From assembly GCA_009844425.1 (NCBI GenBank), contig VYBN01000013.1, positions 124,001-188,000 on the forward strand: DNA of 64,000 nucleotides, in the 5' to 3' direction. The notes under the pieces are model-generated. The model saw only the letters and a program-made list of their open reading frames with translations, had not been told where the DNA came from and ran no database searches. A program made the translations under genes and the position numbers. This DNA is from Gammaproteobacteria bacterium. Lineage in GTDB: Bacteria; Pseudomonadota; Gammaproteobacteria; Steroidobacterales; Foliamicaceae. Shown one piece after another: positions 1 through 64,000 of the stretch (position 1 is the first letter of the stretch; the number at the start of each line of letters is the position of its first letter).

Positions 1-183
1 ATCGGTCACAATGATGTCAAGCGTACTGATATGCATTGTCCGATGCCTCGGCGCCGTGACGCTATGCAGCTTGTTTCCCGCGGAGGTCGACGTGGCGATC
101 ATACGCCTTCCCTTCGATGCCGGAGGGCTTGCCTACGGGGCACGGCCGGCCGACGGTCATGGACTGGTTGCAAGGCGCGGCTG

Positions 184-453
184 TCAGCGATATGCCTTGC
201 TACGGTGGGCAATGCGCACAACGAGAATTCGGATGCGATCATCATCTATCTGGGCGATGACCCGGTAGTGCCCGACCCGGTATCGCCAAAGACCGCGATG
301 CTTTCCGCCCCGCATTGCGGCGCCCAGCTGGCGCGGGTTTCGCGTATTGGCCAACCGGACCTCCAAAAAGTTCCGAAGCCGTTGCCGCGCCTGTCGGTCC
401 AGCCGGCGAAAGGCCCTCTGAACGCTTCCTGCGTACTCAATCCTCCAAACCAC
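184..453 (-). CDS. RelE/ParE-family toxin
   Basis: This 89-residue basic protein has the layout of RelE/ParE toxins. It begins with a short strand (WRIEYAGSV), continues with a helical segment rich in Arg and Leu, then LGAAMRGGKHRGLWRYRVGHYRVI and a final strand IRILVVRIAHRSKAYR. The L-rG-LWRYRVG-YRVI block and the C-terminal HR-KAY are the family hallmarks. RelE toxins usually cut mRNA on the ribosome, while ParE toxins poison gyrase; the sequence does not decide which, but the RHRS/AYR ending favours RelE. It starts with GTG inside the 3' end of the upstream antitoxin (17-base overlap), the usual antitoxin-first coupling. Confidence 0.85.
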   Translation of the reverse strand: MVWRIEYAGSVQRAFRRLDRQARQRLRNFLEVRLANTRNPRQLGAAMRGGKHRGLWRYRVGHYRVIAQIDDDRIRILVVRIAHRSKAYR

Positions 454-655
454 GCCACATGGCTTCCGCGGTCAGGACTTCTTCCTTTCCGGCTCGAATT
501 CGGTCCAGCACCTGTTCGGCGAGGTGGACATCCTCCAATTCCTCGATTTTCTCGATGACGGCTTCGCGGGCAAAAAAGCTTTTGCTGCGGCCTGTGCGCT
601 TTGCCAAGCGCTCAAGCCGCGCCTCTACATCTGCGGGTAGCCGAATAGACACCAC
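437..655 (-). CDS. RelB-type / ribbon-helix-helix antitoxin
   Basis: This 72-residue protein starts with VSIRLPADVEARLERLAKRTGRSKSFFAREAV, a typical ribbon-helix-helix DNA-binding segment: a short strand followed by two helices. An acidic C-terminal tail (EELEDVHLAEQVLDRI...) would wrap the toxin. It precedes and overlaps the RelE-like gene, so the pair forms a type II toxin-antitoxin operon that presumably represses its own promoter. The start is one of two consecutive GTG codons; which one is used is open. Confidence 0.85.
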   Translation of the reverse strand: MVSIRLPADVEARLERLAKRTGRSKSFFAREAVIEKIEELEDVHLAEQVLDRIRAGKEEVLTAEAMWRGLED

Positions 656-807
656 GGCGGATCTCCTCTGGCAGCATCAAGCAAGTGTATGACTTCGCAA
701 GGGGAGTTTACACCGGAAATCCAAGCGCGGGGCTTTCTCCTGAGCATGAGCGCGGTCCTTTCAGTCTCGCGCCGCCATGCGACTCCTTGGGCAATGTCGC
801 CGCCGCG

Positions 808-1026
808 TCATGCCTTGATCACTTCGTCTCTCAGGAAGCCCAAGCGGATCCGTTTCGGCTTTTCCATTGTCTCATCGAAGTAGCAGTCCACAGCCTCGCG
901 CGCGTTACGGCGAATCTCGTCCAGCGAATCGCCCTGCGTGTGTATGCCGAAGCCTGCCGCGCTGGCCGTATATCCGCCGTCCAGTTCGTCCTCGCTCACA
1001 ATGAAGATGATTTCGGTATACATCAT
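808..1026 (-). CDS. HicB-like antitoxin-family protein (no HicA seen)
   Basis: The 72-residue protein reads YTEIIFIVSEDELDGGYTASAAGFGIHTQG followed by DSLDEIRRNAREAVDCYFDE. This is the degraded-RNase-H (HicB) fold: a strand, G-G-Y-A, a G-hydrophobic-T-G turn, then a helix ending A-cyF-E. The C-terminal RIRLGFLRDEVI also matches this family. A HicA toxin normally sits next to it, but the 120 bases downstream on the same strand contain no HicA-like frame, so it appears to be solitary. It starts at the second of two ATG codons or the first, with GAGGT upstream. Confidence 0.75.
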   Translation of the reverse strand: MMYTEIIFIVSEDELDGGYTASAAGFGIHTQGDSLDEIRRNAREAVDCYFDETMEKPKRIRLGFLRDEVIKA

Positions 1027-1075
1027 GGCGACCTCTATTTTGCGGGAACCTGGATGGCTTTATCCAAATTGCCGG

Positions 1076-1348
1076 TCAAGACTGCGGCCGATTCGATTCG
1101 CGCGCCAGCTTGGCGCGCGCCCAGCGAACATATGCGATGCAGTCAAAGTTCTCGCCGCGGTCCCCATCGCTTTGCCACCATGGCAGGCGTGATGCGTCGA
1201 TCTCCGCGTGCGGCCTGTCGTACGGGTAAGTCCGGTAATATTCGACGACCTGCCGCGGGGACATGTCCGCTGTCTCCGCTTCGATTTCGGCGCGCGCTTT
1301 CCGCACGAATCGGCGGCAGTCAAAGTTTTTCGGGGCGTTATTCGGCAC
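1076..1348 (-). CDS. Small protein with duplicated FDC motif; probable partner of the PIN domain
   Basis: The 90-residue protein contains the same motif twice, at residues 8-25 and 67-84: N-F-D-C-x-x-[FY]-V-R-x-A-R-A-x-[IL]-x-x-E. The first copy continues with TADMSPRQVVEYYR, the pattern of small proteins (FDC..M....I...T.GMS.EE...Y.R) that I recall next to free-standing PIN-domain proteins as presumed antitoxins. Here the gene starts with GTG and overlaps the 3' end of the hsdM-PIN fusion by 11 bases, so the two are co-translated. The duplication suggests tandem doubling of the motif. The antitoxin role is inferred from context and resemblance. Confidence 0.6.
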   Translation of the reverse strand: MPNNAPKNFDCRRFVRKARAEIEAETADMSPRQVVEYYRTYPYDRPHAEIDASRLPWWQSDGDRGENFDCIAYVRWARAKLARESNRPQS

Positions 1349-3785
1349 GGTCGATTTCCTCGGGGGACGATATGCGCAATTCAGCTTTGCCCATTCGGCG
1401 GTTCACTGCATTGTAGGCCCTGAGCCGCGATTCCGACACCATGTGCCTGAAGTTCCAGCTCGCCAGAACATCGACACCAGCGCAACTCGCCACCGCGACA
1501 TGCCTCGCGTCCGCGCGATTGGCGCCGCCTATGGCGCCCGCCTCAATGTAGGCATCAGCCAGTCGAACCGCCTCCTGCGTCAAGGGTATCATCTCCTTCG
1601 CTTCATCAGGCAATTGCTCGAAGATATCGCGGACAGCCTGAGGGGCTCGGATCAGCTCCCTGGTCAGCAATTCGGAATAGACCAGCAGAGCGCTTCCGTT
1701 TCTGAATCTCTCGAACAGTGCGCCTGACGCCGCCTGGTATTCGTCGTCGAAGCAGCCGCCGATGACGGATGTGTCCACGTAGATTCTGGGCTTTGCGCTG
1801 TAATCCGGGCGCGGCTCGCGCACGGTGAATTGCGGCAGCAGTCCGGCGTATTCGCGTTCCAGAGCGAGGATGTCGGCCTGGATTTCCGCCAGCGCGCGCA
1901 TCGGCTGGGGCTTGTAGAAGTAGCGGTTGAAGCTGATCTCGTAGCCGATTTTTGCCCGGTCAGGGCGGTACCAAGCGTCCGGGGCGTAGGGCAGGACTTC
2001 GCGTTTGAGGAAGGCATCGATGCCGCCTTCCTCCTGCAGCGGGATCTGCTCGGTGTCGCGGAGTTCCGGGGCCGGCTCGTACTCGACCACGACAGCCTTG
2101 CCGTTCACCTTCTCCTCGAACAGTCCGCGCAGCGGGTCGGGCCTCGTGCCGCGCTTGTGAATCCGCTTTATGACGGGCGGCGCGTCTTCGCCGCGCCGTC
2201 CGTTCTCCTTGAGCGTTTTGATTTCGGCGGCCTTGTGGGCGCGTTTTTCGGCGCCTTCGATCCGCAGCGGCCTTTCGACCGTCACCTTCCAGTAGCCGAA
2301 GGCTTCGTTGTCGAAGATCTTGCTCTGTTCCGTTTCCTTGAAGGCCAGGAACGTGTCACAGATACGCTGAATGTCGTCCTCGCCGAGTTCGCAGTTCTTC
2401 TTGCCGAGGTTCTTACGCAGCGGGCGGTGCCGGGCGGTGGCGTCGATCAGTTGCACTTTACCGCGCCGGTGTTCGGGCTTGCGGTTTGTCAGCACCCACA
2501 CATACGTCGCAATACCGGTGTTGTAGAACAGATTGAGCGGCAGTGCGACGATGGCTTCGAGCCAGTCGTTCTCGATGATCCAGCGGCGGATGTTGCTCTC
2601 GCCCTGGCCCGCGTCGCCGGTGAACAGCGAGGAGCCGTTATGCACCTCCGCGATGCGGCTGCCGAGCTGGGTGTGCCGCTTCATCTTCGAAAGCTTGTTC
2701 GCGAGGAAGAGCATCTGGCCATCGCTCACACGCGTGACCAGCGAGTATTCCGGGTCGCCGCCGTGCTCGATCAGGAAACGAGGGTCGCGCATGCTCTTCT
2801 TGCCGCCCATGCGTTCAAGATCGGTCTTCCAGCTCTTGCCGTAGGGCGGATTGGAGAGCATGAAGTCGAATTCGCGCGCCGGAAAGGCGTCGTTGGCGAG
2901 CGTGGAATGCTCCGGGCCGCCCACGATGTTGTCGGCGGCTTCGCCCTCGCCCTTGAGCAACAGGTCCGCCTTGCAGATGGCGTAGGTCTCGGCGTTGATC
3001 TCCTGGCCGTAGAGATGGGTTGAGACTTCCTTGCCGCGCTCGGCGGCGAGTTCCTGCAAGGTTTCCTCCGCCACGGTCAGCATGCCGCCGGTGCCGCAGG
3101 CGCCGTCGTAAAGCAGGTACGTGCCGGATTCAATGTCGTCGGCGACAGGCAGGAAGACGAGTTTGGCCATCAGCCGCACGGCGTCCCTCGGTGTCCAGTG
3201 CTCGCCGGCCTCCTCGTTGTTCTCCTCGTTGAAGCGGCGCACCAACTCCTCGAAGATCGTGCCCATGCCGTGGTTGTCGAGGCCTGGACGGAGGACGCCG
3301 CCGCGGGCGTCTTGGACCGGATCGGGACTCAAGTTGATGTCGCGCGACGTGAGCTTCTCGATCAACGCGCCGAGCGCGTCGGCCCTGGACAGGCGCGAAA
3401 TCTGGTTGCGGAACTCGAAGCTGGCGAGGATGTCCTGCACATTCGGCGAAAACCCGTCCAGCCAGGCGCGGAAGTCGTCTTCGAGTTGCTGGCGGCTGGC
3501 CCGCGCACGCAGGTCGCGCAATGTGAATGGCGAAACATTGTAGAAGGCTTGGCCTGCCGCCTGGCGTAGCGCGGCATCCTGCTCAACAACGCCGGCGGCA
3601 TCGAGTGAAGCCTTCATCTCGCGCACGGCCGGCTTGCCATCTTCGAGCACTGCATCAAGCCGGCGCAGCACCGTCATCGGCAGGATCACGTCGCGGTACT
3701 TGCCGCGCACGTAAAGATCGCGCAGCACGTCGTCCGCGATGCCCCAGATATAGTTCGCGATCCAGTTGAGGTCGCTGTTGCTCAT
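1338..3785 (-). CDS. hsdM: Type I DNA methyltransferase subunit HsdM fused to a C-terminal PIN domain
   Basis: This 815-residue protein has two parts. Residues 1-650 are a full N6-adenine methylase subunit of type I restriction systems. They include the N-terminal helical HsdM_N region (LNWIANYIWGIADDVLRD), the SAM motif DGACGTGGML near residue 227, the catalytic NPPYG near 310, and the C-terminal ALEREYAGLL helix that normally ends HsdM. Without a stop the frame continues through a short linker into PRIYVDTSVIGGCFDDEY (from about 665). This begins a complete PIN nuclease domain, with acidic residues D (YVDTS), E (SELLTREL), D (RADARHVA) and D (GVDVLASWNF). The PIN part resembles stand-alone VapC-like proteins. 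No hsdS or hsdR lies in the window, so target recognition is unexplained. Start ATG at 3785. Confidence 0.9.
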   Translation of the reverse strand: MSNSDLNWIANYIWGIADDVLRDLYVRGKYRDVILPMTVLRRLDAVLEDGKPAVREMKASLDAAGVVEQDAALRQAAGQAFYNVSPFTLRDLRARASRQQLEDDFRAWLDGFSPNVQDILASFEFRNQISRLSRADALGALIEKLTSRDINLSPDPVQDARGGVLRPGLDNHGMGTIFEELVRRFNEENNEEAGEHWTPRDAVRLMAKLVFLPVADDIESGTYLLYDGACGTGGMLTVAEETLQELAAERGKEVSTHLYGQEINAETYAICKADLLLKGEGEAADNIVGGPEHSTLANDAFPAREFDFMLSNPPYGKSWKTDLERMGGKKSMRDPRFLIEHGGDPEYSLVTRVSDGQMLFLANKLSKMKRHTQLGSRIAEVHNGSSLFTGDAGQGESNIRRWIIENDWLEAIVALPLNLFYNTGIATYVWVLTNRKPEHRRGKVQLIDATARHRPLRKNLGKKNCELGEDDIQRICDTFLAFKETEQSKIFDNEAFGYWKVTVERPLRIEGAEKRAHKAAEIKTLKENGRRGEDAPPVIKRIHKRGTRPDPLRGLFEEKVNGKAVVVEYEPAPELRDTEQIPLQEEGGIDAFLKREVLPYAPDAWYRPDRAKIGYEISFNRYFYKPQPMRALAEIQADILALEREYAGLLPQFTVREPRPDYSAKPRIYVDTSVIGGCFDDEYQAASGALFERFRNGSALLVYSELLTRELIRAPQAVRDIFEQLPDEAKEMIPLTQEAVRLADAYIEAGAIGGANRADARHVAVASCAGVDVLASWNFRHMVSESRLRAYNAVNRRMGKAELRISSPEEIDRAE

Positions 3786-3882
3786 CCCGCGTGCGTTTTC
3801 CGGTGGGCCGACCGGTACATTATCCGGGTTGGTATCGTCGTCTTGTGGCGTTGTATGGCAGTTGCAGCGAAACGCGGAAAAG

Positions 3883-3956
3883 CGCCCCGACCAGGATTCG
3901 AACCTGGGACCTTCCGCTTAGGAGGCGGACGCTCTATCCGGCTGAGCTACCAGGGC
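3883..3956 (-). tRNA. tRNA-Arg (anticodon CCT)
   Basis: A full cloverleaf can be drawn on the minus strand. The 7-bp acceptor stem is GCCCTGG with TCGGGGC, allowing G-T pairs. The D arm is GCTC..GAGC and the anticodon stem TCCGC/GCGGA encloses loop CTCCTAA, giving anticodon CCT. The T arm is CCAGG TTCGAAT CCTGG and the discriminator base is G. CCA is not encoded. Its 3' end points toward the accessory block at 1-3880, the usual side for tRNA-directed island insertion. Confidence 0.95.
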
Positions 3957-4200
3957 GTGGCGGCGCCCAGCATAAGCCATTGCGCCGAATTTCGTAAACA
4001 ACAACTCGATCCTTGCATGTTGGCGCCTACCGGTTTGGCGCCAACCTTGATTGGGTCCGATGTGCTTCGGCGCGATTTTCGCGACCGGCGGATTCCGAAG
4101 TATTCTGCGCTCCATAGTCGGCGCCGACCGTTCAGCAAATCGCTGGAAACTGATCCCGGCTCAGAAACGAATAAAGCGTATAACGCCAACAGGAGAAATA

Positions 4201-5415
4201 ATGCTGATGCAATCCGGCGCCCTTCGCGCAATTGCCGCCGCCGCATCCCTGTCCCTATTCACAGCCTCCGGGAGCGAGGCGATGGATGCGTCCGAGCCCT
4301 CGCAGGCCGCGCGGGGAGCGGCGCAGATCGAACGCTTCGCCGAATACTGGACGGGCGCTTTTTCCAACGAGCTGCAGGTAGCGTCCGAGCACAACAGCCT
4401 GGATCCCGACTATCCCGAAGCCATCCGGCTGAATCGGGACATCCGCGTATACCGCCTGGAGGCGCCCGCTATCGGCGACACCGTCCTGTATCTCGAAGAA
4501 ATCAAGATGGATCAGCCGGACAAGGCGCACCGTCAAAGAGTGATGACTTTTGTCTGGCACGAGGACCTCGGCGCGATCGAAGTGCAGCAGCTGTTTTTCT
4601 CCGCCGAATTGGCCTATGACCGTCCGTTCCTGCCTCCCGAAGAGGTAGCGGAAATGCGCCGCGAAGACTTCGCGCAGGCTCCCGGTTGCAACCTGTTCTT
4701 CGCCTGGGACGAGGAGCGCCAGCGGTTCAAGGGAGGCATGCGTCCGCGCCTTTGCGAATACGAACATCCCGTCAGCGGACCGGTTTATGCCGAGTTCGAC
4801 ATGATCCTTGACCGCGACCGGCTCTGGTACCGGGACCGGTCCATCAAGATTGCGGACGGCTCCATACGCGGCGAGATCGACGGCTTTTCATGGCTGCGCT
4901 TCGATCGCTTGTCGCGTGAACCGGTCCTGGGCGGCGGCGACCGCATTTCCAGGGAGCAAATGCTGCGCCGCATGCCGGTCATGGCGCGCATGGAGGGCGT
5001 GTGGGAGGGCGAGTTTCGGCGGGTTGACGCCAGGGGCGAGCTGATCGAGGCTGTGCCGTCGCGGGTTATCGTGCGTTTTCTGCCCGACGGAGAAGCGTAC
5101 GACTATCACCAGGTCAACATTACCCGGCCCGGCGAGGATGGCGAACAGCGCGTTGAATCACAAGGCAAATGGGACGTTGACCGGCTGCGTTTCTCCAATG
5201 CCCGCCTCAATGGCTGGGCGCAGGATCTGGCTTCGGACCCGTCGGGGCTGACATCGGTTTTCCGCATGATGTTCACCGATGGTTCGGGCCTCACGGTGTC
5301 CGAAATCGTCAGCCTCAGTGACGACGGCAAGCGCCGAATGCGGGCGACCCAGTACATCAGGGATGGCCGCATTGCGCGGCGCACGCTGATTGACGAAAAG
5401 CGCGTCCCTCAATAG
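4201..5415 (+). CDS. Secreted CpcT/CpeT-like protein with a C-terminal lipocalin-like domain
   Basis: This 404-residue protein starts at ATG 4201 after AGGAGAAATA and has an N-terminal signal peptide (ALRAIAAAASLSLFTASGSEA). Residues about 30-235 resemble the CpcT/CpeT chromophore-lyase family. Shared features are the FAEYWTGAFSNELQV opening, a YLEEIKM strand, RQRVMTF, the GCNLFFAW segment, FKGGMRPRLC and a late W-x-RD strand. In cyanobacteria CpcT attaches bilins to phycobiliproteins. There is no phycobiliprotein here, so only the calycin-like ligand-binding fold can be claimed. The last 140 residues (MEGVWEGEFRRVDARG...) look like a second lipocalin-type barrel. It stands alone with its own ribosome site; function unknown. 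Confidence 0.65.
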   Translation: MLMQSGALRAIAAAASLSLFTASGSEAMDASEPSQAARGAAQIERFAEYWTGAFSNELQVASEHNSLDPDYPEAIRLNRDIRVYRLEAPAIGDTVLYLEEIKMDQPDKAHRQRVMTFVWHEDLGAIEVQQLFFSAELAYDRPFLPPEEVAEMRREDFAQAPGCNLFFAWDEERQRFKGGMRPRLCEYEHPVSGPVYAEFDMILDRDRLWYRDRSIKIADGSIRGEIDGFSWLRFDRLSREPVLGGGDRISREQMLRRMPVMARMEGVWEGEFRRVDARGELIEAVPSRVIVRFLPDGEAYDYHQVNITRPGEDGEQRVESQGKWDVDRLRFSNARLNGWAQDLASDPSGLTSVFRMMFTDGSGLTVSEIVSLSDDGKRRMRATQYIRDGRIARRTLIDEKRVPQ

Positions 5416-5508
5416 GTAAAATGCTGTCCTTGTTTGAGGTATCGACGCACATCGCGCATGTTCGCGCTGCGCCGATTGCAACCCGATCGGCGAAATCGGA
5501 ATTCAGCA

Positions 5509-5697
5509 AACCTGTCGGGCGCATCCGCGGATGGAAGCGCAAGGCGAACCGGGAATTGCGAGCGGCACGTAATCCGCGGTGGATCCTGGGTTGACAGTCC
5601 GTGGCTCCTGCGCTCGGCATACCGCCACAGCGACTCCGCCGGCGGCCACTACGACTTCAAGGTCGGCTTCCGCGTTGCCCGCGCGCTTGCGCAATAA
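5509..5697 (+). pseudogene. 3' remnant of a SUMF/formylglycine-generating-enzyme-domain gene
   Basis: The frame reads ASADGSARRTGNCERHVIRG then GSWVDSPWLLRSAYR and ends KVGFRVARALAQ before a stop. This is the characteristic C-terminus of the SUMF1 (FGE-sulfatase) domain: G-W/T...C..RV.RGGSW......R.A.R......GFR.AR. Nothing upstream in any plus-strand frame supplies the remaining roughly 200 residues, and the frame immediately before it shows no resemblance. It is best read as a gene tail left by a deletion. The rest of 5416-5828 shows no gene. Confidence 0.7.
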
Positions 5698-5828
5698 GTC
5701 CCTATCCGAATTCCTTGTCCGGCAGATCGGCAGCGCGTAGTGCTAACACGCCCTAATTCCGGGCGCTGTCAAGGCGCACGGCGGCGAGCATACAAGGGGC
5801 GAAATAATCCGGATTGCTCCTGCCCACG

Positions 5829-8366
5829 CTAAAACGTATAGCTGGCGCGCAGCCCGAATTCGCGAGGGTCGGGATAATAGATGTTCGTGGAGTTGGGGAA
5901 CAACTGCGTCACGAATACCCGGCCCGGAGGCGGAACCCGTGGGGGAGGCACAAACCCGGCCACCACGCTGATTCCGGCAAAATCGGGGGCGCTGAGCGCG
6001 CTGCGCATCGTGTCGTCGTCGAACAGATTGCTGACGTATAGCATCGCCGTCCAGGGGCCGCGCGACACGCCCACGCGCAGGTCCGCCAGCATGTAGCTCT
6101 CGATTTCCAGCAGATTCCATTCGGCCTCGTAGCGCGAACCCTGGTACTGGACATCGAAGTCCACCATGAACTCGCCGCCGTTGGCCATGGGGGAGCGCCA
6201 GGAAATGCCGGCGAACAGCTGATGCTGCGGCACGTCCTCGATCTCGTTGCCCGTCAGGTCGATCAGACAGGTGGTGTTATTGCCCAGAGTAACCAGTTCG
6301 CAGCTGCCGCCCCGCACTGCGTCGCTGATCGATGAACTGAGCTTGGCGTATTCGTCGTATTCGGAATCCAGCCAGGTGTAGCCCCAGTTCATCGTGAGGT
6401 TGTCGGTCAACACTGCAGTGGTGTCGATTTCAAACCCGGTGATCTTGGCGGCGGAGGCGTTTTCCGGCCGGCTGCCCAGCACTGCGCCTTCTCCAGGCGG
6501 CAGGTACTGCGTCGTGAGCTGCTTTTCACTGAAATCCTGATAGAAAAACGCGCCATTGAAACGAAGCCGGTTGTCCATCCAGCTCGTCTTCCAGCCGAAT
6601 TCATAGACGGTGATTTCTTCAGCCTCAAAGCGGTACACCTCGGGATTGTCATATCCTTGCGGCCCCACCAGCGTGCTGATGCCTGCGGGTTTCACGCCGC
6701 GCGAAATGGAACCGTACCAAGTCTGCTCGTCCGACGGGCGGTAGCGCAGCACCAGCTTGGGGACAAGATAGCTGTCGTCCACTTCGTCGGTGTTCTGCGG
6801 TCCTGACCGGGGCACGAAAAATATCGAGGCTAGTTGTGGGGTCACGGGCGGCCCGAAGGCATTGGAAATTAGCGTGCCCGTGGAGGGACCGGCCACATCC
6901 AGTTCCTCGCTCACGTAACGGGCCTCGAAGCCCACATCCCATGCATCGGTGAACTGCCAATCGACCAGGCCGTAGGCGGAGGCGTGCGAAATTTCCCGGT
7001 CCCAGGGATGGTTGACCCGGGGAACTGCGGTGCCGACGCGCGCCATCCAGTGGCCGCAACTGATAGGCAAGCTCGGATCCATCGTAAACGGGGGGCGAAA
7101 ACCGTGCATGATGCAGGTGATCGAGTACTCGTCCTGATGCGTGTCGTCGGACCAGTAAAGGCCCCCAACGACCCACGTCAAGGGGCCGTCACCGGTGGAA
7201 CTCAGCCGGACTTCCTGACTGAAAAGGTCGGTCTTGGTTTCAAAGTCGGTTTCGCCGGCCACGCTGATGCCGAAAGGACGAACCGGCGCGGACGAGTCGC
7301 CGGTGCGCTGCGCATCGAAAAACTGCACTGATTCGACAGTTCCGACATGAGTTATGGATGTCAGCAAGGCGTTGCCGAACTCGAATTCGGCGCGCAGGTG
7401 GCCACGCACCACTTCACGTGTGGTTCCGGGGTAATCCTTGCCGGTGCGCGGGTCCGTCGATAGCGTAAGCGTGAGATCATCAATGCTGGCCACTGGCCCG
7501 AACGGCTGATCGACACCGGTCGCGTCCGGGTGCCAGAGCACCCCGAGCCCGGCGGCGGGCGCCGCCAGAAACGTGCGGTGCTGGGATGCCGTGGAGGCAG
7601 CCGGGCCGAATTCGTCGTCGGTAATCTCTACCCGCGCCGTCAGCCGAAACGAATCCGAAACGTCGAGCGCGGCCGTCAAGGTGGCGCCAATGCCCTCCTG
7701 ACCGCCGACGTCGGCGCCCGTAATAAGGTTCTGGTAGTACCCGTCCTCGCTCCAGGAGGCGGCGTTGAATCCCACGAAGAAATTGTCGCTTACGGGGCCG
7801 CTGGCCGAGACCGTGATTTCGCGCTTGCCTTCGGCCGACACGTCAATCCCAACCTTGCCGAGGCGCTCCTCGCTGGGGCGCCGGGTCACGTAGTGGATAG
7901 CGCCGCCGAAGGCGCTGCGGCCGTAGAGCGCCGACTGCGGGCCGCGCACGATCTCAATGCGTTCCACGTCAATCAGCCTGGGATTGACGGTAAGCGAACT
8001 GCCGGCGGTGCGGATAGCTTCGCCTGAAATGTCCACATCGTCCAGAAGCACCGCCACGTTGGGCCGTCCCCGTGTCGGCGAGAGTCCGCGCATGACCACG
8101 CGCACGTCCTGCGGGCCGTAGCCCTTGTCGAAAATGATTCCCGCGGTCTGGCGGGCAATGTCCTCAAGGCTTTCGATGCCCTGCACTTCCATGTCTTCCG
8201 CGCTGATCGTGGCTATGCTGATCGGCACCTCCTGCAGGGATTCCTCGCGCTTGCGCGCCACCACCACGATTTCCTCAAGTTCCTGTGCATAAACCGGCGC
8301 TATCAGCGCCGATGCGCACACACCCAGAATCAGGGCGCTTGAGCGCGCCTTGCGAATGTCAGTCAT
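5829..8366 (-). CDS. TonB-dependent outer-membrane receptor
   Basis: The 845-residue protein has a signal peptide (SSALILGVCASALIAPVYAQ) and a TonB-box-like stretch (ELEEIVVVARKREESLQEVP). A plug domain follows (VLLDDVDISGEAIR, RIEIVRGPQSALYGRSAFGG), then a long beta-barrel ending in the aromatic residue F (GLRASYTF), the signal for outer-membrane insertion. It resembles the iron-complex/unknown-substrate receptors abundant in marine gammaproteobacteria. The substrate cannot be told. I chose ATG 8366, because the upstream TTG (8381) adds only five residues. It is transcribed divergently from the mevalonate gene, with about 90 bases between them. Confidence 0.93.
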   Translation of the reverse strand: MTDIRKARSSALILGVCASALIAPVYAQELEEIVVVARKREESLQEVPISIATISAEDMEVQGIESLEDIARQTAGIIFDKGYGPQDVRVVMRGLSPTRGRPNVAVLLDDVDISGEAIRTAGSSLTVNPRLIDVERIEIVRGPQSALYGRSAFGGAIHYVTRRPSEERLGKVGIDVSAEGKREITVSASGPVSDNFFVGFNAASWSEDGYYQNLITGADVGGQEGIGATLTAALDVSDSFRLTARVEITDDEFGPAASTASQHRTFLAAPAAGLGVLWHPDATGVDQPFGPVASIDDLTLTLSTDPRTGKDYPGTTREVVRGHLRAEFEFGNALLTSITHVGTVESVQFFDAQRTGDSSAPVRPFGISVAGETDFETKTDLFSQEVRLSSTGDGPLTWVVGGLYWSDDTHQDEYSITCIMHGFRPPFTMDPSLPISCGHWMARVGTAVPRVNHPWDREISHASAYGLVDWQFTDAWDVGFEARYVSEELDVAGPSTGTLISNAFGPPVTPQLASIFFVPRSGPQNTDEVDDSYLVPKLVLRYRPSDEQTWYGSISRGVKPAGISTLVGPQGYDNPEVYRFEAEEITVYEFGWKTSWMDNRLRFNGAFFYQDFSEKQLTTQYLPPGEGAVLGSRPENASAAKITGFEIDTTAVLTDNLTMNWGYTWLDSEYDEYAKLSSSISDAVRGGSCELVTLGNNTTCLIDLTGNEIEDVPQHQLFAGISWRSPMANGGEFMVDFDVQYQGSRYEAEWNLLEIESYMLADLRVGVSRGPWTAMLYVSNLFDDDTMRSALSAPDFAGISVVAGFVPPPRVPPPGRVFVTQLFPNSTNIYYPDPREFGLRASYTF

Positions 8367-8442
8367 CTGTTTGGCCCCCAATCGACCGCACGAATTGCTT
8401 TCGCGAGGAATTTTGCCACAAATCCCCCAAACCGCGCTTTCG

Positions 8443-8448
8443 TATAAT
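8443..8448 (+). promoter_or_regulatory. Possible -10 element (TATAAT) before the HMGR-mevalonate kinase gene
   Basis: A perfect TATAAT lies 10 bases before the proposed TTG start, so the transcript would have almost no leader. No convincing -35 box sits at 17 bases, although TTGCCA occurs 24 bases upstream. In such GC-rich sequence an exact match is notable but not proof. Confidence 0.35.
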
Positions 8449-8458
8449 TGCCGGCGCT

Positions 8459-10726
8459 TTGAAGGGTTCCCGAATACCCGGTTTTTACCGCCTTACGCCG
8501 CGCGAGCGGGTGCAGACCGCGCTTGAGCACGGTTTCTTGAGCGAGGCGGACTTCAAGGACCTGTCCCGGGGCCGCGCCAGCCTGGACGCGGCGCGCGCCG
8601 ACCGGATGATCGAGAACGTGATCGGCGTGCTCGGACTGCCGGTGGGCCTGGGACTCAACTTCCTGATCAACGGCCGCGACTATGTCGCCCCCATGGCGGT
8701 GGAGGAACCTTCGGTCGTCGCCGCCCTCAGTTCCGCCGCCAAGCTGGTGCGCGAAGCGGGCGGTTTCACCGCTGAAGCCGACGACCCGGTGCTGATCGGT
8801 CAGATCCAGGTGCTCAACGTGCCCGATCCGGCGCACGCGGCCGCCGACCTGCTGTCGCGGCGCGAGGAGATCATCCGCCTGGCCAACAGCATTCATCCGC
8901 GCATGGTGGCGCGAGGCGGCGGAGTGGTCGATGTCGAAGTGCACCGGCGTCCGATGCCCGGCGGCGAAGGCGAAATGCTCGTGCTGCACCTGCTGGTCGA
9001 TACCCGCGACGCGATGGGCGCGAACCTCGTGAACAGCATGTGCGAGGGCGTGTCGGCGCTAGTCGAGAGCATGAGCGGCGGGCAGGTGTTCATGCGCATC
9101 CTCTCGAACCTCAGCGACCGCGCGCTGGCCCGGGCTGAGGTCGTGATCCCGGAGGAACTGCTCGGCGGCAAGGGGCAAAGCGGCAAGGACGTGCGCGACG
9201 GCATCGCCATGGCGGCGGAACTGGCCGCGGTCGATCCCTACCGCGCCGCGACGCACAACAAGGGGATCATGAACGGCGTCGATGCGGTGGCGCTTGCGAC
9301 GGGCAACGACTGGCGGGCCCTGGAGGCCGGCGCGCACGCCTGGGCGGCGCGTCACGGCAACTACACGGCGCTCTCGAAGTGGTGGTGCAAGGAGGATGGG
9401 GCGCTGTGCGGACGGCTGGAGATGCCGATCAAGGTGGGCACGGTCGGGGGCTCGCTGGAGGCCAACCCCGCCACCCAGTTGTTCCTGCGGATGACGCGGG
9501 TGGAATCGGCCCAGGAGCTCGCGCAGGTCATGGCGGCGGTCGGCCTCGCGCAGAACTTCTCGGCGTTGAGGGCGCTGGTAACCGAAGGCATACAGGCCGG
9601 CCACATGACCCTGCACGCACGCACCGTGGTCAAGGCCGCCGGAACGCCGCCGGAACTGTTCGACCAGGTCCTGGAGCGATTGATCGGCGAAGGCGACGTC
9701 AAGGTCTGGCGCGCCAGGGAGGTCCTGGGGGAGCTGGAAAGAAAGCGGGACATGCCCGCCCTGGACGAAGCGGCAATGGCCCGCCTGGGCGTGGCCGGCG
9801 GCAAGCTGATCCTGCTGGGCGAGCATGCCGCCGTGTATGGGCAGCCGGCGCTGGCCTGTCCCGTTCCCCTCAACGTTCGCGCCCAGATCAGCGACAGCGA
9901 GGAGGGCATCCAGTTGGCGATCCCGGGCTGGGGGCTCGAATACCGCCTGTCCCACACTCGCCGGCGCCGCCCCTGGGAACGATCGGCGCTGAAAATGCTC
10001 GAGGAGCTGGGCCTGGCCGGCAAGTCGATGCGCATTTCCGTGTTCTCCGACCTGCCCCGCGGTGTCGGCCTGGGGTCGTCCGCGGCGATGGCCGTCGCCA
10101 TCATCCATGCCCTGAACAAGCGCTTCGATCTGCACCTCAGCGTCGAGAGGATCAACGAAATCGCCTGGGCCTGCGAACAGTTTGCGCACGGCCGCGCCAG
10201 CGGCGTGGACAATGCCGTGTCCGCCTATGCAACCACCCTGCTTTACCGCAAGAACACGCCGCCGGATATCGAGCCGGTTACGGTCGGCGCCGACACCTGG
10301 TTCGTGATCGGCATCAGCAGCGAGGAAAGCCTGACGGCCGTAACGGTCGAGAACGTCAGGACGGCGCGCGAGCGAAACCCGAGCGTTTATGACCGCATTT
10401 TCGAGGAGATCGGCGAGCTCGTGGTTGAGGCGCGTCAATGCCTGGAAGCCGGGCGGCTCGAGGAACTGGGCGACCTGATGAACCTCAACCACGGCCTGCT
10501 CAACGGCCTGCAGCTCGCCACGCCGGAACTGGAGCAGTTGATCGACGCCGCGCGCATGGGCGGCGCGCTGGGGGCCAAGCTGACCGGCGGCGGCGGCGGC
10601 GGCGCCATGCTTGCGCTGTGCGCCGAGAGCTGCCATACGGTCAAGGAATCGATCGAAAAAACCGGCGCCCGGACCATCGCGCTGAAGCTGCCCGCCGGCG
10701 GAGGTGACGTGGAACTGGTCCAGTGA
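8459..10726 (+). CDS. Fusion of class II HMG-CoA reductase and mevalonate kinase
   Basis: One frame of 755 residues from TTG 8459 encodes two consecutive mevalonate-pathway enzymes. Residues 1 to about 430 match class II (Pseudomonas mevalonii-type) HMG-CoA reductase. They begin SRIPGFYRLTP and carry the catalytic Glu in VEEPS (residue 83), Lys in HNKGI (268), Asp in GNDW (284) and His in GHMTLHAR (382). These fall within about one residue of the P. mevalonii numbering I recall. Residues about 444-755 are a GHMP kinase of mevalonate kinase type. They have GKLILLGEHAAVYG, the phosphate loop LPRGVGLGSSAAMA, and GAKLTGGGGGGAML. No stop or frameshift separates them. The TTG start has no clear Shine-Dalgarno; upstream in-frame codons overlap the divergent receptor gene. 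Idi follows with a 4-base overlap, indicating a biosynthetic role. Confidence 0.9.
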   Translation: MKGSRIPGFYRLTPRERVQTALEHGFLSEADFKDLSRGRASLDAARADRMIENVIGVLGLPVGLGLNFLINGRDYVAPMAVEEPSVVAALSSAAKLVREAGGFTAEADDPVLIGQIQVLNVPDPAHAAADLLSRREEIIRLANSIHPRMVARGGGVVDVEVHRRPMPGGEGEMLVLHLLVDTRDAMGANLVNSMCEGVSALVESMSGGQVFMRILSNLSDRALARAEVVIPEELLGGKGQSGKDVRDGIAMAAELAAVDPYRAATHNKGIMNGVDAVALATGNDWRALEAGAHAWAARHGNYTALSKWWCKEDGALCGRLEMPIKVGTVGGSLEANPATQLFLRMTRVESAQELAQVMAAVGLAQNFSALRALVTEGIQAGHMTLHARTVVKAAGTPPELFDQVLERLIGEGDVKVWRAREVLGELERKRDMPALDEAAMARLGVAGGKLILLGEHAAVYGQPALACPVPLNVRAQISDSEEGIQLAIPGWGLEYRLSHTRRRRPWERSALKMLEELGLAGKSMRISVFSDLPRGVGLGSSAAMAVAIIHALNKRFDLHLSVERINEIAWACEQFAHGRASGVDNAVSAYATTLLYRKNTPPDIEPVTVGADTWFVIGISSEESLTAVTVENVRTARERNPSVYDRIFEEIGELVVEARQCLEAGRLEELGDLMNLNHGLLNGLQLATPELEQLIDAARMGGALGAKLTGGGGGGAMLALCAESCHTVKESIEKTGARTIALKLPAGGGDVELVQ

Positions 10727-11244
10727 GTGCGCCGGTCAACCTGGTGCTGGTGGACGCCGAAGACCGCGAAATCGGCGTTGCGGAGAAATTCCGATGCCAC
10801 GAGGGCGATGGCCTTCTTCACCGTGCCTTCTCCGTTTTCGTCTATGGCCCCGACGGACGGGTCCTGCTCCAACAGCGAAGCGCCGCCAAGCCGCTGTGGC
10901 CGATGTACTGGTCGAATTCCTGTTGCGGCCATCCGCTGCCGGGCGAGGAGGTTCCCGCTGCCGCCGAGCGCCGCACGCAGGAAGAATTCGGCATCGCCTG
11001 CAAGGCCCGGTTCCTCTACAAGTTCCAATACCAGGCCCGCTATTCGGCCGGCTACTCGGAAAACGAGCTATGCCACGTATTCGAAAGCGACTACGACGGA
11101 GAACTGGCTCCCGACCCCGCCGAAATCGCCGCCTGGCGCTGGATCGCGCCGGACGAACTGACGAAGGAAATCGAACGCCACCCCGAGCGCTTCACCCCCT
11201 GGATAAAGCTCGAATGGGCTGAAATCCGCCGCTATTCGGAGTGA
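10723..11244 (+). CDS. idi: Isopentenyl-diphosphate delta-isomerase, type 1
   Basis: The 173-residue Nudix-fold protein interconverts IPP and DMAPP. It shows FSVFVYGPDGRVLLQQR, the metal/catalytic NSCCGHPLPGE, the AAERRTQEEFGI Nudix-like helix, NELCHVFES and a conserved AWRWI. Cys and Glu of the type 1 active site are both present. Its GTG start overlaps the stop of the HMGR-mevalonate kinase gene (GTGA), so the two are co-translated. This places IPP made through mevalonate directly before isomerisation. Its 3' end overlaps fumC on the opposite strand by 13 bases. Confidence 0.93.
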   Translation: MSAPVNLVLVDAEDREIGVAEKFRCHEGDGLLHRAFSVFVYGPDGRVLLQQRSAAKPLWPMYWSNSCCGHPLPGEEVPAAAERRTQEEFGIACKARFLYKFQYQARYSAGYSENELCHVFESDYDGELAPDPAEIAAWRWIAPDELTKEIERHPERFTPWIKLEWAEIRRYSE

Positions 11245-12617
11245 ATGCCGCCCCGGGTCAGGGTGACCGGGTTCAGGATGGCCTTGAGCTGCTCCTCGGA
11301 AAGATCGGTCTCCTCGACCGCCACTTCCAGGATCGGACGCCCCTCCGCATAGGCCCGCTTCGCGATCAACGCGGCCTTGTCGTAGCCGATCACCGGATTC
11401 AGCGCCGTCACCAGCACCGGGTTGCTTTCCAGCAGCTCCGCCAGGCGTTCCCGGTTGACCGTCAGGCCCGCGATCGCCTTGTCGGCCAGCATCCGGCAGG
11501 CCGCCGAAAGAATCTGGATGCTCTCGAGCGCATTGCGCGCGATCATTGGAAGCATGACGTTCAACTGGAAGTTGCCGGACTGGGCGCCGACCGTTATCGC
11601 CGCATCGTTGCCGATAACCTGGGCCGCCACCTGCATGGCGGCTTCGCTGGCGACGGGATTGACCTTGCCCGGCATGATGCTGGAGCCCGGCTGCAGCGCC
11701 GGCAGCGTAATCTCGCCCAGTCCGCCCAGCGGCCCCGAATTCATCAGGCGCAGGTCGTTGGCGATCTTCATCAGCGCCACCGCCGCCGCCTTGAGCTGGC
11801 CGGACAGCTCAACCATCGTCTCCTGCCCGGACAGCGCCGCAAACCGGTTGCCGGCCGGCGTCAGATCCAGGCCGGTCTTTTCGCTGATCCAGCGGCAGGC
11901 CAGTCCCGACATCACCGGATGGGCATTGATTCCCGTCCCGACCGCCGTTCCGCCCAGCGCCAGCTTGTTCAGCCTTGAATTCAGCACCTGCCCAAGCCGT
12001 TCCCGGCAGTCGCGCAATTGCGACGCCCAGCCGCCGAACTCCTGGCTGAGCGCCAGGGGCATCGCATCCATCAGGTGCGTGCGGCCTGTCTTGACCACGC
12101 CCTCGAATTCCGCGGCGCGCTTCTCGATCGAGCCGGCGAGGTGATCCAGCGCCGGCAGCAAGCGCTCGTTTACTTCAAGGCCCGCGGAAAGATGCAGCGC
12201 CGACGGAATGACGTCATTGCTGCTCTGCCCCATGTTGACGTGATCGTTGGGATGCACCTTGATCTTTTTTGAGCTGGCCGCGTTGGCGATCACCTCGTTC
12301 ACGTTCATGTTGCTGCTGGTGCCCGATCCGGTCTGAAATACGTCCACCGGGAAGTGCTCGTCGTGGATGCTGTGGGCAACGTGATCGGCCGCCTTCATGA
12401 TGGCGTTGGCCCGGGCCGAGTCCAGCAGGCCCAGGGTGCGATTGGCCGAAGCGCAGGCCCCCTTGATCAGGCCCAGGGCGCGAATGAACGCGCGCGGCAT
12501 CCTCTTGCCGCTGATCTGGAAGTTCTCCACGGCACGCTGGGTGCTGGCTCCCCAAAGCGCGTCGGACGGGACCTTGAGCGCTCCCATGCTGTCGCTTTCG
12601 GTTCTGAATTTTGGCAC
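11232..12617 (-). CDS. fumC: Class II fumarate hydratase
   Basis: This 461-residue enzyme converts fumarate to L-malate in the TCA cycle without an iron-sulphur cluster. It opens FRTESDSMGALKVPSDALWG, has SGTSSNMNVNEVIAN and KTGRTHLMDAMPL, and carries the superfamily signature GSSIMPGKVNP. Length is typical. It is transcribed divergently from purB across about 54 bases that contain possible promoter sequence. Confidence 0.96.
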   Translation of the reverse strand: MPKFRTESDSMGALKVPSDALWGASTQRAVENFQISGKRMPRAFIRALGLIKGACASANRTLGLLDSARANAIMKAADHVAHSIHDEHFPVDVFQTGSGTSSNMNVNEVIANAASSKKIKVHPNDHVNMGQSSNDVIPSALHLSAGLEVNERLLPALDHLAGSIEKRAAEFEGVVKTGRTHLMDAMPLALSQEFGGWASQLRDCRERLGQVLNSRLNKLALGGTAVGTGINAHPVMSGLACRWISEKTGLDLTPAGNRFAALSGQETMVELSGQLKAAAVALMKIANDLRLMNSGPLGGLGEITLPALQPGSSIMPGKVNPVASEAAMQVAAQVIGNDAAITVGAQSGNFQLNVMLPMIARNALESIQILSAACRMLADKAIAGLTVNRERLAELLESNPVLVTALNPVIGYDKAALIAKRAYAEGRPILEVAVEETDLSEEQLKAILNPVTLTRGGIHSE

Positions 12618-12671
12618 GAACCACCCCTGTTGCAGTATGATGCGCGCCTCGGAGTATAGCCGCCCCTCCCC

Positions 12672-14048
12672 ATGTCCCGGTATTCGAGCCCAGCGAATTC
12701 CTTATCCGCTCTAGGGCCGCTGGACGGGCGCTATGCGGAAGCCGTCCGGCCGCTGGCCGAACTGTTCTCCGAACAGGGGCTGATCCGGCAGCGGCTGAAG
12801 GTGGAGCTTGCCTGGCTGCGGGCGCTTTGCGCCGAAGAAGCATTCGGGCCTGCCGGTCCGCTGAGCGCCGACGAATCGGCCTTTCTGGACGCGCTGGAGC
12901 AGGACCTGGGGCCGCCCGCGGCGGAGCGCGTGAAGGAACTCGAGCAGCAGACCCGCCACGACGTCAAGGCGGTGGAGCTGTACCTGGCCGAGCGTCTGAG
13001 CGCGCACGATTCGCTCGCCGGCCGCATACCTCTGCTGCATTTCGCCTGCACCAGCTGGGACATCAACAGCAGCGCCTACGGAATCATGCTGGCCAAGGCC
13101 CGCTCGGACATTCTGTCTCCGGTGCTGGAGGCCCTGATCGGACAGCTCCGATGCATGGCCCGCGATCACGCCGGCCTGCCCATGCTGGCCCGCACCCACG
13201 GCCAGCCGGCCAGCCCCACGACGCTGGGCAAGGAACTGGCTGTGTTCGTGCACCGGCTGCAGAGGCAACTCTCGGTTTTCGGCGACGTCCCGGCCATGGC
13301 CAAGTGCAGCGGCGCCACCGGCAATTACAACGCCCATTACGCCGCCTGCCCCGAGGTGGACTGGCCGGACTTCAGCCGCCGCTTCCTTTCCGGGTTGGGC
13401 CTGACGCAGAACCCGGTCACGACCCAGATCGAGCCGTACGACTGGGTAGCCGAGTATTGCGACGCGCTCGCGCGCATCAACCGCATCCTGGTCGATCTGA
13501 GCCGGGATACCTGGACCTATATTTCGATGGGCTACTTCCGCCAGAAGGCGGTTAGCGGCGAGACGGGCTCGTCCACGATGCCGCACAAGGTCAACCCCAT
13601 CAACCTCGAAAACGCCGAAGGCAACCTGGGGCTCTCGAACGCGCTGCTGGGCCACTTTTCGGAAAAGCTCCCCGTGTCGCGCCTGCAGCGGGACCTCAGC
13701 GATTCCACGGTCCTGCGCAACCTGGGCGTCGCATTGGGGCATGCGCTGGTGGCCTGGACGGAAGTGCAGAAAGGTCTGGACAAGCTCTCGCCCGATCAGT
13801 CCAGAATGAGCGAGGATCTCGACTCCGCCTGGGAAACGCTGGCCGAGGCGGTGCAGACGGTGATGCGCGCTCATGGCTGTGAGGACGCCTACGAACAACT
13901 TAAGGTTTTATCGCGTAATCAGATGGTTACGAGAGATTCCTTACATTCATTCTTGAATAAGGTCGAGCTGCCTGACGAAGCGCGCGAGGCGCTGCTCGCC
14001 CTGACTCCCGCGACTTACACGGGCATCGCGAAGAAACTGGCGGAGTGA
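12672..14048 (+). CDS. purB: Adenylosuccinate lyase
   Basis: The 458-residue enzyme catalyses two fumarate-releasing steps of purine synthesis (SAICAR to AICAR, adenylosuccinate to AMP). It contains LGPLDGRYAEAVRPL, RTHGQPASPTTLGKE and the signature GSSTMPHKVNPINLENAEGN; it is the long gammaproteobacterial form. Codon use changes sharply at 13900-13965 (TTA, CGT, AAT, AGA, TCA codons) in an otherwise GC-rich gene, encoding the conserved tail QLKVLSRNQMVTRDSLHSFL. mnmA follows 9 bases later, so the two are probably co-transcribed. Confidence 0.96.
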   Translation: MSRYSSPANSLSALGPLDGRYAEAVRPLAELFSEQGLIRQRLKVELAWLRALCAEEAFGPAGPLSADESAFLDALEQDLGPPAAERVKELEQQTRHDVKAVELYLAERLSAHDSLAGRIPLLHFACTSWDINSSAYGIMLAKARSDILSPVLEALIGQLRCMARDHAGLPMLARTHGQPASPTTLGKELAVFVHRLQRQLSVFGDVPAMAKCSGATGNYNAHYAACPEVDWPDFSRRFLSGLGLTQNPVTTQIEPYDWVAEYCDALARINRILVDLSRDTWTYISMGYFRQKAVSGETGSSTMPHKVNPINLENAEGNLGLSNALLGHFSEKLPVSRLQRDLSDSTVLRNLGVALGHALVAWTEVQKGLDKLSPDQSRMSEDLDSAWETLAEAVQTVMRAHGCEDAYEQLKVLSRNQMVTRDSLHSFLNKVELPDEAREALLALTPATYTGIAKKLAE

Positions 14049-14057
14049 GGTTTTCCC

Positions 14058-15143
14058 GTGGCGGGCACCGTCATGGTGGCGATTTCCGGTGGAGTGGATT
14101 CCGCGGTGGCCGCCTTGCGCCTGATCGACGCGGGCCACCGGGTGGAAGCCCTGCACATGACCAACTGGGACGAGCCCGACGGCTCCTGCCCTGCCGCCGA
14201 GGACCTTGAGGCCGCGGCGGGCGTGGCCGGCGAACTCGGCATCCCGCTTCACCACCTGAATTTCTCCGACGAGTACCGGCGGGAAGTCTTCGAGGAGATG
14301 CTGCTGGAGTGCCGGGCGGGGCGCACGCCCAACCCCGACGTGGGCTGTAACAGGCGCATCAAGTTCGGCGCCTGCCTGAACCAGGCGCGCAGGCTGGGCG
14401 CCGAACGGCTGGCCACGGGCCATCACGCGCGGCTCGAGCACTCGGTATCCGACACGCGGCTGTTGCGAGGAAGAGACCGCAACAAGGACCAGACGTATTT
14501 CCTGCACGCGGTTGACGGACGCGCGCTTGGCGATTGTCTGTTCCCGGTGGGCGAACTGGACAAGGAGGAGGTGCGCGACATCGCGCATCGGCGCGGGCTG
14601 CCGAACTACGCGCGCCCGGACAGCACCGGCATCTGCTTCGTGGGGGAGCGGTCCTATCCGGATTTCATTGCGCGGCACCTTGCTATGCAAACGGGGCCGA
14701 TCGTCACGCTTGGCGGGAAGCAGGTGGGCGAACACCGAGGGCTGGCCGCCTACACGATCGGCCAGCGGCGCGGACTGGGACTGGGCGGCATGCGCGGCTG
14801 CGGCCCGGAACCCTGGCACGTGGTGCGCAAGGACCTGAGCGCCAATGCTCTGGTTGTGGCGCAGGGGCACGACCACCCGCTGCTGTTCAGCCGCCTCGCC
14901 ACGGTGCGAAAGCTTAAGTGGGTGCGCGGCGCGCCGGATGGACTCTCGGGGGGCACGCGGTTAAGCGCCAAGACCCGGTACCGCCAGAAAGACGCGGATT
15001 GCGAGGCGCGTCTGCTCGGTCCGGACCGCTGCCTGGTGCGCTTCGACCAGCCCCAGTGGGCAGTGACGCCGGGCCAGTACCTGGTCTTCTATTCCGGCGA
15101 GGAATGCCTGGGCGGCGGCGTAATCGAACGCGCCGAAGCCTAG
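14058..15143 (+). CDS. mnmA: tRNA-specific 2-thiouridylase
   Basis: MnmA adds sulphur to uridine 34 of tRNA-Lys, -Glu and -Gln using ATP. The 361-residue protein has the PP-loop SGGVDSAVAA. Its two catalytic cysteines lie in the expected places, in NPDVGCNRRIKF and in STGICFVGER. The C-terminal barrel shows YTIGQRRGLGLGG. The start is GTG. It follows purB closely, while many gammaproteobacteria have the order mnmA-hflD-purB, so the same neighbours appear here without hflD. Confidence 0.95.
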   Translation: MAGTVMVAISGGVDSAVAALRLIDAGHRVEALHMTNWDEPDGSCPAAEDLEAAAGVAGELGIPLHHLNFSDEYRREVFEEMLLECRAGRTPNPDVGCNRRIKFGACLNQARRLGAERLATGHHARLEHSVSDTRLLRGRDRNKDQTYFLHAVDGRALGDCLFPVGELDKEEVRDIAHRRGLPNYARPDSTGICFVGERSYPDFIARHLAMQTGPIVTLGGKQVGEHRGLAAYTIGQRRGLGLGGMRGCGPEPWHVVRKDLSANALVVAQGHDHPLLFSRLATVRKLKWVRGAPDGLSGGTRLSAKTRYRQKDADCEARLLGPDRCLVRFDQPQWAVTPGQYLVFYSGEECLGGGVIERAEA

Positions 15144-15175
15144 GCTGGCAGAATCGGAATGGAGAACAACACCCA

Positions 15176-15844
15176 ATGAAATCACTGCTGGGCATACTGA
15201 CTGCGTGCCATCTCTTGCTGCTACCCTTTGGCGCCACGGCAAACGAGGAGGCCATCGTGAACGCGGGTTTCAACCCCCTGGCCGAACTGGGCCGGGAACG
15301 CCGCCGGCAGGTGCAGGTTCGCCAGGCCCTGAAAGGAGCGCTGGAACAGGCCGAAGCGGGCGATGACAGCCTCGCCGCGATGCTGGAAGCCTGCGCCGAC
15401 TACCTGGTCAACTCCATGGGCCGGCTCGACCTCACCGACATGAACATCCACGACCTGCTGAAGGAGCGCGTCCCGCAGGACAACGCCGAAGTGCATGAAG
15501 CGCTGGGCGCGCTCTCGGCAAGGCAGCACAAGGCGCGGACGGAAACGGCAGTGCTCGCAGCGGCGCTCGATACCTACCGCGAGAACGGCCGCACCGGTTT
15601 CGCCGCCTTCGACCGCGCGCTAAGGCACTACCATGCGGTCGTTTCGGAAATGATGACGCCGCGCAAGAACCCTTTCAGCCCGTATACCGACAAGTTGTTC
15701 ACGTTCGACGACTGGACGAATATCGCCGAGGCGAGCGCCGAAACGGCGGCCGCCGAAGACCGCCTGTTCGATGCGATAACCGCCACGGCGCCCGAGGACC
15801 TCAAGCCCGATTCGTTCTCCGGCACGCACGGCATGCGGCCCTGA
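15176..15844 (+). CDS. Small periplasmic protein of unknown function
   Basis: This 222-residue protein starts at ATG 15176 with GGAGAA upstream. It has a signal peptide (KSLLGILTACHLLLLPFGATA) ending near residue 22. The remainder is almost entirely predicted helix, rich in Ala, Glu and Leu, with a long run of charged residues (LAELGRERRRQVQVRQALKG). I do not recognise a family. It sits 32 bases after mnmA on the same strand and meets an MFS gene end to end. Confidence 0.7.
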   Translation: MKSLLGILTACHLLLLPFGATANEEAIVNAGFNPLAELGRERRRQVQVRQALKGALEQAEAGDDSLAAMLEACADYLVNSMGRLDLTDMNIHDLLKERVPQDNAEVHEALGALSARQHKARTETAVLAAALDTYRENGRTGFAAFDRALRHYHAVVSEMMTPRKNPFSPYTDKLFTFDDWTNIAEASAETAAAEDRLFDAITATAPEDLKPDSFSGTHGMRP

Positions 15845-15871
15845 CGGGTCCGCCCACCTGCCCCGCCGCCG

Positions 15872-17296
15872 TCAGGCGGCCTGAGACTGAACGCGGACGA
15901 GTTCGCGGCGGAAGCAGCGCAGCGTAACGGGCGCCAGCGCCAGCACGATCGAACCGTACAGCAGCGGCACGGCGGCAAAGGCAAGGGCCAGACTCTTGGC
16001 GCCGGTCGCCCCAGGCAACACCCACTCCACAAGCGCGTCCATGCCCGCCACTCCGGTTCCACCGTTGAACCAGTCCGAGAGCCAGCCCACGGTGGACGGC
16101 CCCAGCAGCAGCCCGGTAATGCTGATCGCCATGTAATAGACGGCGGTAATCTGGCCGCGGAATTGTGCCGGCGTGATCATCAGAAGCGCGGTGACGCCAG
16201 TGGAGGTGGTGGTGGCGATACCTATGAGACTTACACCCATAACCGCAAAAGCCGGAAACGTGCCTGGCATCAGGGCAATAAGAAAACCGGTGGGAGCGAA
16301 GACGAACGCGCCCGCCACGGCGATTAGCAAGGGGGCGTTATCGCGCCCTCTTCGCACCAGATAATCGGATAACGCGCCGGCCGCGAAAACCGTGGCGGGC
16401 GCGCACACCAGCGTGACGACGGCCTTAATCTGGGCAAATTCGGGCGTATCCATGCCCCAGGTCCGGGAAAACACCGCCGGCATCCAGAAATGCGTGTAGG
16501 CCACGGTCGTCATAAGGCAGAACGGCAGCACAAATGTCAGGTAGGTCTTCCAGTGAGTGAAGACATGCCGGAACATGAGCCACGGCGCGGAGGGGCCCAG
16601 CCGATACCTGAGCCCGGGCACGGAGCGCATGGAGCGGACATCATCCAGCTTGAGATCGCGGCGGGTTGGCTCGCGAACCGTCAGCATGACCAGCGCCAGC
16701 AGCAGACCGGGAAGCCCCACGATGATGAATACGGCCTGCCACGGCCTGATGGCGCCCACCAGAGGCCAATTGAGCACCTCCACCCCGCGCAAAGCCGCCA
16801 GCAGCGCGCCGATTGCGTAATAGGCGGTGGCCGTCCCCAGCGATAGCGCCATGGAGTAGACGGCGATCGCCTTGCCGCGCTTCTCCTTGGGAAAGCTGTC
16901 GGCGATCATCGACATCGTGCAGGGACTCAGGGCCGCCTCGCCGACTCCGACGCTCATGCGTAACAGGAATAACTGCAGATAGTTGCTCGCCAGCCCGCAA
17001 AAGGCAGTCGCGGCAGACCATAGCGCGATCGCGCAACTGACGATGGTCACCCGGCGCGTGCGGTCCGCCAGCCAGCCCAGCGGCAGGCCCATCGTGGCGT
17101 AGAAAATCCCGAAGGCCAGACCCAGCAGCAATCCCATCTGGCCATCGGTCAAGCCCAGGTCCGCCTTCATCGGCTCCACCAGCAAACCGATCACGGTGCG
17201 GTCGATGTAGGAAATGAAGTAGGCCAGCGTAAGCAGCACCACCATGTACCAGGATCGTTTCGGGCTCGGATAGGGTGGCTTGTTCAGGTTGTTCAT
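15872..17296 (-). CDS. MFS transporter, spinster-like
   Basis: The 474-residue membrane protein has about 12 hydrophobic segments. It carries the MFS motif A region GLPLGWLADRTRRV after TM2, and SYIDRTVIGLLVEPMKADLGLTDGQMG at the N-terminus, the layout of spinster-type carriers. The substrate is unknown. I took the ATG at 17296 (MNNLNKPPYPSP), because the frame upstream is only the antisense shadow of the reductase gene. That ATG overlaps the stop of the preceding dehydrogenase gene (ATGA), so the two are translationally coupled, suggesting the carrier moves that enzyme's substrate or product. Confidence 0.88.
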   Translation of the reverse strand: MNNLNKPPYPSPKRSWYMVVLLTLAYFISYIDRTVIGLLVEPMKADLGLTDGQMGLLLGLAFGIFYATMGLPLGWLADRTRRVTIVSCAIALWSAATAFCGLASNYLQLFLLRMSVGVGEAALSPCTMSMIADSFPKEKRGKAIAVYSMALSLGTATAYYAIGALLAALRGVEVLNWPLVGAIRPWQAVFIIVGLPGLLLALVMLTVREPTRRDLKLDDVRSMRSVPGLRYRLGPSAPWLMFRHVFTHWKTYLTFVLPFCLMTTVAYTHFWMPAVFSRTWGMDTPEFAQIKAVVTLVCAPATVFAAGALSDYLVRRGRDNAPLLIAVAGAFVFAPTGFLIALMPGTFPAFAVMGVSLIGIATTTSTGVTALLMITPAQFRGQITAVYYMAISITGLLLGPSTVGWLSDWFNGGTGVAGMDALVEWVLPGATGAKSLALAFAAVPLLYGSIVLALAPVTLRCFRRELVRVQSQAA

Positions 17297-18330
17297 CAGT
17301 GATGATTCTCCGGTTCTCCCCGCACGCTGCAGCATTGCACGCCTACGTTGCGCCCATCGTACAGCCTCGCCAGGGCGTCGGGCATGTTCTCGAAGCCTTC
17401 TACGACGTCCTGGATAGGCTTGAGCTGCCCCGCCTTTATCCACGCCGCCAATCCGTCGAAGGCGTCCTGGAAGCGGTCCTGGTAGTTGTAGACGAAGAAC
17501 CCGGTCATGCTGCCGTTCACCGCTCGCAGGTTCAGGTAATTGGGCAGCGCGAATCGCTCCTCCCTCAGGTATTCGGAAATAGACCCGCACAGAACGATGC
17601 GTGCGCCGAACGCCAGGTTGTCCAGGCAGGCGGCGAGCAAGTCGCCGCCTACGTTGTCGAAGTAGAGGTCCATTCCGTCGGGGCAAAGTTCCGCGACGCG
17701 CGCGCAGGCGTCCTCGTTCTTGTAGTCGATGGCCTGCTCGCAACCCAGCTCCCGGATAAAGCGGCACTTCTCCGGACCCCCGGCAATGCCGATGACGCGG
17801 CAGCCGTGGATCTTCAGCATCTGCACCACGATAGAACCGACCCCGCCCGCGGCGCCCGAAACGACCGCCAGGTCGCCGGACTTGGGCCGCCCGCAGTCCA
17901 GCAGCCCCCAATAGGCACTGACCCCGGTCATGCCGAGCACGCCGGCGCCCAATGAAAACGGCAGACCGTGGTCCCTGCACTTGAAGAACCGCTCGCGCGG
18001 CGTTGCGGCCGTTACCTTCCACGTCTGCCAGCCAAGCTGCCCCTGAACGATATCGCCCGCCCGGTAGTCCGGGTGCCTGGACTCCACCACTTCGCCGACG
18101 CCCCGGCCGTGGATCACGTCGCCTATGTCCAGCGGCGTCTCTCCGGAGGGGTTCAGCCCCTGCATGTACATCCGCATTACCGGGGCCAGACCCAGGTACC
18201 GGGTCTTCACCAGCATTTCGCCGGGCCCGGGCCGCGAGATCGCCCGCTCAGCCAGCTCGAAGTCGGCCGGACGCACGTTGCCTTGCGGCCGCGCCGCAAC
18301 GCGCCATTGCAGGTTCACGTCCTCTCGCAA
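17296..18330 (-). CDS. NADP-dependent medium-chain oxidoreductase (curcumin reductase / leukotriene B4 dehydrogenase type)
   Basis: This 344-residue protein belongs to the zinc-free MDR branch that reduces activated double bonds. Seen features are an N-terminal GroES-like domain, RYLGLAPVMRMYMQ, the Rossmann motif SGAAGGVGSIVVQ near residue 160, FDNVGGDLLAACL and GSMTGFFVYNY. No zinc-binding cysteines are present. It is followed by the MFS carrier with a 1-codon overlap. An enoate or conjugated ketone is the likely kind of substrate; the exact one cannot be read. Confidence 0.88.
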   Translation of the reverse strand: MREDVNLQWRVAARPQGNVRPADFELAERAISRPGPGEMLVKTRYLGLAPVMRMYMQGLNPSGETPLDIGDVIHGRGVGEVVESRHPDYRAGDIVQGQLGWQTWKVTAATPRERFFKCRDHGLPFSLGAGVLGMTGVSAYWGLLDCGRPKSGDLAVVSGAAGGVGSIVVQMLKIHGCRVIGIAGGPEKCRFIRELGCEQAIDYKNEDACARVAELCPDGMDLYFDNVGGDLLAACLDNLAFGARIVLCGSISEYLREERFALPNYLNLRAVNGSMTGFFVYNYQDRFQDAFDGLAAWIKAGQLKPIQDVVEGFENMPDALARLYDGRNVGVQCCSVRGEPENHH

Positions 18331-18375
18331 AGTGCCGCTCCCTCGTTCCCGGCGGCCACTATACTGGATCGGGCG

Positions 18376-18909
18376 CTACTGCTCCTGCTCGATCATTTCA
18401 TAGACCTCAACCATGTGGCCCGTGGGAGCGCGCAGCAGCATCGTGTTGGAGCGGCCCGTGCGGGAAGGGCCGTAGTGCTTAACGATATCGGCGCCATGCT
18501 CCACGGCGCGGTCGTACACGTCGCGAATATTCTTGCCCATATGCACCAGCACTACGCCGCCGTAGGCCACCCCTGAATCGGGAAGATCAAGCGCGGGAAA
18601 ATCCGGGGTGTCCTCCACCATCAACAGGCCAATCATGGCCCCTTCCTTCGACGTGAAGATGGTGAAGTAGGTGGTGGAATCTTCGTTCCAGCCCAGCGGA
18701 TGGGCAAATCCCGTGCGCGGTTCCGGATCGCCGGCATAGTCGAAGCCCATTACGTCCCTCCAGAACGTGATGGATGGCTCAAGGTCGGACAGGCGCCCGA
18801 ATAACGCGGTGCGTATGAGGGTGGCATAGCCCGGCTCGGGTTCGTGGCTGTCCGCCTGGGCGCCGGCGACCATCAGTACGCCGGCAAGCAATACGAGAAG
18901 TTTGCGCAT
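18376..18909 (-). CDS. Exported VOC (glyoxalase/bleomycin-resistance fold) protein
   Basis: The 177-residue protein has a signal peptide (KLLVLLAGVLMVAGAQA) and then a vicinal-oxygen-chelate domain. It contains LFGRLSDLEPSITFWRDVMGFDY, a middle TYFTIFTSKEGAMIGL, and a C-terminal half with DVYDRAVEHGADI and LLRAPTGHMVEVYEM, where the last Glu is a usual metal ligand. VOC proteins are mostly cytoplasmic, so the signal peptide is uncommon. It lies 45 bases upstream of the MDR gene on the same strand and may belong to the same operon. Confidence 0.8.
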   Translation of the reverse strand: MRKLLVLLAGVLMVAGAQADSHEPEPGYATLIRTALFGRLSDLEPSITFWRDVMGFDYAGDPEPRTGFAHPLGWNEDSTTYFTIFTSKEGAMIGLLMVEDTPDFPALDLPDSGVAYGGVVLVHMGKNIRDVYDRAVEHGADIVKHYGPSRTGRSNTMLLRAPTGHMVEVYEMIEQEQ

Positions 18910-19021
18910 GAGTGTGCTCCCTGTTTTGGTATCGGCGACAGTATAGGCGGGCTGCTCCGGCGCGTGTACCTCTCCAAAAATTCCGCGCTAAACTAATCGC
19001 ATTGCCAATCGAGGGGCGAAA

Positions 19022-20104
19022 ATGATCCCGATCAGTCAGAGACACCGCGCCGGCCTTCAATTCCTGGGGTCGCTGCAGCACTATTCGTCCAGCCACATTC
19101 GCGACGTCGCGCGGGAGCAGTTCGCCGCCAGCAAGAAGGGGCAGGAACTTCTTGAGGCCGAGGTCGCGCCGGAGCCCCGCGCCCAGCTGAGGCGTGCGCG
19201 GGAAGCCCGCAAGGCGGCGCTGGAATGTCCGGCTTACCAGCACGAGAGGCTGTACCAGCGCTACGTGGCCGAAGAGAATTTCGTGCGGGCGATTCCGGCC
19301 GTCGAGGAAAAGCGTGAAGAGTGCATTGCAGTCCTGAGCCGCGAGCCCGAATACCAGGGCGGTTCGCTGGAACTTGACGACAGCGTTCCGATTCCGAAGT
19401 ACTACGAAGGCGTGGAGTGGCACCTGGAACCCGGCGGCTGGGACGGATATGACCTGGCCACCCCGATGTTCATGGCAGGCGTGGCCCCGTATGTATTTTC
19501 CCGCGGCGGCTATGCGGCCGTGGAAGTGGACCAGGACATCCGCCGTCAGCGCGTGGACGTGGTGAGCCTGCTGCCGAAAGACCACTACGACCGCATCTAC
19601 GAACCCGGCTGCGGGGGCCTGGGAGCGCTGGCGGCCTGCAGCCAGGTGTATCCCGACGCTGAACTGACCGGCAGCGACATCTCGACGGCGCTGCTCAAGG
19701 GCGGTCACAAGGCCGCCCGGAACATGGGCATACCGATCCACCTGAAGCAGCGCGACGCCCGCGACACGGGCGAGCCGGACGAGTCCTACGACGCCGTGCT
19801 GATGTACGCGCTGCTGCACGAAATGCCGGTGAAGGTGAGCATCGACACCATCCGCGAGGCGTACCGGATCCTCAAGCCGGGCGGCGACATCGTGATCAAC
19901 GACCCGCCGCCGTTCTGCCGGGTGGACGCGTTTCAGGCCGCGATCCTGGACTGGGAAAGCGAGTATCGCGGGGAGCCCTTCTTCAGTGCGGCCTGCTCGA
20001 TGGACTGGGCTACGGTGCTCGAAGAAGTCGGCTTCAAGGTGCTCGAGGCGCGCGCGCTGGATTCAAGAGGCTACCCCTGGGTCAACGTCGCGACCAAGCC
20101 TTGA
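19022..20104 (+). CDS. SAM-dependent methyltransferase, copy 1 of a methyltransferase/helical-partner module
   Basis: The 360-residue protein has an N-terminal domain of about 170 residues that I do not recognise, containing PIPKYYEGVEWHLEPGGWDG. A class I SAM-binding Rossmann domain follows: IYEPGCGGLGALAA (motif I), ELTGSDIS (motif II), VLMYALLHEMP, AYRILKPGGDIVINDP and a final SRGYPWVNVATKP strand. The same architecture recurs at 49492 and 54024, and each copy sits beside a roughly 100-residue partner gene. Here the partner starts 3 bases after the stop. Substrate unknown; the LHEMP and LKPGG motifs resemble small-molecule methyltransferases. Confidence 0.85.
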   Translation: MIPISQRHRAGLQFLGSLQHYSSSHIRDVAREQFAASKKGQELLEAEVAPEPRAQLRRAREARKAALECPAYQHERLYQRYVAEENFVRAIPAVEEKREECIAVLSREPEYQGGSLELDDSVPIPKYYEGVEWHLEPGGWDGYDLATPMFMAGVAPYVFSRGGYAAVEVDQDIRRQRVDVVSLLPKDHYDRIYEPGCGGLGALAACSQVYPDAELTGSDISTALLKGGHKAARNMGIPIHLKQRDARDTGEPDESYDAVLMYALLHEMPVKVSIDTIREAYRILKPGGDIVINDPPPFCRVDAFQAAILDWESEYRGEPFFSAACSMDWATVLEEVGFKVLEARALDSRGYPWVNVATKP

Positions 20105-20107
20105 GCG

Positions 20108-20404
20108 GTGACTAAACCGCCGACACGCCCGCTTACCGGCGACGAGAGCCTGGATCGCCTGCTGCGCATGAACACGGAGCTCCTGTCGGAGCTCTGGATC
20201 CTGCGCGACCGGGTGATGGTCCTTGAGCAAATCCTTGAGGAGAAGGGACTGCTGGATGCCAGGGCGGTGGACGACTACGCGCCTTCACCGGAGTTCGGCG
20301 AAGTACTGCAGGACGAGCGCGACCGGCTGGTGCGGCGCGTGGCCGGCGCGCCCTGGACCGAGGAATTCACCTGGCAGTCACTCGTCGAGCGCGGCGGGCG
20401 GTAG
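20108..20404 (+). CDS. Helical partner protein, copy 1
   Basis: This 98-residue acidic, mostly helical protein starts with GTG directly behind the methyltransferase. Its core SELWILRDRVMVLEQILEEK followed by GL is shared with the proteins at 50550 and 55156. The three agree on E-L-[WY]-[IV]-x-x-D-R-x-x-x-L-E-x-[ILV]-L-x-x-[KH]-G-[LV]. A variable tail with an acidic stretch follows. I do not recognise the family; a coiled-coil or helical-hairpin subunit for the methyltransferase is the simplest reading. The last 27 bases overlap the 3' end of the efflux pump gene on the other strand. Confidence 0.75.
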   Translation: MTKPPTRPLTGDESLDRLLRMNTELLSELWILRDRVMVLEQILEEKGLLDARAVDDYAPSPEFGEVLQDERDRLVRRVAGAPWTEEFTWQSLVERGGR

Positions 20405-23400
20405 TTTTCGTCCGACCCAGGCGAAATACACCGCCGGAATCACCAGCAGCGTAAGCACCGTCGTCAAGACCATCCCGCCCAGCATGGGCAGCGCGATGCG
20501 GCGCATCACGTCCGCACCCAGACCGCTGGTCAGAAAGATCGGCGAAAGCCCCGCCAGCACCGTGATCACGGTCATCAGGATCGGCCGCAGGCGCAACGCG
20601 GAGCCGACGCTGATCGAAAGCGCCAGTTCCTCCAGGTTTGCGGGCCTGTCCTGGCGCACGTGGTTGTCGATGTACATCACCATGACGACTGCGGTCTCGG
20701 CCGCCACTCCTCCAAGCGCGATAAAGCCGACGGCCACCGCCACGGACAGGTTGTAGCCGGCCATCCATACGGCCCACAGGCCGCCGACCAGGGCGAAGGG
20801 CAGCGATAGCATGATCATGGCAGTGCGGTCCAGACGGCCGAAGTGCAGCATGAGCAGCAGGAAGATCAGCCCGATGGCCGAGGGGATGGCGATATTGAGC
20901 CGTTCGCCAGCCGCCTGGATTTGCTCGTACTGCCCGGACCACTCGATGGCATAGCCGGGAGGCAAGGACACGCTGCGGTCCACGAGGCTACGGGCCTCGG
21001 ACACGTAGCCGCCCAGATCGCGCCCCTCGATGTCCACGAACACCCAGCCGGTAAGGCGCGCGTTCTCCGAGCGGATCATCGGAGGGCCTTCGGTGAAGGT
21101 CACGCGGGCCAGTTCGCCCAGCGGTATGTGTGCGCCGGTGGGCGTCGGGACCAGGATGTTCTCGAGATCCGCGCTGGTCTCGCGAAACGGCCGGTCGTAG
21201 CGCAGCATGATGTCGTAACGCTCGCGCCCTTCGACGCTCTCGGCCAGCTTCATGCCCCCCAGCGCGGTCTGGATGACCGACTGGAATACGCCCATGTCGA
21301 TATTGCGCCGCGCGAGCTCGGAGCGGTCCGGCAGGATCTCAAGGTAGTTGCCCCCCAGGACGCGGTCGGCAAGCGCGGTGCGAGTCCCCCGCACCGTTCC
21401 GACGACCGATTCCACTTCGCGCGACAGGCGCTCAAGTTCGCCCAGGTCGTCTCCGGTGATCTTCACGCCCACCGGCGTGCGCACGCCTGTCGAGACCATG
21501 TCCATGCGGATATTGATCGGGTAGCCCCAGGAGTTGACCAGACCCGGCATCTGCAGGCGGCCGTTCAGGTCCTCGACAAGCCGCTCGGGGGTCATGCCCT
21601 CGCGCCATTCCGACTGAGGCTTGAGGCGGATCCAGGACTCGATCATCGTCAGCGGCGCCGGGTCGGTCGCGGTGTCCGCGCGGCCGGCCTTGCCGAACAC
21701 GCTTTCGACCTCGGGCGCCTGGGCGATCACCCGGTTGGTCTGGCCGAGCACTTCGCGGATCTTCGTTGACGACACGCCCGGAAGCGTGGTGGGCATGTAG
21801 AGCAGCTCGCCTTCGTACAGGGGCGGCATGAACTCGGATCCGAGCCGGGACAGGGGCACGGCGGAACTGGCGATCAGAACGGCCGCGAGCGCCGCCGTGA
21901 TCCACTTGAAGCGCAGGGCCGCACGCAGGCAGGAGGCGTACAGCCGGGCGGCGAATTCACTGACCGGATTCCGCACTCTCATCCGCCCGCGCAACAGCAG
22001 CAGGATCAGGACCGGCACCAGTGTCACCGAAAGCAAGGCGGCGAACACCATCGCGTAGGTCTTGGTGAAGGCCAGCGGCGCGAACAACCGATAGCTCTCC
22101 CCGGTCAGCGCAAAGACCGGGAGAAACGAAACGGTGATGATGAGCAGCGAAAAGAACAGCCCGGGGCCCACCTCCCGCGCCGCGCGGATGACGGCGCGCC
22201 GCCGGGCGCCGGGCGGCGCCCCGGGATCGACTTCCGAGATCCTGCGGTTGGCGTTCTCCACCATGACGATGGCCGCGTCGACCATGGTCCCGATCGCGAT
22301 CGCGATGCCTCCCAGCGACATGATGTTGGCCGTGACGCCCTGGGCGGACATGATCACGAAAGCGCCCAGCACGCCCAGAGGCAGCGTGATCAGCGCCACG
22401 CATGCCGAGCGGATGTGCAGCAGGAAGATGACGATGACCAGCGCGACGGCAATGCCCTCCTCGATCAGCTTGCGCATGAGGTAGGACACCGCCCCCTCGA
22501 TCAGCGGTGAACGGTCATAGGTGGTGACGATGCGGACGCCCTCGGGCAGACCGCGCTCGAGTTCCGCGAGCTTGGCCTTGACCCGCTCGATGACCTTCAA
22601 GGCGTTCTCGCCGTCGCGCATGACCACGATGCCCGCGACCGTCTCGCCGGCCCCGTCCAGCTCCACGATGCCCCGGCGCAGGGCGGGTCCTTCCACGATG
22701 CGGGAAACGTCCGCCAATGTGACCGGCGTGCCGTCCTCCGCGTACACCACGACCTGTTCCAGGTCCAGGCGATCTTCCACGTAGCCGGAGGAACGGATCA
22801 CGAACTCGCTCTCGCCCTGCTCCAGCACCCGGCCGCCGACCTCGCTGGATGCCGCCCGTACGGCTTCCGAGATCCGCCGAATCGACACGTCGTAGGCGCG
22901 CAGCTTGTTGGGATCGATCAGCACCTGGTATTCACGCACGAATCCGCCCACGGAAGCGACTTCCGCCACACCGTCAACACCCGCCAGCTCGAAACGCAGG
23001 AACCAGTCCTGCAGCGAACGCAACTGCGCCAAATCGGTGCGGCCCGTCTCGTCCACGAGCGCGTACTGATAAACCCAGCCCACGCCGGTGGCGTCCGGCC
23101 CGATCTGCGGCCTGGCGCCGGGCGGCAGTTCGGTGCTCAGGCGCGACAACGCCTCGACGACCCGTGAACGCCCCCAGTACAGGTCCACATCGTCTTCGAA
23201 GATCACGTAGACGAAGCTGGTGCCGAACATGGACGAGCCCCGCACGTCCTTGGTCCTGGGCAAGCCCAGCATGTTCGCCGACAGCGGGTAGGTCACCAGG
23301 TCCTCCACGATCTGCGGCGACTGCCCCGGGAACTCCGTGCGGATGATCACCTGGGTGTCGGTGAGGTCCGGTATGGCGTCCAGCGGCGTCCTCTCCAGGG

Positions 23401-23539
23401 AAAGCCAGCCCGCCAGCGCAAGTCCGGCGGCGAGCGTCAGGACGATGACCGGATTGTCCGCCGACCAGGCGATCAGGCGCGCGATCGCCGAGTCCGACGG
23501 GTCACGGCCGGCCAGTTCGTTGACGGGAGGATCAACCAT
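20378..23539 (-). CDS. cusA: Heavy-metal RND efflux pump, CusA type (Cu/Ag)
   Basis: This 1053-residue inner-membrane proton-driven pump has the RND layout: TM1 near residue 30, a periplasmic loop, TM2-6, a second loop, and TM8-12. It carries the HME signature GTMVDAAIVMVENANRR in TM4. The three methionines that bind copper or silver in E. coli CusA are in place: LLYMPTTLPG, DPAPLTMIES and IRMDMVSTG. This points to Cu(I)/Ag(I) rather than zinc or cobalt. The gene is last in a CusC-CusB-CusA order, 3 bases after cusB. Confidence 0.93.
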   Translation of the reverse strand: MVDPPVNELAGRDPSDSAIARLIAWSADNPVIVLTLAAGLALAGWLSLERTPLDAIPDLTDTQVIIRTEFPGQSPQIVEDLVTYPLSANMLGLPRTKDVRGSSMFGTSFVYVIFEDDVDLYWGRSRVVEALSRLSTELPPGARPQIGPDATGVGWVYQYALVDETGRTDLAQLRSLQDWFLRFELAGVDGVAEVASVGGFVREYQVLIDPNKLRAYDVSIRRISEAVRAASSEVGGRVLEQGESEFVIRSSGYVEDRLDLEQVVVYAEDGTPVTLADVSRIVEGPALRRGIVELDGAGETVAGIVVMRDGENALKVIERVKAKLAELERGLPEGVRIVTTYDRSPLIEGAVSYLMRKLIEEGIAVALVIVIFLLHIRSACVALITLPLGVLGAFVIMSAQGVTANIMSLGGIAIAIGTMVDAAIVMVENANRRISEVDPGAPPGARRRAVIRAAREVGPGLFFSLLIITVSFLPVFALTGESYRLFAPLAFTKTYAMVFAALLSVTLVPVLILLLLRGRMRVRNPVSEFAARLYASCLRAALRFKWITAALAAVLIASSAVPLSRLGSEFMPPLYEGELLYMPTTLPGVSSTKIREVLGQTNRVIAQAPEVESVFGKAGRADTATDPAPLTMIESWIRLKPQSEWREGMTPERLVEDLNGRLQMPGLVNSWGYPINIRMDMVSTGVRTPVGVKITGDDLGELERLSREVESVVGTVRGTRTALADRVLGGNYLEILPDRSELARRNIDMGVFQSVIQTALGGMKLAESVEGRERYDIMLRYDRPFRETSADLENILVPTPTGAHIPLGELARVTFTEGPPMIRSENARLTGWVFVDIEGRDLGGYVSEARSLVDRSVSLPPGYAIEWSGQYEQIQAAGERLNIAIPSAIGLIFLLLMLHFGRLDRTAMIMLSLPFALVGGLWAVWMAGYNLSVAVAVGFIALGGVAAETAVVMVMYIDNHVRQDRPANLEELALSISVGSALRLRPILMTVITVLAGLSPIFLTSGLGADVMRRIALPMLGGMVLTTVLTLLVIPAVYFAWVGRKLPPAALDE

Positions 23540-23542
23540 GCG

Positions 23543-24868
23543 CTAGTGACGGTGCCCGCCGCCGGGGCCGTTCGCCTCCGGCTCGAGCTTCGCCAGGCCC
23601 TCGCGCAGGTTCGCCTCGGAATCGAGCATGAATTGCCCGCTAACGACTACCCGCTCACCGGCGCCCAGGCCCGCGAGGATTTCGGTGCGCCCACCCCCGG
23701 CAGCACCGGTTTCCACGGTCCGGCCGGCAAAGCGGCCGCCGCCCAGCGCGACGATCACGTGTTCCCCCCTGCTGTCCCGAAGCAGAGCCTCGGTGGGCAC
23801 GGAGAGGCGCGCTTCCCCGGCGCCCAGGCTGAATTGAATGTCCGCGTAGGCTCCGGGGCGCAGCGCTCCGGAAACATTGTCCACCTCGATGCGAACGTCG
23901 GCGGTTCGCGTCTTCGGGTCGATCGTGGGATAGATGTAGTCCACGGTGCCCTGCTCCGCCGCTTCCGGCGCGCTGGGAAAATCAAGCGAGACGGTCTGGC
24001 CGGCCGTTACCAGGGCCAGGTCGGCTTCCGGAATGGAGGCGATGACCCAGACCCTGGCGTACGACTGCAGCCGCATGATCGGAGTTCCCGGCTTTACGTA
24101 GTCGCCTTCCCGCACCGCAAGCCCAGCCACCGTACCGGCGGCTTCGGCATATACGGGCAGGCGCTCGATCACCTCGCGGTTCTCGACCAATTGATCGATT
24201 GCCGCGGCCTGCATGCCGTCGGAAATCAGCCGCTGGCGGCCGGAGTCGATGCGCGTTCCACGGCCTGCTTCAAGCGCCGCGAGAAAGTCCTTCTGAGCGG
24301 CGATCAGGGCGGGGCTGTAGACACGGTAGAGCAGCGCGCCCCGCGCGACCTCGTCACCCTCGGCGCGCACCGCGAGATCTTCGATCCAGCCTTCCAGCCG
24401 GGCGACCGAAACCGACTCCAGCCGCTCGTTGCTCACGACATTGCCGAAGGCCCGCACCGACTGATCGAAGTACGCGGTCTCCACCGGGGCCGTGCGCACG
24501 CCCATGGTCTGGATCATCTCCGGGGACACCTGCACCATCGCTTCGGGAGCGGGTACGGATAGCGGCCGGATCGAGACCGCAACCACGTCCATGCCGCAGA
24601 TAGGACAGACGTGCTCTGCATCGGTGGAAACGACATGCGGATGCATTGGGCAGGCGAACAGCTGCTCCGTTTCGGCCGGCGGCGGAAACACACTCAGCTC
24701 CGGCGTCGCATCGGGACCGTTTCCTCCGCAGCCGGCAATCGCGAATACGGTCAAAAGCAAAACGGTGAAATACCGACCAGGTTGCCGGGAGAGAGGGCGT
24801 CCCGCCCTCCGGGAAGGCGAGACACCTTCCCTCCCGGGAGTCTCGCGCAAACGTAAGTAACTACTCAT
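23543..24868 (-). CDS. cusB: RND periplasmic adaptor, CusB type, with an N-terminal metal-binding YHS-like motif
   Basis: The 441-residue lipoprotein adaptor links the pump to the outer-membrane channel. It shows a lipobox (TVFAIAGC), then a heavy-metal-binding domain CPMHPHVVSTDAEHVCPICGMDV. Barrel-sandwich and hairpin regions follow (QSVRAFGNVVSNERL, AEGDEVARGALLYRVYSP), then GLGAGERVVVSGQFMLDSE and a His-rich tail GGGHRH. The ATG at 24868 overlaps the outer-membrane gene stop (ATGA). About 30 residues before the signal are encoded by a dispersed hairpin repeat (24785-24837), which appears to have inserted in frame near the start. A later start would need a non-ATG codon. Confidence 0.9.
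   Translation of the reverse strand: MSSYLRLRETPGREGVSPSRRAGRPLSRQPGRYFTVLLLTVFAIAGCGGNGPDATPELSVFPPPAETEQLFACPMHPHVVSTDAEHVCPICGMDVVAVSIRPLSVPAPEAMVQVSPEMIQTMGVRTAPVETAYFDQSVRAFGNVVSNERLESVSVARLEGWIEDLAVRAEGDEVARGALLYRVYSPALIAAQKDFLAALEAGRGTRIDSGRQRLISDGMQAAAIDQLVENREVIERLPVYAEAAGTVAGLAVREGDYVKPGTPIMRLQSYARVWVIASIPEADLALVTAGQTVSLDFPSAPEAAEQGTVDYIYPTIDPKTRTADVRIEVDNVSGALRPGAYADIQFSLGAGEARLSVPTEALLRDSRGEHVIVALGGGRFAGRTVETGAAGGGRTEILAGLGAGERVVVSGQFMLDSEANLREGLAKLEPEANGPGGGHRH
24785..24837. repeat. REP-like double-hairpin repeat, copy 1, inside the cusB reading frame
   Basis: Two adjacent short stems are visible: GAGGGCG-TCC-CGCCCTC (24793-24809) and GGAAGG....CCTTCC (24812-24830), enclosed by CCGGGA/TCCCGG. 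The same layout with near-identical first stem occurs at 48093-48131, and a related form at 50859-50896. This copy is translated as part of the CusB N-terminus. Confidence 0.7.
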
Positions 24869-26097
24869 GATGTCACCAACAGGGAATTGAGTCGGGCCAC
24901 GGCGCCGTCCCGCCGTTCCCGCTCGCGGGCGATCCGTGCCACCAGGATCAGTTCGGCCAGTTCGCCGTCGATGATCGGCGAATAGTCCCCTATTCCCGAT
25001 TCGTACTTCGTGCGCTGCGCCGCCACCTGTTCGCGAATGGCCGAGATCTTCGCGTTCAGCGCATCCGTTGCGGCCTCGGCAGCCCGGCGTGTCGCATCCA
25101 GGGCCGAATAACGCGCCGCTGCGCCCCTCGCGGAGGCCGTTCGGCGGCTTACGGCGCTTTCCCGCTGCGCCCTGGCCGCGCGCAACGCCGGGGTCTGCGA
25201 ACGGTTGGCCCAAAGCGGAACGCTGAAGGTCATCGCCGCCGACACCCAGTCATCGCCGGGGAAGCCCACGTCCGTCCCGCCGGAGTCGCGTTGCTGCCAG
25301 GTAAGGGACAGGCCCCACTCCGGCTTCCAGGCGGCCCGTGCCTTCTCCACGCCGGCCTCGGCCACGGCCACCTCCGCGGCGGCCACCCGCACGGCGTGAA
25401 AGGCCTCCGGATCCCCCGACCAGGCCATGGGTTCAACCGGCGGCAGGGAGACTGCGGCGGCCCCGCCTACCAGGTCCGCAAGACGCGCGTCAACATCGGC
25501 TTCCTCCGCCTGAAGGTCGGCCAGCGCACGAGCGATTTCCGCCCGCTGCAGGTCGATCTCGGCCAGCCGGACCAGCACCGGGCGGCCCGCTGCGATCTCG
25601 CCTTCCACGATCTGCTCCAGTTCGGTGTACAGCGAATCCTGGCGTTGCAGCAGCGCCAGCTCTTCGGCGATGCGTCGTCTGACGAAAAGAGCAACGAGCA
25701 ACTCCGAGCGCATGCGCGCGAACTGCATGGCCTCCAGGGCCTCGTTTCGGGCGGCGCTTAGCCGCGCCTGCGCCGAGCGGGCTGCCCGCGCGCCGCGATT
25801 AGGAATCTGCTGGCTTACGCCCAGCGCCTTGTTGGTCGGCAGGAACGTGCGAAACGAGGGATCGGCCAGCGGAAAGTTGTTGATTCCCAACGACACCACG
25901 GGATCGGGCCATGCCGTCGCGGCAACCGCGTCCGCACGCCATGCCTCGGACTCCAGGCGCAGGGCCTCAAGCGCCGGATGTTCCTTCAGGCGGGCCTCAA
26001 GCTCGGGAAGACTCTGCCCGAGAAGGGGCGGGGCGCCCAGCGCAATGCCGAGCGAACACGCAAGCAACAAAAACAGGTTTTGACTTTTTTCAGCCAT
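24865..26097 (-). CDS. Outer-membrane efflux channel, TolC/CusC family
   Basis: The 410-residue protein has a signal peptide (LFLLLACSLGIALGAPPLLG) and two repeats of a long helical coiled coil separated by short strands, as in TolC-type channels. Examples are ELEARLKEHPALEALRLESEAWRAD and ALLRLRRQDSLYTELEQIVEGE-like stretches. It is shorter than E. coli CusC and lacks a clear lipobox, closer to CzcC-like members. It is the first of the three pump genes and overlaps cusB by 4 bases. Together they would form the tripartite exporter. Confidence 0.88.
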   Translation of the reverse strand: MAEKSQNLFLLLACSLGIALGAPPLLGQSLPELEARLKEHPALEALRLESEAWRADAVAATAWPDPVVSLGINNFPLADPSFRTFLPTNKALGVSQQIPNRGARAARSAQARLSAARNEALEAMQFARMRSELLVALFVRRRIAEELALLQRQDSLYTELEQIVEGEIAAGRPVLVRLAEIDLQRAEIARALADLQAEEADVDARLADLVGGAAAVSLPPVEPMAWSGDPEAFHAVRVAAAEVAVAEAGVEKARAAWKPEWGLSLTWQQRDSGGTDVGFPGDDWVSAAMTFSVPLWANRSQTPALRAARAQRESAVSRRTASARGAAARYSALDATRRAAEAATDALNAKISAIREQVAAQRTKYESGIGDYSPIIDGELAELILVARIARERERRDGAVARLNSLLVTS

Positions 26098-26176
26098 CTT
26101 GATCTCCCCTTGAGGGAAATGAGCGGGTACGAAAGCGCACCGGTCGGCCGCCCGGTGAGAGCGTTGCGCTCGATGG

Positions 26177-26578
26177 CTAGTTCAGGAGGCGCTGCTTCAG
26201 AAAGACGGGCGTTAACGCGGCCCGCGGGGTCGCCCGAGGCGGTCCGATATTCCGAACCGTTTGCACGTGAATGGACACGGACGGGTGGCCCGCAATCGCA
26301 GGCGCCGGTTTGAATTCCGGCGGATGACTGGATGCAATGGCCTTGGCGGCCGCAGGTGCGGGGGCCGGCTCGTAGTCGCCGCAATCGGCGCACTGAGGGG
26401 ATTCCCCGTGCTGCATATCGCCATGCCGGATCCCGGAGGATTCGGAACAGGAAGGGTCGTCAGCGATCGTCTGACGCGCATGCCCGAGCAAGTCATCCAG
26501 ACAATGACAGGCCAGGGCCGGCTGTACAACCAACAGGGCGCCGGCCAGGGCAAGCAATATGCGTCGATGGGTCTTCAT
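26177..26578 (-). CDS. Small secreted Cys/His-containing protein at the head of the metal efflux operon
   Basis: This 133-residue protein begins MKTHRRILLALAGALLVVQPALA, a signal peptide. A short mature part holds a CHCLDDLLGH segment, HGDMQHG, and a CADCGD motif, followed by a Pro/Ala-rich stretch. It ends 79 bases before the efflux channel gene on the same strand. Small exported Cys/His proteins often precede copper exporters and may bind the metal or sense it. This is inference from context; it resembles the loosely conserved DUF2946-type proteins but I cannot place it firmly. Confidence 0.65.
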   Translation of the reverse strand: MKTHRRILLALAGALLVVQPALACHCLDDLLGHARQTIADDPSCSESSGIRHGDMQHGESPQCADCGDYEPAPAPAAAKAIASSHPPEFKPAPAIAGHPSVSIHVQTVRNIGPPRATPRAALTPVFLKQRLLN

Positions 26579-26640
26579 TTGTCCGCCGATTATACGATTG
26601 CGCGCCGAAACCCCTGAGGTGCAACGCGTTTTGGCGCGAT

Positions 26641-27894
26641 TCAGTGCCCCCGGGACTCGGCCCTGCCCCGCCCCAGGAGCAACAGCAGCGCCGGCCCCAG
26701 CACAAGCAGCGCCATCGCCGGCAACAGCACCAGAATATACGAACCCTGACGGTCGAAGGTGAGCCCGAATATCACGGGGCTGGTCGCGGTTATGAAAGCC
26801 TGACAGATCATGATCAGCGAGTACACGCGCCCGTAGGATGCAAGGTCGAATTCGCGCGCAATCATGTACGGCAGGGCGGCGAATTTCGCGCCCGCGGACA
26901 GGCCCACGCAAGCCGCCGCGCACACCACCGTCCACACGGGAAGCTCGGGCAGGGTGAGCAATCCGCAGGCAGCCGCCCCAATGGCCAGGGCAATAAAAGC
27001 CAGGCCCGGCGCCCACACGTAATCGATCAGATATCCGCCGCCCACTCTTCCCACCATGATGAACAGACCGATCAGGCCGAACAGCGCCGCGGCCTGCGGC
27101 CTCGCATAACCTGCGTCCTCGAGGATGGGGGCAAAACTGGCAATCATTCCCGAGAGACCGAACGTAGCAGCGCAGAATGCGACTGCCATGATCCAGAACG
27201 TACGGGACCGAACCGCCAGCCGGAATCCCGAGTCCGGCCTGGCCTGGCCCGGCCGGGCAGGTGTCCCTTTTTCCTCCGACGGGCGTTCGGCCGGATTGCG
27301 CGGAGCATCCTTCAAACCGAGGACCAGTACAGGAACCCCCACCAGGAGAATGAGCGCCGAGACTCCATAAAAGCCCGCGCGCCAGTTGAAGTACTCCATG
27401 AGGGTGGCGACATAGGGCGGCAGGAACAGGGCCGCCAGTCCGCTTCCCGAAAGCAATATGCCGAAGGCCATGCCCCTCTTGCGTTCGAACCATCCGGCTA
27501 CGTACCGCGTCAGCGCGATCGAGGAGGCGCCCATGCCAAGGACGGTTGCGATCGACCAGGAGGCGTAGAAGCGCAGCAGCCACTCGCTGCTCGTGCCGAT
27601 GAGTGCCATGCCCAGGCCATAGCCCACCGTGCCCCAGATCACCAGCGGCCGGGCGCCGTAGCGATCGCAAAGCCAGCCGACGAGCGGCGCCAGGCTCGCG
27701 GCGGTCATCGTGGAAACCGTAAAGCTCAGGGCCACCTCGGCGCGCGACCAGCCGAAGGCTTCCCCCAGGGGGATGGTAAGAACACCCACCAGGTAAACCG
27801 GCACGGTGCCGAAACTGAACACCTTGCCGACCAGGGCCGCGCCCAGCGGCCGCCAGCCGCGGCGAAACTCGCTCCAGGTACTGTCGGGGCTCAT
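26641..27894 (-). CDS. MFS transporter (tandem paralogue B)
   Basis: The 417-residue, 12-TM carrier has MFS motif A GWLCDRYGARPLVI and YVAGWFERKRGMAFGILLSGSG, the layout of monocarboxylate/oxalate-type (OFA/MCT-like) carriers. It is closely similar along its whole length to the next gene upstream (27947-29203), with the same opening KVFSFGTVPVYLVGVLTIPLGEAFGWSRAEV. Start is ATG 27894 (SPDSTWSEF); the longer frame above it is shadow of the paralogue. The two likely arose by tandem duplication. Substrate unknown, perhaps a carboxylate. Confidence 0.87.
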   Translation of the reverse strand: MSPDSTWSEFRRGWRPLGAALVGKVFSFGTVPVYLVGVLTIPLGEAFGWSRAEVALSFTVSTMTAASLAPLVGWLCDRYGARPLVIWGTVGYGLGMALIGTSSEWLLRFYASWSIATVLGMGASSIALTRYVAGWFERKRGMAFGILLSGSGLAALFLPPYVATLMEYFNWRAGFYGVSALILLVGVPVLVLGLKDAPRNPAERPSEEKGTPARPGQARPDSGFRLAVRSRTFWIMAVAFCAATFGLSGMIASFAPILEDAGYARPQAAALFGLIGLFIMVGRVGGGYLIDYVWAPGLAFIALAIGAAACGLLTLPELPVWTVVCAAACVGLSAGAKFAALPYMIAREFDLASYGRVYSLIMICQAFITATSPVIFGLTFDRQGSYILVLLPAMALLVLGPALLLLLGRGRAESRGH

Positions 27895-27946
27895 CGTCAC
27901 GACATAAGCGGTCGGGAGCCTTCGCCGTGCAGGGTCCTGGCTTTTG

Positions 27947-29203
27947 TCAGTGCCCCGCGACGGGTCCGCGGCCTCTCTTAAGGAAGAGAAGCAACGCGGG
28001 GCCCAGCACCAGCAGAACCATGGACAGCAGCAACAGCGAGTTGTAGCTGCCTGTCTGATCGAAGGCGTAGCCGAAGATCGGGGGGCTGATGGCGGTGATG
28101 ACCGCCACGCCCACGACCAGCAGTGAATACACGCGGCCGTAGGACTCGAGACCGAACTCGCGGGCAGCCAGATAGGACAGCGCGTCCCACTCGGCGCCTG
28201 CCGCCAGGCCCAGGCAGAAGGCGGCGACAACCACAAGCCACACCGGAAGCGCCGGCAGTATCAGCAGGCCGCAGGTGATCGCGCCGCAGGCCAGCGCCAC
28301 GAAGGTCAGCCCGGGTGCCCAGAGCTTGTCCAGCAGATAGCCCACGCCCAGCCTTCCCACCATCACGAACAGGCCGATCAGGCCGGTAAGCGCGCCGGCC
28401 TGTCCGGCCCCGTACCCGACGTCCCGGAGGATCGGATTGAAGCTGGAAATCAGCCCCGCAATGCCGAAAGTGGCGGCGCAGAATGCGATCGACATCAGCC
28501 AGAAGGCCCGGCTTTCGAAGGCCAGGCGAAAGCCGCTGGCCCGCCGGACGGCCGCACCTCCACTGGAGGCGTCGTCATCCCCGGAAGCGCTGGCTGGCGC
28601 CGGCTTTTTCGGAGCGTCCTTCATTCCCGCCACCACCACCGGAACGCCGATCAGCAGGATCGCTGCCGACAAACCCAAGTAGCCCGCCCGCCAGTCGAAG
28701 TTCTCGATCAGGGAGGCCACGAACGGGGGCGCCGCGAAAGCGGTAAGGCCGCTGCCCATCAGCATGATTCCGAGCGCCAGGCCGCGCTTGCGCTCGAACC
28801 AGCCCGCCACGAACCGGGTCAGCGCGATCGCCGATGCGCCTACGCCGAGCATCGTCGCCAGCGACCAGGAGGCGTAGTAGCGCAGCAGCCAGTCGCTGCT
28901 GGTCGCGATAATCGCCATGCCGAGACCGTAGCCCACCGTGCCCGCGATCACCAGCGGACGGGAACCGAACCGGTCGCAGAGCCAGCCTACGAGCGGCGAC
29001 AGGCTGGCCGAGGTGAAGGTGGCGACGGTGAAACTGAAGGTCACCTCGGCGCGCGACCAGCCGAAGGCCTCGCCCAGCGGAACCGTGAAAACGCCCACCA
29101 CGTAGATCGGAATGGTCCCGAAGCTGAAGGCCTTGCCGATGACGGCGGAAGCCAGCGGCTTCCAGCCAACGCGGAACTCATTCCAGGGACTGACCGAGTT
29201 CAT
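27947..29203 (-). CDS. MFS transporter (tandem paralogue A)
   Basis: This 418-residue 12-TM carrier is the close homologue of the protein at 26641, sharing GEAFGWSRAEV, PLVGWLCDRFGSRPLVI and RFVAGWFERKRGLALGIMLMGSG. It differs mostly in the central loop (a Ser/Asp/Ala-rich insert near residue 210). I took ATG 29203 (MNSVSPWNEF) over an upstream start at 29239 because the paralogue begins at the matching place. Fifty-two bases separate the two genes, so they may share a transcript. It is divergent from the GPH carrier at 29330. Confidence 0.87.
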   Translation of the reverse strand: MNSVSPWNEFRVGWKPLASAVIGKAFSFGTIPIYVVGVFTVPLGEAFGWSRAEVTFSFTVATFTSASLSPLVGWLCDRFGSRPLVIAGTVGYGLGMAIIATSSDWLLRYYASWSLATMLGVGASAIALTRFVAGWFERKRGLALGIMLMGSGLTAFAAPPFVASLIENFDWRAGYLGLSAAILLIGVPVVVAGMKDAPKKPAPASASGDDDASSGGAAVRRASGFRLAFESRAFWLMSIAFCAATFGIAGLISSFNPILRDVGYGAGQAGALTGLIGLFVMVGRLGVGYLLDKLWAPGLTFVALACGAITCGLLILPALPVWLVVVAAFCLGLAAGAEWDALSYLAAREFGLESYGRVYSLLVVGVAVITAISPPIFGYAFDQTGSYNSLLLLSMVLLVLGPALLLFLKRGRGPVAGH

Positions 29204-29329
29204 TGGCGCAACATACGCCCATATCCCCGGCGAAATCAAGCTTGCGGAGTTCCGTTGCTTTGGAGGGGGACTTTCCTGCCCCGTAGAATACGGCCCCTAT
29301 GCCCTGGCTTTCGCCAAATTAGTCGCGTC

Positions 29330-30703
29330 TTGAATCCGCCCTCCGCCACTCCGCCACCTGTCCCCTTCGCCCAGCGGCTGACCTGGGGCGCGGGTTCGCT
29401 GGCCACCATCAGCTACCTGAACGTTTTCACGGCGCTGGCGCTCTATTACCTGACGCTGGTGCTGAAGATGGACCCGGCGCTGGCGGGCCTGCTGATTACG
29501 CTGGCGCGGCTGATCGACGCGTTCAGCGACCCGCTGATGGGCTGGGTCACGGACCATACGCACACGCCCATGGGCCGGCGGCGCCCCTACCTGCTGCTGG
29601 GCGCCGTGATTTGCGGCGCCTCGCTGCCGGCGGTGTTTTCGATGCACTCCCTGTTCGAGGGCATGCCGCCCGCCTGGGGCGCCGTGATGATCGTGCTGGT
29701 CTTCTATTCGCTGGGCTTCACCATCTTCAACGTGCCCTACCTGACGATTCCGGTCGAGATGACCCGGAATCGAATCCAGCGCCTCAGCCTCATGAGCTAC
29801 CGCTCGGCATTCATGATGGTGGGGGCGATGCTGGGGGCCGCCGGCGCCCCGGCGCTGGTGGAGGTGCTGGGCGGCGACACCGATCCCGGCGCCTACCAGA
29901 CCATGGGGCTGATGTTCGGCGCCCTGGTCATCGTTTTCATGCTGATTCCCTTTTTCGGCACCCGGGGCGCGTATGCGGCGCCGCTGGAGCAGCAGCCCAG
30001 CCTTTCCCTGTGGCAGCAGGTGCGAACGGTGGCTGCAAACCGCCCATTCGTTCTGCTGATCGGAGCCAAGTGCACGCAGTTCGTCGCGCTGGCCGTGACC
30101 GGCGGCACCTCGGTGTTCATGTTCACGGTGGTCCTCAAACAACCCTTCACGCTGCTTCCCTGGCTCGCGCTCGCCAGCACCTTCACGATCCTGGCCGGCA
30201 TTCCCTTCTGGAAATGGTGCGGGCGGTTCATGACGAAAAGGCGCGGCGTCCTGATCGGCGCCGCCGGCGAAGCCCTGGCCAGCCTGACCTGGCTGCTCGC
30301 AAGCCCGGACTGGACCCGCGAAACGTTGATCCTGTTCCTGGTGGCGCGGGGCATCGTCGGCGGTTTCTTCGGGTCGGCGATCCTCCTGTATTCGCAGGCC
30401 ATGTGGCTGGATACCATCGACTACGACCAGGAGCGCACCGGCCTGAGGCGGGAAGGCCTCTACACCTCGGTTTACGTGTTCGTCGAAAGGCTGGGTTATT
30501 CGGCCGGCCCCTTGCTGGTGGGCCTGTTCCTCGGCGCCTCCGGATTCAACCCCGACCTCGCCCCGGAGAACCAGCCGGCCAGCGCCGTGACGGCCGTACT
30601 GATCTGCATGGTGGCCATACCCACGATCGCCCAGCTCGGCATGCTGTTCTTTGTATGGCTGTACCGCCTTCCCGAAATCATTGATGGAAAAACAAAAATC
30701 TAA
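29330..30703 (+). CDS. GPH-family (glycoside-pentoside-hexuronide) symporter
   Basis: The 457-residue carrier shows the GPH hallmarks: [29 protein letters not shown] after TM2, [19 protein letters not shown], and [25 protein letters not shown] near TM9. Members move sugars or other small molecules with cations, but many marine ones have no known substrate. The start is uncertain: TTG 29330 fits the first transmembrane segment and no in-frame ATG lies nearby except one (29255) that gives an unlikely leader. A paralogue lies at 48158. Its stop is 1 base before the chosen start of acnA. Confidence 0.85.
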
Positions 30704-30704
30704 G

Positions 30705-33305
30705 ATGAGATCCAAGTTCATTAATCGTCTCAGGCTCGACGGCCTGACTTACCGTTATCACGACATCACCGCGCTCGGTGCGGACGAGGTGGCGAAGCTT
30801 CCCTACTGCCGCAAGATCCTGCTGGAGAACCTGCTTCGCAACGCGGACACGGACGCTGCCGCCCCGGGTCTTCTGGCGTCCCTGAACGGCGAGAGCGAAC
30901 TGGAGTTCACTCCCGCCCGCGTCATCCTGCAGGACTTCACGGGCGTGCCGGCGGTGGTGGACCTGGCCGCCATGCGCGACGCCATGCGGGCGTTGGGCGG
31001 AGACCCGGAGGCGATCAACCCGCTGGCGCCGGCCGAACTGGTTGTGGACCACTCGGTCCAGGTGGACCACTATGCGAGCCCCGACGCACTGACGCGCAAC
31101 AACGAGCTGGAGTTCGAACGCAATCGCGAGCGCTATGCCTTCCTGCACTGGGGCCAGCAGGCCTTCCGCGAACTGAAGGTCGTTCCGCCCAACACCGGCA
31201 TCGTCCACCAGGTCAACCTGGAACGGCTGGCGCGAGTGGTTTTCAGGGCCGAACAGGACGGAGATACACGGGTTTACCCGGACACGCTCGTGGGGACGGA
31301 CTCGCACACAACCATGGTCAACGGACTCGGCGTGCTGGGCTGGGGCGTTGGCGGGATCGAGGCGGAGGCGGCACTGCTCGGCCAGCCCATCACCATGCTT
31401 CCCCCGCCGGTACTGGGGGTGCGCCTGCACGGCAGCCTGCGCCCCGCCGCCACGGCCACGGACCTTGTACTGACCGTGACCGAGGCGCTTCGCGAGAAGG
31501 GTGTGGTGGGCTGGTTCGTGGAATTCTTCGGCGAGGGTCTGAACGGCCTTCCGCTGGCGGATCGGGCGACCTTGGCCAACATGTCCCCGGAATTCGGAAG
31601 TACTTGTGCCATTTTTCCTATAGATGGCGAAACAATACGCTATCTTGAGCTGACCGGACGCGACCAGCAGCATGTGGCACTGGTGGAAGCCTACGCCCGC
31701 GCGCAGGGCCTGTGGCGTGACGGCGGCAGCCCCGAACCGGAGTTCGACGACACGCTGGATATCGACCTGGATGCCGTCGTTCCATCCATCGCCGGCCCCC
31801 GGCGTCCGCAGGACCGGATTCCGATCACGCAGAGCAAGCCGGCATTCGCTACGGCGCTGAAGGAGCGCGGCCAAACTGCCGTTCCGTTCTCGGGAGACAA
31901 GCCCGGGGACGGCGCGGTGCTGATCGCGGCGATTACCAGCTGCACCAACACTTCAAACCCCTCGGTGATGATGGCCGCGGGAATGCTGGCGCGGGCCGCA
32001 CGCGAGCGCGGACTGCGGCCGCCCGACTGGGTCAAGACCAGCCTGGCCCCCGGTTCCAGGGTAGTCACGCGTTACCTGGAGTCGGCCGGCCTTCTGGACG
32101 ACCTGTCGGCGCTCGGCTTCGAGATCGTGGGCTATGGATGCACGACCTGCATCGGCAATTCGGGCCCCTTGCGCGAGGACATCGCCCGACATGTCGAGGA
32201 GTCCGGGCTGGGCGGCTGCGGCGTACTGTCGGGCAACCGCAACTTCGAGGGTCGGATTCATCCTCAGGTGTATTTCAACTACCTGGCCTCCCCTCCCCTG
32301 GTCATGGCATGGGCGCTCGCCGGGCGCATGGACGTGGACATCGAGAACGACCCGCTGGGTGAGGATTCGGAGGGTAATTCCGTCTATCTGCGCGATATCT
32401 GGCCGGACGCCGCCGAAGTGCAGGCGGAAGTGGCGCGGCACGTGCGCGCGGCGCAGTTCGAGGAGGGTTATGCCGGCGTTTTCGACGGCGACGAACGCTG
32501 GAACGCGCTGGACAGTCCGGCCGCCAGCCGGTATCCCTGGGACGAGGACTCGACCTATGTACGCCGCCCGCCGTTCTTCGACGGCATGTCGGCCGAGCCT
32601 GGAGAACCGCGGGGCGTGACCGCCGCACGGGTCCTGGCGCTGCTCGGCGACTCGGTCACCACCGACCATATCTCGCCTGCCGGGGCGATCCCGGCCCGTT
32701 CTCCCGCCGGTCAGTGGCTGAGCGATCAGGGCGTGGCGCCGCGCGAATTCAACTCGTACGGCTCTCGGCGCGGCAACCACGAAGTCATGCTGCGCGGCAC
32801 CTTCGCGAACATCCGGCTGCGCAATCGCCTGGCGGGCGGCGTGGATGGCGGATGGACGCGCCTGCAGCCCGACGGCGAAGTGATGAGCATCTACGACGCC
32901 GCCATGCGCTACCGCGAGCAGGAAACGCCGCTGGTGGTGCTGGCCGGCAAGGAATACGGTGCGGGCTCCTCGCGCGACTGGGCGGCCAAGGGTACGGCGC
33001 TGCTGGGCGTGCGCGCGGTGATCGCGGCCAGCTTTGAGCGGATCCATCGCTCCAACCTGGTGGGCATGGGCGTGCATCCGCTGGAATTTCCCGAGGGAAC
33101 GGATGCCGCAGGCCTGGAGCTGGACGGCAGCGAGACCTATGACATCTCCGCTCCGAACGGAGCGGACGTGACGGTGCGCGCCACCCGCGCCGACGGCTCC
33201 ACGGTCGAGTTCATGGCGCGCTCGCGAATCGACACGCCCAAGGAGCACGAATATTTCCGGCATGGAGGCATCCTTCCCTACGTGTTGCGCCGCCTGGCGG
33301 CCTGA
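30705..33305 (+). CDS. acnA: Aconitate hydratase A
   Basis: The 866-residue enzyme isomerises citrate and isocitrate through a 4Fe-4S cluster. The cluster cysteines appear in [13 protein letters not shown] and [13 protein letters not shown]. Also seen are [38 protein letters not shown] and the swivelling domain [15 protein letters not shown] and [13 protein letters not shown]. It is the AcnA/IRP-type arrangement. ATG 30705 directly follows the carrier's stop; an in-frame ATG at 30684 would add seven residues and overlap it. A short stretch near 31605-31655 uses AT-rich codons unlike the rest of the gene. Confidence 0.95.
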
Positions 33306-33314
33306 GCCTCACGC

Positions 33315-34205
33315 ATGACGGGCCCACCCATTCTTGCGGTGAGGGAACTGGTCAAGAACTATGGCCAGGTACGGGCCGTGCGGGGCATTTCCTTCGACGT
33401 GCCGCGCAACTGTTGTTTCGGCCTGCTCGGGCCCAACGGCGCCGGCAAGACCACTACCGTGGAGATCATCGAAGGCGTAACGCCCGCCACGTCGGGCGAG
33501 GTGCTGTACGAGGGCGAGAAAGCCGGAGCCGCATTTCGGCAGGATTCCGGAGTGCAGTTCCAGACGGCCGCGCTTCAGGACTTCATCACCGTGCGCGAGA
33601 CGCTGGAAATGTTCCACCGCCTGTACCGGCGCCGGGCCGACATCGACCAGGTGATCGCCGACTGCGCGCTGGAAAAGCTCCAGAAGCGCGACAACCGCAA
33701 GCTGTCGGGCGGGCAGCGCCAGCGCCTGCTGCTGGCGATCGCGATGGTGAACGATCCGAAGATTCTCTTCCTGGACGAGCCGACTACCGGCATGGACCCG
33801 CAGGCGCGGCGCAATTTCTGGGAGCTGGTCGAGCGGATCCGCGCCCGCAAAAAGACCATCGTGCTGACCACGCATTACATGGAAGAGGCCCAGGCGCTGT
33901 GCGACGAGATCGTGATCATGAACGAGGGCGTGATCGTCACGCAGGGCGCGCCGGACACGCTCCTGAAGGCGCACTACAAGGAAATCATCCTGGAGCTGCC
34001 CGAAGCCGACCTTGAGAAGCTGCCGGAGGAGTTTCCCTTTCACACCTACCGGCGCAACGGGCTGGTGGAAATACACACCGATGACGCCAACGAAGCCATC
34101 ACCCGCCTGAGCCGCGCCGGAGCGCCGCTCGGCCGCCTGAACATTCGTCCCTTCCGCCTGGAGGACCTGTTCCTGGACCTCACGGGCAAGGAGCTCAGAT
34201 CATGA
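33315..34205 (+). CDS. ABC transporter ATP-binding protein (ABC-2 type exporter)
   Basis: The 296-residue ATPase has Walker A GPNGAGKTTT, Q-loop VQFQTAALQDF, signature LSGGQRQRL, Walker B ILFLDEPTTGMDP and the switch His in VLTTHYMEEAQ. The C-terminal extension (ILELPEADLEKLPEEF...) is typical of NatA/drug exporter ATPases. It overlaps the permease gene by 4 bases (ATGA), so the two form an exporter for an unknown lipid, drug or ion. Confidence 0.92.
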   Translation: MTGPPILAVRELVKNYGQVRAVRGISFDVPRNCCFGLLGPNGAGKTTTVEIIEGVTPATSGEVLYEGEKAGAAFRQDSGVQFQTAALQDFITVRETLEMFHRLYRRRADIDQVIADCALEKLQKRDNRKLSGGQRQRLLLAIAMVNDPKILFLDEPTTGMDPQARRNFWELVERIRARKKTIVLTTHYMEEAQALCDEIVIMNEGVIVTQGAPDTLLKAHYKEIILELPEADLEKLPEEFPFHTYRRNGLVEIHTDDANEAITRLSRAGAPLGRLNIRPFRLEDLFLDLTGKELRS

Positions 34206-35215
34206 TCCAACGAATCCTCGCAATTCTGCACGCGCGCAATCTCGAATTCCTGCGCGACAAGGCGACGCTCGGCTGGAACGTGGCGATGCCGCTGCTGCTC
34301 GTGGCGGGCATGGCCGCGATCTTTTCCGGCGGCGACCGCGCCTCGTACAAGGTGGCGCTGATGCAGGCCGAACAGGAGATCAACACGGCCGCGCACCCCT
34401 ACCTCCAGACCCGCTATTTCGACTTCATCGCCATGGATCAGGAGGAAGCGATCGAACGGGTCGCCAACCATCAGCTCGACCTGGCCCTGGACCTGCATGC
34501 CGGAACCTACTGGATCAACCCGGAATCGCCGGGCGGATACTTCGCCGAGCGCCTGCTTGAGGCCTCGTCGGAGGAAGGCGCGTGGCAGCGGCAGCCGGCC
34601 AGCGGCGATCCGATCACATACGTGGACTGGCTGATTCCGGGCATCCTCGGCATGAACATCATGTTCAGTTGCCTGTTCGGAGTCGGCTACGTGGTCGTGC
34701 GGTATCGCAAGAACGGCTTTTTGAAACGCCTTAAGGCCACCCCGCTGCGGCCGGTGGAGTTCATGTCCGCGCAGATTCTTTCGCGCCTGTTGCTGGCGAT
34801 CTTCGTCACCCTGCTGCTCTACGCAGCGACCCGGCTGCTGCTGGACGTCCGCATGGAGGGCAGCGGGCTGGCGCTGTTCCTGGTCGCGGTGCTGGCTTCG
34901 ATCAGCCTGGTCTCGATCGGCCTGGCCATGGCGGCGCGCGTGACCAGCGAGGAACTGGCGGGCGGGCTGCTCAACCTGGTGACCTGGCCGATGATGCTGC
35001 TTTCCGGCGTCTGGTTCTCGCTGGCGGGCGCGCCGCAGTGGGTGCAACAGCTGTCGAACATATTTCCGCTCACTCATGCGCTCACGGCCGCGCGCGAAAT
35101 CATGCTGTACGGGGCGGGATTTGCCGATGTACTGCCGCAGCTGTTGATCCTGACCGGCATAACGGCGGCCTTCCTGACGGTGGGCGCCACCATGTTCCGG
35201 TGGCGGGGGGCTTGA
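34202..35215 (+). CDS. ABC-2 type permease
   Basis: The 337-residue membrane protein has an N-terminal TM, a periplasmic domain of about 150 residues, then a cluster of five or six TM segments after VDWLIPGILGMNIMFSCLFGVGYV. The RYRKNGFLKRLKATPL loop is the contact helix region usual in ABC-2 permeases. It pairs with the ATPase upstream. A long hairpin repeat begins 6 bases after its stop. Confidence 0.88.
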   Translation: MIQRILAILHARNLEFLRDKATLGWNVAMPLLLVAGMAAIFSGGDRASYKVALMQAEQEINTAAHPYLQTRYFDFIAMDQEEAIERVANHQLDLALDLHAGTYWINPESPGGYFAERLLEASSEEGAWQRQPASGDPITYVDWLIPGILGMNIMFSCLFGVGYVVVRYRKNGFLKRLKATPLRPVEFMSAQILSRLLLAIFVTLLLYAATRLLLDVRMEGSGLALFLVAVLASISLVSIGLAMAARVTSEELAGGLLNLVTWPMMLLSGVWFSLAGAPQWVQQLSNIFPLTHALTAAREIMLYGAGFADVLPQLLILTGITAAFLTVGATMFRWRGA

Positions 35216-35220
35216 ATGGG

Positions 35221-35328
35221 CTTCTTTTCCTGTTCCCTGCCTCGTGGGAGACGCATGAACCCATCCATGGGGCTTGGCGGCGACTCCTGTCGCCGACACT
35301 CCCACGAGGCAGGGAACAGGAAAAGAAG
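35221..35328. repeat. Long intergenic hairpin, copy A (30-bp perfect arms)
   Basis: Arms 35221-35250 and 35299-35328 are exact inverted copies, beginning CTTCTTTTCCTG. The 48-base loop contains GGAGACGCATGAACCC ATCCATGGGGCT (written from the arm end) and a small inner stem GGCGAC/GTCGCC. The same loop sequence recurs, with few changes, in the hairpin at 59134 on the other strand, but the arms there are different. It fills most of the gap between the permease and TatD genes and could act as a transcription terminator in both directions. Confidence 0.85.
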
Positions 35329-35358
35329 CGTGCCGAGCCCTGAATTGGAGGGCTTGGC

Positions 35359-36177
35359 GTGGTGTTGATCGATATTGGCGCGAACTTGGCGGATGCGTCA
35401 TTTGATCAGGATCGGAATGACGTGATCCAACGGGCCGCGGCGGCGGGCGTACGGCACATGATCGTGACGGGGACGGGGCTCAACGAATCGGAGAGAGCGC
35501 TGGCGCTGGCGGAGCAGCATTCGGGGACCATGCGATGCACGGCGGGGATTCATCCTCATCTCGCCGCGCGGTGGACGGATTCGCCGGAGGAGGCGCGCGA
35601 ACGGCTCGGTGCGGTGCTTGGCAGCGAACTGGCGCTGGCGGCCGGCGAGTGCGGGCTGGACTACTTTCGCAACCTGTCGCCGCCGGATGCGCAGCGCGCG
35701 GCGTTCGCGGGGCAGCTCGAACTGGCGGCGGAGCACGGCAAGCCGGTGTTCCTGCACCAGCGCCACGCGCACGACGACTTCCTCGCCATTCTGAAGGAGC
35801 ACGAAGTCGAGCGGCTCGGCGGCGTGGCCCATTGTTTTACCGGCGGACCGGAGCAAGCGGAAAGCTACCTTGAGTTGGGGCTGTATATCGGCATTACCGG
35901 CTGGGTCCTGGACGAGCGCCGGAATCACGAGCTGCTCAAGGCGATTCCCCTGATTCCGCTCGACCGCGTGCTGCTGGAAACCGACAGTCCCTACCTGCTG
36001 CCCCGTCATCCCGATGTCAAGCCGCACCGGAAACGCCGCAACGAACCAGAGTTTCTCCCCTACGTCGCCCGGGCCCTGGCCAATAAAATGCGCGTGGACC
36101 CTGAAGAACTCGTCGGCGCCGCACACGAGAACACCCGCAAGCTGTTCGGATGGCCCGAAACGGAGGATGTCCAATGA
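35359..36177 (+). CDS. TatD-family metal-dependent deoxyribonuclease
   Basis: The 272-residue TIM-barrel protein has most of the expected metal ligands: TAGIHPH, GECGLDY, PVFLHQRHAHDDF, GVAHCFTG and LLETDSPYLLPR. The first motif is unusual: LIDIGANLAD replaces the common DSHCHLD, so the first HxH pair of TatD is absent (IGAN in its place). That is also seen in the TatD proper subfamily, which begins FDIGVNLT. Members are 3'-5' exonucleases or DNA-repair nucleases. The start is one of two GTG codons, and the gene overlaps the GST gene by 4 bases. Confidence 0.9.
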   Translation: MVLIDIGANLADASFDQDRNDVIQRAAAAGVRHMIVTGTGLNESERALALAEQHSGTMRCTAGIHPHLAARWTDSPEEARERLGAVLGSELALAAGECGLDYFRNLSPPDAQRAAFAGQLELAAEHGKPVFLHQRHAHDDFLAILKEHEVERLGGVAHCFTGGPEQAESYLELGLYIGITGWVLDERRNHELLKAIPLIPLDRVLLETDSPYLLPRHPDVKPHRKRRNEPEFLPYVARALANKMRVDPEELVGAAHENTRKLFGWPETEDVQ

Positions 36178-36806
36178 GTGAAGAACTGGTCTTTTACACC
36201 AACCCCATGTCGCGCGGGCAGATCGCGCGCTGGATGCTGGAGGAAGTCGGCGCCGAATACCGCACCGAGGTGCTGCAGTACGGCCCCGAAATGAAATCGG
36301 AGGACTTTCTGGCCGTCAATCCGATGGGCAAGGTGCCGACGATCCGGCACGGCGACGTCGTGGTTACCGAGTCTGCCGCGATCTGCGCCTACCTGGCCGA
36401 CGCCTTTCCCGACGCGGGGCTGGCGCCTCCACCACAGGAGCGCGGGTCCTACTACCGGTGGATGTTTTTCGCCGCAGGGCCGCTTGAAGCGGCCACCATC
36501 AATCGCGCGCTCAAATTCGAAGTTCCCCCGGAACGCGAGTCCATGATCGGATACGGAACCCTGGAAGCGGTGCTGAACACGCTTGAAACCGCCGTCGGCG
36601 CAGGCGAATTCGTTGCGGGCCCGAACTTCAGCGCCGCCGACGTCTACGTGGGCTCGCACATTTTCTGGGGTCTCGAATTCAAGTCAATCGAGATGCGACC
36701 GGCCTTCCTGGAATACTGGTCGCGGCTGGAAAACCGCCCGGCCCGGCTGCGCGCCGCGGCGCTCGACCAAGCGCTGATGCCGCAGTCTAGCGAAGAAACG
36801 GAGTAA
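36174..36806 (+). CDS. Glutathione S-transferase family protein
   Basis: The 210-residue protein has a thioredoxin-like N-terminal domain (LVFYTNPMSRGQIARWMLEE, with Ser as the likely catalytic residue, NPMGKVPTI, VVTESAAICAYLAD). An all-helical C-terminal domain follows (VAGPNFSAADVYVGSHIF). The V-P-T-I and E-S motifs bind glutathione. The ATG overlaps the TatD stop. Its 3' end overlaps that of thrC on the opposite strand by 20 bases. Confidence 0.9.
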   Translation: MSEELVFYTNPMSRGQIARWMLEEVGAEYRTEVLQYGPEMKSEDFLAVNPMGKVPTIRHGDVVVTESAAICAYLADAFPDAGLAPPPQERGSYYRWMFFAAGPLEAATINRALKFEVPPERESMIGYGTLEAVLNTLETAVGAGEFVAGPNFSAADVYVGSHIFWGLEFKSIEMRPAFLEYWSRLENRPARLRAAALDQALMPQSSEETE

Positions 36807-38094
36807 GCGCGGCAAGTTCGGCGGGGATTTCCTCGTGGCTGGAATGCCGCGAGAGCAGTTCCTCGAGTTGCGGGGGCGGCGCCACCGTAGTCCCGATCAG
36901 CGGTTCTACCACGGTTTCGAACTTGGCCGGGTGGGCGGTGGCGGCGATGACCCAGTCGCCGGCGGGTGCGCCGGCTTCGGCGAGCAGCCCGCGGCAGGCG
37001 TCCACGCCGGCGGCGGTGTGAGGGCATAGTACCGCGCCCGAGTCCGAATATTCCCTGCGGATCCGGCGCCGAATCCGCTTGTCGTCGACGCTCGCGGCGC
37101 TGACGGCAGCCCGGATCCGGTCGATGTCGCCATCGAACTGGTGGCGCAGCCGCTCCATGTTGCTGGGATCGCCCACGTCCATCGCGTTGGCCAGTGTGCC
37201 GATGCTTTCCCGTCCGCGGTATTCGCCGCTGGAAAGGTATTCCTCGATCGTGCGGTTGGCGTTGGTCGTGAGCAGGATGCGGCCGATGCCCGCGCCCATT
37301 TCGCGCGCCCAAAGGCAGGCAACCCCGTTGCCGAGGTTGCCGGTGGGAACGACGAAATGGGTTCCTTCCGGTGACTTGAGCGCGGCCCAGGCATGGTAGG
37401 CGCTTTGCGGCAGCAGCCTGCCGAGGTTGATGCTGTTCGCCGAGCCCAGCCGCACCCTTTTTCGCAGCCGGGCGTCGGCGAATGCCTGCTTGACCAGCCG
37501 CTGGCAGTCGTCGAACGCCCCGTGCACGGCGAGCGCCTGGACGTTGTCGTCCCAGCACCCGAGGTGGTGCTCCTGGCGGGGCGATATCCGGCCCTTGGGA
37601 AACAGCACGACCACGCGGATCCTGTCGCGGCCGGAGAACGCCGAAGCCACTGCCGCGCCGGTATCGCCCGAGGTGGCGACGAGGATGGTCAGCGTCGGCG
37701 ACGAAGCGGGCTCTTCGGCGAGTATGCGCTCCAGGCAGGCCGCAAGGAACCGTGCGCCGTAGTCCTTGAACGCCGCGGTGGGACCGTGAAACAGCTCCAG
37801 CAATCGCAGCCGCGCGCCGTTCACGGCAGGCGACAGATCGGCCAGGGGCAGTGCACTGGCGAAGGCGTTGCGGCAGATGTCCGGCAGCGCGCCGGCCAGC
37901 GAAGAACCCGCGAAGTATGGAGCCAGCATTCGTTCGGCCAGCTCCGCCGGCGTGGCGGATTCGGCCAGCGCCTCGCGCTCGAAGACCGGCAGGCGCTCGG
38001 GAACGTACAAGCCGCCGTCCGGCGCCGTGCCGGTCTGCAGCACGGCTTCGAGCCCGGCGCCCCCCCCGCCGCGGGTGCTGTGGAACGCTGTCAT
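36787..38094 (-). CDS. thrC: Threonine synthase
   Basis: The 435-residue PLP enzyme converts O-phosphohomoserine to threonine. It opens FHSTRGGGGAGLEAVLQTG, has the PLP lysine in GPTAAFKDYGARFL, the glycine-rich phosphate site ATSGDTGAAVASAF, and PTGNLGNGVACL. It lies 11 bases after thrA, giving a thrA-thrC operon. thrB (homoserine kinase) is not between them, so it must be elsewhere or replaced. Confidence 0.95.
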   Translation of the reverse strand: MTAFHSTRGGGGAGLEAVLQTGTAPDGGLYVPERLPVFEREALAESATPAELAERMLAPYFAGSSLAGALPDICRNAFASALPLADLSPAVNGARLRLLELFHGPTAAFKDYGARFLAACLERILAEEPASSPTLTILVATSGDTGAAVASAFSGRDRIRVVVLFPKGRISPRQEHHLGCWDDNVQALAVHGAFDDCQRLVKQAFADARLRKRVRLGSANSINLGRLLPQSAYHAWAALKSPEGTHFVVPTGNLGNGVACLWAREMGAGIGRILLTTNANRTIEEYLSSGEYRGRESIGTLANAMDVGDPSNMERLRHQFDGDIDRIRAAVSAASVDDKRIRRRIRREYSDSGAVLCPHTAAGVDACRGLLAEAGAPAGDWVIAATAHPAKFETVVEPLIGTTVAPPPQLEELLSRHSSHEEIPAELAALTPFLR

Positions 38095-38105
38095 TGAAAA
38101 CCCTG

Positions 38106-40583
38106 CTAGCGCGGCGCGCCCAGCATCCGCGCCAGGCGCAGCAGGTCCGCAAAAATGCCGCCGGCCGTCACCTCCGGCCCCGCGCCGGGTCCCTGGACCA
38201 CCAGCGGGCTGTCGCTGTAGCGGGCCGTGCGGAACAGGAACATGTTGCTGGTCAGATCCAGTCGGGCGAAGAGGTGGTCCTCGGGCAGCGACTCCAGCCT
38301 CACCGAGGCCCGGCCTTCGCTGTCCAGCCTTCCGACGTAACGAAGAACACAGCTGTTTTCCGCAGCCTGCTCAAGACGCCGGCGCATGTCGCCGTCGTAG
38401 CGCCCCAGCCCATCGAGAAACTCCTCGACCGTGGCTTCCGACAATTCCTCCGGCGCCAGGCTCTCCACCTCGACATCGGCCAGGTCCATCCGCAGATTCA
38501 GTTCGCGCGCCAGGATCAGCAGCTTGCGCGCCACGTCCATGCCGCTCAGGTCCTCGCGCGGGTCGGGCTCGGTATAGCCAGCGTCGCGGGCCTGGCGCAC
38601 GACCTTCGAGAAATCGGAGTCGGTGTCCAACGCGTTGAACAGATAGGCCAGCGTGCCGGAAAAAATGCCCTCCACGCTGAGCACCTCGTCGCCGGTGGCG
38701 ATCAGGTCGCGCAGCGTCTCGATGACCGGCAGCCCTGCCCCCACGTTGGTCTCGTACAGCAGGTGCACGCCGTTGGCCCGGCGCAGCTCGTGCAGGCGCT
38801 CGTAGGTCTCCTGCGGTGCGCTCTGCGCCCGCTTGTTGGGCGTCACGACGTGGATCCCGGAGCGGAAGAAATCGGCATAGCCGTCACTGATCGATTCGCT
38901 GGCGGTGCAGTCCACGATCGCCGCGTGCGGCAGGTGATCGGGGTTCACGTGCTCGCTGAAACGCTCGATGTCCATCGCTTCGCCTTCTTCTTCCAGCGCG
39001 CTGCGCCAGTTGCCCAGATCGAGGCTGCGCGGGGCCAGGTGCATGCGGCTCGAATTGGCGATGGCCCGCACCCGGAAGTCGAGGTTGAAGTTCTCCCGCA
39101 ACTGGCCCGCGGCCCGGGCCATCTGATCCAGCAGCTCGGCGCCGACCGTGCCGACGCCGATCACGCCCAGCGACAGCGTGGTATGCGAAAGATAAAAGCC
39201 GCCGTGCGCGGCCCGTAGCGCCCGGGTTGCGCTGGCGCCGGTGACGACCGCCGAAATATTGCGCTCCGACGATCCCTGGGCGATCGCGATCACGTTGACG
39301 CCGGCGCGCCCCAGCACGCCGAAGAACCGGCCCGCGACACCCGGGATGCCGACCATGCCGTCGCCCACCAGCGCCAGCACGTTCACTCCGTTGTCCCGCG
39401 TCACCCGGCTGACCTGCCCCAGGCCCATTTCCTGGGCGAAGGCATTGCGCGTCACACTCTCGGCCCGGTCCGCGTGCGCCGCCGGAACCGCGAAGGTAAT
39501 CGAATGCTCCGAACTGGCCTGGGTGATCAGCAGCACCGAAACCTGCGCCTTGCTCAGCGCATTGAACAGCCGGTCCGCGGTCCCGGGCACGCCGATCATC
39601 CCCGATCCTTCCAGGCTCAGCATCGTGACGTTTTCGATCATCGTGATGCCCTTGACGGGCTCGTTCCGGTCGCCATCGGCGGAAATCAGGGACCCTCGCA
39701 GCTCCGGCCTGAAGCTCGAGCGGATCCACACCGGGATCTTCTTGCTGATCACCGGGCCCATCGTCTGCGGATGAATCACCCGCGCGCCGAAATAGGCCAA
39801 CTCCATGGCCTCGTTGTAGGACAGCTCGCGGATCACGTGCGCCTCGGTAACGCGCGCGGGATCGGCGCTCATCACGCCCTCCACGTCGGTCCAGATCGTG
39901 AGCGACTCCGCGTCCAGCAGCGCGCTGAAAATCGACGCCGAGAAATCGCTGCCGTTGCGCCCCAGGGTCATCTGCAATCCGCGCCCGTCCCGGGCGATAT
40001 AGCCGGTAACCACGCGCACCGGGGTGTCATCGTTCTCAAGCAGGCGCTTCAGGTGCCGGCCCGAGGTCTCCCAATCCACCACCACCCCCAGTTCCCCCGG
40101 CTCCACGCGCAGGACATCCCGGGCATCCAGCCAACCGGCCTTGCGGCCGTCGCCCGCTCCGCGTTCGCTGATCAGGGCCGCCAGCAGGCGCGCCGACCAC
40201 AGCTCGCCGCATCCGGACACCAGGGCTTCCATTCGCGGTCCCGCGGACTGGATCAGCACGGCGGAATGAAGAATGTCCGCAACGTTGCGGCACTCTCCGG
40301 ATTGCGCTTCCAGCAGCGCGGCGCGGCGTTCCGGGTCCGAAATCAATTCCTCCGAGACCGCGGAATACTGTTCCTGCAGCGCATCGAGGTCGTCCTGCCA
40401 CTTCTCGTCACCCGCAACCGCGCGGTCCAGCAGCGCGAACAGCGCGTTGGTCACGCCCTGCATGGCCGACACCACCACGGCCACCCGCGGCGCGGAGTCG
40501 CCGAGCACAATTGCCGCCGCGCGTTCGAAACCGCGCGCGTCGGCCAGGCTGCTGCCGCCGAATTTATGTACTGTCCAGGTCAT
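38106..40583 (-). CDS. thrA: Bifunctional aspartokinase / homoserine dehydrogenase I
   Basis: The 825-residue fusion catalyses the first and third steps of the threonine pathway. Residues 1-290 are the kinase (VHKFGGSSLADARG, GRNGSDFSASIFSALL, WTDVEGVMSADPA). Two ACT domains about 310-450 give threonine feedback control. From about 465 the dehydrogenase begins (GVIGVGTVGAELLDQM) and includes VVTPNKRAQS, YETNVGAGLPVIETL and GIFSGTLAYLFN. The fused form is typical of gammaproteobacteria and a few other groups, supporting the taxonomic guess. Confidence 0.95.
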   Translation of the reverse strand: MTWTVHKFGGSSLADARGFERAAAIVLGDSAPRVAVVVSAMQGVTNALFALLDRAVAGDEKWQDDLDALQEQYSAVSEELISDPERRAALLEAQSGECRNVADILHSAVLIQSAGPRMEALVSGCGELWSARLLAALISERGAGDGRKAGWLDARDVLRVEPGELGVVVDWETSGRHLKRLLENDDTPVRVVTGYIARDGRGLQMTLGRNGSDFSASIFSALLDAESLTIWTDVEGVMSADPARVTEAHVIRELSYNEAMELAYFGARVIHPQTMGPVISKKIPVWIRSSFRPELRGSLISADGDRNEPVKGITMIENVTMLSLEGSGMIGVPGTADRLFNALSKAQVSVLLITQASSEHSITFAVPAAHADRAESVTRNAFAQEMGLGQVSRVTRDNGVNVLALVGDGMVGIPGVAGRFFGVLGRAGVNVIAIAQGSSERNISAVVTGASATRALRAAHGGFYLSHTTLSLGVIGVGTVGAELLDQMARAAGQLRENFNLDFRVRAIANSSRMHLAPRSLDLGNWRSALEEEGEAMDIERFSEHVNPDHLPHAAIVDCTASESISDGYADFFRSGIHVVTPNKRAQSAPQETYERLHELRRANGVHLLYETNVGAGLPVIETLRDLIATGDEVLSVEGIFSGTLAYLFNALDTDSDFSKVVRQARDAGYTEPDPREDLSGMDVARKLLILARELNLRMDLADVEVESLAPEELSEATVEEFLDGLGRYDGDMRRRLEQAAENSCVLRYVGRLDSEGRASVRLESLPEDHLFARLDLTSNMFLFRTARYSDSPLVVQGPGAGPEVTAGGIFADLLRLARMLGAPR

Positions 40584-40640
40584 GGGAATGGGTGCGGTTC
40601 TGCGCCTCCCCCCGGCGCGTTGCTGTGGTCAAGCGGGCAA

Positions 40641-41903
40641 TTATTGCAGCAGAAACAGCGACAGGCCAGGCCAGAACGAGACCGTGATCAAGGCAATCAG
40701 CATCAATGCAAGGAACGGCAGCACCGCCCGGCATATCTCGCCGAACGACTCGTTGAACGCGGTCATGGCCACAATGAGGTTCAGGCCCATGGGCGGGGTC
40801 AGATAGCCCATCTCCAGGTTCACGACCATCACCACGCCGAAATGCACGGCGTCCATGCCCTGGGCCACGGCGATGGGCTGCAGCAGCGGCGAAAGGATCA
40901 GAATGGCCGAGCCGATGTCCATGAAGCACCCCACCAGCAGCAGGAAGGCGTTCATCAGGAGGATGAAACCGGGAAGCGATTCAATGCGCGTCGTGAGCCA
41001 TTCCACGGCCATGTCCGGAACCTGCTCGTAGGTCAGGAAGACGTTCAGCGCCAGCGCCATCATCAGGACCGGAAACAGCGATCCCATCAGGCGCGTCGTG
41101 GTGGTAAAGACCTCGACGACATCCTTGAAACGCATTTCGCGGTGAATCACGATTTCCACGAAAAAGCCGTAAACCACGGCGATGGATGCGGACTCCGTCG
41201 CGGTAAAAATCCCGCTGTAGATGCCGCCCAGAATGATGACGGGCATCAGCAGCGACCAGATCCCCTCCTTGAGCGCAGCCGCGATTTCGGCAAGGCGCCA
41301 TCCGCCCAGCCGGAAGCGCCAGTTGCGGACGATCGCGTAGGCGCTCATGCAGCCGGTCAATAGCAGGGCGGGCCCGATGCCGGCAATGAACAGCTCGGAA
41401 ATCGAAGTCTGCGTCATGACGCCGTACAGAATGAGAGGAATGCTGGGTGGCACCACGATCCCCAGGGTCGCGGCGGCGCACAGTGCGCCCAGCGAGAAGC
41501 GCTTGCTGTAGCCGGCCTCCAGCAGGGCGGGATACATTACTGCGCCCACCGCCAGCAGGGTCACGGTGCCGGAACCGGTCACCGCCGCGAACATTGCGCA
41601 GGACAGGACCGTCGCGATCGCAAGCCCGCCGGGGATGGGCGCGGAAAGCGCGCGCGCCAGGCGGATCAGGCGGCTTGCGATCGCGCCCCGGGCCATGACC
41701 GCTCCCGCCAACAGGTACATCGGGATCGACAGCAGCACGTCGCGATTGAGACCGTCCCAGCCGTCGTTGATGATGTTCTGGATCTGCCCGTCGCCCCAGA
41801 ACCAATAGGCCAGCCCGCAGGCGACGCCCAGCACTACCAGCAGGTTCTGCCGCAGCGCCAGCAGCACGAGCGCCGCGGCAAGAATGCTCAAAGCGCCGAT
41901 CAC
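40641..41903 (-). CDS. dctM: TRAP transporter large membrane subunit DctM
   Basis: The 420-residue protein has about 12 TM segments with the DctM signatures GSGTVTLLAVGAVMYPALLEAGYSKRFSLGAL, GIVVPPSIPLILYGVMT and NLEMGYLTPPMGLNL. It couples sodium to uptake of an organic acid captured by the periplasmic protein. The GTG at 41903 overlaps the dctQ stop (GTGA). The upstream extension of the frame is shadow of dctQ. The matching binding protein is on the opposite strand at 45336. Confidence 0.92.
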   Translation of the reverse strand: MIGALSILAAALVLLALRQNLLVVLGVACGLAYWFWGDGQIQNIINDGWDGLNRDVLLSIPMYLLAGAVMARGAIASRLIRLARALSAPIPGGLAIATVLSCAMFAAVTGSGTVTLLAVGAVMYPALLEAGYSKRFSLGALCAAATLGIVVPPSIPLILYGVMTQTSISELFIAGIGPALLLTGCMSAYAIVRNWRFRLGGWRLAEIAAALKEGIWSLLMPVIILGGIYSGIFTATESASIAVVYGFFVEIVIHREMRFKDVVEVFTTTTRLMGSLFPVLMMALALNVFLTYEQVPDMAVEWLTTRIESLPGFILLMNAFLLLVGCFMDIGSAILILSPLLQPIAVAQGMDAVHFGVVMVVNLEMGYLTPPMGLNLIVAMTAFNESFGEICRAVLPFLALMLIALITVSFWPGLSLFLLQ

Positions 41904-42427
41904 GTTTTCAACTCCGTTTGCGAATCGGCCAGCGCGCCCTGCTCCGGCGGCTTGAGGTCGGGCCACAGCGCGAAAAGACTGTGGCGCAGGGTGGCAAGCA
42001 CAAAGACCAGCGGAATCACGCCCTGAATCGGCCAGACGATGATGCGCAGGACCACGGAGCGCACGTCCAGGAGGTAGGTCTCGCGGACAAGGTCGAACGC
42101 GACCACGGCGAAGACGATGCAGAAGAGCGTCATCAGGACTTCGCTGAAATGATCGAGAAACGGCCCCCAGGACTTCGGAAGCCAGCCGTCGGCAAACCGG
42201 GGCCGCAGATGCGAGTTGGCGGCGGAGGCCAGCCCGATCCCGAACATCACCTTGATGATGTTCGCGTACACGCCGATCTGCCGCGCCCAGTACAAGCCGG
42301 ATCCGCTGATCTCGCGGATCACGACATCGCTGAAAATCACCACCACGAGCAGGGCGAAAGCGGTGATTGCAATGGCCCGCTCCACCTGGTACAGCGCGGC
42401 AAGCATGCGACGGGCCGTCTCCTTCAC
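41900..42427 (-). CDS. dctQ: TRAP transporter small membrane subunit DctQ
   Basis: The 175-residue protein has four TM segments, including AIAITAFALLVVVIFSDVVIREISGSG and VLMTLFCIVFAVVAFDLVRE, the DctQ pattern. It starts with GTG and overlaps both neighbours by 4 bases: the SUMF-domain gene upstream and dctM downstream. The three are therefore one translation-coupled unit. Confidence 0.9.
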   Translation of the reverse strand: MKETARRMLAALYQVERAIAITAFALLVVVIFSDVVIREISGSGLYWARQIGVYANIIKVMFGIGLASAANSHLRPRFADGWLPKSWGPFLDHFSEVLMTLFCIVFAVVAFDLVRETYLLDVRSVVLRIIVWPIQGVIPLVFVLATLRHSLFALWPDLKPPEQGALADSQTELKT

Positions 42428-43440
42428 CGCAAAACCCTCCCGCTCACTGGCGAGGCGCGTACCATCTGGTCCAGGTTCCGCGCGATTCGCAGTCCCACCC
42501 GGGCGCTGCGAAGCCAGTAAGGCGCCCAGTCACGCTTTGCCGGCCTCACGTACCAGGCCTTGGCTTGCCAGGCTCCGCCGCGTATCAGGCGTTCGTTGCA
42601 ATCCTCGGTAGGGGCCTCCCCAGCGCCCGGGACCGTGTACATGCACCCATCCACCCATTCCCAGGCGTTTCCGAGCATGTCGTGAACCCCGTAGCTGCTG
42701 GCCGAAAAACTGCCGACCGGCGCGGTCAGCGGGTGGCCGTCACGGCATGGAAAGAAATGGCTGTCCGCGGCGGCGGCATCCACCTTAAGATAGTCGGCCG
42801 CATCCAGGTCCATCACGTTCGCATGAGCGCATGCATCGCCGCGTTGCGAAACGCCGGCGCGGTCCCAGGGCCGGGCCGTTTGGGTACGGTCACGAGCCAC
42901 GTACTCCCACTCCTCGTCGGTGAGCAGGCGGTAGGGCTCCCCAGTCTTCTCCGCAAGCCAGCGCGCGTAGGCCTGCGCCTCGGTGAAACTCACGCAAACG
43001 ACGGGATGATCCGGCCCCTGCGGGAAACCCGGATTCGACCAGGACCACGCCGGGCCGCGCGCTCCCCATTGATTCAACTGAAAATCCCAAGTGATGCATT
43101 CCCAATCGGGATCGTAGCCTTCTTCGACCGCAAAAAGGGAAAACTGCGCGCGGGTCACCTCGGTGACGGACACGGCAAATGCCGCGTCCACGCCCGCGGG
43201 TTCCTGGGGCGTTTCGTTTGCGGCGTCGCGCGCCGGAGTGCCCTCTCCAAGCGCTTCGCCCGGAGGCGACCCCTTGATAAACCGGCCCGGTGGAATGACG
43301 ACCATCCGGGGACAGTCGAGGCAATCCTGGAACTCGTGACCGGGCAGGTAGTCCACAGGCTCGCTGTCCCCGGCATGACCCGGGGCCTGCATCGCGGTCT
43401 GGACGATCAGGATCGCGATGAATGCAAGTGCCTGTCGCAA
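42424..43440 (-). CDS. Exported SUMF1/FGE-fold protein without the catalytic cysteines
   Basis: The 338-residue protein has a signal peptide (QALAFIAILIVQTAMQAPGHAG) and a SUMF1-type domain. It contains MVVIPPGRFIKGSPPGE, SVTEVTRAQFSLF, PVVCVSFTEAQAYARWLAE, YRLLTDEEWEYVARD, GVHDMLGNAWEWVDG and LIRGGAWQAKAWYVR....VGLRIARN. In formylglycine-generating enzymes two Cys follow the RGGS[WY] motif; here that stretch has none, so sulfatase activation is unlikely. A structural or ligand-binding role with the TRAP system is possible. The start is TTG 43440 with GAGGGAA upstream. It is coupled to dctQ. Confidence 0.85.
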   Translation of the reverse strand: MRQALAFIAILIVQTAMQAPGHAGDSEPVDYLPGHEFQDCLDCPRMVVIPPGRFIKGSPPGEALGEGTPARDAANETPQEPAGVDAAFAVSVTEVTRAQFSLFAVEEGYDPDWECITWDFQLNQWGARGPAWSWSNPGFPQGPDHPVVCVSFTEAQAYARWLAEKTGEPYRLLTDEEWEYVARDRTQTARPWDRAGVSQRGDACAHANVMDLDAADYLKVDAAAADSHFFPCRDGHPLTAPVGSFSASSYGVHDMLGNAWEWVDGCMYTVPGAGEAPTEDCNERLIRGGAWQAKAWYVRPAKRDWAPYWLRSARVGLRIARNLDQMVRASPVSGRVLR

Positions 43441-43454
43441 ATCGGCGGGTTCCC

Positions 43455-44201
43455 TCAGTGGCCGCGGATGGCGCGCACTTCCTCGGGAGCGGGTCCCGCT
43501 GTCCGGCGCATGTGATATTCGAAGGTGTCCTGCCTGCGTCCCGCAAAATGCGGCACGCGGTAAAGGGCCGACATGCCTTCCAGAATGCGCGAGATCCGGA
43601 TCGGTCCAACGTCCATCGTTTCGAACCCGAGGTCCGCGACCAGGTTAATCACCCATTGCTTGGAAGCTTCGTCGTTGCCGGCCACCGGTACGGTAACCGG
43701 ACCATTGGCTCGCGCCGGATCGAGGACGATGTGAAAACCCACGGTGTTGAACGCCTTGACCACGCGCGCGTCGGGCGCCAGGCCCTGCACCGTTTCGCCG
43801 TAGGACGTATCACCCAACGGCTGCGGTAATCCCTCCGGTCCCTCCTGGACCGCATTGCCGACGTCGATGATCAGCTTGCCGGCCAGACTCGGGCGCAGCC
43901 GCTGCACCACGTCTTCCGCCGCGAACCAGGGAACCGCCAGAACAACGATTTCACCTTCGGCGGCGGCTTCCTCCTGGGTCTTCGCGCTAGCTTCGCCGGC
44001 GGTCCGCTCCAGCAGCCGCTGAATGCGTTCGCTGGCCGGATCGCGCGAACCGTAAACGATCGTATGGCCCAGCTCCGCCATTCGAGGGCCCAGGGACCCG
44101 CCCATCATGCCCGTGCCGATCACGGCGACGGTCTCGGCGCCCGCCGGCGAAGCGGCGGCCAGCAGCACGGTCAGCACCAGCGGCAAAGTTCCTTGCTTCA
44201 T
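43455..44201 (-). CDS. Exported NADP-binding Rossmann protein (F420-dependent NADP reductase-like)
   Basis: The 248-residue protein starts at ATG 44201 after GGGAGGA, and has a signal peptide ([19 protein letters not shown]). It then goes straight into [21 protein letters not shown] and [10 protein letters not shown], the dinucleotide site of the F420:NADPH oxidoreductase family (YGSRDP favours NADP). [19 protein letters not shown] and [24 protein letters not shown] also match. Members are cytoplasmic; export would place a pyridine-nucleotide enzyme in the periplasm, as in Tat- or co-export cases, so either the substrate is different or the signal is misleading. It is 14 bases upstream of the SUMF gene. 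Confidence 0.8.
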
Positions 44202-44343
44202 CAGAATCCTCCCAACACTTCCTGGGTCCGGCAACATGCAGTTCCCGTTCGAAAACCGCCCTCGCTCCCCCGGAACACGACCACGGGAAGCGCATCAGGG
44301 GGTGAGTACAATGCCCTATTTTGCCCGCACAGGAGAAGCCCTG

Positions 44344-45339
44344 ATGCCAAACACCATGCGCGCCGTCGTTGCCGAAGCGCCCGGCGGTCCCGAATCGCTG
44401 CAACTCAAGGACATACCGGTGCCCTCCCCCGGCGAGGGACAGGTGCGGATACAGGTTGCGTACTCGCCGCTCAACCCGCTGGATACGCACGCGCGCGCCG
44501 ACCGCATCAAGTGGATGCACCCCGGATTTCCGTTCGTGACCGGCTACGAGTACTCCGGCCGGGTGGTCGAGACCGGCGATGGAGTGGATCCGGCGCTCAA
44601 CGGCAAGCGCGTGGCCGCCAACGGTCAATGGAACGGCAACGGCGAATTCGCCATTGCCCGCGCGGTCGGCCTGGTGCCCGTTCCGGACCGCTTCGACTAC
44701 CAGTTGGGATCGACCTTTTCGACCTGCGCACCCACGTCCTGGCACCTCGTGCACTCCGCCGGAAGGGTCCAGCCGGGCCAGACGGTTGTGCTGCACTCCG
44801 CGGCCGGCGCGGTCGGCATCATGACGACCCAGATCGCCAAGGACGCCGGCGCCACGGTAATCGGACTGGTGGGCGGCGGGGAAAAGGCCGAATGGGCCAG
44901 TCAGTTCGGCGCCGACCACATGCTCGACTACCGCTCCGAGGAATGGCCGGCGCAGGTCAAGGAACTGACCGGCGGACGCGGCGCCGACGTGATCGTCGAC
45001 GGCGTGCAGGGGCCAAACGCGCCGCTCAACTACGACGCCTGCGCGCCCCTGGGCAATGTGATCTACATCGGCGCGATGGGCGGCATGGCTCCACCGGCCG
45101 ATATTTCCCTGATCATCGGCAAGAGCATCAGCGTTACGGGCTTCGTGCAGTTCTTCCACCAGGCCCGCACCCGCCAGGCGGAAGACGCGGAGATCGAGGA
45201 GAAGCTGGCTACCGGGCAATGGCGGATTCCGATCGAGCGGGTTGCAAGCCTGGACGAAACGCCCGCCATGCATGCGGCCTTCGAGAACCGCGAACTGTTC
45301 GGTCGGACCCTTATCGAGGTCGGCGGAGAGGACGTCTGA
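44344..45339 (+). CDS. Quinone-oxidoreductase-type medium-chain dehydrogenase
   Basis: The 331-residue MDR enzyme has MRAVVAEAPGGPESLQLKDIP, a GroES-like domain with GYEYSGRVVETG, the nucleotide motif LHSAAGAVGIMTTQIAK and GGRGADVIVDGVQG. It lacks zinc-binding cysteines, as quinone oxidoreductases do. ATG 44344 has AGGAGA upstream and begins a plus-strand operon of at least seven coupled genes reaching 50840. The next gene overlaps it by 4 bases. Confidence 0.88.
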   Translation: MPNTMRAVVAEAPGGPESLQLKDIPVPSPGEGQVRIQVAYSPLNPLDTHARADRIKWMHPGFPFVTGYEYSGRVVETGDGVDPALNGKRVAANGQWNGNGEFAIARAVGLVPVPDRFDYQLGSTFSTCAPTSWHLVHSAGRVQPGQTVVLHSAAGAVGIMTTQIAKDAGATVIGLVGGGEKAEWASQFGADHMLDYRSEEWPAQVKELTGGRGADVIVDGVQGPNAPLNYDACAPLGNVIYIGAMGGMAPPADISLIIGKSISVTGFVQFFHQARTRQAEDAEIEEKLATGQWRIPIERVASLDETPAMHAAFENRELFGRTLIEVGGEDV

Positions 45340-46379
45340 CCCTCGCCGGCCGAATCGCCGCCCCTCTGCTGGCCGCGCTCCTTGCGGCGGCCTGCGGAGG
45401 CGACGCCGGCCGGCAGCAGGATGACGGCCGGCTGGTCGTGGTGATCGGCGCTTCCGGCGCCATCGACACGCCCTGGCATGACGGCTGGCGGCGTTTTGAG
45501 CGCCGCGTTCATGAGGCTGCGTACCCGGGACTGGAGTTGCAGATGTCCGTCAATGGACAACTCGGAACGGAGGAGACCATTCTGGCGCAGGCGCGGCGCG
45601 GAAGGATTCAATATGCGGGAACGTCGCTGCACGGGATGTCCAGCGTCATTCCCGAACTCAGCGTGATTCTCTCGCCGTACCTCTTCGAGAGCTATGAAGA
45701 GGTGGATTTTGTTACCGACAAATACCTGACGCCCGTATTCACCGAAATGCTCGCCCAACGTGGGATCACCTTCATTCAGTGGAGCGAGGTGGGATGGAAC
45801 CACATCTACTGCCGCGAGCCCCGGATCGAACCCGAGGAATTCCGGGGAGTGAAGATGCGCGCGTCCACGGCCATCGCGCCACAGGTGTTCACCGGCGCGA
45901 TCGATGCCGACAACATCCCCCTGCCGTTCGACGAGACCCTGCCCGCCCTGCAGACCGGTCTGATCGAGTGCGGCCAGAGCGGCGCCGGCCAGTACCTGCT
46001 TTCGGGAATCGCCGAGGAAGCTCCGCATTACACGCGGACCTTCCACGCCTACGATTCCGGCGTGCAGTTCGCCAACTCGCAATGGTGGGAATCGTTGCCG
46101 GAAGAAGTGCGCCAGGTGCTGCTGAATGCCCTGGACGGGCAACAGGAGAATCGTGACATCGTGCGCGAGGTCATCGCGGGACAGGAGCGCGAATGGCAGG
46201 AAGCCGGCAGGGTGACGTTTTATGAATTGAGCGACGCACAAATAGCCCGGTGGCGGGAAGCGGCGGAAGGGTCGCACCAGAGGCTGATCCAGCGTATCGG
46301 CGGCCGCGCGCAGGAGATCTACGACCTGATTCTGGTCGGCAAGGCGGACTTTGCGGCCCGTGGGGAGGATGCGGCATGA
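45336..46379 (+). CDS. dctP: TRAP transporter substrate-binding protein DctP
   Basis: The 347-residue protein has an N-terminal hydrophobic signal ending in LLAAAC, so it is probably a lipoprotein. DctP features include WHDGWRRFERRVHEAAYPG, AGTSLHGMSSVIPELSVILSPYLF, the conserved Arg in FRGVKMRAST, and WESLPEEVRQVLLNAL. The best start is CTG 45336, overlapping the previous stop (CTGA), an unusual codon; no ATG or GTG is available before the signal. The cognate membrane genes dctQM are on the opposite strand 2.9 kb away. The ligand is not evident. Confidence 0.87.
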   Translation: MTLAGRIAAPLLAALLAAACGGDAGRQQDDGRLVVVIGASGAIDTPWHDGWRRFERRVHEAAYPGLELQMSVNGQLGTEETILAQARRGRIQYAGTSLHGMSSVIPELSVILSPYLFESYEEVDFVTDKYLTPVFTEMLAQRGITFIQWSEVGWNHIYCREPRIEPEEFRGVKMRASTAIAPQVFTGAIDADNIPLPFDETLPALQTGLIECGQSGAGQYLLSGIAEEAPHYTRTFHAYDSGVQFANSQWWESLPEEVRQVLLNALDGQQENRDIVREVIAGQEREWQEAGRVTFYELSDAQIARWREAAEGSHQRLIQRIGGRAQEIYDLILVGKADFAARGEDAA

Positions 46380-46975
46380 GCATTCGTGACGAGGTGATGG
46401 CCCTCGACATCCCGCCGCTTGCGCGCGGGGAACTGGCCGAGGACCTGCGCGATTATTTCGCGCTGTGCGAGGAAAAGCTGGGATTCGTGCCCAACGTGCT
46501 GACCGCCCAATCCTTCAGCAGCGAGAAGCTCCGCGTCTTTCGCGAGTTCTACGACGAACTGATGCTGGCCGATTCCGGCCTCAGCAAGCTGGAGCGCGAA
46601 ATGATCGCCGTGGTGGTTTCCTCGGCCAATCATTGCCTTTATTGCCTGGTCGCCCACGGCGCGGCGGTACGCAAGCTGTCCGGCGACCCGCTGCTGGGCG
46701 AGGTGCTGGTGATGAACTACCGCGAGGCGGAGATCACGCCGCGCCAGAGGGCCATGCTGGACTTCGCCTGGAAGGCCACCGCCCGCCCGAAGGAAACCGG
46801 CGCGGAGGACCGGGCGCGGCTGCGCGAAGCCGGCTTCAGCGAACGAGACATCTGGGACATCGCCAACGTCACTGGCTTTTTCAATTTCAGCAACCGCGTG
46901 GCGATGGCCACGGGAATGACCCCCAACCCCGAATACCACAATATGGCGCGCGAACCCGCAGACGACGGGCAGTAG
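46376..46975 (+). CDS. AhpD-like peroxidase-related protein
   Basis: The 199-residue all-helical protein has LGFVPNVLTAQSFSSEKLRVF and the redox pair in NHCLYCLVAHGAAVRKLSGD. This is the CxxC-xxxH active site of the AhpD/carboxymuconolactone decarboxylase superfamily, in the uncharacterised peroxidase-related branch. ATG 46376 overlaps the dctP stop. The CxxC can reduce peroxides or disulphides, but the physiological partner is unknown. Confidence 0.9.
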   Translation: MSIRDEVMALDIPPLARGELAEDLRDYFALCEEKLGFVPNVLTAQSFSSEKLRVFREFYDELMLADSGLSKLEREMIAVVVSSANHCLYCLVAHGAAVRKLSGDPLLGEVLVMNYREAEITPRQRAMLDFAWKATARPKETGAEDRARLREAGFSERDIWDIANVTGFFNFSNRVAMATGMTPNPEYHNMAREPADDGQ

Positions 46976-46995
46976 CCGCCGGGAGGATTCCACCA

Positions 46996-48048
46996 ATGAA
47001 ACTGAGATTGCTGGGCTCGAGCAGCCTGCGCGTTTCCGAACTGTGCCTGGGCTCCATGACCTTCGGCGGAACGGCCCACCTGTACGCCGAGGAAGAGGAT
47101 TGCCGTACGGTATACGACGCCTACCTCTCCGCCGGCGGAAACTTCATCGACACGGCCGACATGTACGGCATGGGGGCCAGCGAGAGCATGCTGGGCCGCT
47201 TCATGGGCGAGGACCGCGAGCGGATCATCCTGGCCAGCAAGTATTCGATGAACACCGATCCGGCCGACCCCAACGCCGGCGGCAACCATCGCGCCAACAT
47301 GGTCCGCTCGCTGGAAGGCAGCCTCAAGCGGCTCAAGACCGATTACCTGGACCTCTACTGGGTGCACGCCGCCGACGGACTGACCCCGCCATTGGAGGTC
47401 ATGCGTGCGCTGGACGACCAGGTGCGGCTCGGCAAGATCCTGCACGTCGGCATTTCGAACGCGCCGTCCTGGTGGGTCGCGGCGATGAACGCGGCGGCCG
47501 CAGAACGCGGCTGGACGCAATTCACCGCATTCCAGCTTCAGTACAACCTGGCCGAACGCACGATCGAGAACGCGTTCTTCCCGCTGGCGAAGTTTCAGGA
47601 CATGGCGATTACCGCCTGGAGCCCGCTGCTGTTCGGCGCGCTCACGGGCAAGTACACCGTCGCGAAGGACGGCTCGGTCGAAGGCGAAGGACGCCTCGGC
47701 GGACCCATGGGGGGCCGCATGCTCACGCCGCACAACCTGAAGGTGGCGCAGGGCCTGCAGACAGTTGCGGACCGCCTGGGCGCCGCACCCGCGACCGTCG
47801 CGCTGGCCTGGCTGCTGCACCGTCCGGCGCCGGTCATCCCGATCGTCGGCGCCCGCAACCTCAAGCAGATGGAACAGAACCTGGCCTGCGTGGGCCTGGA
47901 GCTGGACGCGGACACGCTGGCCGAACTGGAGGGGCTCTCGCCGCCGGCGCCCACATTCCCGGAATCGCTGCTGGCGATGCCGCCGCTGCGGACCATGGTC
48001 CATGGCTCGGCGCTGGTCGACCGCCTGGTACCCTGGGACACGGACTGA
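46996..48048 (+). CDS. Aldo/keto reductase
   Basis: The 350-residue TIM-barrel enzyme reduces carbonyls with NADPH. The catalytic tetrad is visible: Asp and Tyr in FIDTADMYGMGASE, Lys in ILASKYSM, His in LYWVHAAD. The cofactor end VIPIVGARNLKQMEQNL is also conserved. GGGAGG lies before ATG 46996. It is in the same direction and close to the AhpD-like gene. Confidence 0.93.
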   Translation: MKLRLLGSSSLRVSELCLGSMTFGGTAHLYAEEEDCRTVYDAYLSAGGNFIDTADMYGMGASESMLGRFMGEDRERIILASKYSMNTDPADPNAGGNHRANMVRSLEGSLKRLKTDYLDLYWVHAADGLTPPLEVMRALDDQVRLGKILHVGISNAPSWWVAAMNAAAAERGWTQFTAFQLQYNLAERTIENAFFPLAKFQDMAITAWSPLLFGALTGKYTVAKDGSVEGEGRLGGPMGGRMLTPHNLKVAQGLQTVADRLGAAPATVALAWLLHRPAPVIPIVGARNLKQMEQNLACVGLELDADTLAELEGLSPPAPTFPESLLAMPPLRTMVHGSALVDRLVPWDTD

Positions 48049-48073
48049 TCACACTCGCCCCCAAGGTGAGGTC

Positions 48074-48137
48074 GAGACACCTTCCTGGGCGGGAGGGCGT
48101 CCCGCCCTCCGCGAAGGCGGTACGCCTTCGCTCCCGG
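48074..48137. repeat. REP-like double-hairpin repeat, copy 2
   Basis: Two perfect stems follow each other: GAGGGCG-TCC-CGCCCTC (48093-48109) and GCGAAGGCG-GTA-CGCCTTCGC (48111-48131). GAGACACCTTCCTGGG before them resembles part of copy 1. The repeat occupies most of the 109-base gap between the reductase and the GPH carrier and lies within a plus-strand operon, where it may stabilise or attenuate the transcript. Confidence 0.75.
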
Positions 48138-48157
48138 CACGCTCCGGGCAAAACGCC

Positions 48158-49495
48158 GTGATTTCGCAGCGCATACGCGTTTGCTGGGGCACGGGCGCGC
48201 TGGGCGCGGCCCTGCTGATGAACGCGATCGGCGTTCTGGCGCTCTTCTACATGGTCAGCGTGCTCGGAATCGAACCCGGCCTTGCCGGCACGCTGGTGTT
48301 TCTGACCAAGTTGCTGGACGTGGTCAGCGATCCGATCGTCGGAAGCTGGAGCGACCGTATCAAGTCGCCGGCGGGCCGGCGGCGGCCGTTCCTGCTGGCC
48401 GGCGCCTTCGTGTCGGCAAGCGCGTTTGCACTGATCTTCACCACGCCGGTCTTCAATGCGCAATGGCTGACCGCAGCCTACATCTTCCTGGCGCTTTCGA
48501 CCTACACCATCGGCTACACCCTCTTCAATGTGCCGTACATGGCCATGCCGGCGGAAATGACCGACAGCTACCACGAGCGCTCGGCGATTCACGGCTACCG
48601 CATGGTGTTCATCGCCACCGGCGTGTTCCTGGCCACCTCGATTTCGCCGCTGATTCTCGACCGGCTGGGGCGAGAGAACTGGAACGCCTATGCGGTCATA
48701 GGCGCGGGCGGCGCCGCCGTGATCCTGATCTCCATGTTGACCACATATTTCGGCACGGCCCGCGCCCGGTTCACCGACGCGGGCGTGGAGCGCATCAACG
48801 TTTTCCGGCAATTCAGCCCCATCCTCGGCAACCCGCATTTCCTGCGGCTGATCGCGGTCAAGGCCGCGCAACTGCTGGGCATCGCCGCATCCCAGGCAAC
48901 CATCGTATTCTTCGTCGTGCACTACCTGCGGCTGCCGCTGACGGTCCTGTTCTTCTACGGCGTCGTGGTCACGATCGTCTCGACGCTGGCCACGCCTCTG
49001 CTGGTGGCGATATCCAAGCGAATCGGCAAGCGCGAGACCTATCTGCTGGCCGCCTTCTGCTACCTCGCCGGCGTGTCGAGCTGGATGCTGGCCGGACCGG
49101 GAGAACCGCTGCCCTATATCCTGGCGCGGGGCGCAATCATCGCGATTGCCGCCAGCGGCAACATCGTCATGGCCATGTCCATGCTCACCGATACGATCGA
49201 ATTCGACGCCCGCAGGACCGGAGTCCGCCGCGAAGGGGTTTACACTGCCGTCTACAGTTTTGTGGAGAAGTTCACGTTCGCCATGGGACCGCTGATCGTG
49301 GGGTGGGCCATGCAGATTGCCGGTTTTGACCGCAGCCTGTCCGACGAAGCCCTGCAAACCCCGGAGGTCGGCCGGGCGCTGCTGCTCGGCATGTCCTATA
49401 TGCCCACCTTCGTGGGCTGTGTGGCGATCCTGCTGCTGACCCGCTATCGTCTGACCGACAGGGATCTGATTAAACTGAGGGCCGCGTCATCATGA
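48158..49495 (+). CDS. GPH-family symporter
   Basis: The 445-residue 12-TM carrier shows DVVSDPIVGSWSDRIKSPAGRRRPFLLAG, YTLFNVPYMAMPAEMTDSYHERS and FDARRTGVRREGVYTAVYSFVEK, all GPH signatures. It is a paralogue of the carrier at 29330. The GTG start (48158) follows the REP-like repeat. It overlaps the second methyltransferase gene by 4 bases, so carrier, methyltransferase and partner form a coupled trio. The carrier may import or export the methylated compound. Confidence 0.88.
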   Translation: MISQRIRVCWGTGALGAALLMNAIGVLALFYMVSVLGIEPGLAGTLVFLTKLLDVVSDPIVGSWSDRIKSPAGRRRPFLLAGAFVSASAFALIFTTPVFNAQWLTAAYIFLALSTYTIGYTLFNVPYMAMPAEMTDSYHERSAIHGYRMVFIATGVFLATSISPLILDRLGRENWNAYAVIGAGGAAVILISMLTTYFGTARARFTDAGVERINVFRQFSPILGNPHFLRLIAVKAAQLLGIAASQATIVFFVVHYLRLPLTVLFFYGVVVTIVSTLATPLLVAISKRIGKRETYLLAAFCYLAGVSSWMLAGPGEPLPYILARGAIIAIAASGNIVMAMSMLTDTIEFDARRTGVRREGVYTAVYSFVEKFTFAMGPLIVGWAMQIAGFDRSLSDEALQTPEVGRALLLGMSYMPTFVGCVAILLLTRYRLTDRDLIKLRAASS

Positions 49496-50553
49496 CCGAC
49501 ACACTGCAACCCAAACTCCGCCAGCGTGGACGCGCCTCCGTCGATTTCCTGGCCCATGTATTTCACGGCACGACCGGAGTGCGCCAGGGCGTCCAGGAAA
49601 AACTGAACACCCGCTTCGGCGACGGAGCGTCCCTGCCGGACGACCTCGACGAGCGCCACGAAGCCGTTACCGGCGTCCTGACCAGCGAACCTGGCTACCG
49701 CGTGCAGCAAACGATCGGCGAATGGCATTCCCGCCAGCATGGCCTGATCGCGATGAACGCGTTCGAGGAACTGAAGCCGGGCGTGACCGAAATGCTCGCG
49801 CAGTACGACGAAGGGCCGTCACGGTTGATCGCCGATGAAGACTTCAAGGTCCCGGACTATTTCGACGGCGTGGAGATTCACCGCACCCGCGGCGGATGGG
49901 ACGGGCATCCCTACATGGGTTTCGTTCATGGCGAAATCGTCCACAGGCTGATCGTGGACGCCACCTATCCGGGCGGCATTTTCACGCAGCGGCGCATGGT
50001 GGCCGGGCTGGCGCCGAAGGACGACTACGGCCGCATTCTCGAAATGGGCTGTTCCACCGGGCACTTCACCCGGGCGCTGGCCGAGACCTATCCGGATGCC
50101 GAAATCACCGGGGTGGACGTCTCGATCCGCACGCTGGAGCACGCGCTGCGCACGGGCAACGCCTGCGGCCACAGCTGGCAACTGTATCTGCGCGCCGCCG
50201 AGGACACCGGCTTCGACGACGAGCATTTCGACCTGGTCACCTCGTACATCCTTCTGCACGAAATGCCCGCCGACGCCATCCGGGCCTCCTTTGCCGAGGC
50301 TTTCCGGGTGCTGAAGCCCGGCGGGGACCTGCTGATGAGCGACGTCGCGCGCTATGCGCACCTGAACAAGGTCCAGGAATGGCAGGCCGATCAGCTCGCC
50401 CGGTTCGGCGGCGAGCCCTTCTGGCGCGAATCCGCCAGCCTGGACCTCGTCGCCGCCCTGGAGGACGTCGGTTTCGAAGAGGTGGACGGCCGGGCCATAG
50501 GCAATCAGGGCTACCCCTATCCCTACGTCGTGACCGCGCGCAAACCCGCATGA
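49492..50553 (+). CDS. SAM-dependent methyltransferase, copy 2 of the module
   Basis: The 353-residue protein has the same build as the one at 19022. A roughly 170-residue N-terminal domain contains VPDYFDGVEIHRTRGGWDGH, and the Rossmann domain has ILEMGCSTGHFTRAL, ITGVDVSIRTLEHAL, VTSYILLHEMPADAI and AFRVLKPGGDLLMSDV. It ends with NQGYPYPYVVTARKP, matching the RGYPWVNVATKP tail of copy 1. It overlaps the MFS gene before it and the partner gene after it by 4 bases each. The closely matched ends suggest copies 1 and 2 are nearer to each other than to copy 3. Confidence 0.86.
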   Translation: MTDTLQPKLRQRGRASVDFLAHVFHGTTGVRQGVQEKLNTRFGDGASLPDDLDERHEAVTGVLTSEPGYRVQQTIGEWHSRQHGLIAMNAFEELKPGVTEMLAQYDEGPSRLIADEDFKVPDYFDGVEIHRTRGGWDGHPYMGFVHGEIVHRLIVDATYPGGIFTQRRMVAGLAPKDDYGRILEMGCSTGHFTRALAETYPDAEITGVDVSIRTLEHALRTGNACGHSWQLYLRAAEDTGFDDEHFDLVTSYILLHEMPADAIRASFAEAFRVLKPGGDLLMSDVARYAHLNKVQEWQADQLARFGGEPFWRESASLDLVAALEDVGFEEVDGRAIGNQGYPYPYVVTARKPA

Positions 50554-50840
50554 GCGACGATCCCCGTTCCTACAACAACCCCGACCGCCCGACGCTCACG
50601 TCGGACGACATGCCGGGCGTGGGCCAGGCCGTGATGACGCTCACGCATGAACTCTACGTCCTGATCGACCGCATCGCGGCATTGGAAGCAGTGCTCGAGC
50701 GCCACGGCCTGGACGTCGGCACGGAAATCGAAGCCTTCAAGCCGGACGCGCAACAGCAGGATCGGCTCAACGAGCGCGGCCGCGCCCTGGTCGCCCGCGT
50801 CACCAACGCTTTGGCCGGAAAACCCGACCCGCTGCCCTGA
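50550..50840 (+). CDS. Helical partner protein, copy 2
   Basis: The 96-residue protein carries the family core HELYVLIDRIAALEAVLERH followed by GL, then IEAFKPDAQQQDRLNERGRALVARV, another helix. It overlaps the methyltransferase stop (ATGA). The disordered, Asp/Pro-rich first 25 residues differ from the other copies. It is predicted cytoplasmic with no signal or membrane segment. Confidence 0.78.
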   Translation: MSDDPRSYNNPDRPTLTSDDMPGVGQAVMTLTHELYVLIDRIAALEAVLERHGLDVGTEIEAFKPDAQQQDRLNERGRALVARVTNALAGKPDPLP

Positions 50841-50850
50841 CCGCTGCCGC

Positions 50851-50903
50851 CCCGGGAAGGAAGGCGTCCGGCCTTCCTGGAGGACGAGACGTCCTCCCTC
50901 CAG
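50851..50903. repeat. REP-like double-hairpin repeat, copy 3 (diverged)
   Basis: Stems GGAAGGC-GTCCG-GCCTTCC (50859-50877) and GAGGACG-AGA-CGTCCTC (50880-50896) follow the same two-stem layout as copies 1 and 2, with changed bases on both sides of each stem, so pairing is kept. It lies between the convergent partner gene and FAD monooxygenase, where it may serve as a terminator. Confidence 0.65.
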
Positions 50904-50915
50904 AGCCGCCCGCCT

Positions 50916-52112
50916 CTAGAGCGGTTCGGTGGCGGGGTCGTAGTGGGAAAGGCCGAGGGTCTCTTCGGTGACTATGGGCCTGCGGGCCAATTCGTCGGGG
51001 TCCTGCTGCATCAGGCGCTCGCCACCGTGAAGGGACTCGCGATGGATGACGGTCACGCGCTCCCTGCGGGCCTTCTCGTAGCGACGCAACGCCTCTTCGG
51101 CCCCTTCGAACTCGATCAGTGAGCGGCAGAGGATCACCGCGTCCTCGATCGCCATCGCAGCGCCCTGACCCAACCAGGGCAGCATCGGGTGCGCGGCGTC
51201 GCCCAGCACGGCAGCCCGGCCCTTGACCCAGCGAGGCAAGGGGCGGCGCGAAAAAAGCCCCCACTTGTGGCAGCGCCTTCCCGGGAATGCTCTCAGCACG
51301 ACGCGCGCGTCGTCGTGGAAGTCGGAAAACACGTCCCGCACCGAATCGATGTCGCCGGTTTGCGACCAGCCTTCGGCGGACCAGCCCTCATCGACCTGCG
51401 AAAACGCCACGAAATTCTGCAATGCTCCATGGCGCACGGGGTAGCGAACGAACATGCGCCCCGGCGCCACGAACACCATGGAACCGGGACGTGATTGTTC
51501 GGCGCCCAATTCGTCCCGGGTGACCAGGCCCCTCCAGGCCACGAAGCCCGAGAACTCCGGCGCCGGCTCGGAAAAGACCTCGCGGCGCACGGTGGACTTG
51601 AGCCCGTCGGCGCCGACCAGCAATTCGGCGCCCGCCTGCGACCCGTCGGCAAAGCCCAGCACGTAAGCGCTCGCCGAACCATCCGAAACGACCGTCAGTT
51701 CCTTGTCCAGCACCAGCGCATCCGGCTGCAGCGCGGCCAGTCTTTCGCGCAGAAGATCATGCAGATCGGCGCGATGGGCCTGCAGGTACGGCGCGCCCAG
51801 TTGCTCGCGCGTGTTGTGGCGTCTGAAGTTCACCAGCACCTTGCCATTGGCGTAGTGACGCGTGACCTGGGTCGGCGGCTCGTCGGCCAGCGCCTCCAGT
51901 CGTTCGCCCACGCCCAGGTAGCGAAGTCCCTTGACGGCGTTCGGCGAAAGCGAAACGCCAGCGCCGATCTCCCTGAGCTCGGGCGCCTGCTCATAGACGC
52001 GCAGCCGCCGGCCGGCCCGGGCCAGGCCCAGCGCCAGCGCGAGGCCGCCGATTCCGGCGCCGACAATCGCAATCCGGTCGGCCACGGGCTGCGAGTGCCG
52101 TGACAAGCTCAT
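50916..52112 (-). CDS. FAD-dependent aromatic monooxygenase (salicylate / 3-hydroxybenzoate hydroxylase type)
   Basis: The 398-residue class A flavoprotein has IAIVGAGIGGLALALGLARAG, the DG motif LLVGADGLKSTVRREVF, and the second FAD motif AAVLGDAAHPMLPWLGQGAAMAIEDA. GAGVSLSPNAVKGLRYLG and the tail ARRPIVTEETLGLSHYDP are typical of salicylate-hydroxylase-like enzymes. It would hydroxylate a phenolic acid with NAD(P)H and oxygen. Its ATG and first codons lie inside the left arm of the hairpin at 52094-52357. Confidence 0.9.
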   Translation of the reverse strand: MSLSRHSQPVADRIAIVGAGIGGLALALGLARAGRRLRVYEQAPELREIGAGVSLSPNAVKGLRYLGVGERLEALADEPPTQVTRHYANGKVLVNFRRHNTREQLGAPYLQAHRADLHDLLRERLAALQPDALVLDKELTVVSDGSASAYVLGFADGSQAGAELLVGADGLKSTVRREVFSEPAPEFSGFVAWRGLVTRDELGAEQSRPGSMVFVAPGRMFVRYPVRHGALQNFVAFSQVDEGWSAEGWSQTGDIDSVRDVFSDFHDDARVVLRAFPGRRCHKWGLFSRRPLPRWVKGRAAVLGDAAHPMLPWLGQGAAMAIEDAVILCRSLIEFEGAEEALRRYEKARRERVTVIHRESLHGGERLMQQDPDELARRPIVTEETLGLSHYDPATEPL

Positions 52113-52357
52113 ATTGTCGCATCAGAGCGGGCATGGCGTGTCCCTGCAAGGCGCAGCCCGCAGGGAATACTGCCAGTATTTCCAAGGGCTGCAACACCGC
52201 AGGGGCGCGCCATGCCCGCTCCCGAAGGGCGCGTCTCCCCTGGCCCGTGGCCGCGTTGCGCCCCTAGGCAATGGGAGACACCATTCCCGGCGGGACGCGC
52301 CTTGCCACAAACCAGGGGAGACGCGCTGATGCGACAATATGAGCTTGTCACGGCACT
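52094..52357. repeat. 264-bp nested hairpin element, copy B (32-bp perfect terminal inverted repeats)
   Basis: Terminal arms 52094-52125 and 52326-52357 are exact inverted copies (left arm starts AGTGCCGTGACAAGCTC). Inside are two further perfect 13-bp pairs, 52126-52138 with 52208-52220 and 52231-52243 with 52312-52324, and smaller stems. The left arm covers the start codon of the monooxygenase; the right arm ends within the stop codon of the FAD oxidase. As a result the monooxygenase start region (MSLSRH) exists twice, in opposite directions. No open frame of note lies inside, so it is not a coding mobile element. Confidence 0.85.
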
Positions 52358-53939
52358 AGATGCCGAGGGCGCCGGGGTTGATCAGCCCCGAGGGGTCCAC
52401 CTGCCGCTTGACGGAGCGCAGCAACTCCAGGGCGCCGGGGTCGCGGTCTCTCGCATACGGGTAGGCGCGGCCGATCTGAAGGTGCACCGCGCCATGCCGG
52501 TACATGAGTTCGATCAGTTCCACGCGCATCCGCTCCACCAGTTCCCGGCCTTCGGGGTTCGCCCGGCCCTCGCTCGCGACGCCCTGCATTTCTTCCGGAA
52601 GGTACCGGCGATGGTAGGCAAGCCATTCGTCATCCCAGTAGATGACCACCTCCCAGAGGAACCCGGCCCTGGCGCTGGTGCTGTAGACGACGAATGCCTG
52701 CACATGCTTCTCTTCGCACTCGCGGCGAATGCCATCCAGGTACCGCAGGTACTCTTCATGCAGCCCCACGGCGCTCGAAAACGGCACGATCGCATGCAGG
52801 GGCAAGAGCCGGCGGCCGGTGGGGCTCACGATCATCGGGGCGGGAAACGGGACCGCGCGCGCATATTCGGCCATCGTATTGGCCACCTCGATGCCCCGAT
52901 CGCCGACCGCCCTGCGTATCCGGCGAAGATTCATGCGCAATTCCGCAGCGTCCGCCCCTTCGGTGAGAAAGTTCAACAGGTATTTCGAGGCGTTCAGGAA
53001 CCGTCGGCCGCCCGTCGCTACCCGCAGCCCCTTGCGCAGGGCCTGTACGGGCCCGGAAGCGGCGCGCATGATGGTGAAGAGGTTGCGCGCATCCTGCTTC
53101 AATTCGGCCCGGCCCGCGGCCTGCCGGATCAGTTCGGTCTCCGCGCCGAACACCTCGGTGGCGAGACCGCTGCGCGCCACGCGCCGGGTGGCCTCCACGA
53201 GTTGGGAGAAATCATCGAAGGAGAAACTCAGGCCCTCGCCTGCAGCGGGACGCGGCTCCAGCTTGAGCGTCACCGCCGTCTTGACTCCCAGGGCGCCCGC
53301 ATCGCCGCAGAAGAGCCCGGTGAGGTCCGGGCCGTATTCCCGGAAAAAAGAGCTGTGCTGCGGCTGCCCTCCGGAACCGGTCACGAGCACGCTGCCGTCC
53401 CCCAGTACGACCTCCAGCCCCAATGCGGCGGAAACCGAAGGCCCGTGCCGCGCGGAGCCGAAAGTGACCGCCCCCTGCGACATGGCGCCGCCGACGGTCG
53501 AAAGCCGACCGGACATCGGCCCCCAGAACACCGATCTCAGCCCGTGCTCGGCGAGTTCCGCATCCACTGCGGACCAGGTGCATCCGGCTTCCACCGTCGC
53601 ATACAGATCGTGCGCATTGATCTCGCGCACCGCGTTGAGGCGGCCGGTGTCCAGGACGATCGAGCGCTCGCGGTCGGGCAGAAAGGCGTCCGTGTACGAC
53701 ATGCCGCCGCCCCGCACGAACGTCGCCGTTTCGTGCGCATGGCAAGCCCGCAAAACGGCCTGCACTTCCTGCGTGGAACCGGGGCTGACCACGGCCAGCG
53801 GCGTCTCGACGCTGCGGTAAACGTCCTGCGAAGCGAGTTCCCTCGCTTCTTCCGATGTGACCGCGTGCTCCGACCCGACCGCATCGATCAGCGCATCGAT
53901 CAGCGCCGTGCCGTCGCCGCGTGAGCCGTCGCCGCCCAT
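52356..53939 (-). CDS. FAD-linked oxidase, PCMH type (vanillyl-alcohol oxidase superfamily)
   Basis: The 527-residue protein has an FAD-binding domain with VVSPGSTQEVQAVLRACHAH, FVRGGGMSYTDAFLPD and WGPMSGRLSTVGGAMSQGAVTFGSARHG. A C-terminal cap domain ends DPSGLINPGALGI, a conserved tail of glycolate/lactate oxidases and 4-cresol-dehydrogenase-like enzymes. No clear His or Cys for covalent flavin is obvious near GGGMSY. It could oxidise a phenolic alcohol or hydroxy acid. Same strand as the methyltransferase copy 3 (84 bases apart). Confidence 0.85.
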   Translation of the reverse strand: MGGDGSRGDGTALIDALIDAVGSEHAVTSEEARELASQDVYRSVETPLAVVSPGSTQEVQAVLRACHAHETATFVRGGGMSYTDAFLPDRERSIVLDTGRLNAVREINAHDLYATVEAGCTWSAVDAELAEHGLRSVFWGPMSGRLSTVGGAMSQGAVTFGSARHGPSVSAALGLEVVLGDGSVLVTGSGGQPQHSSFFREYGPDLTGLFCGDAGALGVKTAVTLKLEPRPAAGEGLSFSFDDFSQLVEATRRVARSGLATEVFGAETELIRQAAGRAELKQDARNLFTIMRAASGPVQALRKGLRVATGGRRFLNASKYLLNFLTEGADAAELRMNLRRIRRAVGDRGIEVANTMAEYARAVPFPAPMIVSPTGRRLLPLHAIVPFSSAVGLHEEYLRYLDGIRRECEEKHVQAFVVYSTSARAGFLWEVVIYWDDEWLAYHRRYLPEEMQGVASEGRANPEGRELVERMRVELIELMYRHGAVHLQIGRAYPYARDRDPGALELLRSVKRQVDPSGLINPGALGI

Positions 53940-54023
53940 GACTCAGTCCCGTCCGGGAGGAAATTTGCGGGTTGGCGGGAACGCTGCGAGGGCAGTGCCC
54001 TCGCTCCAGTGCTCAGGCATTTC

Positions 54024-55088
54024 TCAGCCTGGCTTGGTGGCCAGCGTATTGAGAAGAAACGTGTTGGTGGTTTCCTTCCTGATGTCCTCGAAGCCCACTT
54101 CTTCAAGCAGGGCCGCGAAATCGAAAGCGCCGAATGCCTGGGAATACGGCTCGCAGTTGTAGCGCGCGTCGAACGTCTTCCACATCCAGTTCGGGCTGGG
54201 AAACACGGTGGAGTTGGGCGTGTCGATCACCGTGAGCGTGCCGCCCGGGCGCAGTACCCGGAGCATTTCGCGGACGATCGGCTCGAAGGTGTGCTCGGGA
54301 ACCTCGTGAAACAGGATGTAGGCAAGCACCGCGTCAAACGAATCGTCGTCATGTTGCATGTTCTCCGCCAGGGCCTGCTGAAAATGCACGTCCACGCCCA
54401 TATCGGTTGCGCGCATGTGCGCATAGCGCAGCATGGGCAGCGCAACGTCCAGTCCCCAGACCTCCGCCTGCGGATGCCGCTCCTTCAAGACCGTCGTGCA
54501 TTGCCCGATCGAGCAGCCGAGGTCCAGGATACGCCGGACCTGTCCGTCCGCCGGCAGCCGCATGTCCTCCACGCAGGCTTCGTGAATTTCATCCTTGTCG
54601 TTGTCGCCCTGGTAGAAGACCCGGGTGCCGTGATAGAAGACAAAGCCCGCCAGGTTGTCGCCGCAATAGCCGCCGGGCTGGAGGTGGATGTCCTCGCAGG
54701 CCGACTCCGGCACGTGAAAGTCCGGGTCGTAGTGCAAGCGCCCGGGGTTGCGCTCTTCGGCCTCGGTCAGGCGGCCTTCCCAGAACTCGCGATCGGCCGC
54801 GTACGAGTCCTGCAGCTTCTGCCAGGCAAGCTGCTGCTGGCTGCGCATCACGCGCTTCCAGCCCGCGACCGCGGGGCTCCGGTCGATTTCCGGCGCGAGC
54901 TCTGCGTACTGGTCCGCGTCGATGACCGCGGGCATTCCGGCTTGCGCGGCAATGCCGCCCACCTCGCCGGCGATTTCGGGAAACCACGACCGTATCGCAA
55001 AGTTGCGGACCTCGGTCATGTACTCCATGTGGCTGGCGTCCTCCCTCCTGGGGGGATGCGGGTGCTTGCCGGGATTTCTCTGTTCCAT
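54024..55088 (-). CDS. SAM-dependent methyltransferase, copy 3 of the module
   Basis: The 354-residue protein has the same two-part build: an N-terminal region with DFHVPESACEDIHLQPGGYCG, and a Rossmann domain with ILDLGCSIGQCTTVLKERHP, VWGLDVALPMLRYAHM, VLAYILFHEVPEHTFEP and MLRVLRPGGTLTVIDTP. It ends TNTFLLNTLATKPG, comparable with the VATKP tail of copy 1. It is more diverged. ATG 55088 and an in-frame ATG at 55028 are both possible; the longer one adds a Pro/His-rich leader. Its partner gene lies upstream, the reverse of copies 1 and 2. Confidence 0.84.
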   Translation of the reverse strand: MEQRNPGKHPHPPRREDASHMEYMTEVRNFAIRSWFPEIAGEVGGIAAQAGMPAVIDADQYAELAPEIDRSPAVAGWKRVMRSQQQLAWQKLQDSYAADREFWEGRLTEAEERNPGRLHYDPDFHVPESACEDIHLQPGGYCGDNLAGFVFYHGTRVFYQGDNDKDEIHEACVEDMRLPADGQVRRILDLGCSIGQCTTVLKERHPQAEVWGLDVALPMLRYAHMRATDMGVDVHFQQALAENMQHDDDSFDAVLAYILFHEVPEHTFEPIVREMLRVLRPGGTLTVIDTPNSTVFPSPNWMWKTFDARYNCEPYSQAFGAFDFAALLEEVGFEDIRKETTNTFLLNTLATKPG

Positions 55089-55155
55089 ATCTGCTTTCCT
55101 GTATCAGGGACGCCGAATGCACTCAAAGATTAACGCACGTCGGCTGCGAACGGCG

Positions 55156-55473
55156 CTAGCCGTCGGCGCGCATGGTGCGCAGGGGATCGAGCAGGCGAGT
55201 AATCAGGGCGGTCAGCTCCTCCTGCCGGCCCTGCGCGTCGGACTCGGAATGCGTTTCAATTTCCTCGGGCGTAACCACGCCCTTGGATTGCAGCAGCGAC
55301 TCCAGCGCCCGGCGACGGTCGCGCTCGATCCAGAGTTCGCCGCCCAGTACGATGACCGCTTCCAGCAGGCGGTCCATCACCGGATGAGGAAGGAAATGCG
55401 GCTCCTCGCCGGGACCCGGCAGGGCGGCGCGCTCCACCTGCGCCCGGGACAATTCGTCGTGTTTCGAATTCAT
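55156..55473 (-). CDS. Helical partner protein, copy 3
   Basis: This 105-residue protein carries the family core GELWIERDRRRALESLLQSK followed by GV, and then TPEEIETHSESDAQGRQEEL. The longer N-terminus (about 28 residues, His/Pro-containing) precedes the shared helix MDRLLEAVIVLGGELW. The ATG at 55473 is chosen because the frame above it is antisense shadow. It lies between the dioxygenase and the methyltransferase. Confidence 0.76.
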   Translation of the reverse strand: MNSKHDELSRAQVERAALPGPGEEPHFLPHPVMDRLLEAVIVLGGELWIERDRRRALESLLQSKGVVTPEEIETHSESDAQGRQEELTALITRLLDPLRTMRADG

Positions 55474-55485
55474 TGTCGACCTCCC

Positions 55486-55508
55486 CTGCCTCGCCTGCCT
55501 CGCCTGCC
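55486..55508. repeat. Short tandem repeat (9-bp unit, about 2.5 copies)
   Basis: CTGCCTCGC is repeated head to tail (55486, 55495, 55504 partial) in the 46-base gap between the dioxygenase stop and the partner-gene start on the minus strand. It would lie just upstream of the partner gene's ribosome site and could vary in copy number. Confidence 0.6.
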
Positions 55509-55519
55509 AAAGGGTGCGA

Positions 55520-56449
55520 TCAGCCCGCCTTCTGCGCCGCCATCGCGCGCTTGAATGCTTCGTATTCGTTGATGTCGGTGCGCCTCTCGCGGCTCCAGCT
55601 TGTGGCAAAGCCGGTCGGGAAATCGGCATCGCCGTCCCGGTAGCCGTCTTCCGACCACAACACGGGAAACAGCGGTCCGCCAGGCGGCTCCCCTTCAATC
55701 ATCTCGTCGAAACTCACGCCCGCCAGGTTCACGCAGTCCGGCCTGGGATGCCAGCGAATATCGTCGCCGAATACGCGTATGGACAGCGCGATCCGCCAGT
55801 CGTCCGCGTTATTGCCATGCGAGTAGTGCAACGTCCATGGATGCACGATCAGGATGTCACCGGGGTCCATCGCCCACGTCAGGAAGCGGTTGGCGGGATC
55901 GGCGCGGAGCTTCTCCCCATCCGGATGCGGCACGCGGTCGTCCGGCCGCTCCATCTGACGCGCATTGGGCGAGAACAGCCAGTAGCGAACGTCCTGGCTC
56001 TGCGAACCGGCAATGCACTCCAGCGAATTCTCTTCGGCGATCGGCGTCAGCGGCACCCAGATCGAGGGCACCATCTTGCCGACCGTTGGCCAGCCCATCC
56101 GGTCGCAGTGCCATATCGTCTTCTTGCTGGAGCGCGGAGGCTTGACAAAGAACTCGTCGAAGAAAAAGCGCACCATGCTCGATCTCATCACCCGGGCGGC
56201 CGCTTCGCCCACCGGCGACTCGAACACGAACTTCCGGAATTCCGGCACCTTGCGCGACATGTAGCGGCCGGGATACGTCGGCAGCAGGCCGACGTCCTCG
56301 TTGTCTATGGCGATCCGCCGGGCGGCCGGAATCAGCGAGTCGATCCAGCGCAGATCCACTATGCCCCGCAGGCATACGACTCCGTCGCGTTCGTACGTCT
56401 CTATTTCTTCACTGGTAATGGGCCGGCACGGTTCGGGCAATGTGGTCAT
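55520..56449 (-). CDS. Phytanoyl-CoA dioxygenase (PhyH)-family Fe(II)/2-oxoglutarate oxygenase
   Basis: The 309-residue protein has EEIETYERDGVVCLRGIVDLRW at the start, the iron-binding His and Asp in TIWHCDRMGWP, and a second His in IVHPWTLHYSHGN. The 2-oxoglutarate-binding Arg lies in WRIALSIRVFGDDIRWHPRPD. The family hydroxylates a wide range of small molecules. It is the first gene of the minus-strand operon that continues with partner 3, methyltransferase 3, the FAD oxidase and perhaps the monooxygenase. Confidence 0.9.
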   Translation of the reverse strand: MTTLPEPCRPITSEEIETYERDGVVCLRGIVDLRWIDSLIPAARRIAIDNEDVGLLPTYPGRYMSRKVPEFRKFVFESPVGEAAARVMRSSMVRFFFDEFFVKPPRSSKKTIWHCDRMGWPTVGKMVPSIWVPLTPIAEENSLECIAGSQSQDVRYWLFSPNARQMERPDDRVPHPDGEKLRADPANRFLTWAMDPGDILIVHPWTLHYSHGNNADDWRIALSIRVFGDDIRWHPRPDCVNLAGVSFDEMIEGEPPGGPLFPVLWSEDGYRDGDADFPTGFATSWSRERRTDINEYEAFKRAMAAQKAG

Positions 56450-56612
56450 GGTCAGTCAGGCCGTCGCAGGGTATCCGGCAAATGTACACGAGACCGATCC
56501 CATACCGCCAATAGAAAACGCGTTGCCCTGCCATAAACGCGGTGAATGGCGGCTTTACGGTGTCAGCCGCGCTGCATAGAATCAACGTTCCTTTGCATCG
56601 GGGGATGCCGCC

Positions 56613-58094
56613 ATGGGAATCTCGACCAATCCGGCCGAGCGGCTGAGCCGGCCGCAACCGCATTTCATCAACGGCGAATGCGTCGCGAGCGGGGGCTTGC
56701 GGGACGTTCTGGACCCGGCCACCGGAAAACCGATCTCGCAATTGCATCTGGGCGGACAGAGTGAAATCGATGCGGCGGTGGCGGCCGCCCGGGCGGCACT
56801 GCCGGCCTGGGCCGCGGTAGCGCCGGACGAGCGCGCCAGGCTCATTCTCAGGTTCGCGGAGCTGATGGAGGCAAATGCGGCGGACATTACCGAGTTGTCG
56901 ATCCTGGACGGCGGACTGCCGCGCATGATGGCCGAGGGCTCGGCGCCGTTCGCGTCCCTTTTCCTGCGCTATTACGCAGGATGGACGAACAAGATCACCG
57001 GCAAGACCATGCCGTCTTCGGCCATGGGCAAGTCCCCGACCGACCTGCTTGCCTATACCCTGCGGGAACCGATCGGCGTAGTGGGCGCGATAACGCCCTG
57101 GAACTATCCGTTCGGCATGGAAATGCTCAAGATCGCGCCGGTGCTGGCGGCCGGCTGCACGCTGGTTCTGAAACCGGCTGAAGACGCACCCATCGCGGGC
57201 TTGCTGATGGCGGAGATTGCGCAGGAAGCCGGCTTCCCCGACGGCGTGTTCAACGTCGTCAACGGACTCGGTGAGGAGGCCGGCGCCGCGCTGACCGCGC
57301 ACGACGACGTGGACAAGATCGCCTTTACCGGATCGACCGAGGTCGGACGGATCATCGTCAAGGCCGCGGCCGGCAACCTGAAAAAGGTCTCGCTTGAGTT
57401 GGGAGGGAAATCCCCGGTGTTTGTATTTCCCGATGCGGATCTGACAACGACAGTGCCCGGCGTCGCGATGGCCGGTTTTCTGCTGTCCGGCCAGAATTGC
57501 GTGTGCGGCAGCCGCCTGTTCGTGCACGAGAAAATCGCGGACGACCTGGCGGCGGGGATCGCCGGGTTCGCGAGCAACATGCAGATCGGCCCCGGCTCGG
57601 ACCCGGCCAACATGATCGGTCCGTTGATTACCGAGCGGCAGTGCGATCGGGTCGAGGGGATGATTGCCCATGCGGAGAAGGAAGGCGCGCGGCGGGTCAC
57701 CGGCGGCAATCGCGTGGATCGCGACGGCTGGTTCATCGAGCCGACGCTGTTTACGGACTGCGAGCCAGACATGCAAATCGTTCGCGAAGAGGTCTTCGGC
57801 CCGGTGATTTCGATGCAGACTTTCTCGGACGACGAGGACTTCGAGTCGCTGGCGGCGCGCGGCAACGACACGACCTACGGGCTGTCGGGCAGCGTCTGGA
57901 CGCGCGACCTGGAAACGGCAATGCGCATGACCCGGCTGATCGACGCCGGCCAGGTGGGCGTGAATTGCCATGCGGCGATGGACCCCACGATGCCGTTCGG
58001 CGGCAACAAGCAGTCCGGCTGGGGGCGCGAGTTCGGCGAAGCGGCGCTGGACCTCTACACCAAGACCAAGGCGGTCACGCTCTCCTGGTCGTAG
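56613..58094 (+). CDS. NAD(P)-dependent aldehyde dehydrogenase
   Basis: The 493-residue enzyme oxidises an aldehyde to the acid. The active-site Cys lies in LLSGQNCVCGSRLF and Glu in VSLELGGKSPVFVFPD. Also seen are TPWNYPFGMEMLKIAPVLAAGCTLVLKPAE, the nucleotide site FTGSTEVGRIIVKAA and FGGNKQSGWGREFGEAAL. It is divergent from the dioxygenase. A long hairpin follows its stop. Confidence 0.95.
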   Translation: MGISTNPAERLSRPQPHFINGECVASGGLRDVLDPATGKPISQLHLGGQSEIDAAVAAARAALPAWAAVAPDERARLILRFAELMEANAADITELSILDGGLPRMMAEGSAPFASLFLRYYAGWTNKITGKTMPSSAMGKSPTDLLAYTLREPIGVVGAITPWNYPFGMEMLKIAPVLAAGCTLVLKPAEDAPIAGLLMAEIAQEAGFPDGVFNVVNGLGEEAGAALTAHDDVDKIAFTGSTEVGRIIVKAAAGNLKKVSLELGGKSPVFVFPDADLTTTVPGVAMAGFLLSGQNCVCGSRLFVHEKIADDLAAGIAGFASNMQIGPGSDPANMIGPLITERQCDRVEGMIAHAEKEGARRVTGGNRVDRDGWFIEPTLFTDCEPDMQIVREEVFGPVISMQTFSDDEDFESLAARGNDTTYGLSGSVWTRDLETAMRMTRLIDAGQVGVNCHAAMDPTMPFGGNKQSGWGREFGEAALDLYTKTKAVTLSWS

Positions 58095-58136
58095 GAAGCT
58101 TGTCCCAGTTATTTTCGGGCCGGGCGCTTCGATTCC

Positions 58137-58234
58137 GCCCTCTCTATGCCCCCTTCTTTCGGGAGTCGCCATCCTGGCTCGATTCTCGCTTTCCCTGCTC
58201 CAACGCTCCCGAAAGAAGGGGGCATAGAGAGGGC
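58137..58234. repeat. Long intergenic hairpin, copy C (29-bp perfect arms)
   Basis: Arms 58137-58165 (starting GCCCTCTCTATGCCCC) and 58206-58234 are exact inverted copies with a 40-base loop. The inner arm edge reads GGGAGTCGCC, similar to GGGAGACGC at the same place in copy A. It fills the gap between the aldehyde dehydrogenase and the hydrolase, which are in the same direction. Confidence 0.8.
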
Positions 58235-58302
58235 TTGCGAGTTGCCGAATCCGGACGACACTGGAAAGCTTGTGCGGCGTTGAATTGGCGAGATGGCGTG
58301 GC

Positions 58303-59100
58303 ATGTGCCTGATTTCAGCAGGCGACGCTGAGCTTTACGTCGAGGAGCGGGGCGAGGGTGAGGTCCTGCTGCTGGTGGCGGGGCTGGGCGGCTCGGGGGC
58401 CTTCTGGCGCAACCAGGTCGAGTATTTCTCGCCGCGCTACCGCGTCGTGACCTACGACCATCGGGGCGTTGGGCGCAGCCCGGAGGCACCGCTGCACAGC
58501 AGCGTCCGCGAGATGGCGGACGACGCGTTGGCGCTGATGGACGCGCTTCGAATCGAATCGGCGCACGTGGTCGGTCACTCTACCGGCGGGGCGATCGGGC
58601 AGCACCTGGCGCTGAGGACGCCGGGCCGGGTCCGGTCGTTGGTCTTGAGTTCAAGCTGGGCCGGGCCGACGCCGCTGTTCGTCGAACTGTTTCAACTCCG
58701 GCGCAAGATCCTGCTGGACGCCGGCGCCGAGAGTTACCTGTTCTCGGGGACCCTGCTGGTCACTCCGGCGTGGGCGATCGAGGACTCGTATCCGGGCAGG
58801 GAAAAGATCGTCGCGGAGCGTCTCAAGGTGTTTCCGGGGGTCGAGGCGGAGCTGGGGCGGCTGAACGCCGTCATGACGCACGACCTTAGAGAGAAAATTC
58901 AGGAAATCCGCGTCCCGACCGGGGTCATATCGGCGAAAGACGATGTGCTCACACCCCCCGGCATGGCGCGGGAACTGGCCGAGCGGATTCCCGGCGCGCG
59001 CCGGGTGATGCTGCCGGAAGGCGGACACTTCTGCACGGTGACCGTCGCGGACCGCTACAACGACGAACTGTCCCGCCTGCTGCGGGAAATCAATTCCTGA
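58303..59100 (+). CDS. Alpha/beta hydrolase
   Basis: The 265-residue protein has the oxyanion region LLLVAGLGGSGAFWRNQVEYF, YDHRGVGRSP, and the nucleophile elbow VVGHSTGGAIGQHLA. The acid Asp lies in ISAKDDVLTPPG and His in PEGGHFCTVTV. It resembles RutD/3-oxoadipate enol-lactonase-type enzymes, but the other rut or pca genes are absent. The ATG at 58303 (CLISAGDAELYVEERG) is preferred to one 33 bases earlier. Enzymatic target unknown. Confidence 0.88.
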   Translation: MCLISAGDAELYVEERGEGEVLLLVAGLGGSGAFWRNQVEYFSPRYRVVTYDHRGVGRSPEAPLHSSVREMADDALALMDALRIESAHVVGHSTGGAIGQHLALRTPGRVRSLVLSSSWAGPTPLFVELFQLRRKILLDAGAESYLFSGTLLVTPAWAIEDSYPGREKIVAERLKVFPGVEAELGRLNAVMTHDLREKIQEIRVPTGVISAKDDVLTPPGMARELAERIPGARRVMLPEGGHFCTVTVADRYNDELSRLLREINS

Positions 59101-59133
59101 GCTGATTCAGCCCAAGAGTAGAGGTTCTATCGT

Positions 59134-59240
59134 GCCCCCTCTTTGGGTGGAGCGTCGGCGACAGCGAGCGTCGATGTCCCGACGCGAGCAAGCCGCCGAG
59201 CCCCATGGATGGGTCCATGCGTCTCCACCCAAGGAGGGTG
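59134..59240. repeat. Long intergenic hairpin, copy D (imperfect arms, loop shared with copy A)
   Basis: The left arm GCCCCCTCTTTGGGTGGAG and the right arm CTCCACCCAAGGAGGGTGG pair with two mismatches. On the minus strand the loop reads GGAGACGCATGGACCC ATCCATGGGGCTCGGCGGC and later TGTCGCCGAC, nearly the same as the loop of copy A at 35247-35298. The loop here is longer by about 20 bases. It lies between convergent hydrolase and MFS genes. Confidence 0.7.
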
Positions 59241-59282
59241 GAAGAAAGGGACGAAGGGCTTGCTACCCCTGCAATATGCGGG

Positions 59283-60617
59283 CTATGCGGATGCGTCGGC
59301 CAGTTGGGCGCGCAACGGCCGCCATCCGGACAACGTGAGCAGGCTGCCGATCGCCAGGAGCAGCGGCACCGAGATCATCAGCGACCACCCCACAGCGGCG
59401 TCATCGGCGAATACCCGGTCGGTGAACTGCGCCACCAGCCATGGCCCGCCAGCCTGACCCAGAATGTTCGCGACCAGGAGGTAGAACGCGACGAGCTGGG
59501 CGCGGAACTGCGGGGGCGAGACCATCGGCAACGCCGCGACGCCGCCGCCGAAGGGTACGGCGCCGAACAGCACGGCCGGCGCGAGCAATGCGACGGCCAC
59601 CATCGGATCGGACGCCAGCGGGATCGCCACGGCAAAGGGCATCGCCAGCAGCCCGCCGAAGGTGGAGGTCTTGAGATTGGCGTCGCGATGGCCGCGGGCC
59701 TGCATCGCGTCGGTAAGCCAACCTCCGCCTACCACGCCTATCGTGGCGCATACGAGGAAAATGAAGCCCTGGGCGTAGCCGATGTCTCCCGCCGACCAGC
59801 CATGGATGCGAATGAAGTACGCCGGAATCCAGGCGCCCAGCGCGAACTGGGCCGCGGCGAGGAATGAAATGCCCGCGTAGATCGAGAGGAACAGGCGGCG
59901 GTTGTTGCCGACATACCGCACGGCCTCCAGGAAGCCGCGCCGGTATTCCCGGGAGCTTTGCAGGCTGGAAGGCGCGCTGCGCCGGGGCGGCTCCCGCACC
60001 GACAGGAAGAACCAGACGGCGGCCGGTATGCCGGGCAGGGCGCCGAGGATGAACACGGCCTGCCAAAGGCGCAGCGGCCCGAAAAACGGCAGCGAGATTC
60101 CGTCGGCGGCCTGGATCGCATTGACGATGTATCCGCCCACCATCAGCGCGATGCCCGAACCGAAGAAACTGGATGCGGTAAAGACGCTGACGGGCCGCGC
60201 CAGCCGCTTGGGCCCGAAGAAGTCGGCCAGCAGCGAGAAGCCGGCGGGCGTCAGCACCGCCTCGCCCACGCCCACCATCATCCGGGCGAAGAAAAGCTGG
60301 GCATAGGTCTGCGCCAGGCCGCAGCAGATGGCGGCGACCGTCCAGGCGCAGATTCCAGCGGTGATCAGCAGGCGCCGGTTGGTGCTGTCGGCGATTCGCC
60401 CCAGAGGAATCGCCACAAGCGCGTAGAAGACCGCGAAGGCAAAGCCCTGCAGGAGGCTGATCTGCGTGTCGCTGACCAGCAGGTCGGCCTTGATGTCCTC
60501 CACCAGCAGGTTGATGATCTGCCGGTCGATGAACGCCACCACGCCGCACACGCACAGCACGAAGACCACGTACCAGCCGTAGCCTTCTCCGGAGAGTCTG
60601 CCCTGGCCGGAATTCAT
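59283..60617 (-). CDS. MFS transporter, spinster-like
   Basis: The 444-residue 12-TM carrier contains AFIDRQIINLLVEDIKADLLVSDTQISLLQGF, motif A AIPLGRIADSTNRRLLI, and FFARMMVGVGEAVLTPAGFSLLADFF. This is the same family as the carrier at 15872 and strongly similar at the N-terminus. Its ATG overlaps the stop of the acyl-CoA synthetase (ATGA), linking transport to activation of a carboxylic acid. Confidence 0.88.
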   Translation of the reverse strand: MNSGQGRLSGEGYGWYVVFVLCVCGVVAFIDRQIINLLVEDIKADLLVSDTQISLLQGFAFAVFYALVAIPLGRIADSTNRRLLITAGICAWTVAAICCGLAQTYAQLFFARMMVGVGEAVLTPAGFSLLADFFGPKRLARPVSVFTASSFFGSGIALMVGGYIVNAIQAADGISLPFFGPLRLWQAVFILGALPGIPAAVWFFLSVREPPRRSAPSSLQSSREYRRGFLEAVRYVGNNRRLFLSIYAGISFLAAAQFALGAWIPAYFIRIHGWSAGDIGYAQGFIFLVCATIGVVGGGWLTDAMQARGHRDANLKTSTFGGLLAMPFAVAIPLASDPMVAVALLAPAVLFGAVPFGGGVAALPMVSPPQFRAQLVAFYLLVANILGQAGGPWLVAQFTDRVFADDAAVGWSLMISVPLLLAIGSLLTLSGWRPLRAQLADASA

Positions 60618-62503
60618 TCGGCGCGGATTCCGGCGCTCAGCAGGCTGGATTCGATTTCTCCCAGGATGGCGGGGTCGTCAATGGTGGCCGGGAACGCATA
60701 CTCCACGCCGTCGGCGATCCTGGCCAGCACCCGGCGCAGGACCTTGCCCGAGCGGGTCTTGGGCAACCGGTCCACGACCAGGGCCTTGCGGAAGGCGGCC
60801 ACCGGTCCGATGTGCTCGCGGATGAGTGCGACGCACTCACTCACGACCTCTTCTTCCGCCCGGTCGATTCCGGACTTCAGGCACAGGAATCCCAGCGGCG
60901 CCTGCCCTTTCAGCTCGTCTGCAATGCCGGTCACGGCGCATTCGGCCACGTCCGGGTGCATCGCCAGCACTTCCTCCAGCGCGCCGGTCGAAAGGCGGTG
61001 GCCGGCGACGTTGATGACGTCGTCGGTCCGAGTCATGACGTAGAGATAGCCGTCGGCGTCCATGTAGCCGGCGTCGCCGGTCGTATAGCAGCCATCGAAA
61101 TCGCTCAGATAGGTTTCTCGGAACCGTTGATCGGCCTGCCAGAGCGTCGGCAGCGCTCCGGGCGGCAAGGGAAGCCGGCACACGATGGCGCCGGTTTTGC
61201 CCGCGGCAACTTCGGCGCCCGATTCATCGACCACCCGCACGTCCCAGCCCGGCAGCGCCTTGCCGGCCGAGCCGGCGCGCACCGCAAACAGGCCCTCACC
61301 CAGCAGGTTGCCGGCCACCGCCCATCCGGTCTCGGTCTGCCACCAGTGATCGATGACCGGCACCCCGAGGACCTTGCCCGACCAGTGGAGCGTATCCGGG
61401 TCGCAGCGCTCACCGGCGACGAACAGCGCCCGAAACGTTCCCAGGTCATACCGCGATGCCTGCTCGAGCGTCGGGTCGGCGCGCCTGATGGCGCGTATCG
61501 CGGTGGGCGCGGCGAACAGGGCGTTGACGCCGTGCTGGCTGATGACGCGCCAGAAGGCCCCTGCATCGGGCGTTCCCACCGGCTTGCCTTCATAAAGAAT
61601 GGAAGTGGCGCCGGCCAGCAAGGGGCCGTAAACAATATAGGAATGCCCCACCACCCAGCCAATGTCCGAGGCCGCCCAGAACACATCGCCGGCCGAAATC
61701 CCGTACAGCGCCTTCATCGACCAATGGAGCGCCACGGCGTGCCCGCCGTTGTCGCGCACGATACCCTTCGGCTGGCCGGTCGTCCCGGAGGTATAGAGGA
61801 TGTAGAGGGGGTCGGTCGCCTTCACGGGAACGCATCCGGCGGGCTTCGCATCACGCAGGAAATCCGCCCAATCCACTTCGCCGGCCGGCTTCAATTCAGC
61901 GTGCAATTCCGGCCTCTGCAGAAGAACGACCAGTTCCGGCGAATGATCGGTCTGGGTCAGCGCGTCATCCAGCAAGGGCTTGTAGGCCACCACACGGTTC
62001 GGTTCCAGCCCGCAACTCGCGGTCAGTATCAGTTTCGGCCGGGCCTGGGAAATGCGGGTTGCCAGCTCACGGGCGGCGAAACCGCCGAAGACCACCGAAT
62101 GGATCACTCCGATCCGGGCGCAGGCCAGCATGGCCATCACCGACTCCGGGATCATGGGCATGTAGATCAGCGCCCGGTCGCCGCGCTTGAGTCCCGCCGC
62201 CTGCATTGCGCCGGCCAGCTCCGCCACGCGATCGCGAAGTTCGGCGTAGGTGAACCGGCGGACCTGTCCGGTCATCGCGCTGTCGTAGACCAGCGCCATT
62301 AGGTCGGCTGCCCCGGAATCGGCATGCCGGTCCAGCGCGTTATGGCAGGTATTCAGGACGCCGCCCGTGAACCAGCGGCCCGAAGGCGCCTCGGCGTCGA
62401 GGACCCGGGAAAAGGGCTGGATCCAATCGATGCCGCCCGCCGCATTGGCCCAGAAAGCCTCGGGATCGCTCAACCATCGCTCGCGCACGCTGTCATACGA
62501 CAT
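60614..62503 (-). CDS. prpE: Propionyl-/acetyl-CoA synthetase (PrpE type)
   Basis: The 629-residue enzyme activates a short carboxylate with ATP. It opens SYDSVRERWLSDPEAFWANA and LNTCHNALDRHADSG. It has the AMP site YTSGTTGQPKGIVRDNGGH, WAASDIGWVVGHSYIVYGPLLAG, DHWWQTETGWAV and the catalytic Lys in PKTRSGKVLRR. The NTCHNALDRH and VGHSYIVYGPLL patterns favour PrpE over Acs. It overlaps the MFS gene by 4 bases. Confidence 0.9.
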   Translation of the reverse strand: MSYDSVRERWLSDPEAFWANAAGGIDWIQPFSRVLDAEAPSGRWFTGGVLNTCHNALDRHADSGAADLMALVYDSAMTGQVRRFTYAELRDRVAELAGAMQAAGLKRGDRALIYMPMIPESVMAMLACARIGVIHSVVFGGFAARELATRISQARPKLILTASCGLEPNRVVAYKPLLDDALTQTDHSPELVVLLQRPELHAELKPAGEVDWADFLRDAKPAGCVPVKATDPLYILYTSGTTGQPKGIVRDNGGHAVALHWSMKALYGISAGDVFWAASDIGWVVGHSYIVYGPLLAGATSILYEGKPVGTPDAGAFWRVISQHGVNALFAAPTAIRAIRRADPTLEQASRYDLGTFRALFVAGERCDPDTLHWSGKVLGVPVIDHWWQTETGWAVAGNLLGEGLFAVRAGSAGKALPGWDVRVVDESGAEVAAGKTGAIVCRLPLPPGALPTLWQADQRFRETYLSDFDGCYTTGDAGYMDADGYLYVMTRTDDVINVAGHRLSTGALEEVLAMHPDVAECAVTGIADELKGQAPLGFLCLKSGIDRAEEEVVSECVALIREHIGPVAAFRKALVVDRLPKTRSGKVLRRVLARIADGVEYAFPATIDDPAILGEIESSLLSAGIRAE

Positions 62504-62691
62504 GAGGAAAACCCTGGGCTATCACTTCGATCCGTGCTTTGCGAGTGCCCTTTCACACAGCGCGTTAAGCAATTGTTGAGCATCCAGCAGCCTGCGCTTG
62601 GCGTACCTGGCGAGAAATCCTCGGAGTGGCTGTTTCCTCAAATCACCCAGATTGTAATCCTGCCGCTCGAATCAACACAGAAGCAGACAAC

Positions 62692-63159
62692 TCACTCAGG
62701 CCATACCTTTTCAGCTATGGACTTGAATTGGGAGACTCCCATTTGACCCCGTTCATTGCGGGACTTCGAACCGGGTGCCGTCAGACGGTCAACTACAGCC
62801 TGCCGCCCCGCTTCCCAAATTTCTTGAACCTCGTAATCGCCGCTCATCAGGACCAGCATGACGCTGTCGAATTCCTTTGAAATGTTGATTGTCCCAACTC
62901 GATCGTGCGATCTAACCCCATCACGCCCCCGACGGCTCTTGATCTGAATTCGCCTGTATGACCCATCACGGCGAATAGCGTCGTACCCTTCAGCACGGGG
63001 CGGCGCCAATTCCAGCCCCATTTTTTCTGCGGCCTCGAACTCCCCTACCTCGCCAGTCACGCCCAAGGGCTTTCCGGTCAGTTGATGGTACTCAACAGCC
63101 AACTCCCGTACATCGGCCAAAATGTCGTTTACTGTTCGTGCCAATTCTCTTCTCCGCAA
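62692..63159 (-). CDS. Unknown protein with a possible PD-(D/E)XK nuclease core
   Basis: This 155-residue protein has an N-terminal helix (NDILADVRELAVEYHQLTGK). A section reading GEFEAAEKMGLELAPPRAEG then YDAIRRDGSYRRIQIKSRRG follows, consistent with the E..D..QxK arrangement of PD-(D/E)XK nucleases. A C-terminal region with NISKEFDSVMLVLMSGDYEVQEIWEA completes it. I do not recall the exact family. The annotated start is TTG 63159; a second TTG at 63144 has GGAGAA just upstream and is a better start. Codon use is less GC-rich than in the upstream genes, a sign of acquisition. Confidence 0.55.
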   Translation of the reverse strand: MRRRELARTVNDILADVRELAVEYHQLTGKPLGVTGEVGEFEAAEKMGLELAPPRAEGYDAIRRDGSYRRIQIKSRRGRDGVRSHDRVGTINISKEFDSVMLVLMSGDYEVQEIWEAGRQAVVDRLTAPGSKSRNERGQMGVSQFKSIAEKVWPE

Positions 63160-63163
63160 ATGG

Positions 63164-63340
63164 CTAACGATGTCTTATAACAAAAAAGAACCAATAGGAC
63201 ACGCCAAACAAAAACAAAGATGTCTTAAGAAGAGTCGCTACCCATGGGTGATGAATCATAAATGTGCTGAAGCACACCACAAATATCGCGCCTAAAATAA
63301 ATTTAGTGAACGCGTCGGGTTCTTTGAATTCTTTTTTCAT
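63164..63340 (-). CDS. Possible two-TM membrane peptide
   Basis: The 58-residue frame from ATG 63340 reads MKKEFKEPDAFTKFILGAIF then two hydrophobic spans (GAIFVVCFSTFMI and LLKTSLFLFGVSYWFFFVI), ending RHR. It is AT-rich compared with the window. It overlaps the 3' end of the gene upstream by 38 bases in another frame. No family is recognised, and the call depends only on a plausible start and hydrophobicity. Confidence 0.4.
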   Translation of the reverse strand: MKKEFKEPDAFTKFILGAIFVVCFSTFMIHHPWVATLLKTSLFLFGVSYWFFFVIRHR

Positions 63341-63629
63341 ATATGTCTCTACGATATTTGACCTCGCGCACCCTGGCTTTAGCCGTCCGCGGCACATAGC
63401 GCTTTGGCTTCATCAACTCGCGACGCTCCAGCGCCCGCGCATAGGTGTTGCGGCCACCAGTCAGCCGGTCGGCGGCAGCCGCCGTCTTGCGTTTGGATCG
63501 GGCCAGGTAGATCTCCGTGCGGACGGATACGGGAATCACGATTTCAACGACCGGTGCTTTCTCAGGTGATTCCGCCAAGCTGGCAGGACCGACAATAAGC
63601 AAAACCAGCGAAATGAGGGTGCTTCTCAT
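63303..63629 (-). CDS. Possible exported basic protein
   Basis: From ATG 63629 this 108-residue frame has a signal peptide (RSTLISLVLLIVGPASLAES) and a mature part with IPVSVRTEIYLARSKRKTAA, then Arg/Lys-rich sequence. No known domain is seen. The longer frame to 63677 adds 16 residues without a signal. Its basic tail overlaps the next small frame, so one of the two may be false. Confidence 0.4.
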   Translation of the reverse strand: MRSTLISLVLLIVGPASLAESPEKAPVVEIVIPVSVRTEIYLARSKRKTAAAADRLTGGRNTYARALERRELMKPKRYVPRTAKARVREVKYRRDIYEKRIQRTRRVH

Positions 63630-63673
63630 GCCGTGCGCCGCTGTGAGTACGGTGATAATGAGTCCGCGCTCAT

Positions 63674-63742
63674 TCACTTGGAAAAGTAGGCGAAGATGAT
63701 CGAAAGAATTGCCGTTACTATTGAGGCGGCAAGATATTGCAT
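63674..63742 (-). CDS. Candidate 22-residue hydrophobic peptide
   Basis: The frame from ATG 63742 reads MQYLAASIVTAILSIIFAYF then SK and stop. It is a single predicted transmembrane helix with a short basic end. AGGGA stands 8 bases before the ATG (GTAGGGAATAACAACATG). Peptides of this build include small regulatory membrane proteins and type I toxins, but no antisense RNA has been identified, so the function is open. Confidence 0.35.
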   Translation of the reverse strand: MQYLAASIVTAILSIIFAYFSK

Positions 63743-63867
63743 GTTGTTATTCCCTACGTTTTTCACGTTGCGCGGTGCTGCGCCATGAAGCTTGAGGCCG
63801 CCGCGAACGACCTTTACGAGGGACTATAGTTGGGCAGTGGGTCAAAACCTGACCCACCAGAGAACGA

Positions 63868-64000
<133 letters not shown>

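Follow-up and report, generated by a model that had tools for sequence, protein, structure and literature searches.

When the same two genes stand side by side at three separate sites of a single 64,000-nucleotide stretch of a gammaproteobacterial genome (the window, by which the whole of that stretch is meant), the question arises of what the pair does and how closely its smaller member is tied to the larger one. At each site the larger gene codes for a methyltransferase (MT) and the smaller one for a helical protein, here called the partner:

19022-20104, + strand: MT A, 360 aa, with a helical N-terminal domain, an HxxPGG linker and a class I Rossmann domain
20108-20404, + strand: partner a, helical, 98 aa, GTG start, in the frame of MT A after one TGA and one codon
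49492-50553, + strand: MT B, 353 aa
50550-50840, + strand: partner b, helical, 96 aa, overlapping the stop of MT B
54024-55088, - strand: MT C, 354 aa
55156-55473, - strand: partner c, helical, 105 aa, upstream of MT C

The module so defined is real, old and repeatedly duplicated, and combines an MT of known fold carrying an unfamiliar N-terminal domain with a helical partner that has no name. Our preferred reading, to which we would give about an even chance, is that each pair forms a two-component SAM-dependent small-molecule methyltransferase set among genes for catabolism and uptake. What we show is homology, pairing, copy numbers, co-divergence, the modelled MT fold and the presence of the SAM motifs; methylation, the acceptor, the complex, the catalytic residues and the roles of the partner and the N-terminal domain are inferred.

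With respect to homology, profiles were built from 40 partner and 54 MT sequences, all from outside the window genome and its near kin, and searched against the 1055 frames of the window. Partners a to c were the sole significant matches of the partner profile (E = 8.7e-20, 6.5e-19 and 2.9e-17, respectively; next E = 3.7), and up to an E value of 1 the MT profile matched MTs A to C alone (2e-101 to 5e-70). All three sites at which the sequence-only reading had placed a two-domain SAM MT of 353-360 residues beside a helical protein of 96-105 residues are thereby recovered, homology of the small proteins is strongly supported, with an E value of 2.9e-17 or better for each, and chance resemblance among them is ruled out by this window-wide search with outside sequences. 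The motif that they had been said to share, E-L-[WY]-[IV]-x-x-D-R-x-x-x-L-E-x-[ILV]-L-x-x-[KH]-G-[LV], is found as written in partners a, b and c.

The description as a three-copy family, correct for the window, does not hold for the source genome (3.03 Mb in 50 contigs, 94 percent complete), in which there are 14 MTs and 14 partners. A single-sequence search and a profile search return the same 14 MTs, all at 382 bits or more with the next protein at 41, and the partners were found by a profile search at E up to 1. Thirteen of the 14 partners adjoin an MT; the fourteenth pair, on contig C35, is divergent and its members are about 5.6 kb apart, the gap including a TonB receptor, and this split arrangement is also present in genome G015. 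As the MTs of the source genome have only 22-30 percent identity to copy A and are interspersed with sequences of other organisms across the family tree, the paralogues must be old. Furthermore, MT and partner distances are correlated, both for the genome's own 13 adjacent pairs (r = 0.48, with 8 of 10000 pairing shuffles as high) and for 40 dereplicated pairs (r = 0.65, the highest of 5000 shuffles reaching 0.35). This co-divergence shows that the pairs have been duplicated and moved as units, the shuffles keeping shared ancestry. The suggestion that the pairing is conserved is thus upheld by adjacency in the source genome, by co-divergence and by shared presence in the genome draws considered below.

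A scan of genome contigs, from which the best 80 of 418 relatives were retained as loci, places the family in gammaproteobacteria, alphaproteobacteria, Nostoc and Chloroflexi/Dehalococcoidia; these loci and the genome counts together show the partner family in the first three groups and, in a few copies, in Chloroflexi. Among named strains, Novosphingobium jiangmenense and Methylonatrum kenyense have a pair in their genomes. When genomes were drawn from the class, a partner was found in 5 of 232 and an MT in the same 5, and when they were drawn from the phylum, a partner in 4 of 397 and an MT in the same 4, with the best candidates scored per genome (up to 20 partners and 8 MTs in the class draw, up to 12 and 4 in the phylum draw), so that weak members could be missed and the counts obtained there for the source genome (true numbers 14 and 14) are low. 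MT and partner numbers are equal in six genomes of the draws other than the source genome, and 20 of the 22 partners in the seven distinct genomes adjoin an MT, the exceptions being two split pairs. Partner:MT ratios were also taken from 13 genomes that had supplied chosen loci. They are 17:17, 14:14, 9:9, 16:16 and 13:12 in five gammaproteobacteria sharing orthologous loci with the source genome, 1:1 in Methylonatrum, 17:21, 25:46, 25:47 and 5:58 in four other proteobacteria, 1:3 in Nostoc, and 4:14 and 2:24 in two Chloroflexi. The partner therefore relies on the presence of the MT more strongly than the reverse. Such paralogue numbers, 14 here and as many as 58 in other genomes of 3-4 Mb, recall the diversification of other enzyme families described for SAR202 (PMC6946804, PMC5395668), in the main texts of which the word 'methyltransferase' does not occur.

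The frequency of MTs without a partner was assessed at the level of loci. Among the 105 MTs in the best 80 of 418 loci, 70 have a partner on the same strand within 400 bases (62 downstream and 8 upstream), 8 have one farther off and 27 have none in the stretch, some of them lying at contig ends. In an enlarged set of loci, which partly overlap so that some genes are counted twice and near-identical kin are included, a partner was found for 126 of 177 MTs, none nearby for 41, and 10 were undecidable; here a partner had to lie within 500 bases, its absence required 700 bases of sequence on either side, the split pairs L105 and L109 were assigned a partner by hand, and 2 of 179 MT rows were left out as too short or as the repeat of a locus. 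From these 41 MTs it follows that the MT can do without a linked partner, and MTs of this kind are common in some alphaproteobacteria and Chloroflexi. On a quick tree of 87 dereplicated MTs, partner presence changes 13 times, at least 9 of these changes being forced by well-supported branches, whereas shuffled partner labels require 21.8 changes on average and none of 500 shuffles was as low as 13. A comparison of MTs with and without a partner, in which some genes are again counted twice and near-identical kin are included, did not show the distinguishing positions to be gathered in any one domain.

Some loci depart from the simple pair. At L019:4983-7405 a single partner gene is located between two MTs, one B-like and one C-like by tree grouping, so that one partner may serve two MTs. 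Two partner genes in tandem follow one MT, with more MTs close by, in two alphaproteobacterial genomes (L143:6259-8118 and L144:6383-8245). Rows of MTs with no partner in the stretch were seen in an alphaproteobacterial genome (four MTs, L145:2717-7536, in a stretch of 12 kb) and in a Dehalococcoidia genome (three MTs, L146:2831-6228, in one of 9 kb).

Does the partner bind the MT? Since partner a lies in the frame of MT A, separated from it by one TGA and one codon, the two were folded as one read-through chain with an artificial linker, using 14 similarly read rows in addition to unpaired rows. The partner part folds into a long helix (375-408), a short one (413-417) and a further one (423-442), with pLDDT values of 78-91 in blocks across 371-440 and of 52-59 beyond. 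The joined chain has a pTM of 0.77 compared with 0.92 for MT A alone, which we estimate to be about what an unplaced partner would give, and therefore no MT-partner interface is predicted. A natural fusion of the two proteins was not found in the loci of the best 80 of 418 relatives. In the proposal of an obligate small subunit, the word obligate is right in one direction only: no partner was found without an MT in the draws of 232 and 397 genomes, and the numbers of the two agree, but 41 of the 177 MTs have no partner nearby. The joined-chain model, for its part, does not place the partner with confidence. That the small protein is a separate regulator or folding factor, which travels with the MT and is not its subunit, seems unlikely to us. 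It would be in line with the want of a confident interface, with the low partner-to-MT ratios of some genomes (5:58 and 25:47) and with the position of the L019 partner between two MTs. Against it speak the co-divergence and, in the gammaproteobacteria examined, numbers that are nearly 1:1 and genes that lie close together. In the preferred reading, that of a two-component enzyme, the partner, with its long and second helix, would bind the large subunit and stabilise or regulate it.

Searches for a known identity of the partner gave no family above cut-off in Pfam or NCBIfam. Several weak resemblances were considered and rejected. For the nitrile hydratase alpha subunit, about 23-26 residues around R-x-x-x-L-E align at E = 0.07-0.17 with the rest unmatched, and TIGR01323, the corresponding NCBIfam model, scores 12.5 bits for partner a and 12.7 for partner c against a cut-off of 249.85, partner b not being listed. 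DUF2018 is matched by 2 of 54 partners (best E = 8.6e-5; partner b 22.5 bits against a cut-off of 25) and PspB by 6 of 54 (best E = 0.0017), resemblances that we read as coiled-coil-like. PHROGs, searched with partners a to c of the window, yielded a single match at E = 0.0093. In PADLOC, which covers anti-phage defence, the partners have no match, and the MT matches to mad2 are confined to the Rossmann domain. An origin of the partner as a duplicated MT segment was also rejected (hhalign probability 0.5 percent). Nor was a description of the pair, or a family enzyme with a known substrate, found in the literature searched, Pfam, NCBIfam, PHROGs, PADLOC or the PDB. The partner family, which neither Pfam nor NCBIfam lists, could be what has been lacking for the active expression of these enzymes.

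Conservation within the partner bears on a further alternative, namely that the small protein is the substrate, a residue of which is methylated by the MT, whereupon the partner would act as a carrier, regulator or signal. Arg35 and Glu40 are invariant in 13 partners of the source genome, and both, together with Glu28, are nearly invariant in 54 partners, which along with co-occurrence and co-divergence would fit such a role. However, no Cys, His or Lys is nearly invariant across the 54 partners, Arg35 and Glu40 could be merely structural in a helix, and many MTs lack a linked partner, so that we regard this alternative as very unlikely.

To our knowledge, it is uncommon for a small-molecule methyltransferase to have a second subunit of its own. 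In Trm112-type activators, too, a class I MT is accompanied by a small protein. Trm112 is an obligate small MT activator that binds zinc through cysteines and serves as a hub for several MTs, whereas partners a, b and c are helical and free of Cys, and the source genome has as many partners as MTs. PDB entry 6f5z, which we take to be a Trm112-type MT complex, is among the first 50 fold matches listed for MT A.

As for the large protein, several Pfam methyltransferase models pass their gathering scores in MTs A to C, always within the second half, with Methyltransf_25 scoring 55.6, 75.0 and 77.9 bits in the three MTs against a gathering score of 27; the first 170 residues have no family match in Pfam. 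Methyltransf_2 (PF00891) stays below its gathering score of 22.3 with 16.7 bits for A and 11.8 for C, and is not listed for B. An AlphaFold2 model of MT A, based on an alignment of 70 MTs (pLDDT 92.4, pTM 0.92), comprises five helices (6-106), a linker with HxxPGG and then the Rossmann domain. All of the first 50 Foldseek matches in the PDB contain a class I MT domain, with whole-query TM values of at most 0.49 among those listed, and the glycine motif, the acidic residue after strand 2 and the Rossmann fold are evident from the model, the fold matches and the MT alignment. Invariant in the 70 MTs are P125, H134, P211, D257, H266, E267, E279, R282, G287 and G288 (copy A numbering), and in the HxxPGG linker P137 and G138 are nearly so. 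With class I small-molecule MTs (Methyltransf_25/11; RebM, 3bus; AtmM, 6uv6) the window MTs have the Rossmann domain and the SAM motifs in common, and by analogy presumably a probable His base as well; they differ by an all-helical N-terminal domain of about 106 residues without a Pfam match and by the dedicated helical partner. The best NCBIfam match of MTs A to C is CpaM, a corrinoid protein-associated methyltransferase (NF043040), over the Rossmann domain only, and membership was rejected with scores of 44.1, 59.8 and 60.0 bits against a cut-off of 180.

In the two-component reading, SAM is predicted to be held in the Rossmann domain of the large subunit, which is of the standard class I type. 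H266-E267 of copy A, an invariant His-Glu that follows the fourth strand and that we take to resemble in position the catalytic His of O-methyltransferases, is probably the general base; H134 of the linker, likewise invariant, is perhaps near the active site, and the N-terminal helical domain may lie over this site and determine which acceptor is used. Duplicated together with their partners, the 14 paralogues, which we take to be ancient, would probably each O-methylate a different small organic molecule of phenolic, enolic or carboxylic nature, taken up or oxidised by the products of neighbouring genes. The presence of a partner for every copy suggests a two-part enzyme whose multiplication serves the handling of a variety of compounds.

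Some class I folds catalyse reactions other than methyl transfer, and the enzyme might accordingly bind SAM or SAH without transferring a methyl group, performing a cyclisation, elimination or hydroxylation instead. The invariance of His134, His266 and Glu267, the very many paralogues in genomes of 3-4 Mb, the occurrence of SpnF (4pne) among the first 50 fold matches listed and the presence in some subfamilies of twin-arginine-like leaders, which are odd for an enzyme needing cytoplasmic SAM, could be cited in its favour. We nevertheless consider it unlikely: the SAM motifs are present, a His base is possible in an ordinary MT too, and the other chemistry has no direct support.

The leaders just mentioned occur on two MTs of the source genome (L006:7423-8667 and L009:4821-5993, both + strand), in which they begin MINRRSVMG and MNRRTILG, respectively, and continue with a hydrophobic stretch and an AxA-like site; the SAM motifs are present in both. 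An MT with such a leader was found in 11 of 12 stretches fetched from five related genomes (L131-L141), while L142 holds another, leaderless pair. The first type is found in six genomes and the second in four, all of them close kin. Overall, a leader was seen in 13 of 179 MT frames, a figure that gives no rate as 11 of the 13 come from stretches chosen for the leader. The same crude leader pattern is also found in 4 of 145 control proteins, and it is the conservation, in genomes that are close kin, rather than the pattern itself that counts. The partner gene is located upstream of the leader-bearing MTs and appears leaderless by eye where its start is seen. A bolder scheme, which we deem quite unlikely, would have these MTs fold in the cytoplasm with SAM or SAH and the leaderless partner and be exported as a complex via the twin-arginine pathway, the partner hitch-hiking, and would make the broader family a large class of two-component SAM enzymes, up to 58 per genome, that process dissolved organic compounds. 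If true, this would imply an extracytoplasmic SAM-binding enzyme, either methylating in a single turnover or using SAM/SAH as a fixed cofactor.

The proposed acceptors can be approached via the gene neighbourhoods, which in the window include the following:

17296-18330, - strand: zinc-type alcohol dehydrogenase / enoyl reductase like protein, beside pair A also in three near relatives
18376-18909, - strand: VOC (glyoxalase-fold) protein with an apparent signal peptide by eye, beside pair A also in three near relatives
50916-52112, - strand: protein of the FAD-dependent aromatic hydroxylase type (FAD_binding_3)
52356-53939, - strand: FAD-linked oxidase (FAD_binding_4)
55520-56449, - strand: PhyH-type dioxygenase
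56613-58094, + strand: aldehyde dehydrogenase

Also found around pairs B and C are a TRAP-type binding protein, CMD and aldo-keto reductase proteins, an MFS carrier (by eye) and a hydrolase. On the other side of copy A, a CusCBA-type RND efflux set (20378-26097, families by eye) is convergent with partner a and overlaps its end by 27 bases. The order MFS carrier, alcohol dehydrogenase, VOC protein, MT, partner and RND efflux set is kept, with some insertions, in three other genomes; since MT A is 95-97 percent identical in these near relatives, the order says little about selection.

Across loci, 132 neighbours of dereplicated pairs were compared with 132 control proteins, the former being a random 140 of 256 under 1000 residues from which 8 repeats or partners had been removed (one of those kept is an MT of the same family), and the latter the first 132 of a random 140 of 145 under 1000 residues. 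The neighbours come from 37 loci in many genomes and the controls from 20 stretches in ten module-carrying genomes, so that the genomes are only partly shared. Abhydrolase_1 was matched by 9 neighbours and 2 controls; Aldedh, FAD_binding_3 and FAD_binding_4 (4 neighbours each) and Glyoxalase (3) are all outside the first 25 families of the controls. TonB receptors (6 versus 4), NAD_binding_8 (4 versus 4) and Oxidored_FMN (2 versus 2) are similar in both sets. Genes were called by a simple composition score. In total 143 Pfam families were matched among neighbours and 210 among controls, which implies a larger share of unrecognised or false genes in the neighbour set. In this small and imperfectly matched sample the neighbour families lean towards the catabolism of small organic compounds, and on these counts it is plausible that the substrate of each MT is handled by the adjacent oxidases and carriers. 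Several pairs, on the other hand, are surrounded by unrelated genes.

Alternatively, the pairs might serve biosynthesis instead of catabolism, as tailoring MTs of natural-product or membrane-lipid pathways. Their closest solved relatives by profile include RebM (3bus), AtmM (6uv6) and phosphoethanolamine MTs, the pair is present in Nostoc, and a pair of the source genome (L008) is located near squalene/phytoene-synthase-like genes as judged by eye. Yet the natural-product and lipid MT matches span only the common Rossmann domain, and the families met most often among the neighbours are hydrolases, TonB receptors, aldehyde dehydrogenases and FAD oxidases; in our view a biosynthetic role is unlikely. 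Near several pairs, finally, hydantoinase-like and M24 (creatinase-like) genes were noted by eye (L107:7496-11438, L110:9772-13001, L105:1262-2470 and 10577-11779), hinting at the breakdown of nitrogen compounds.
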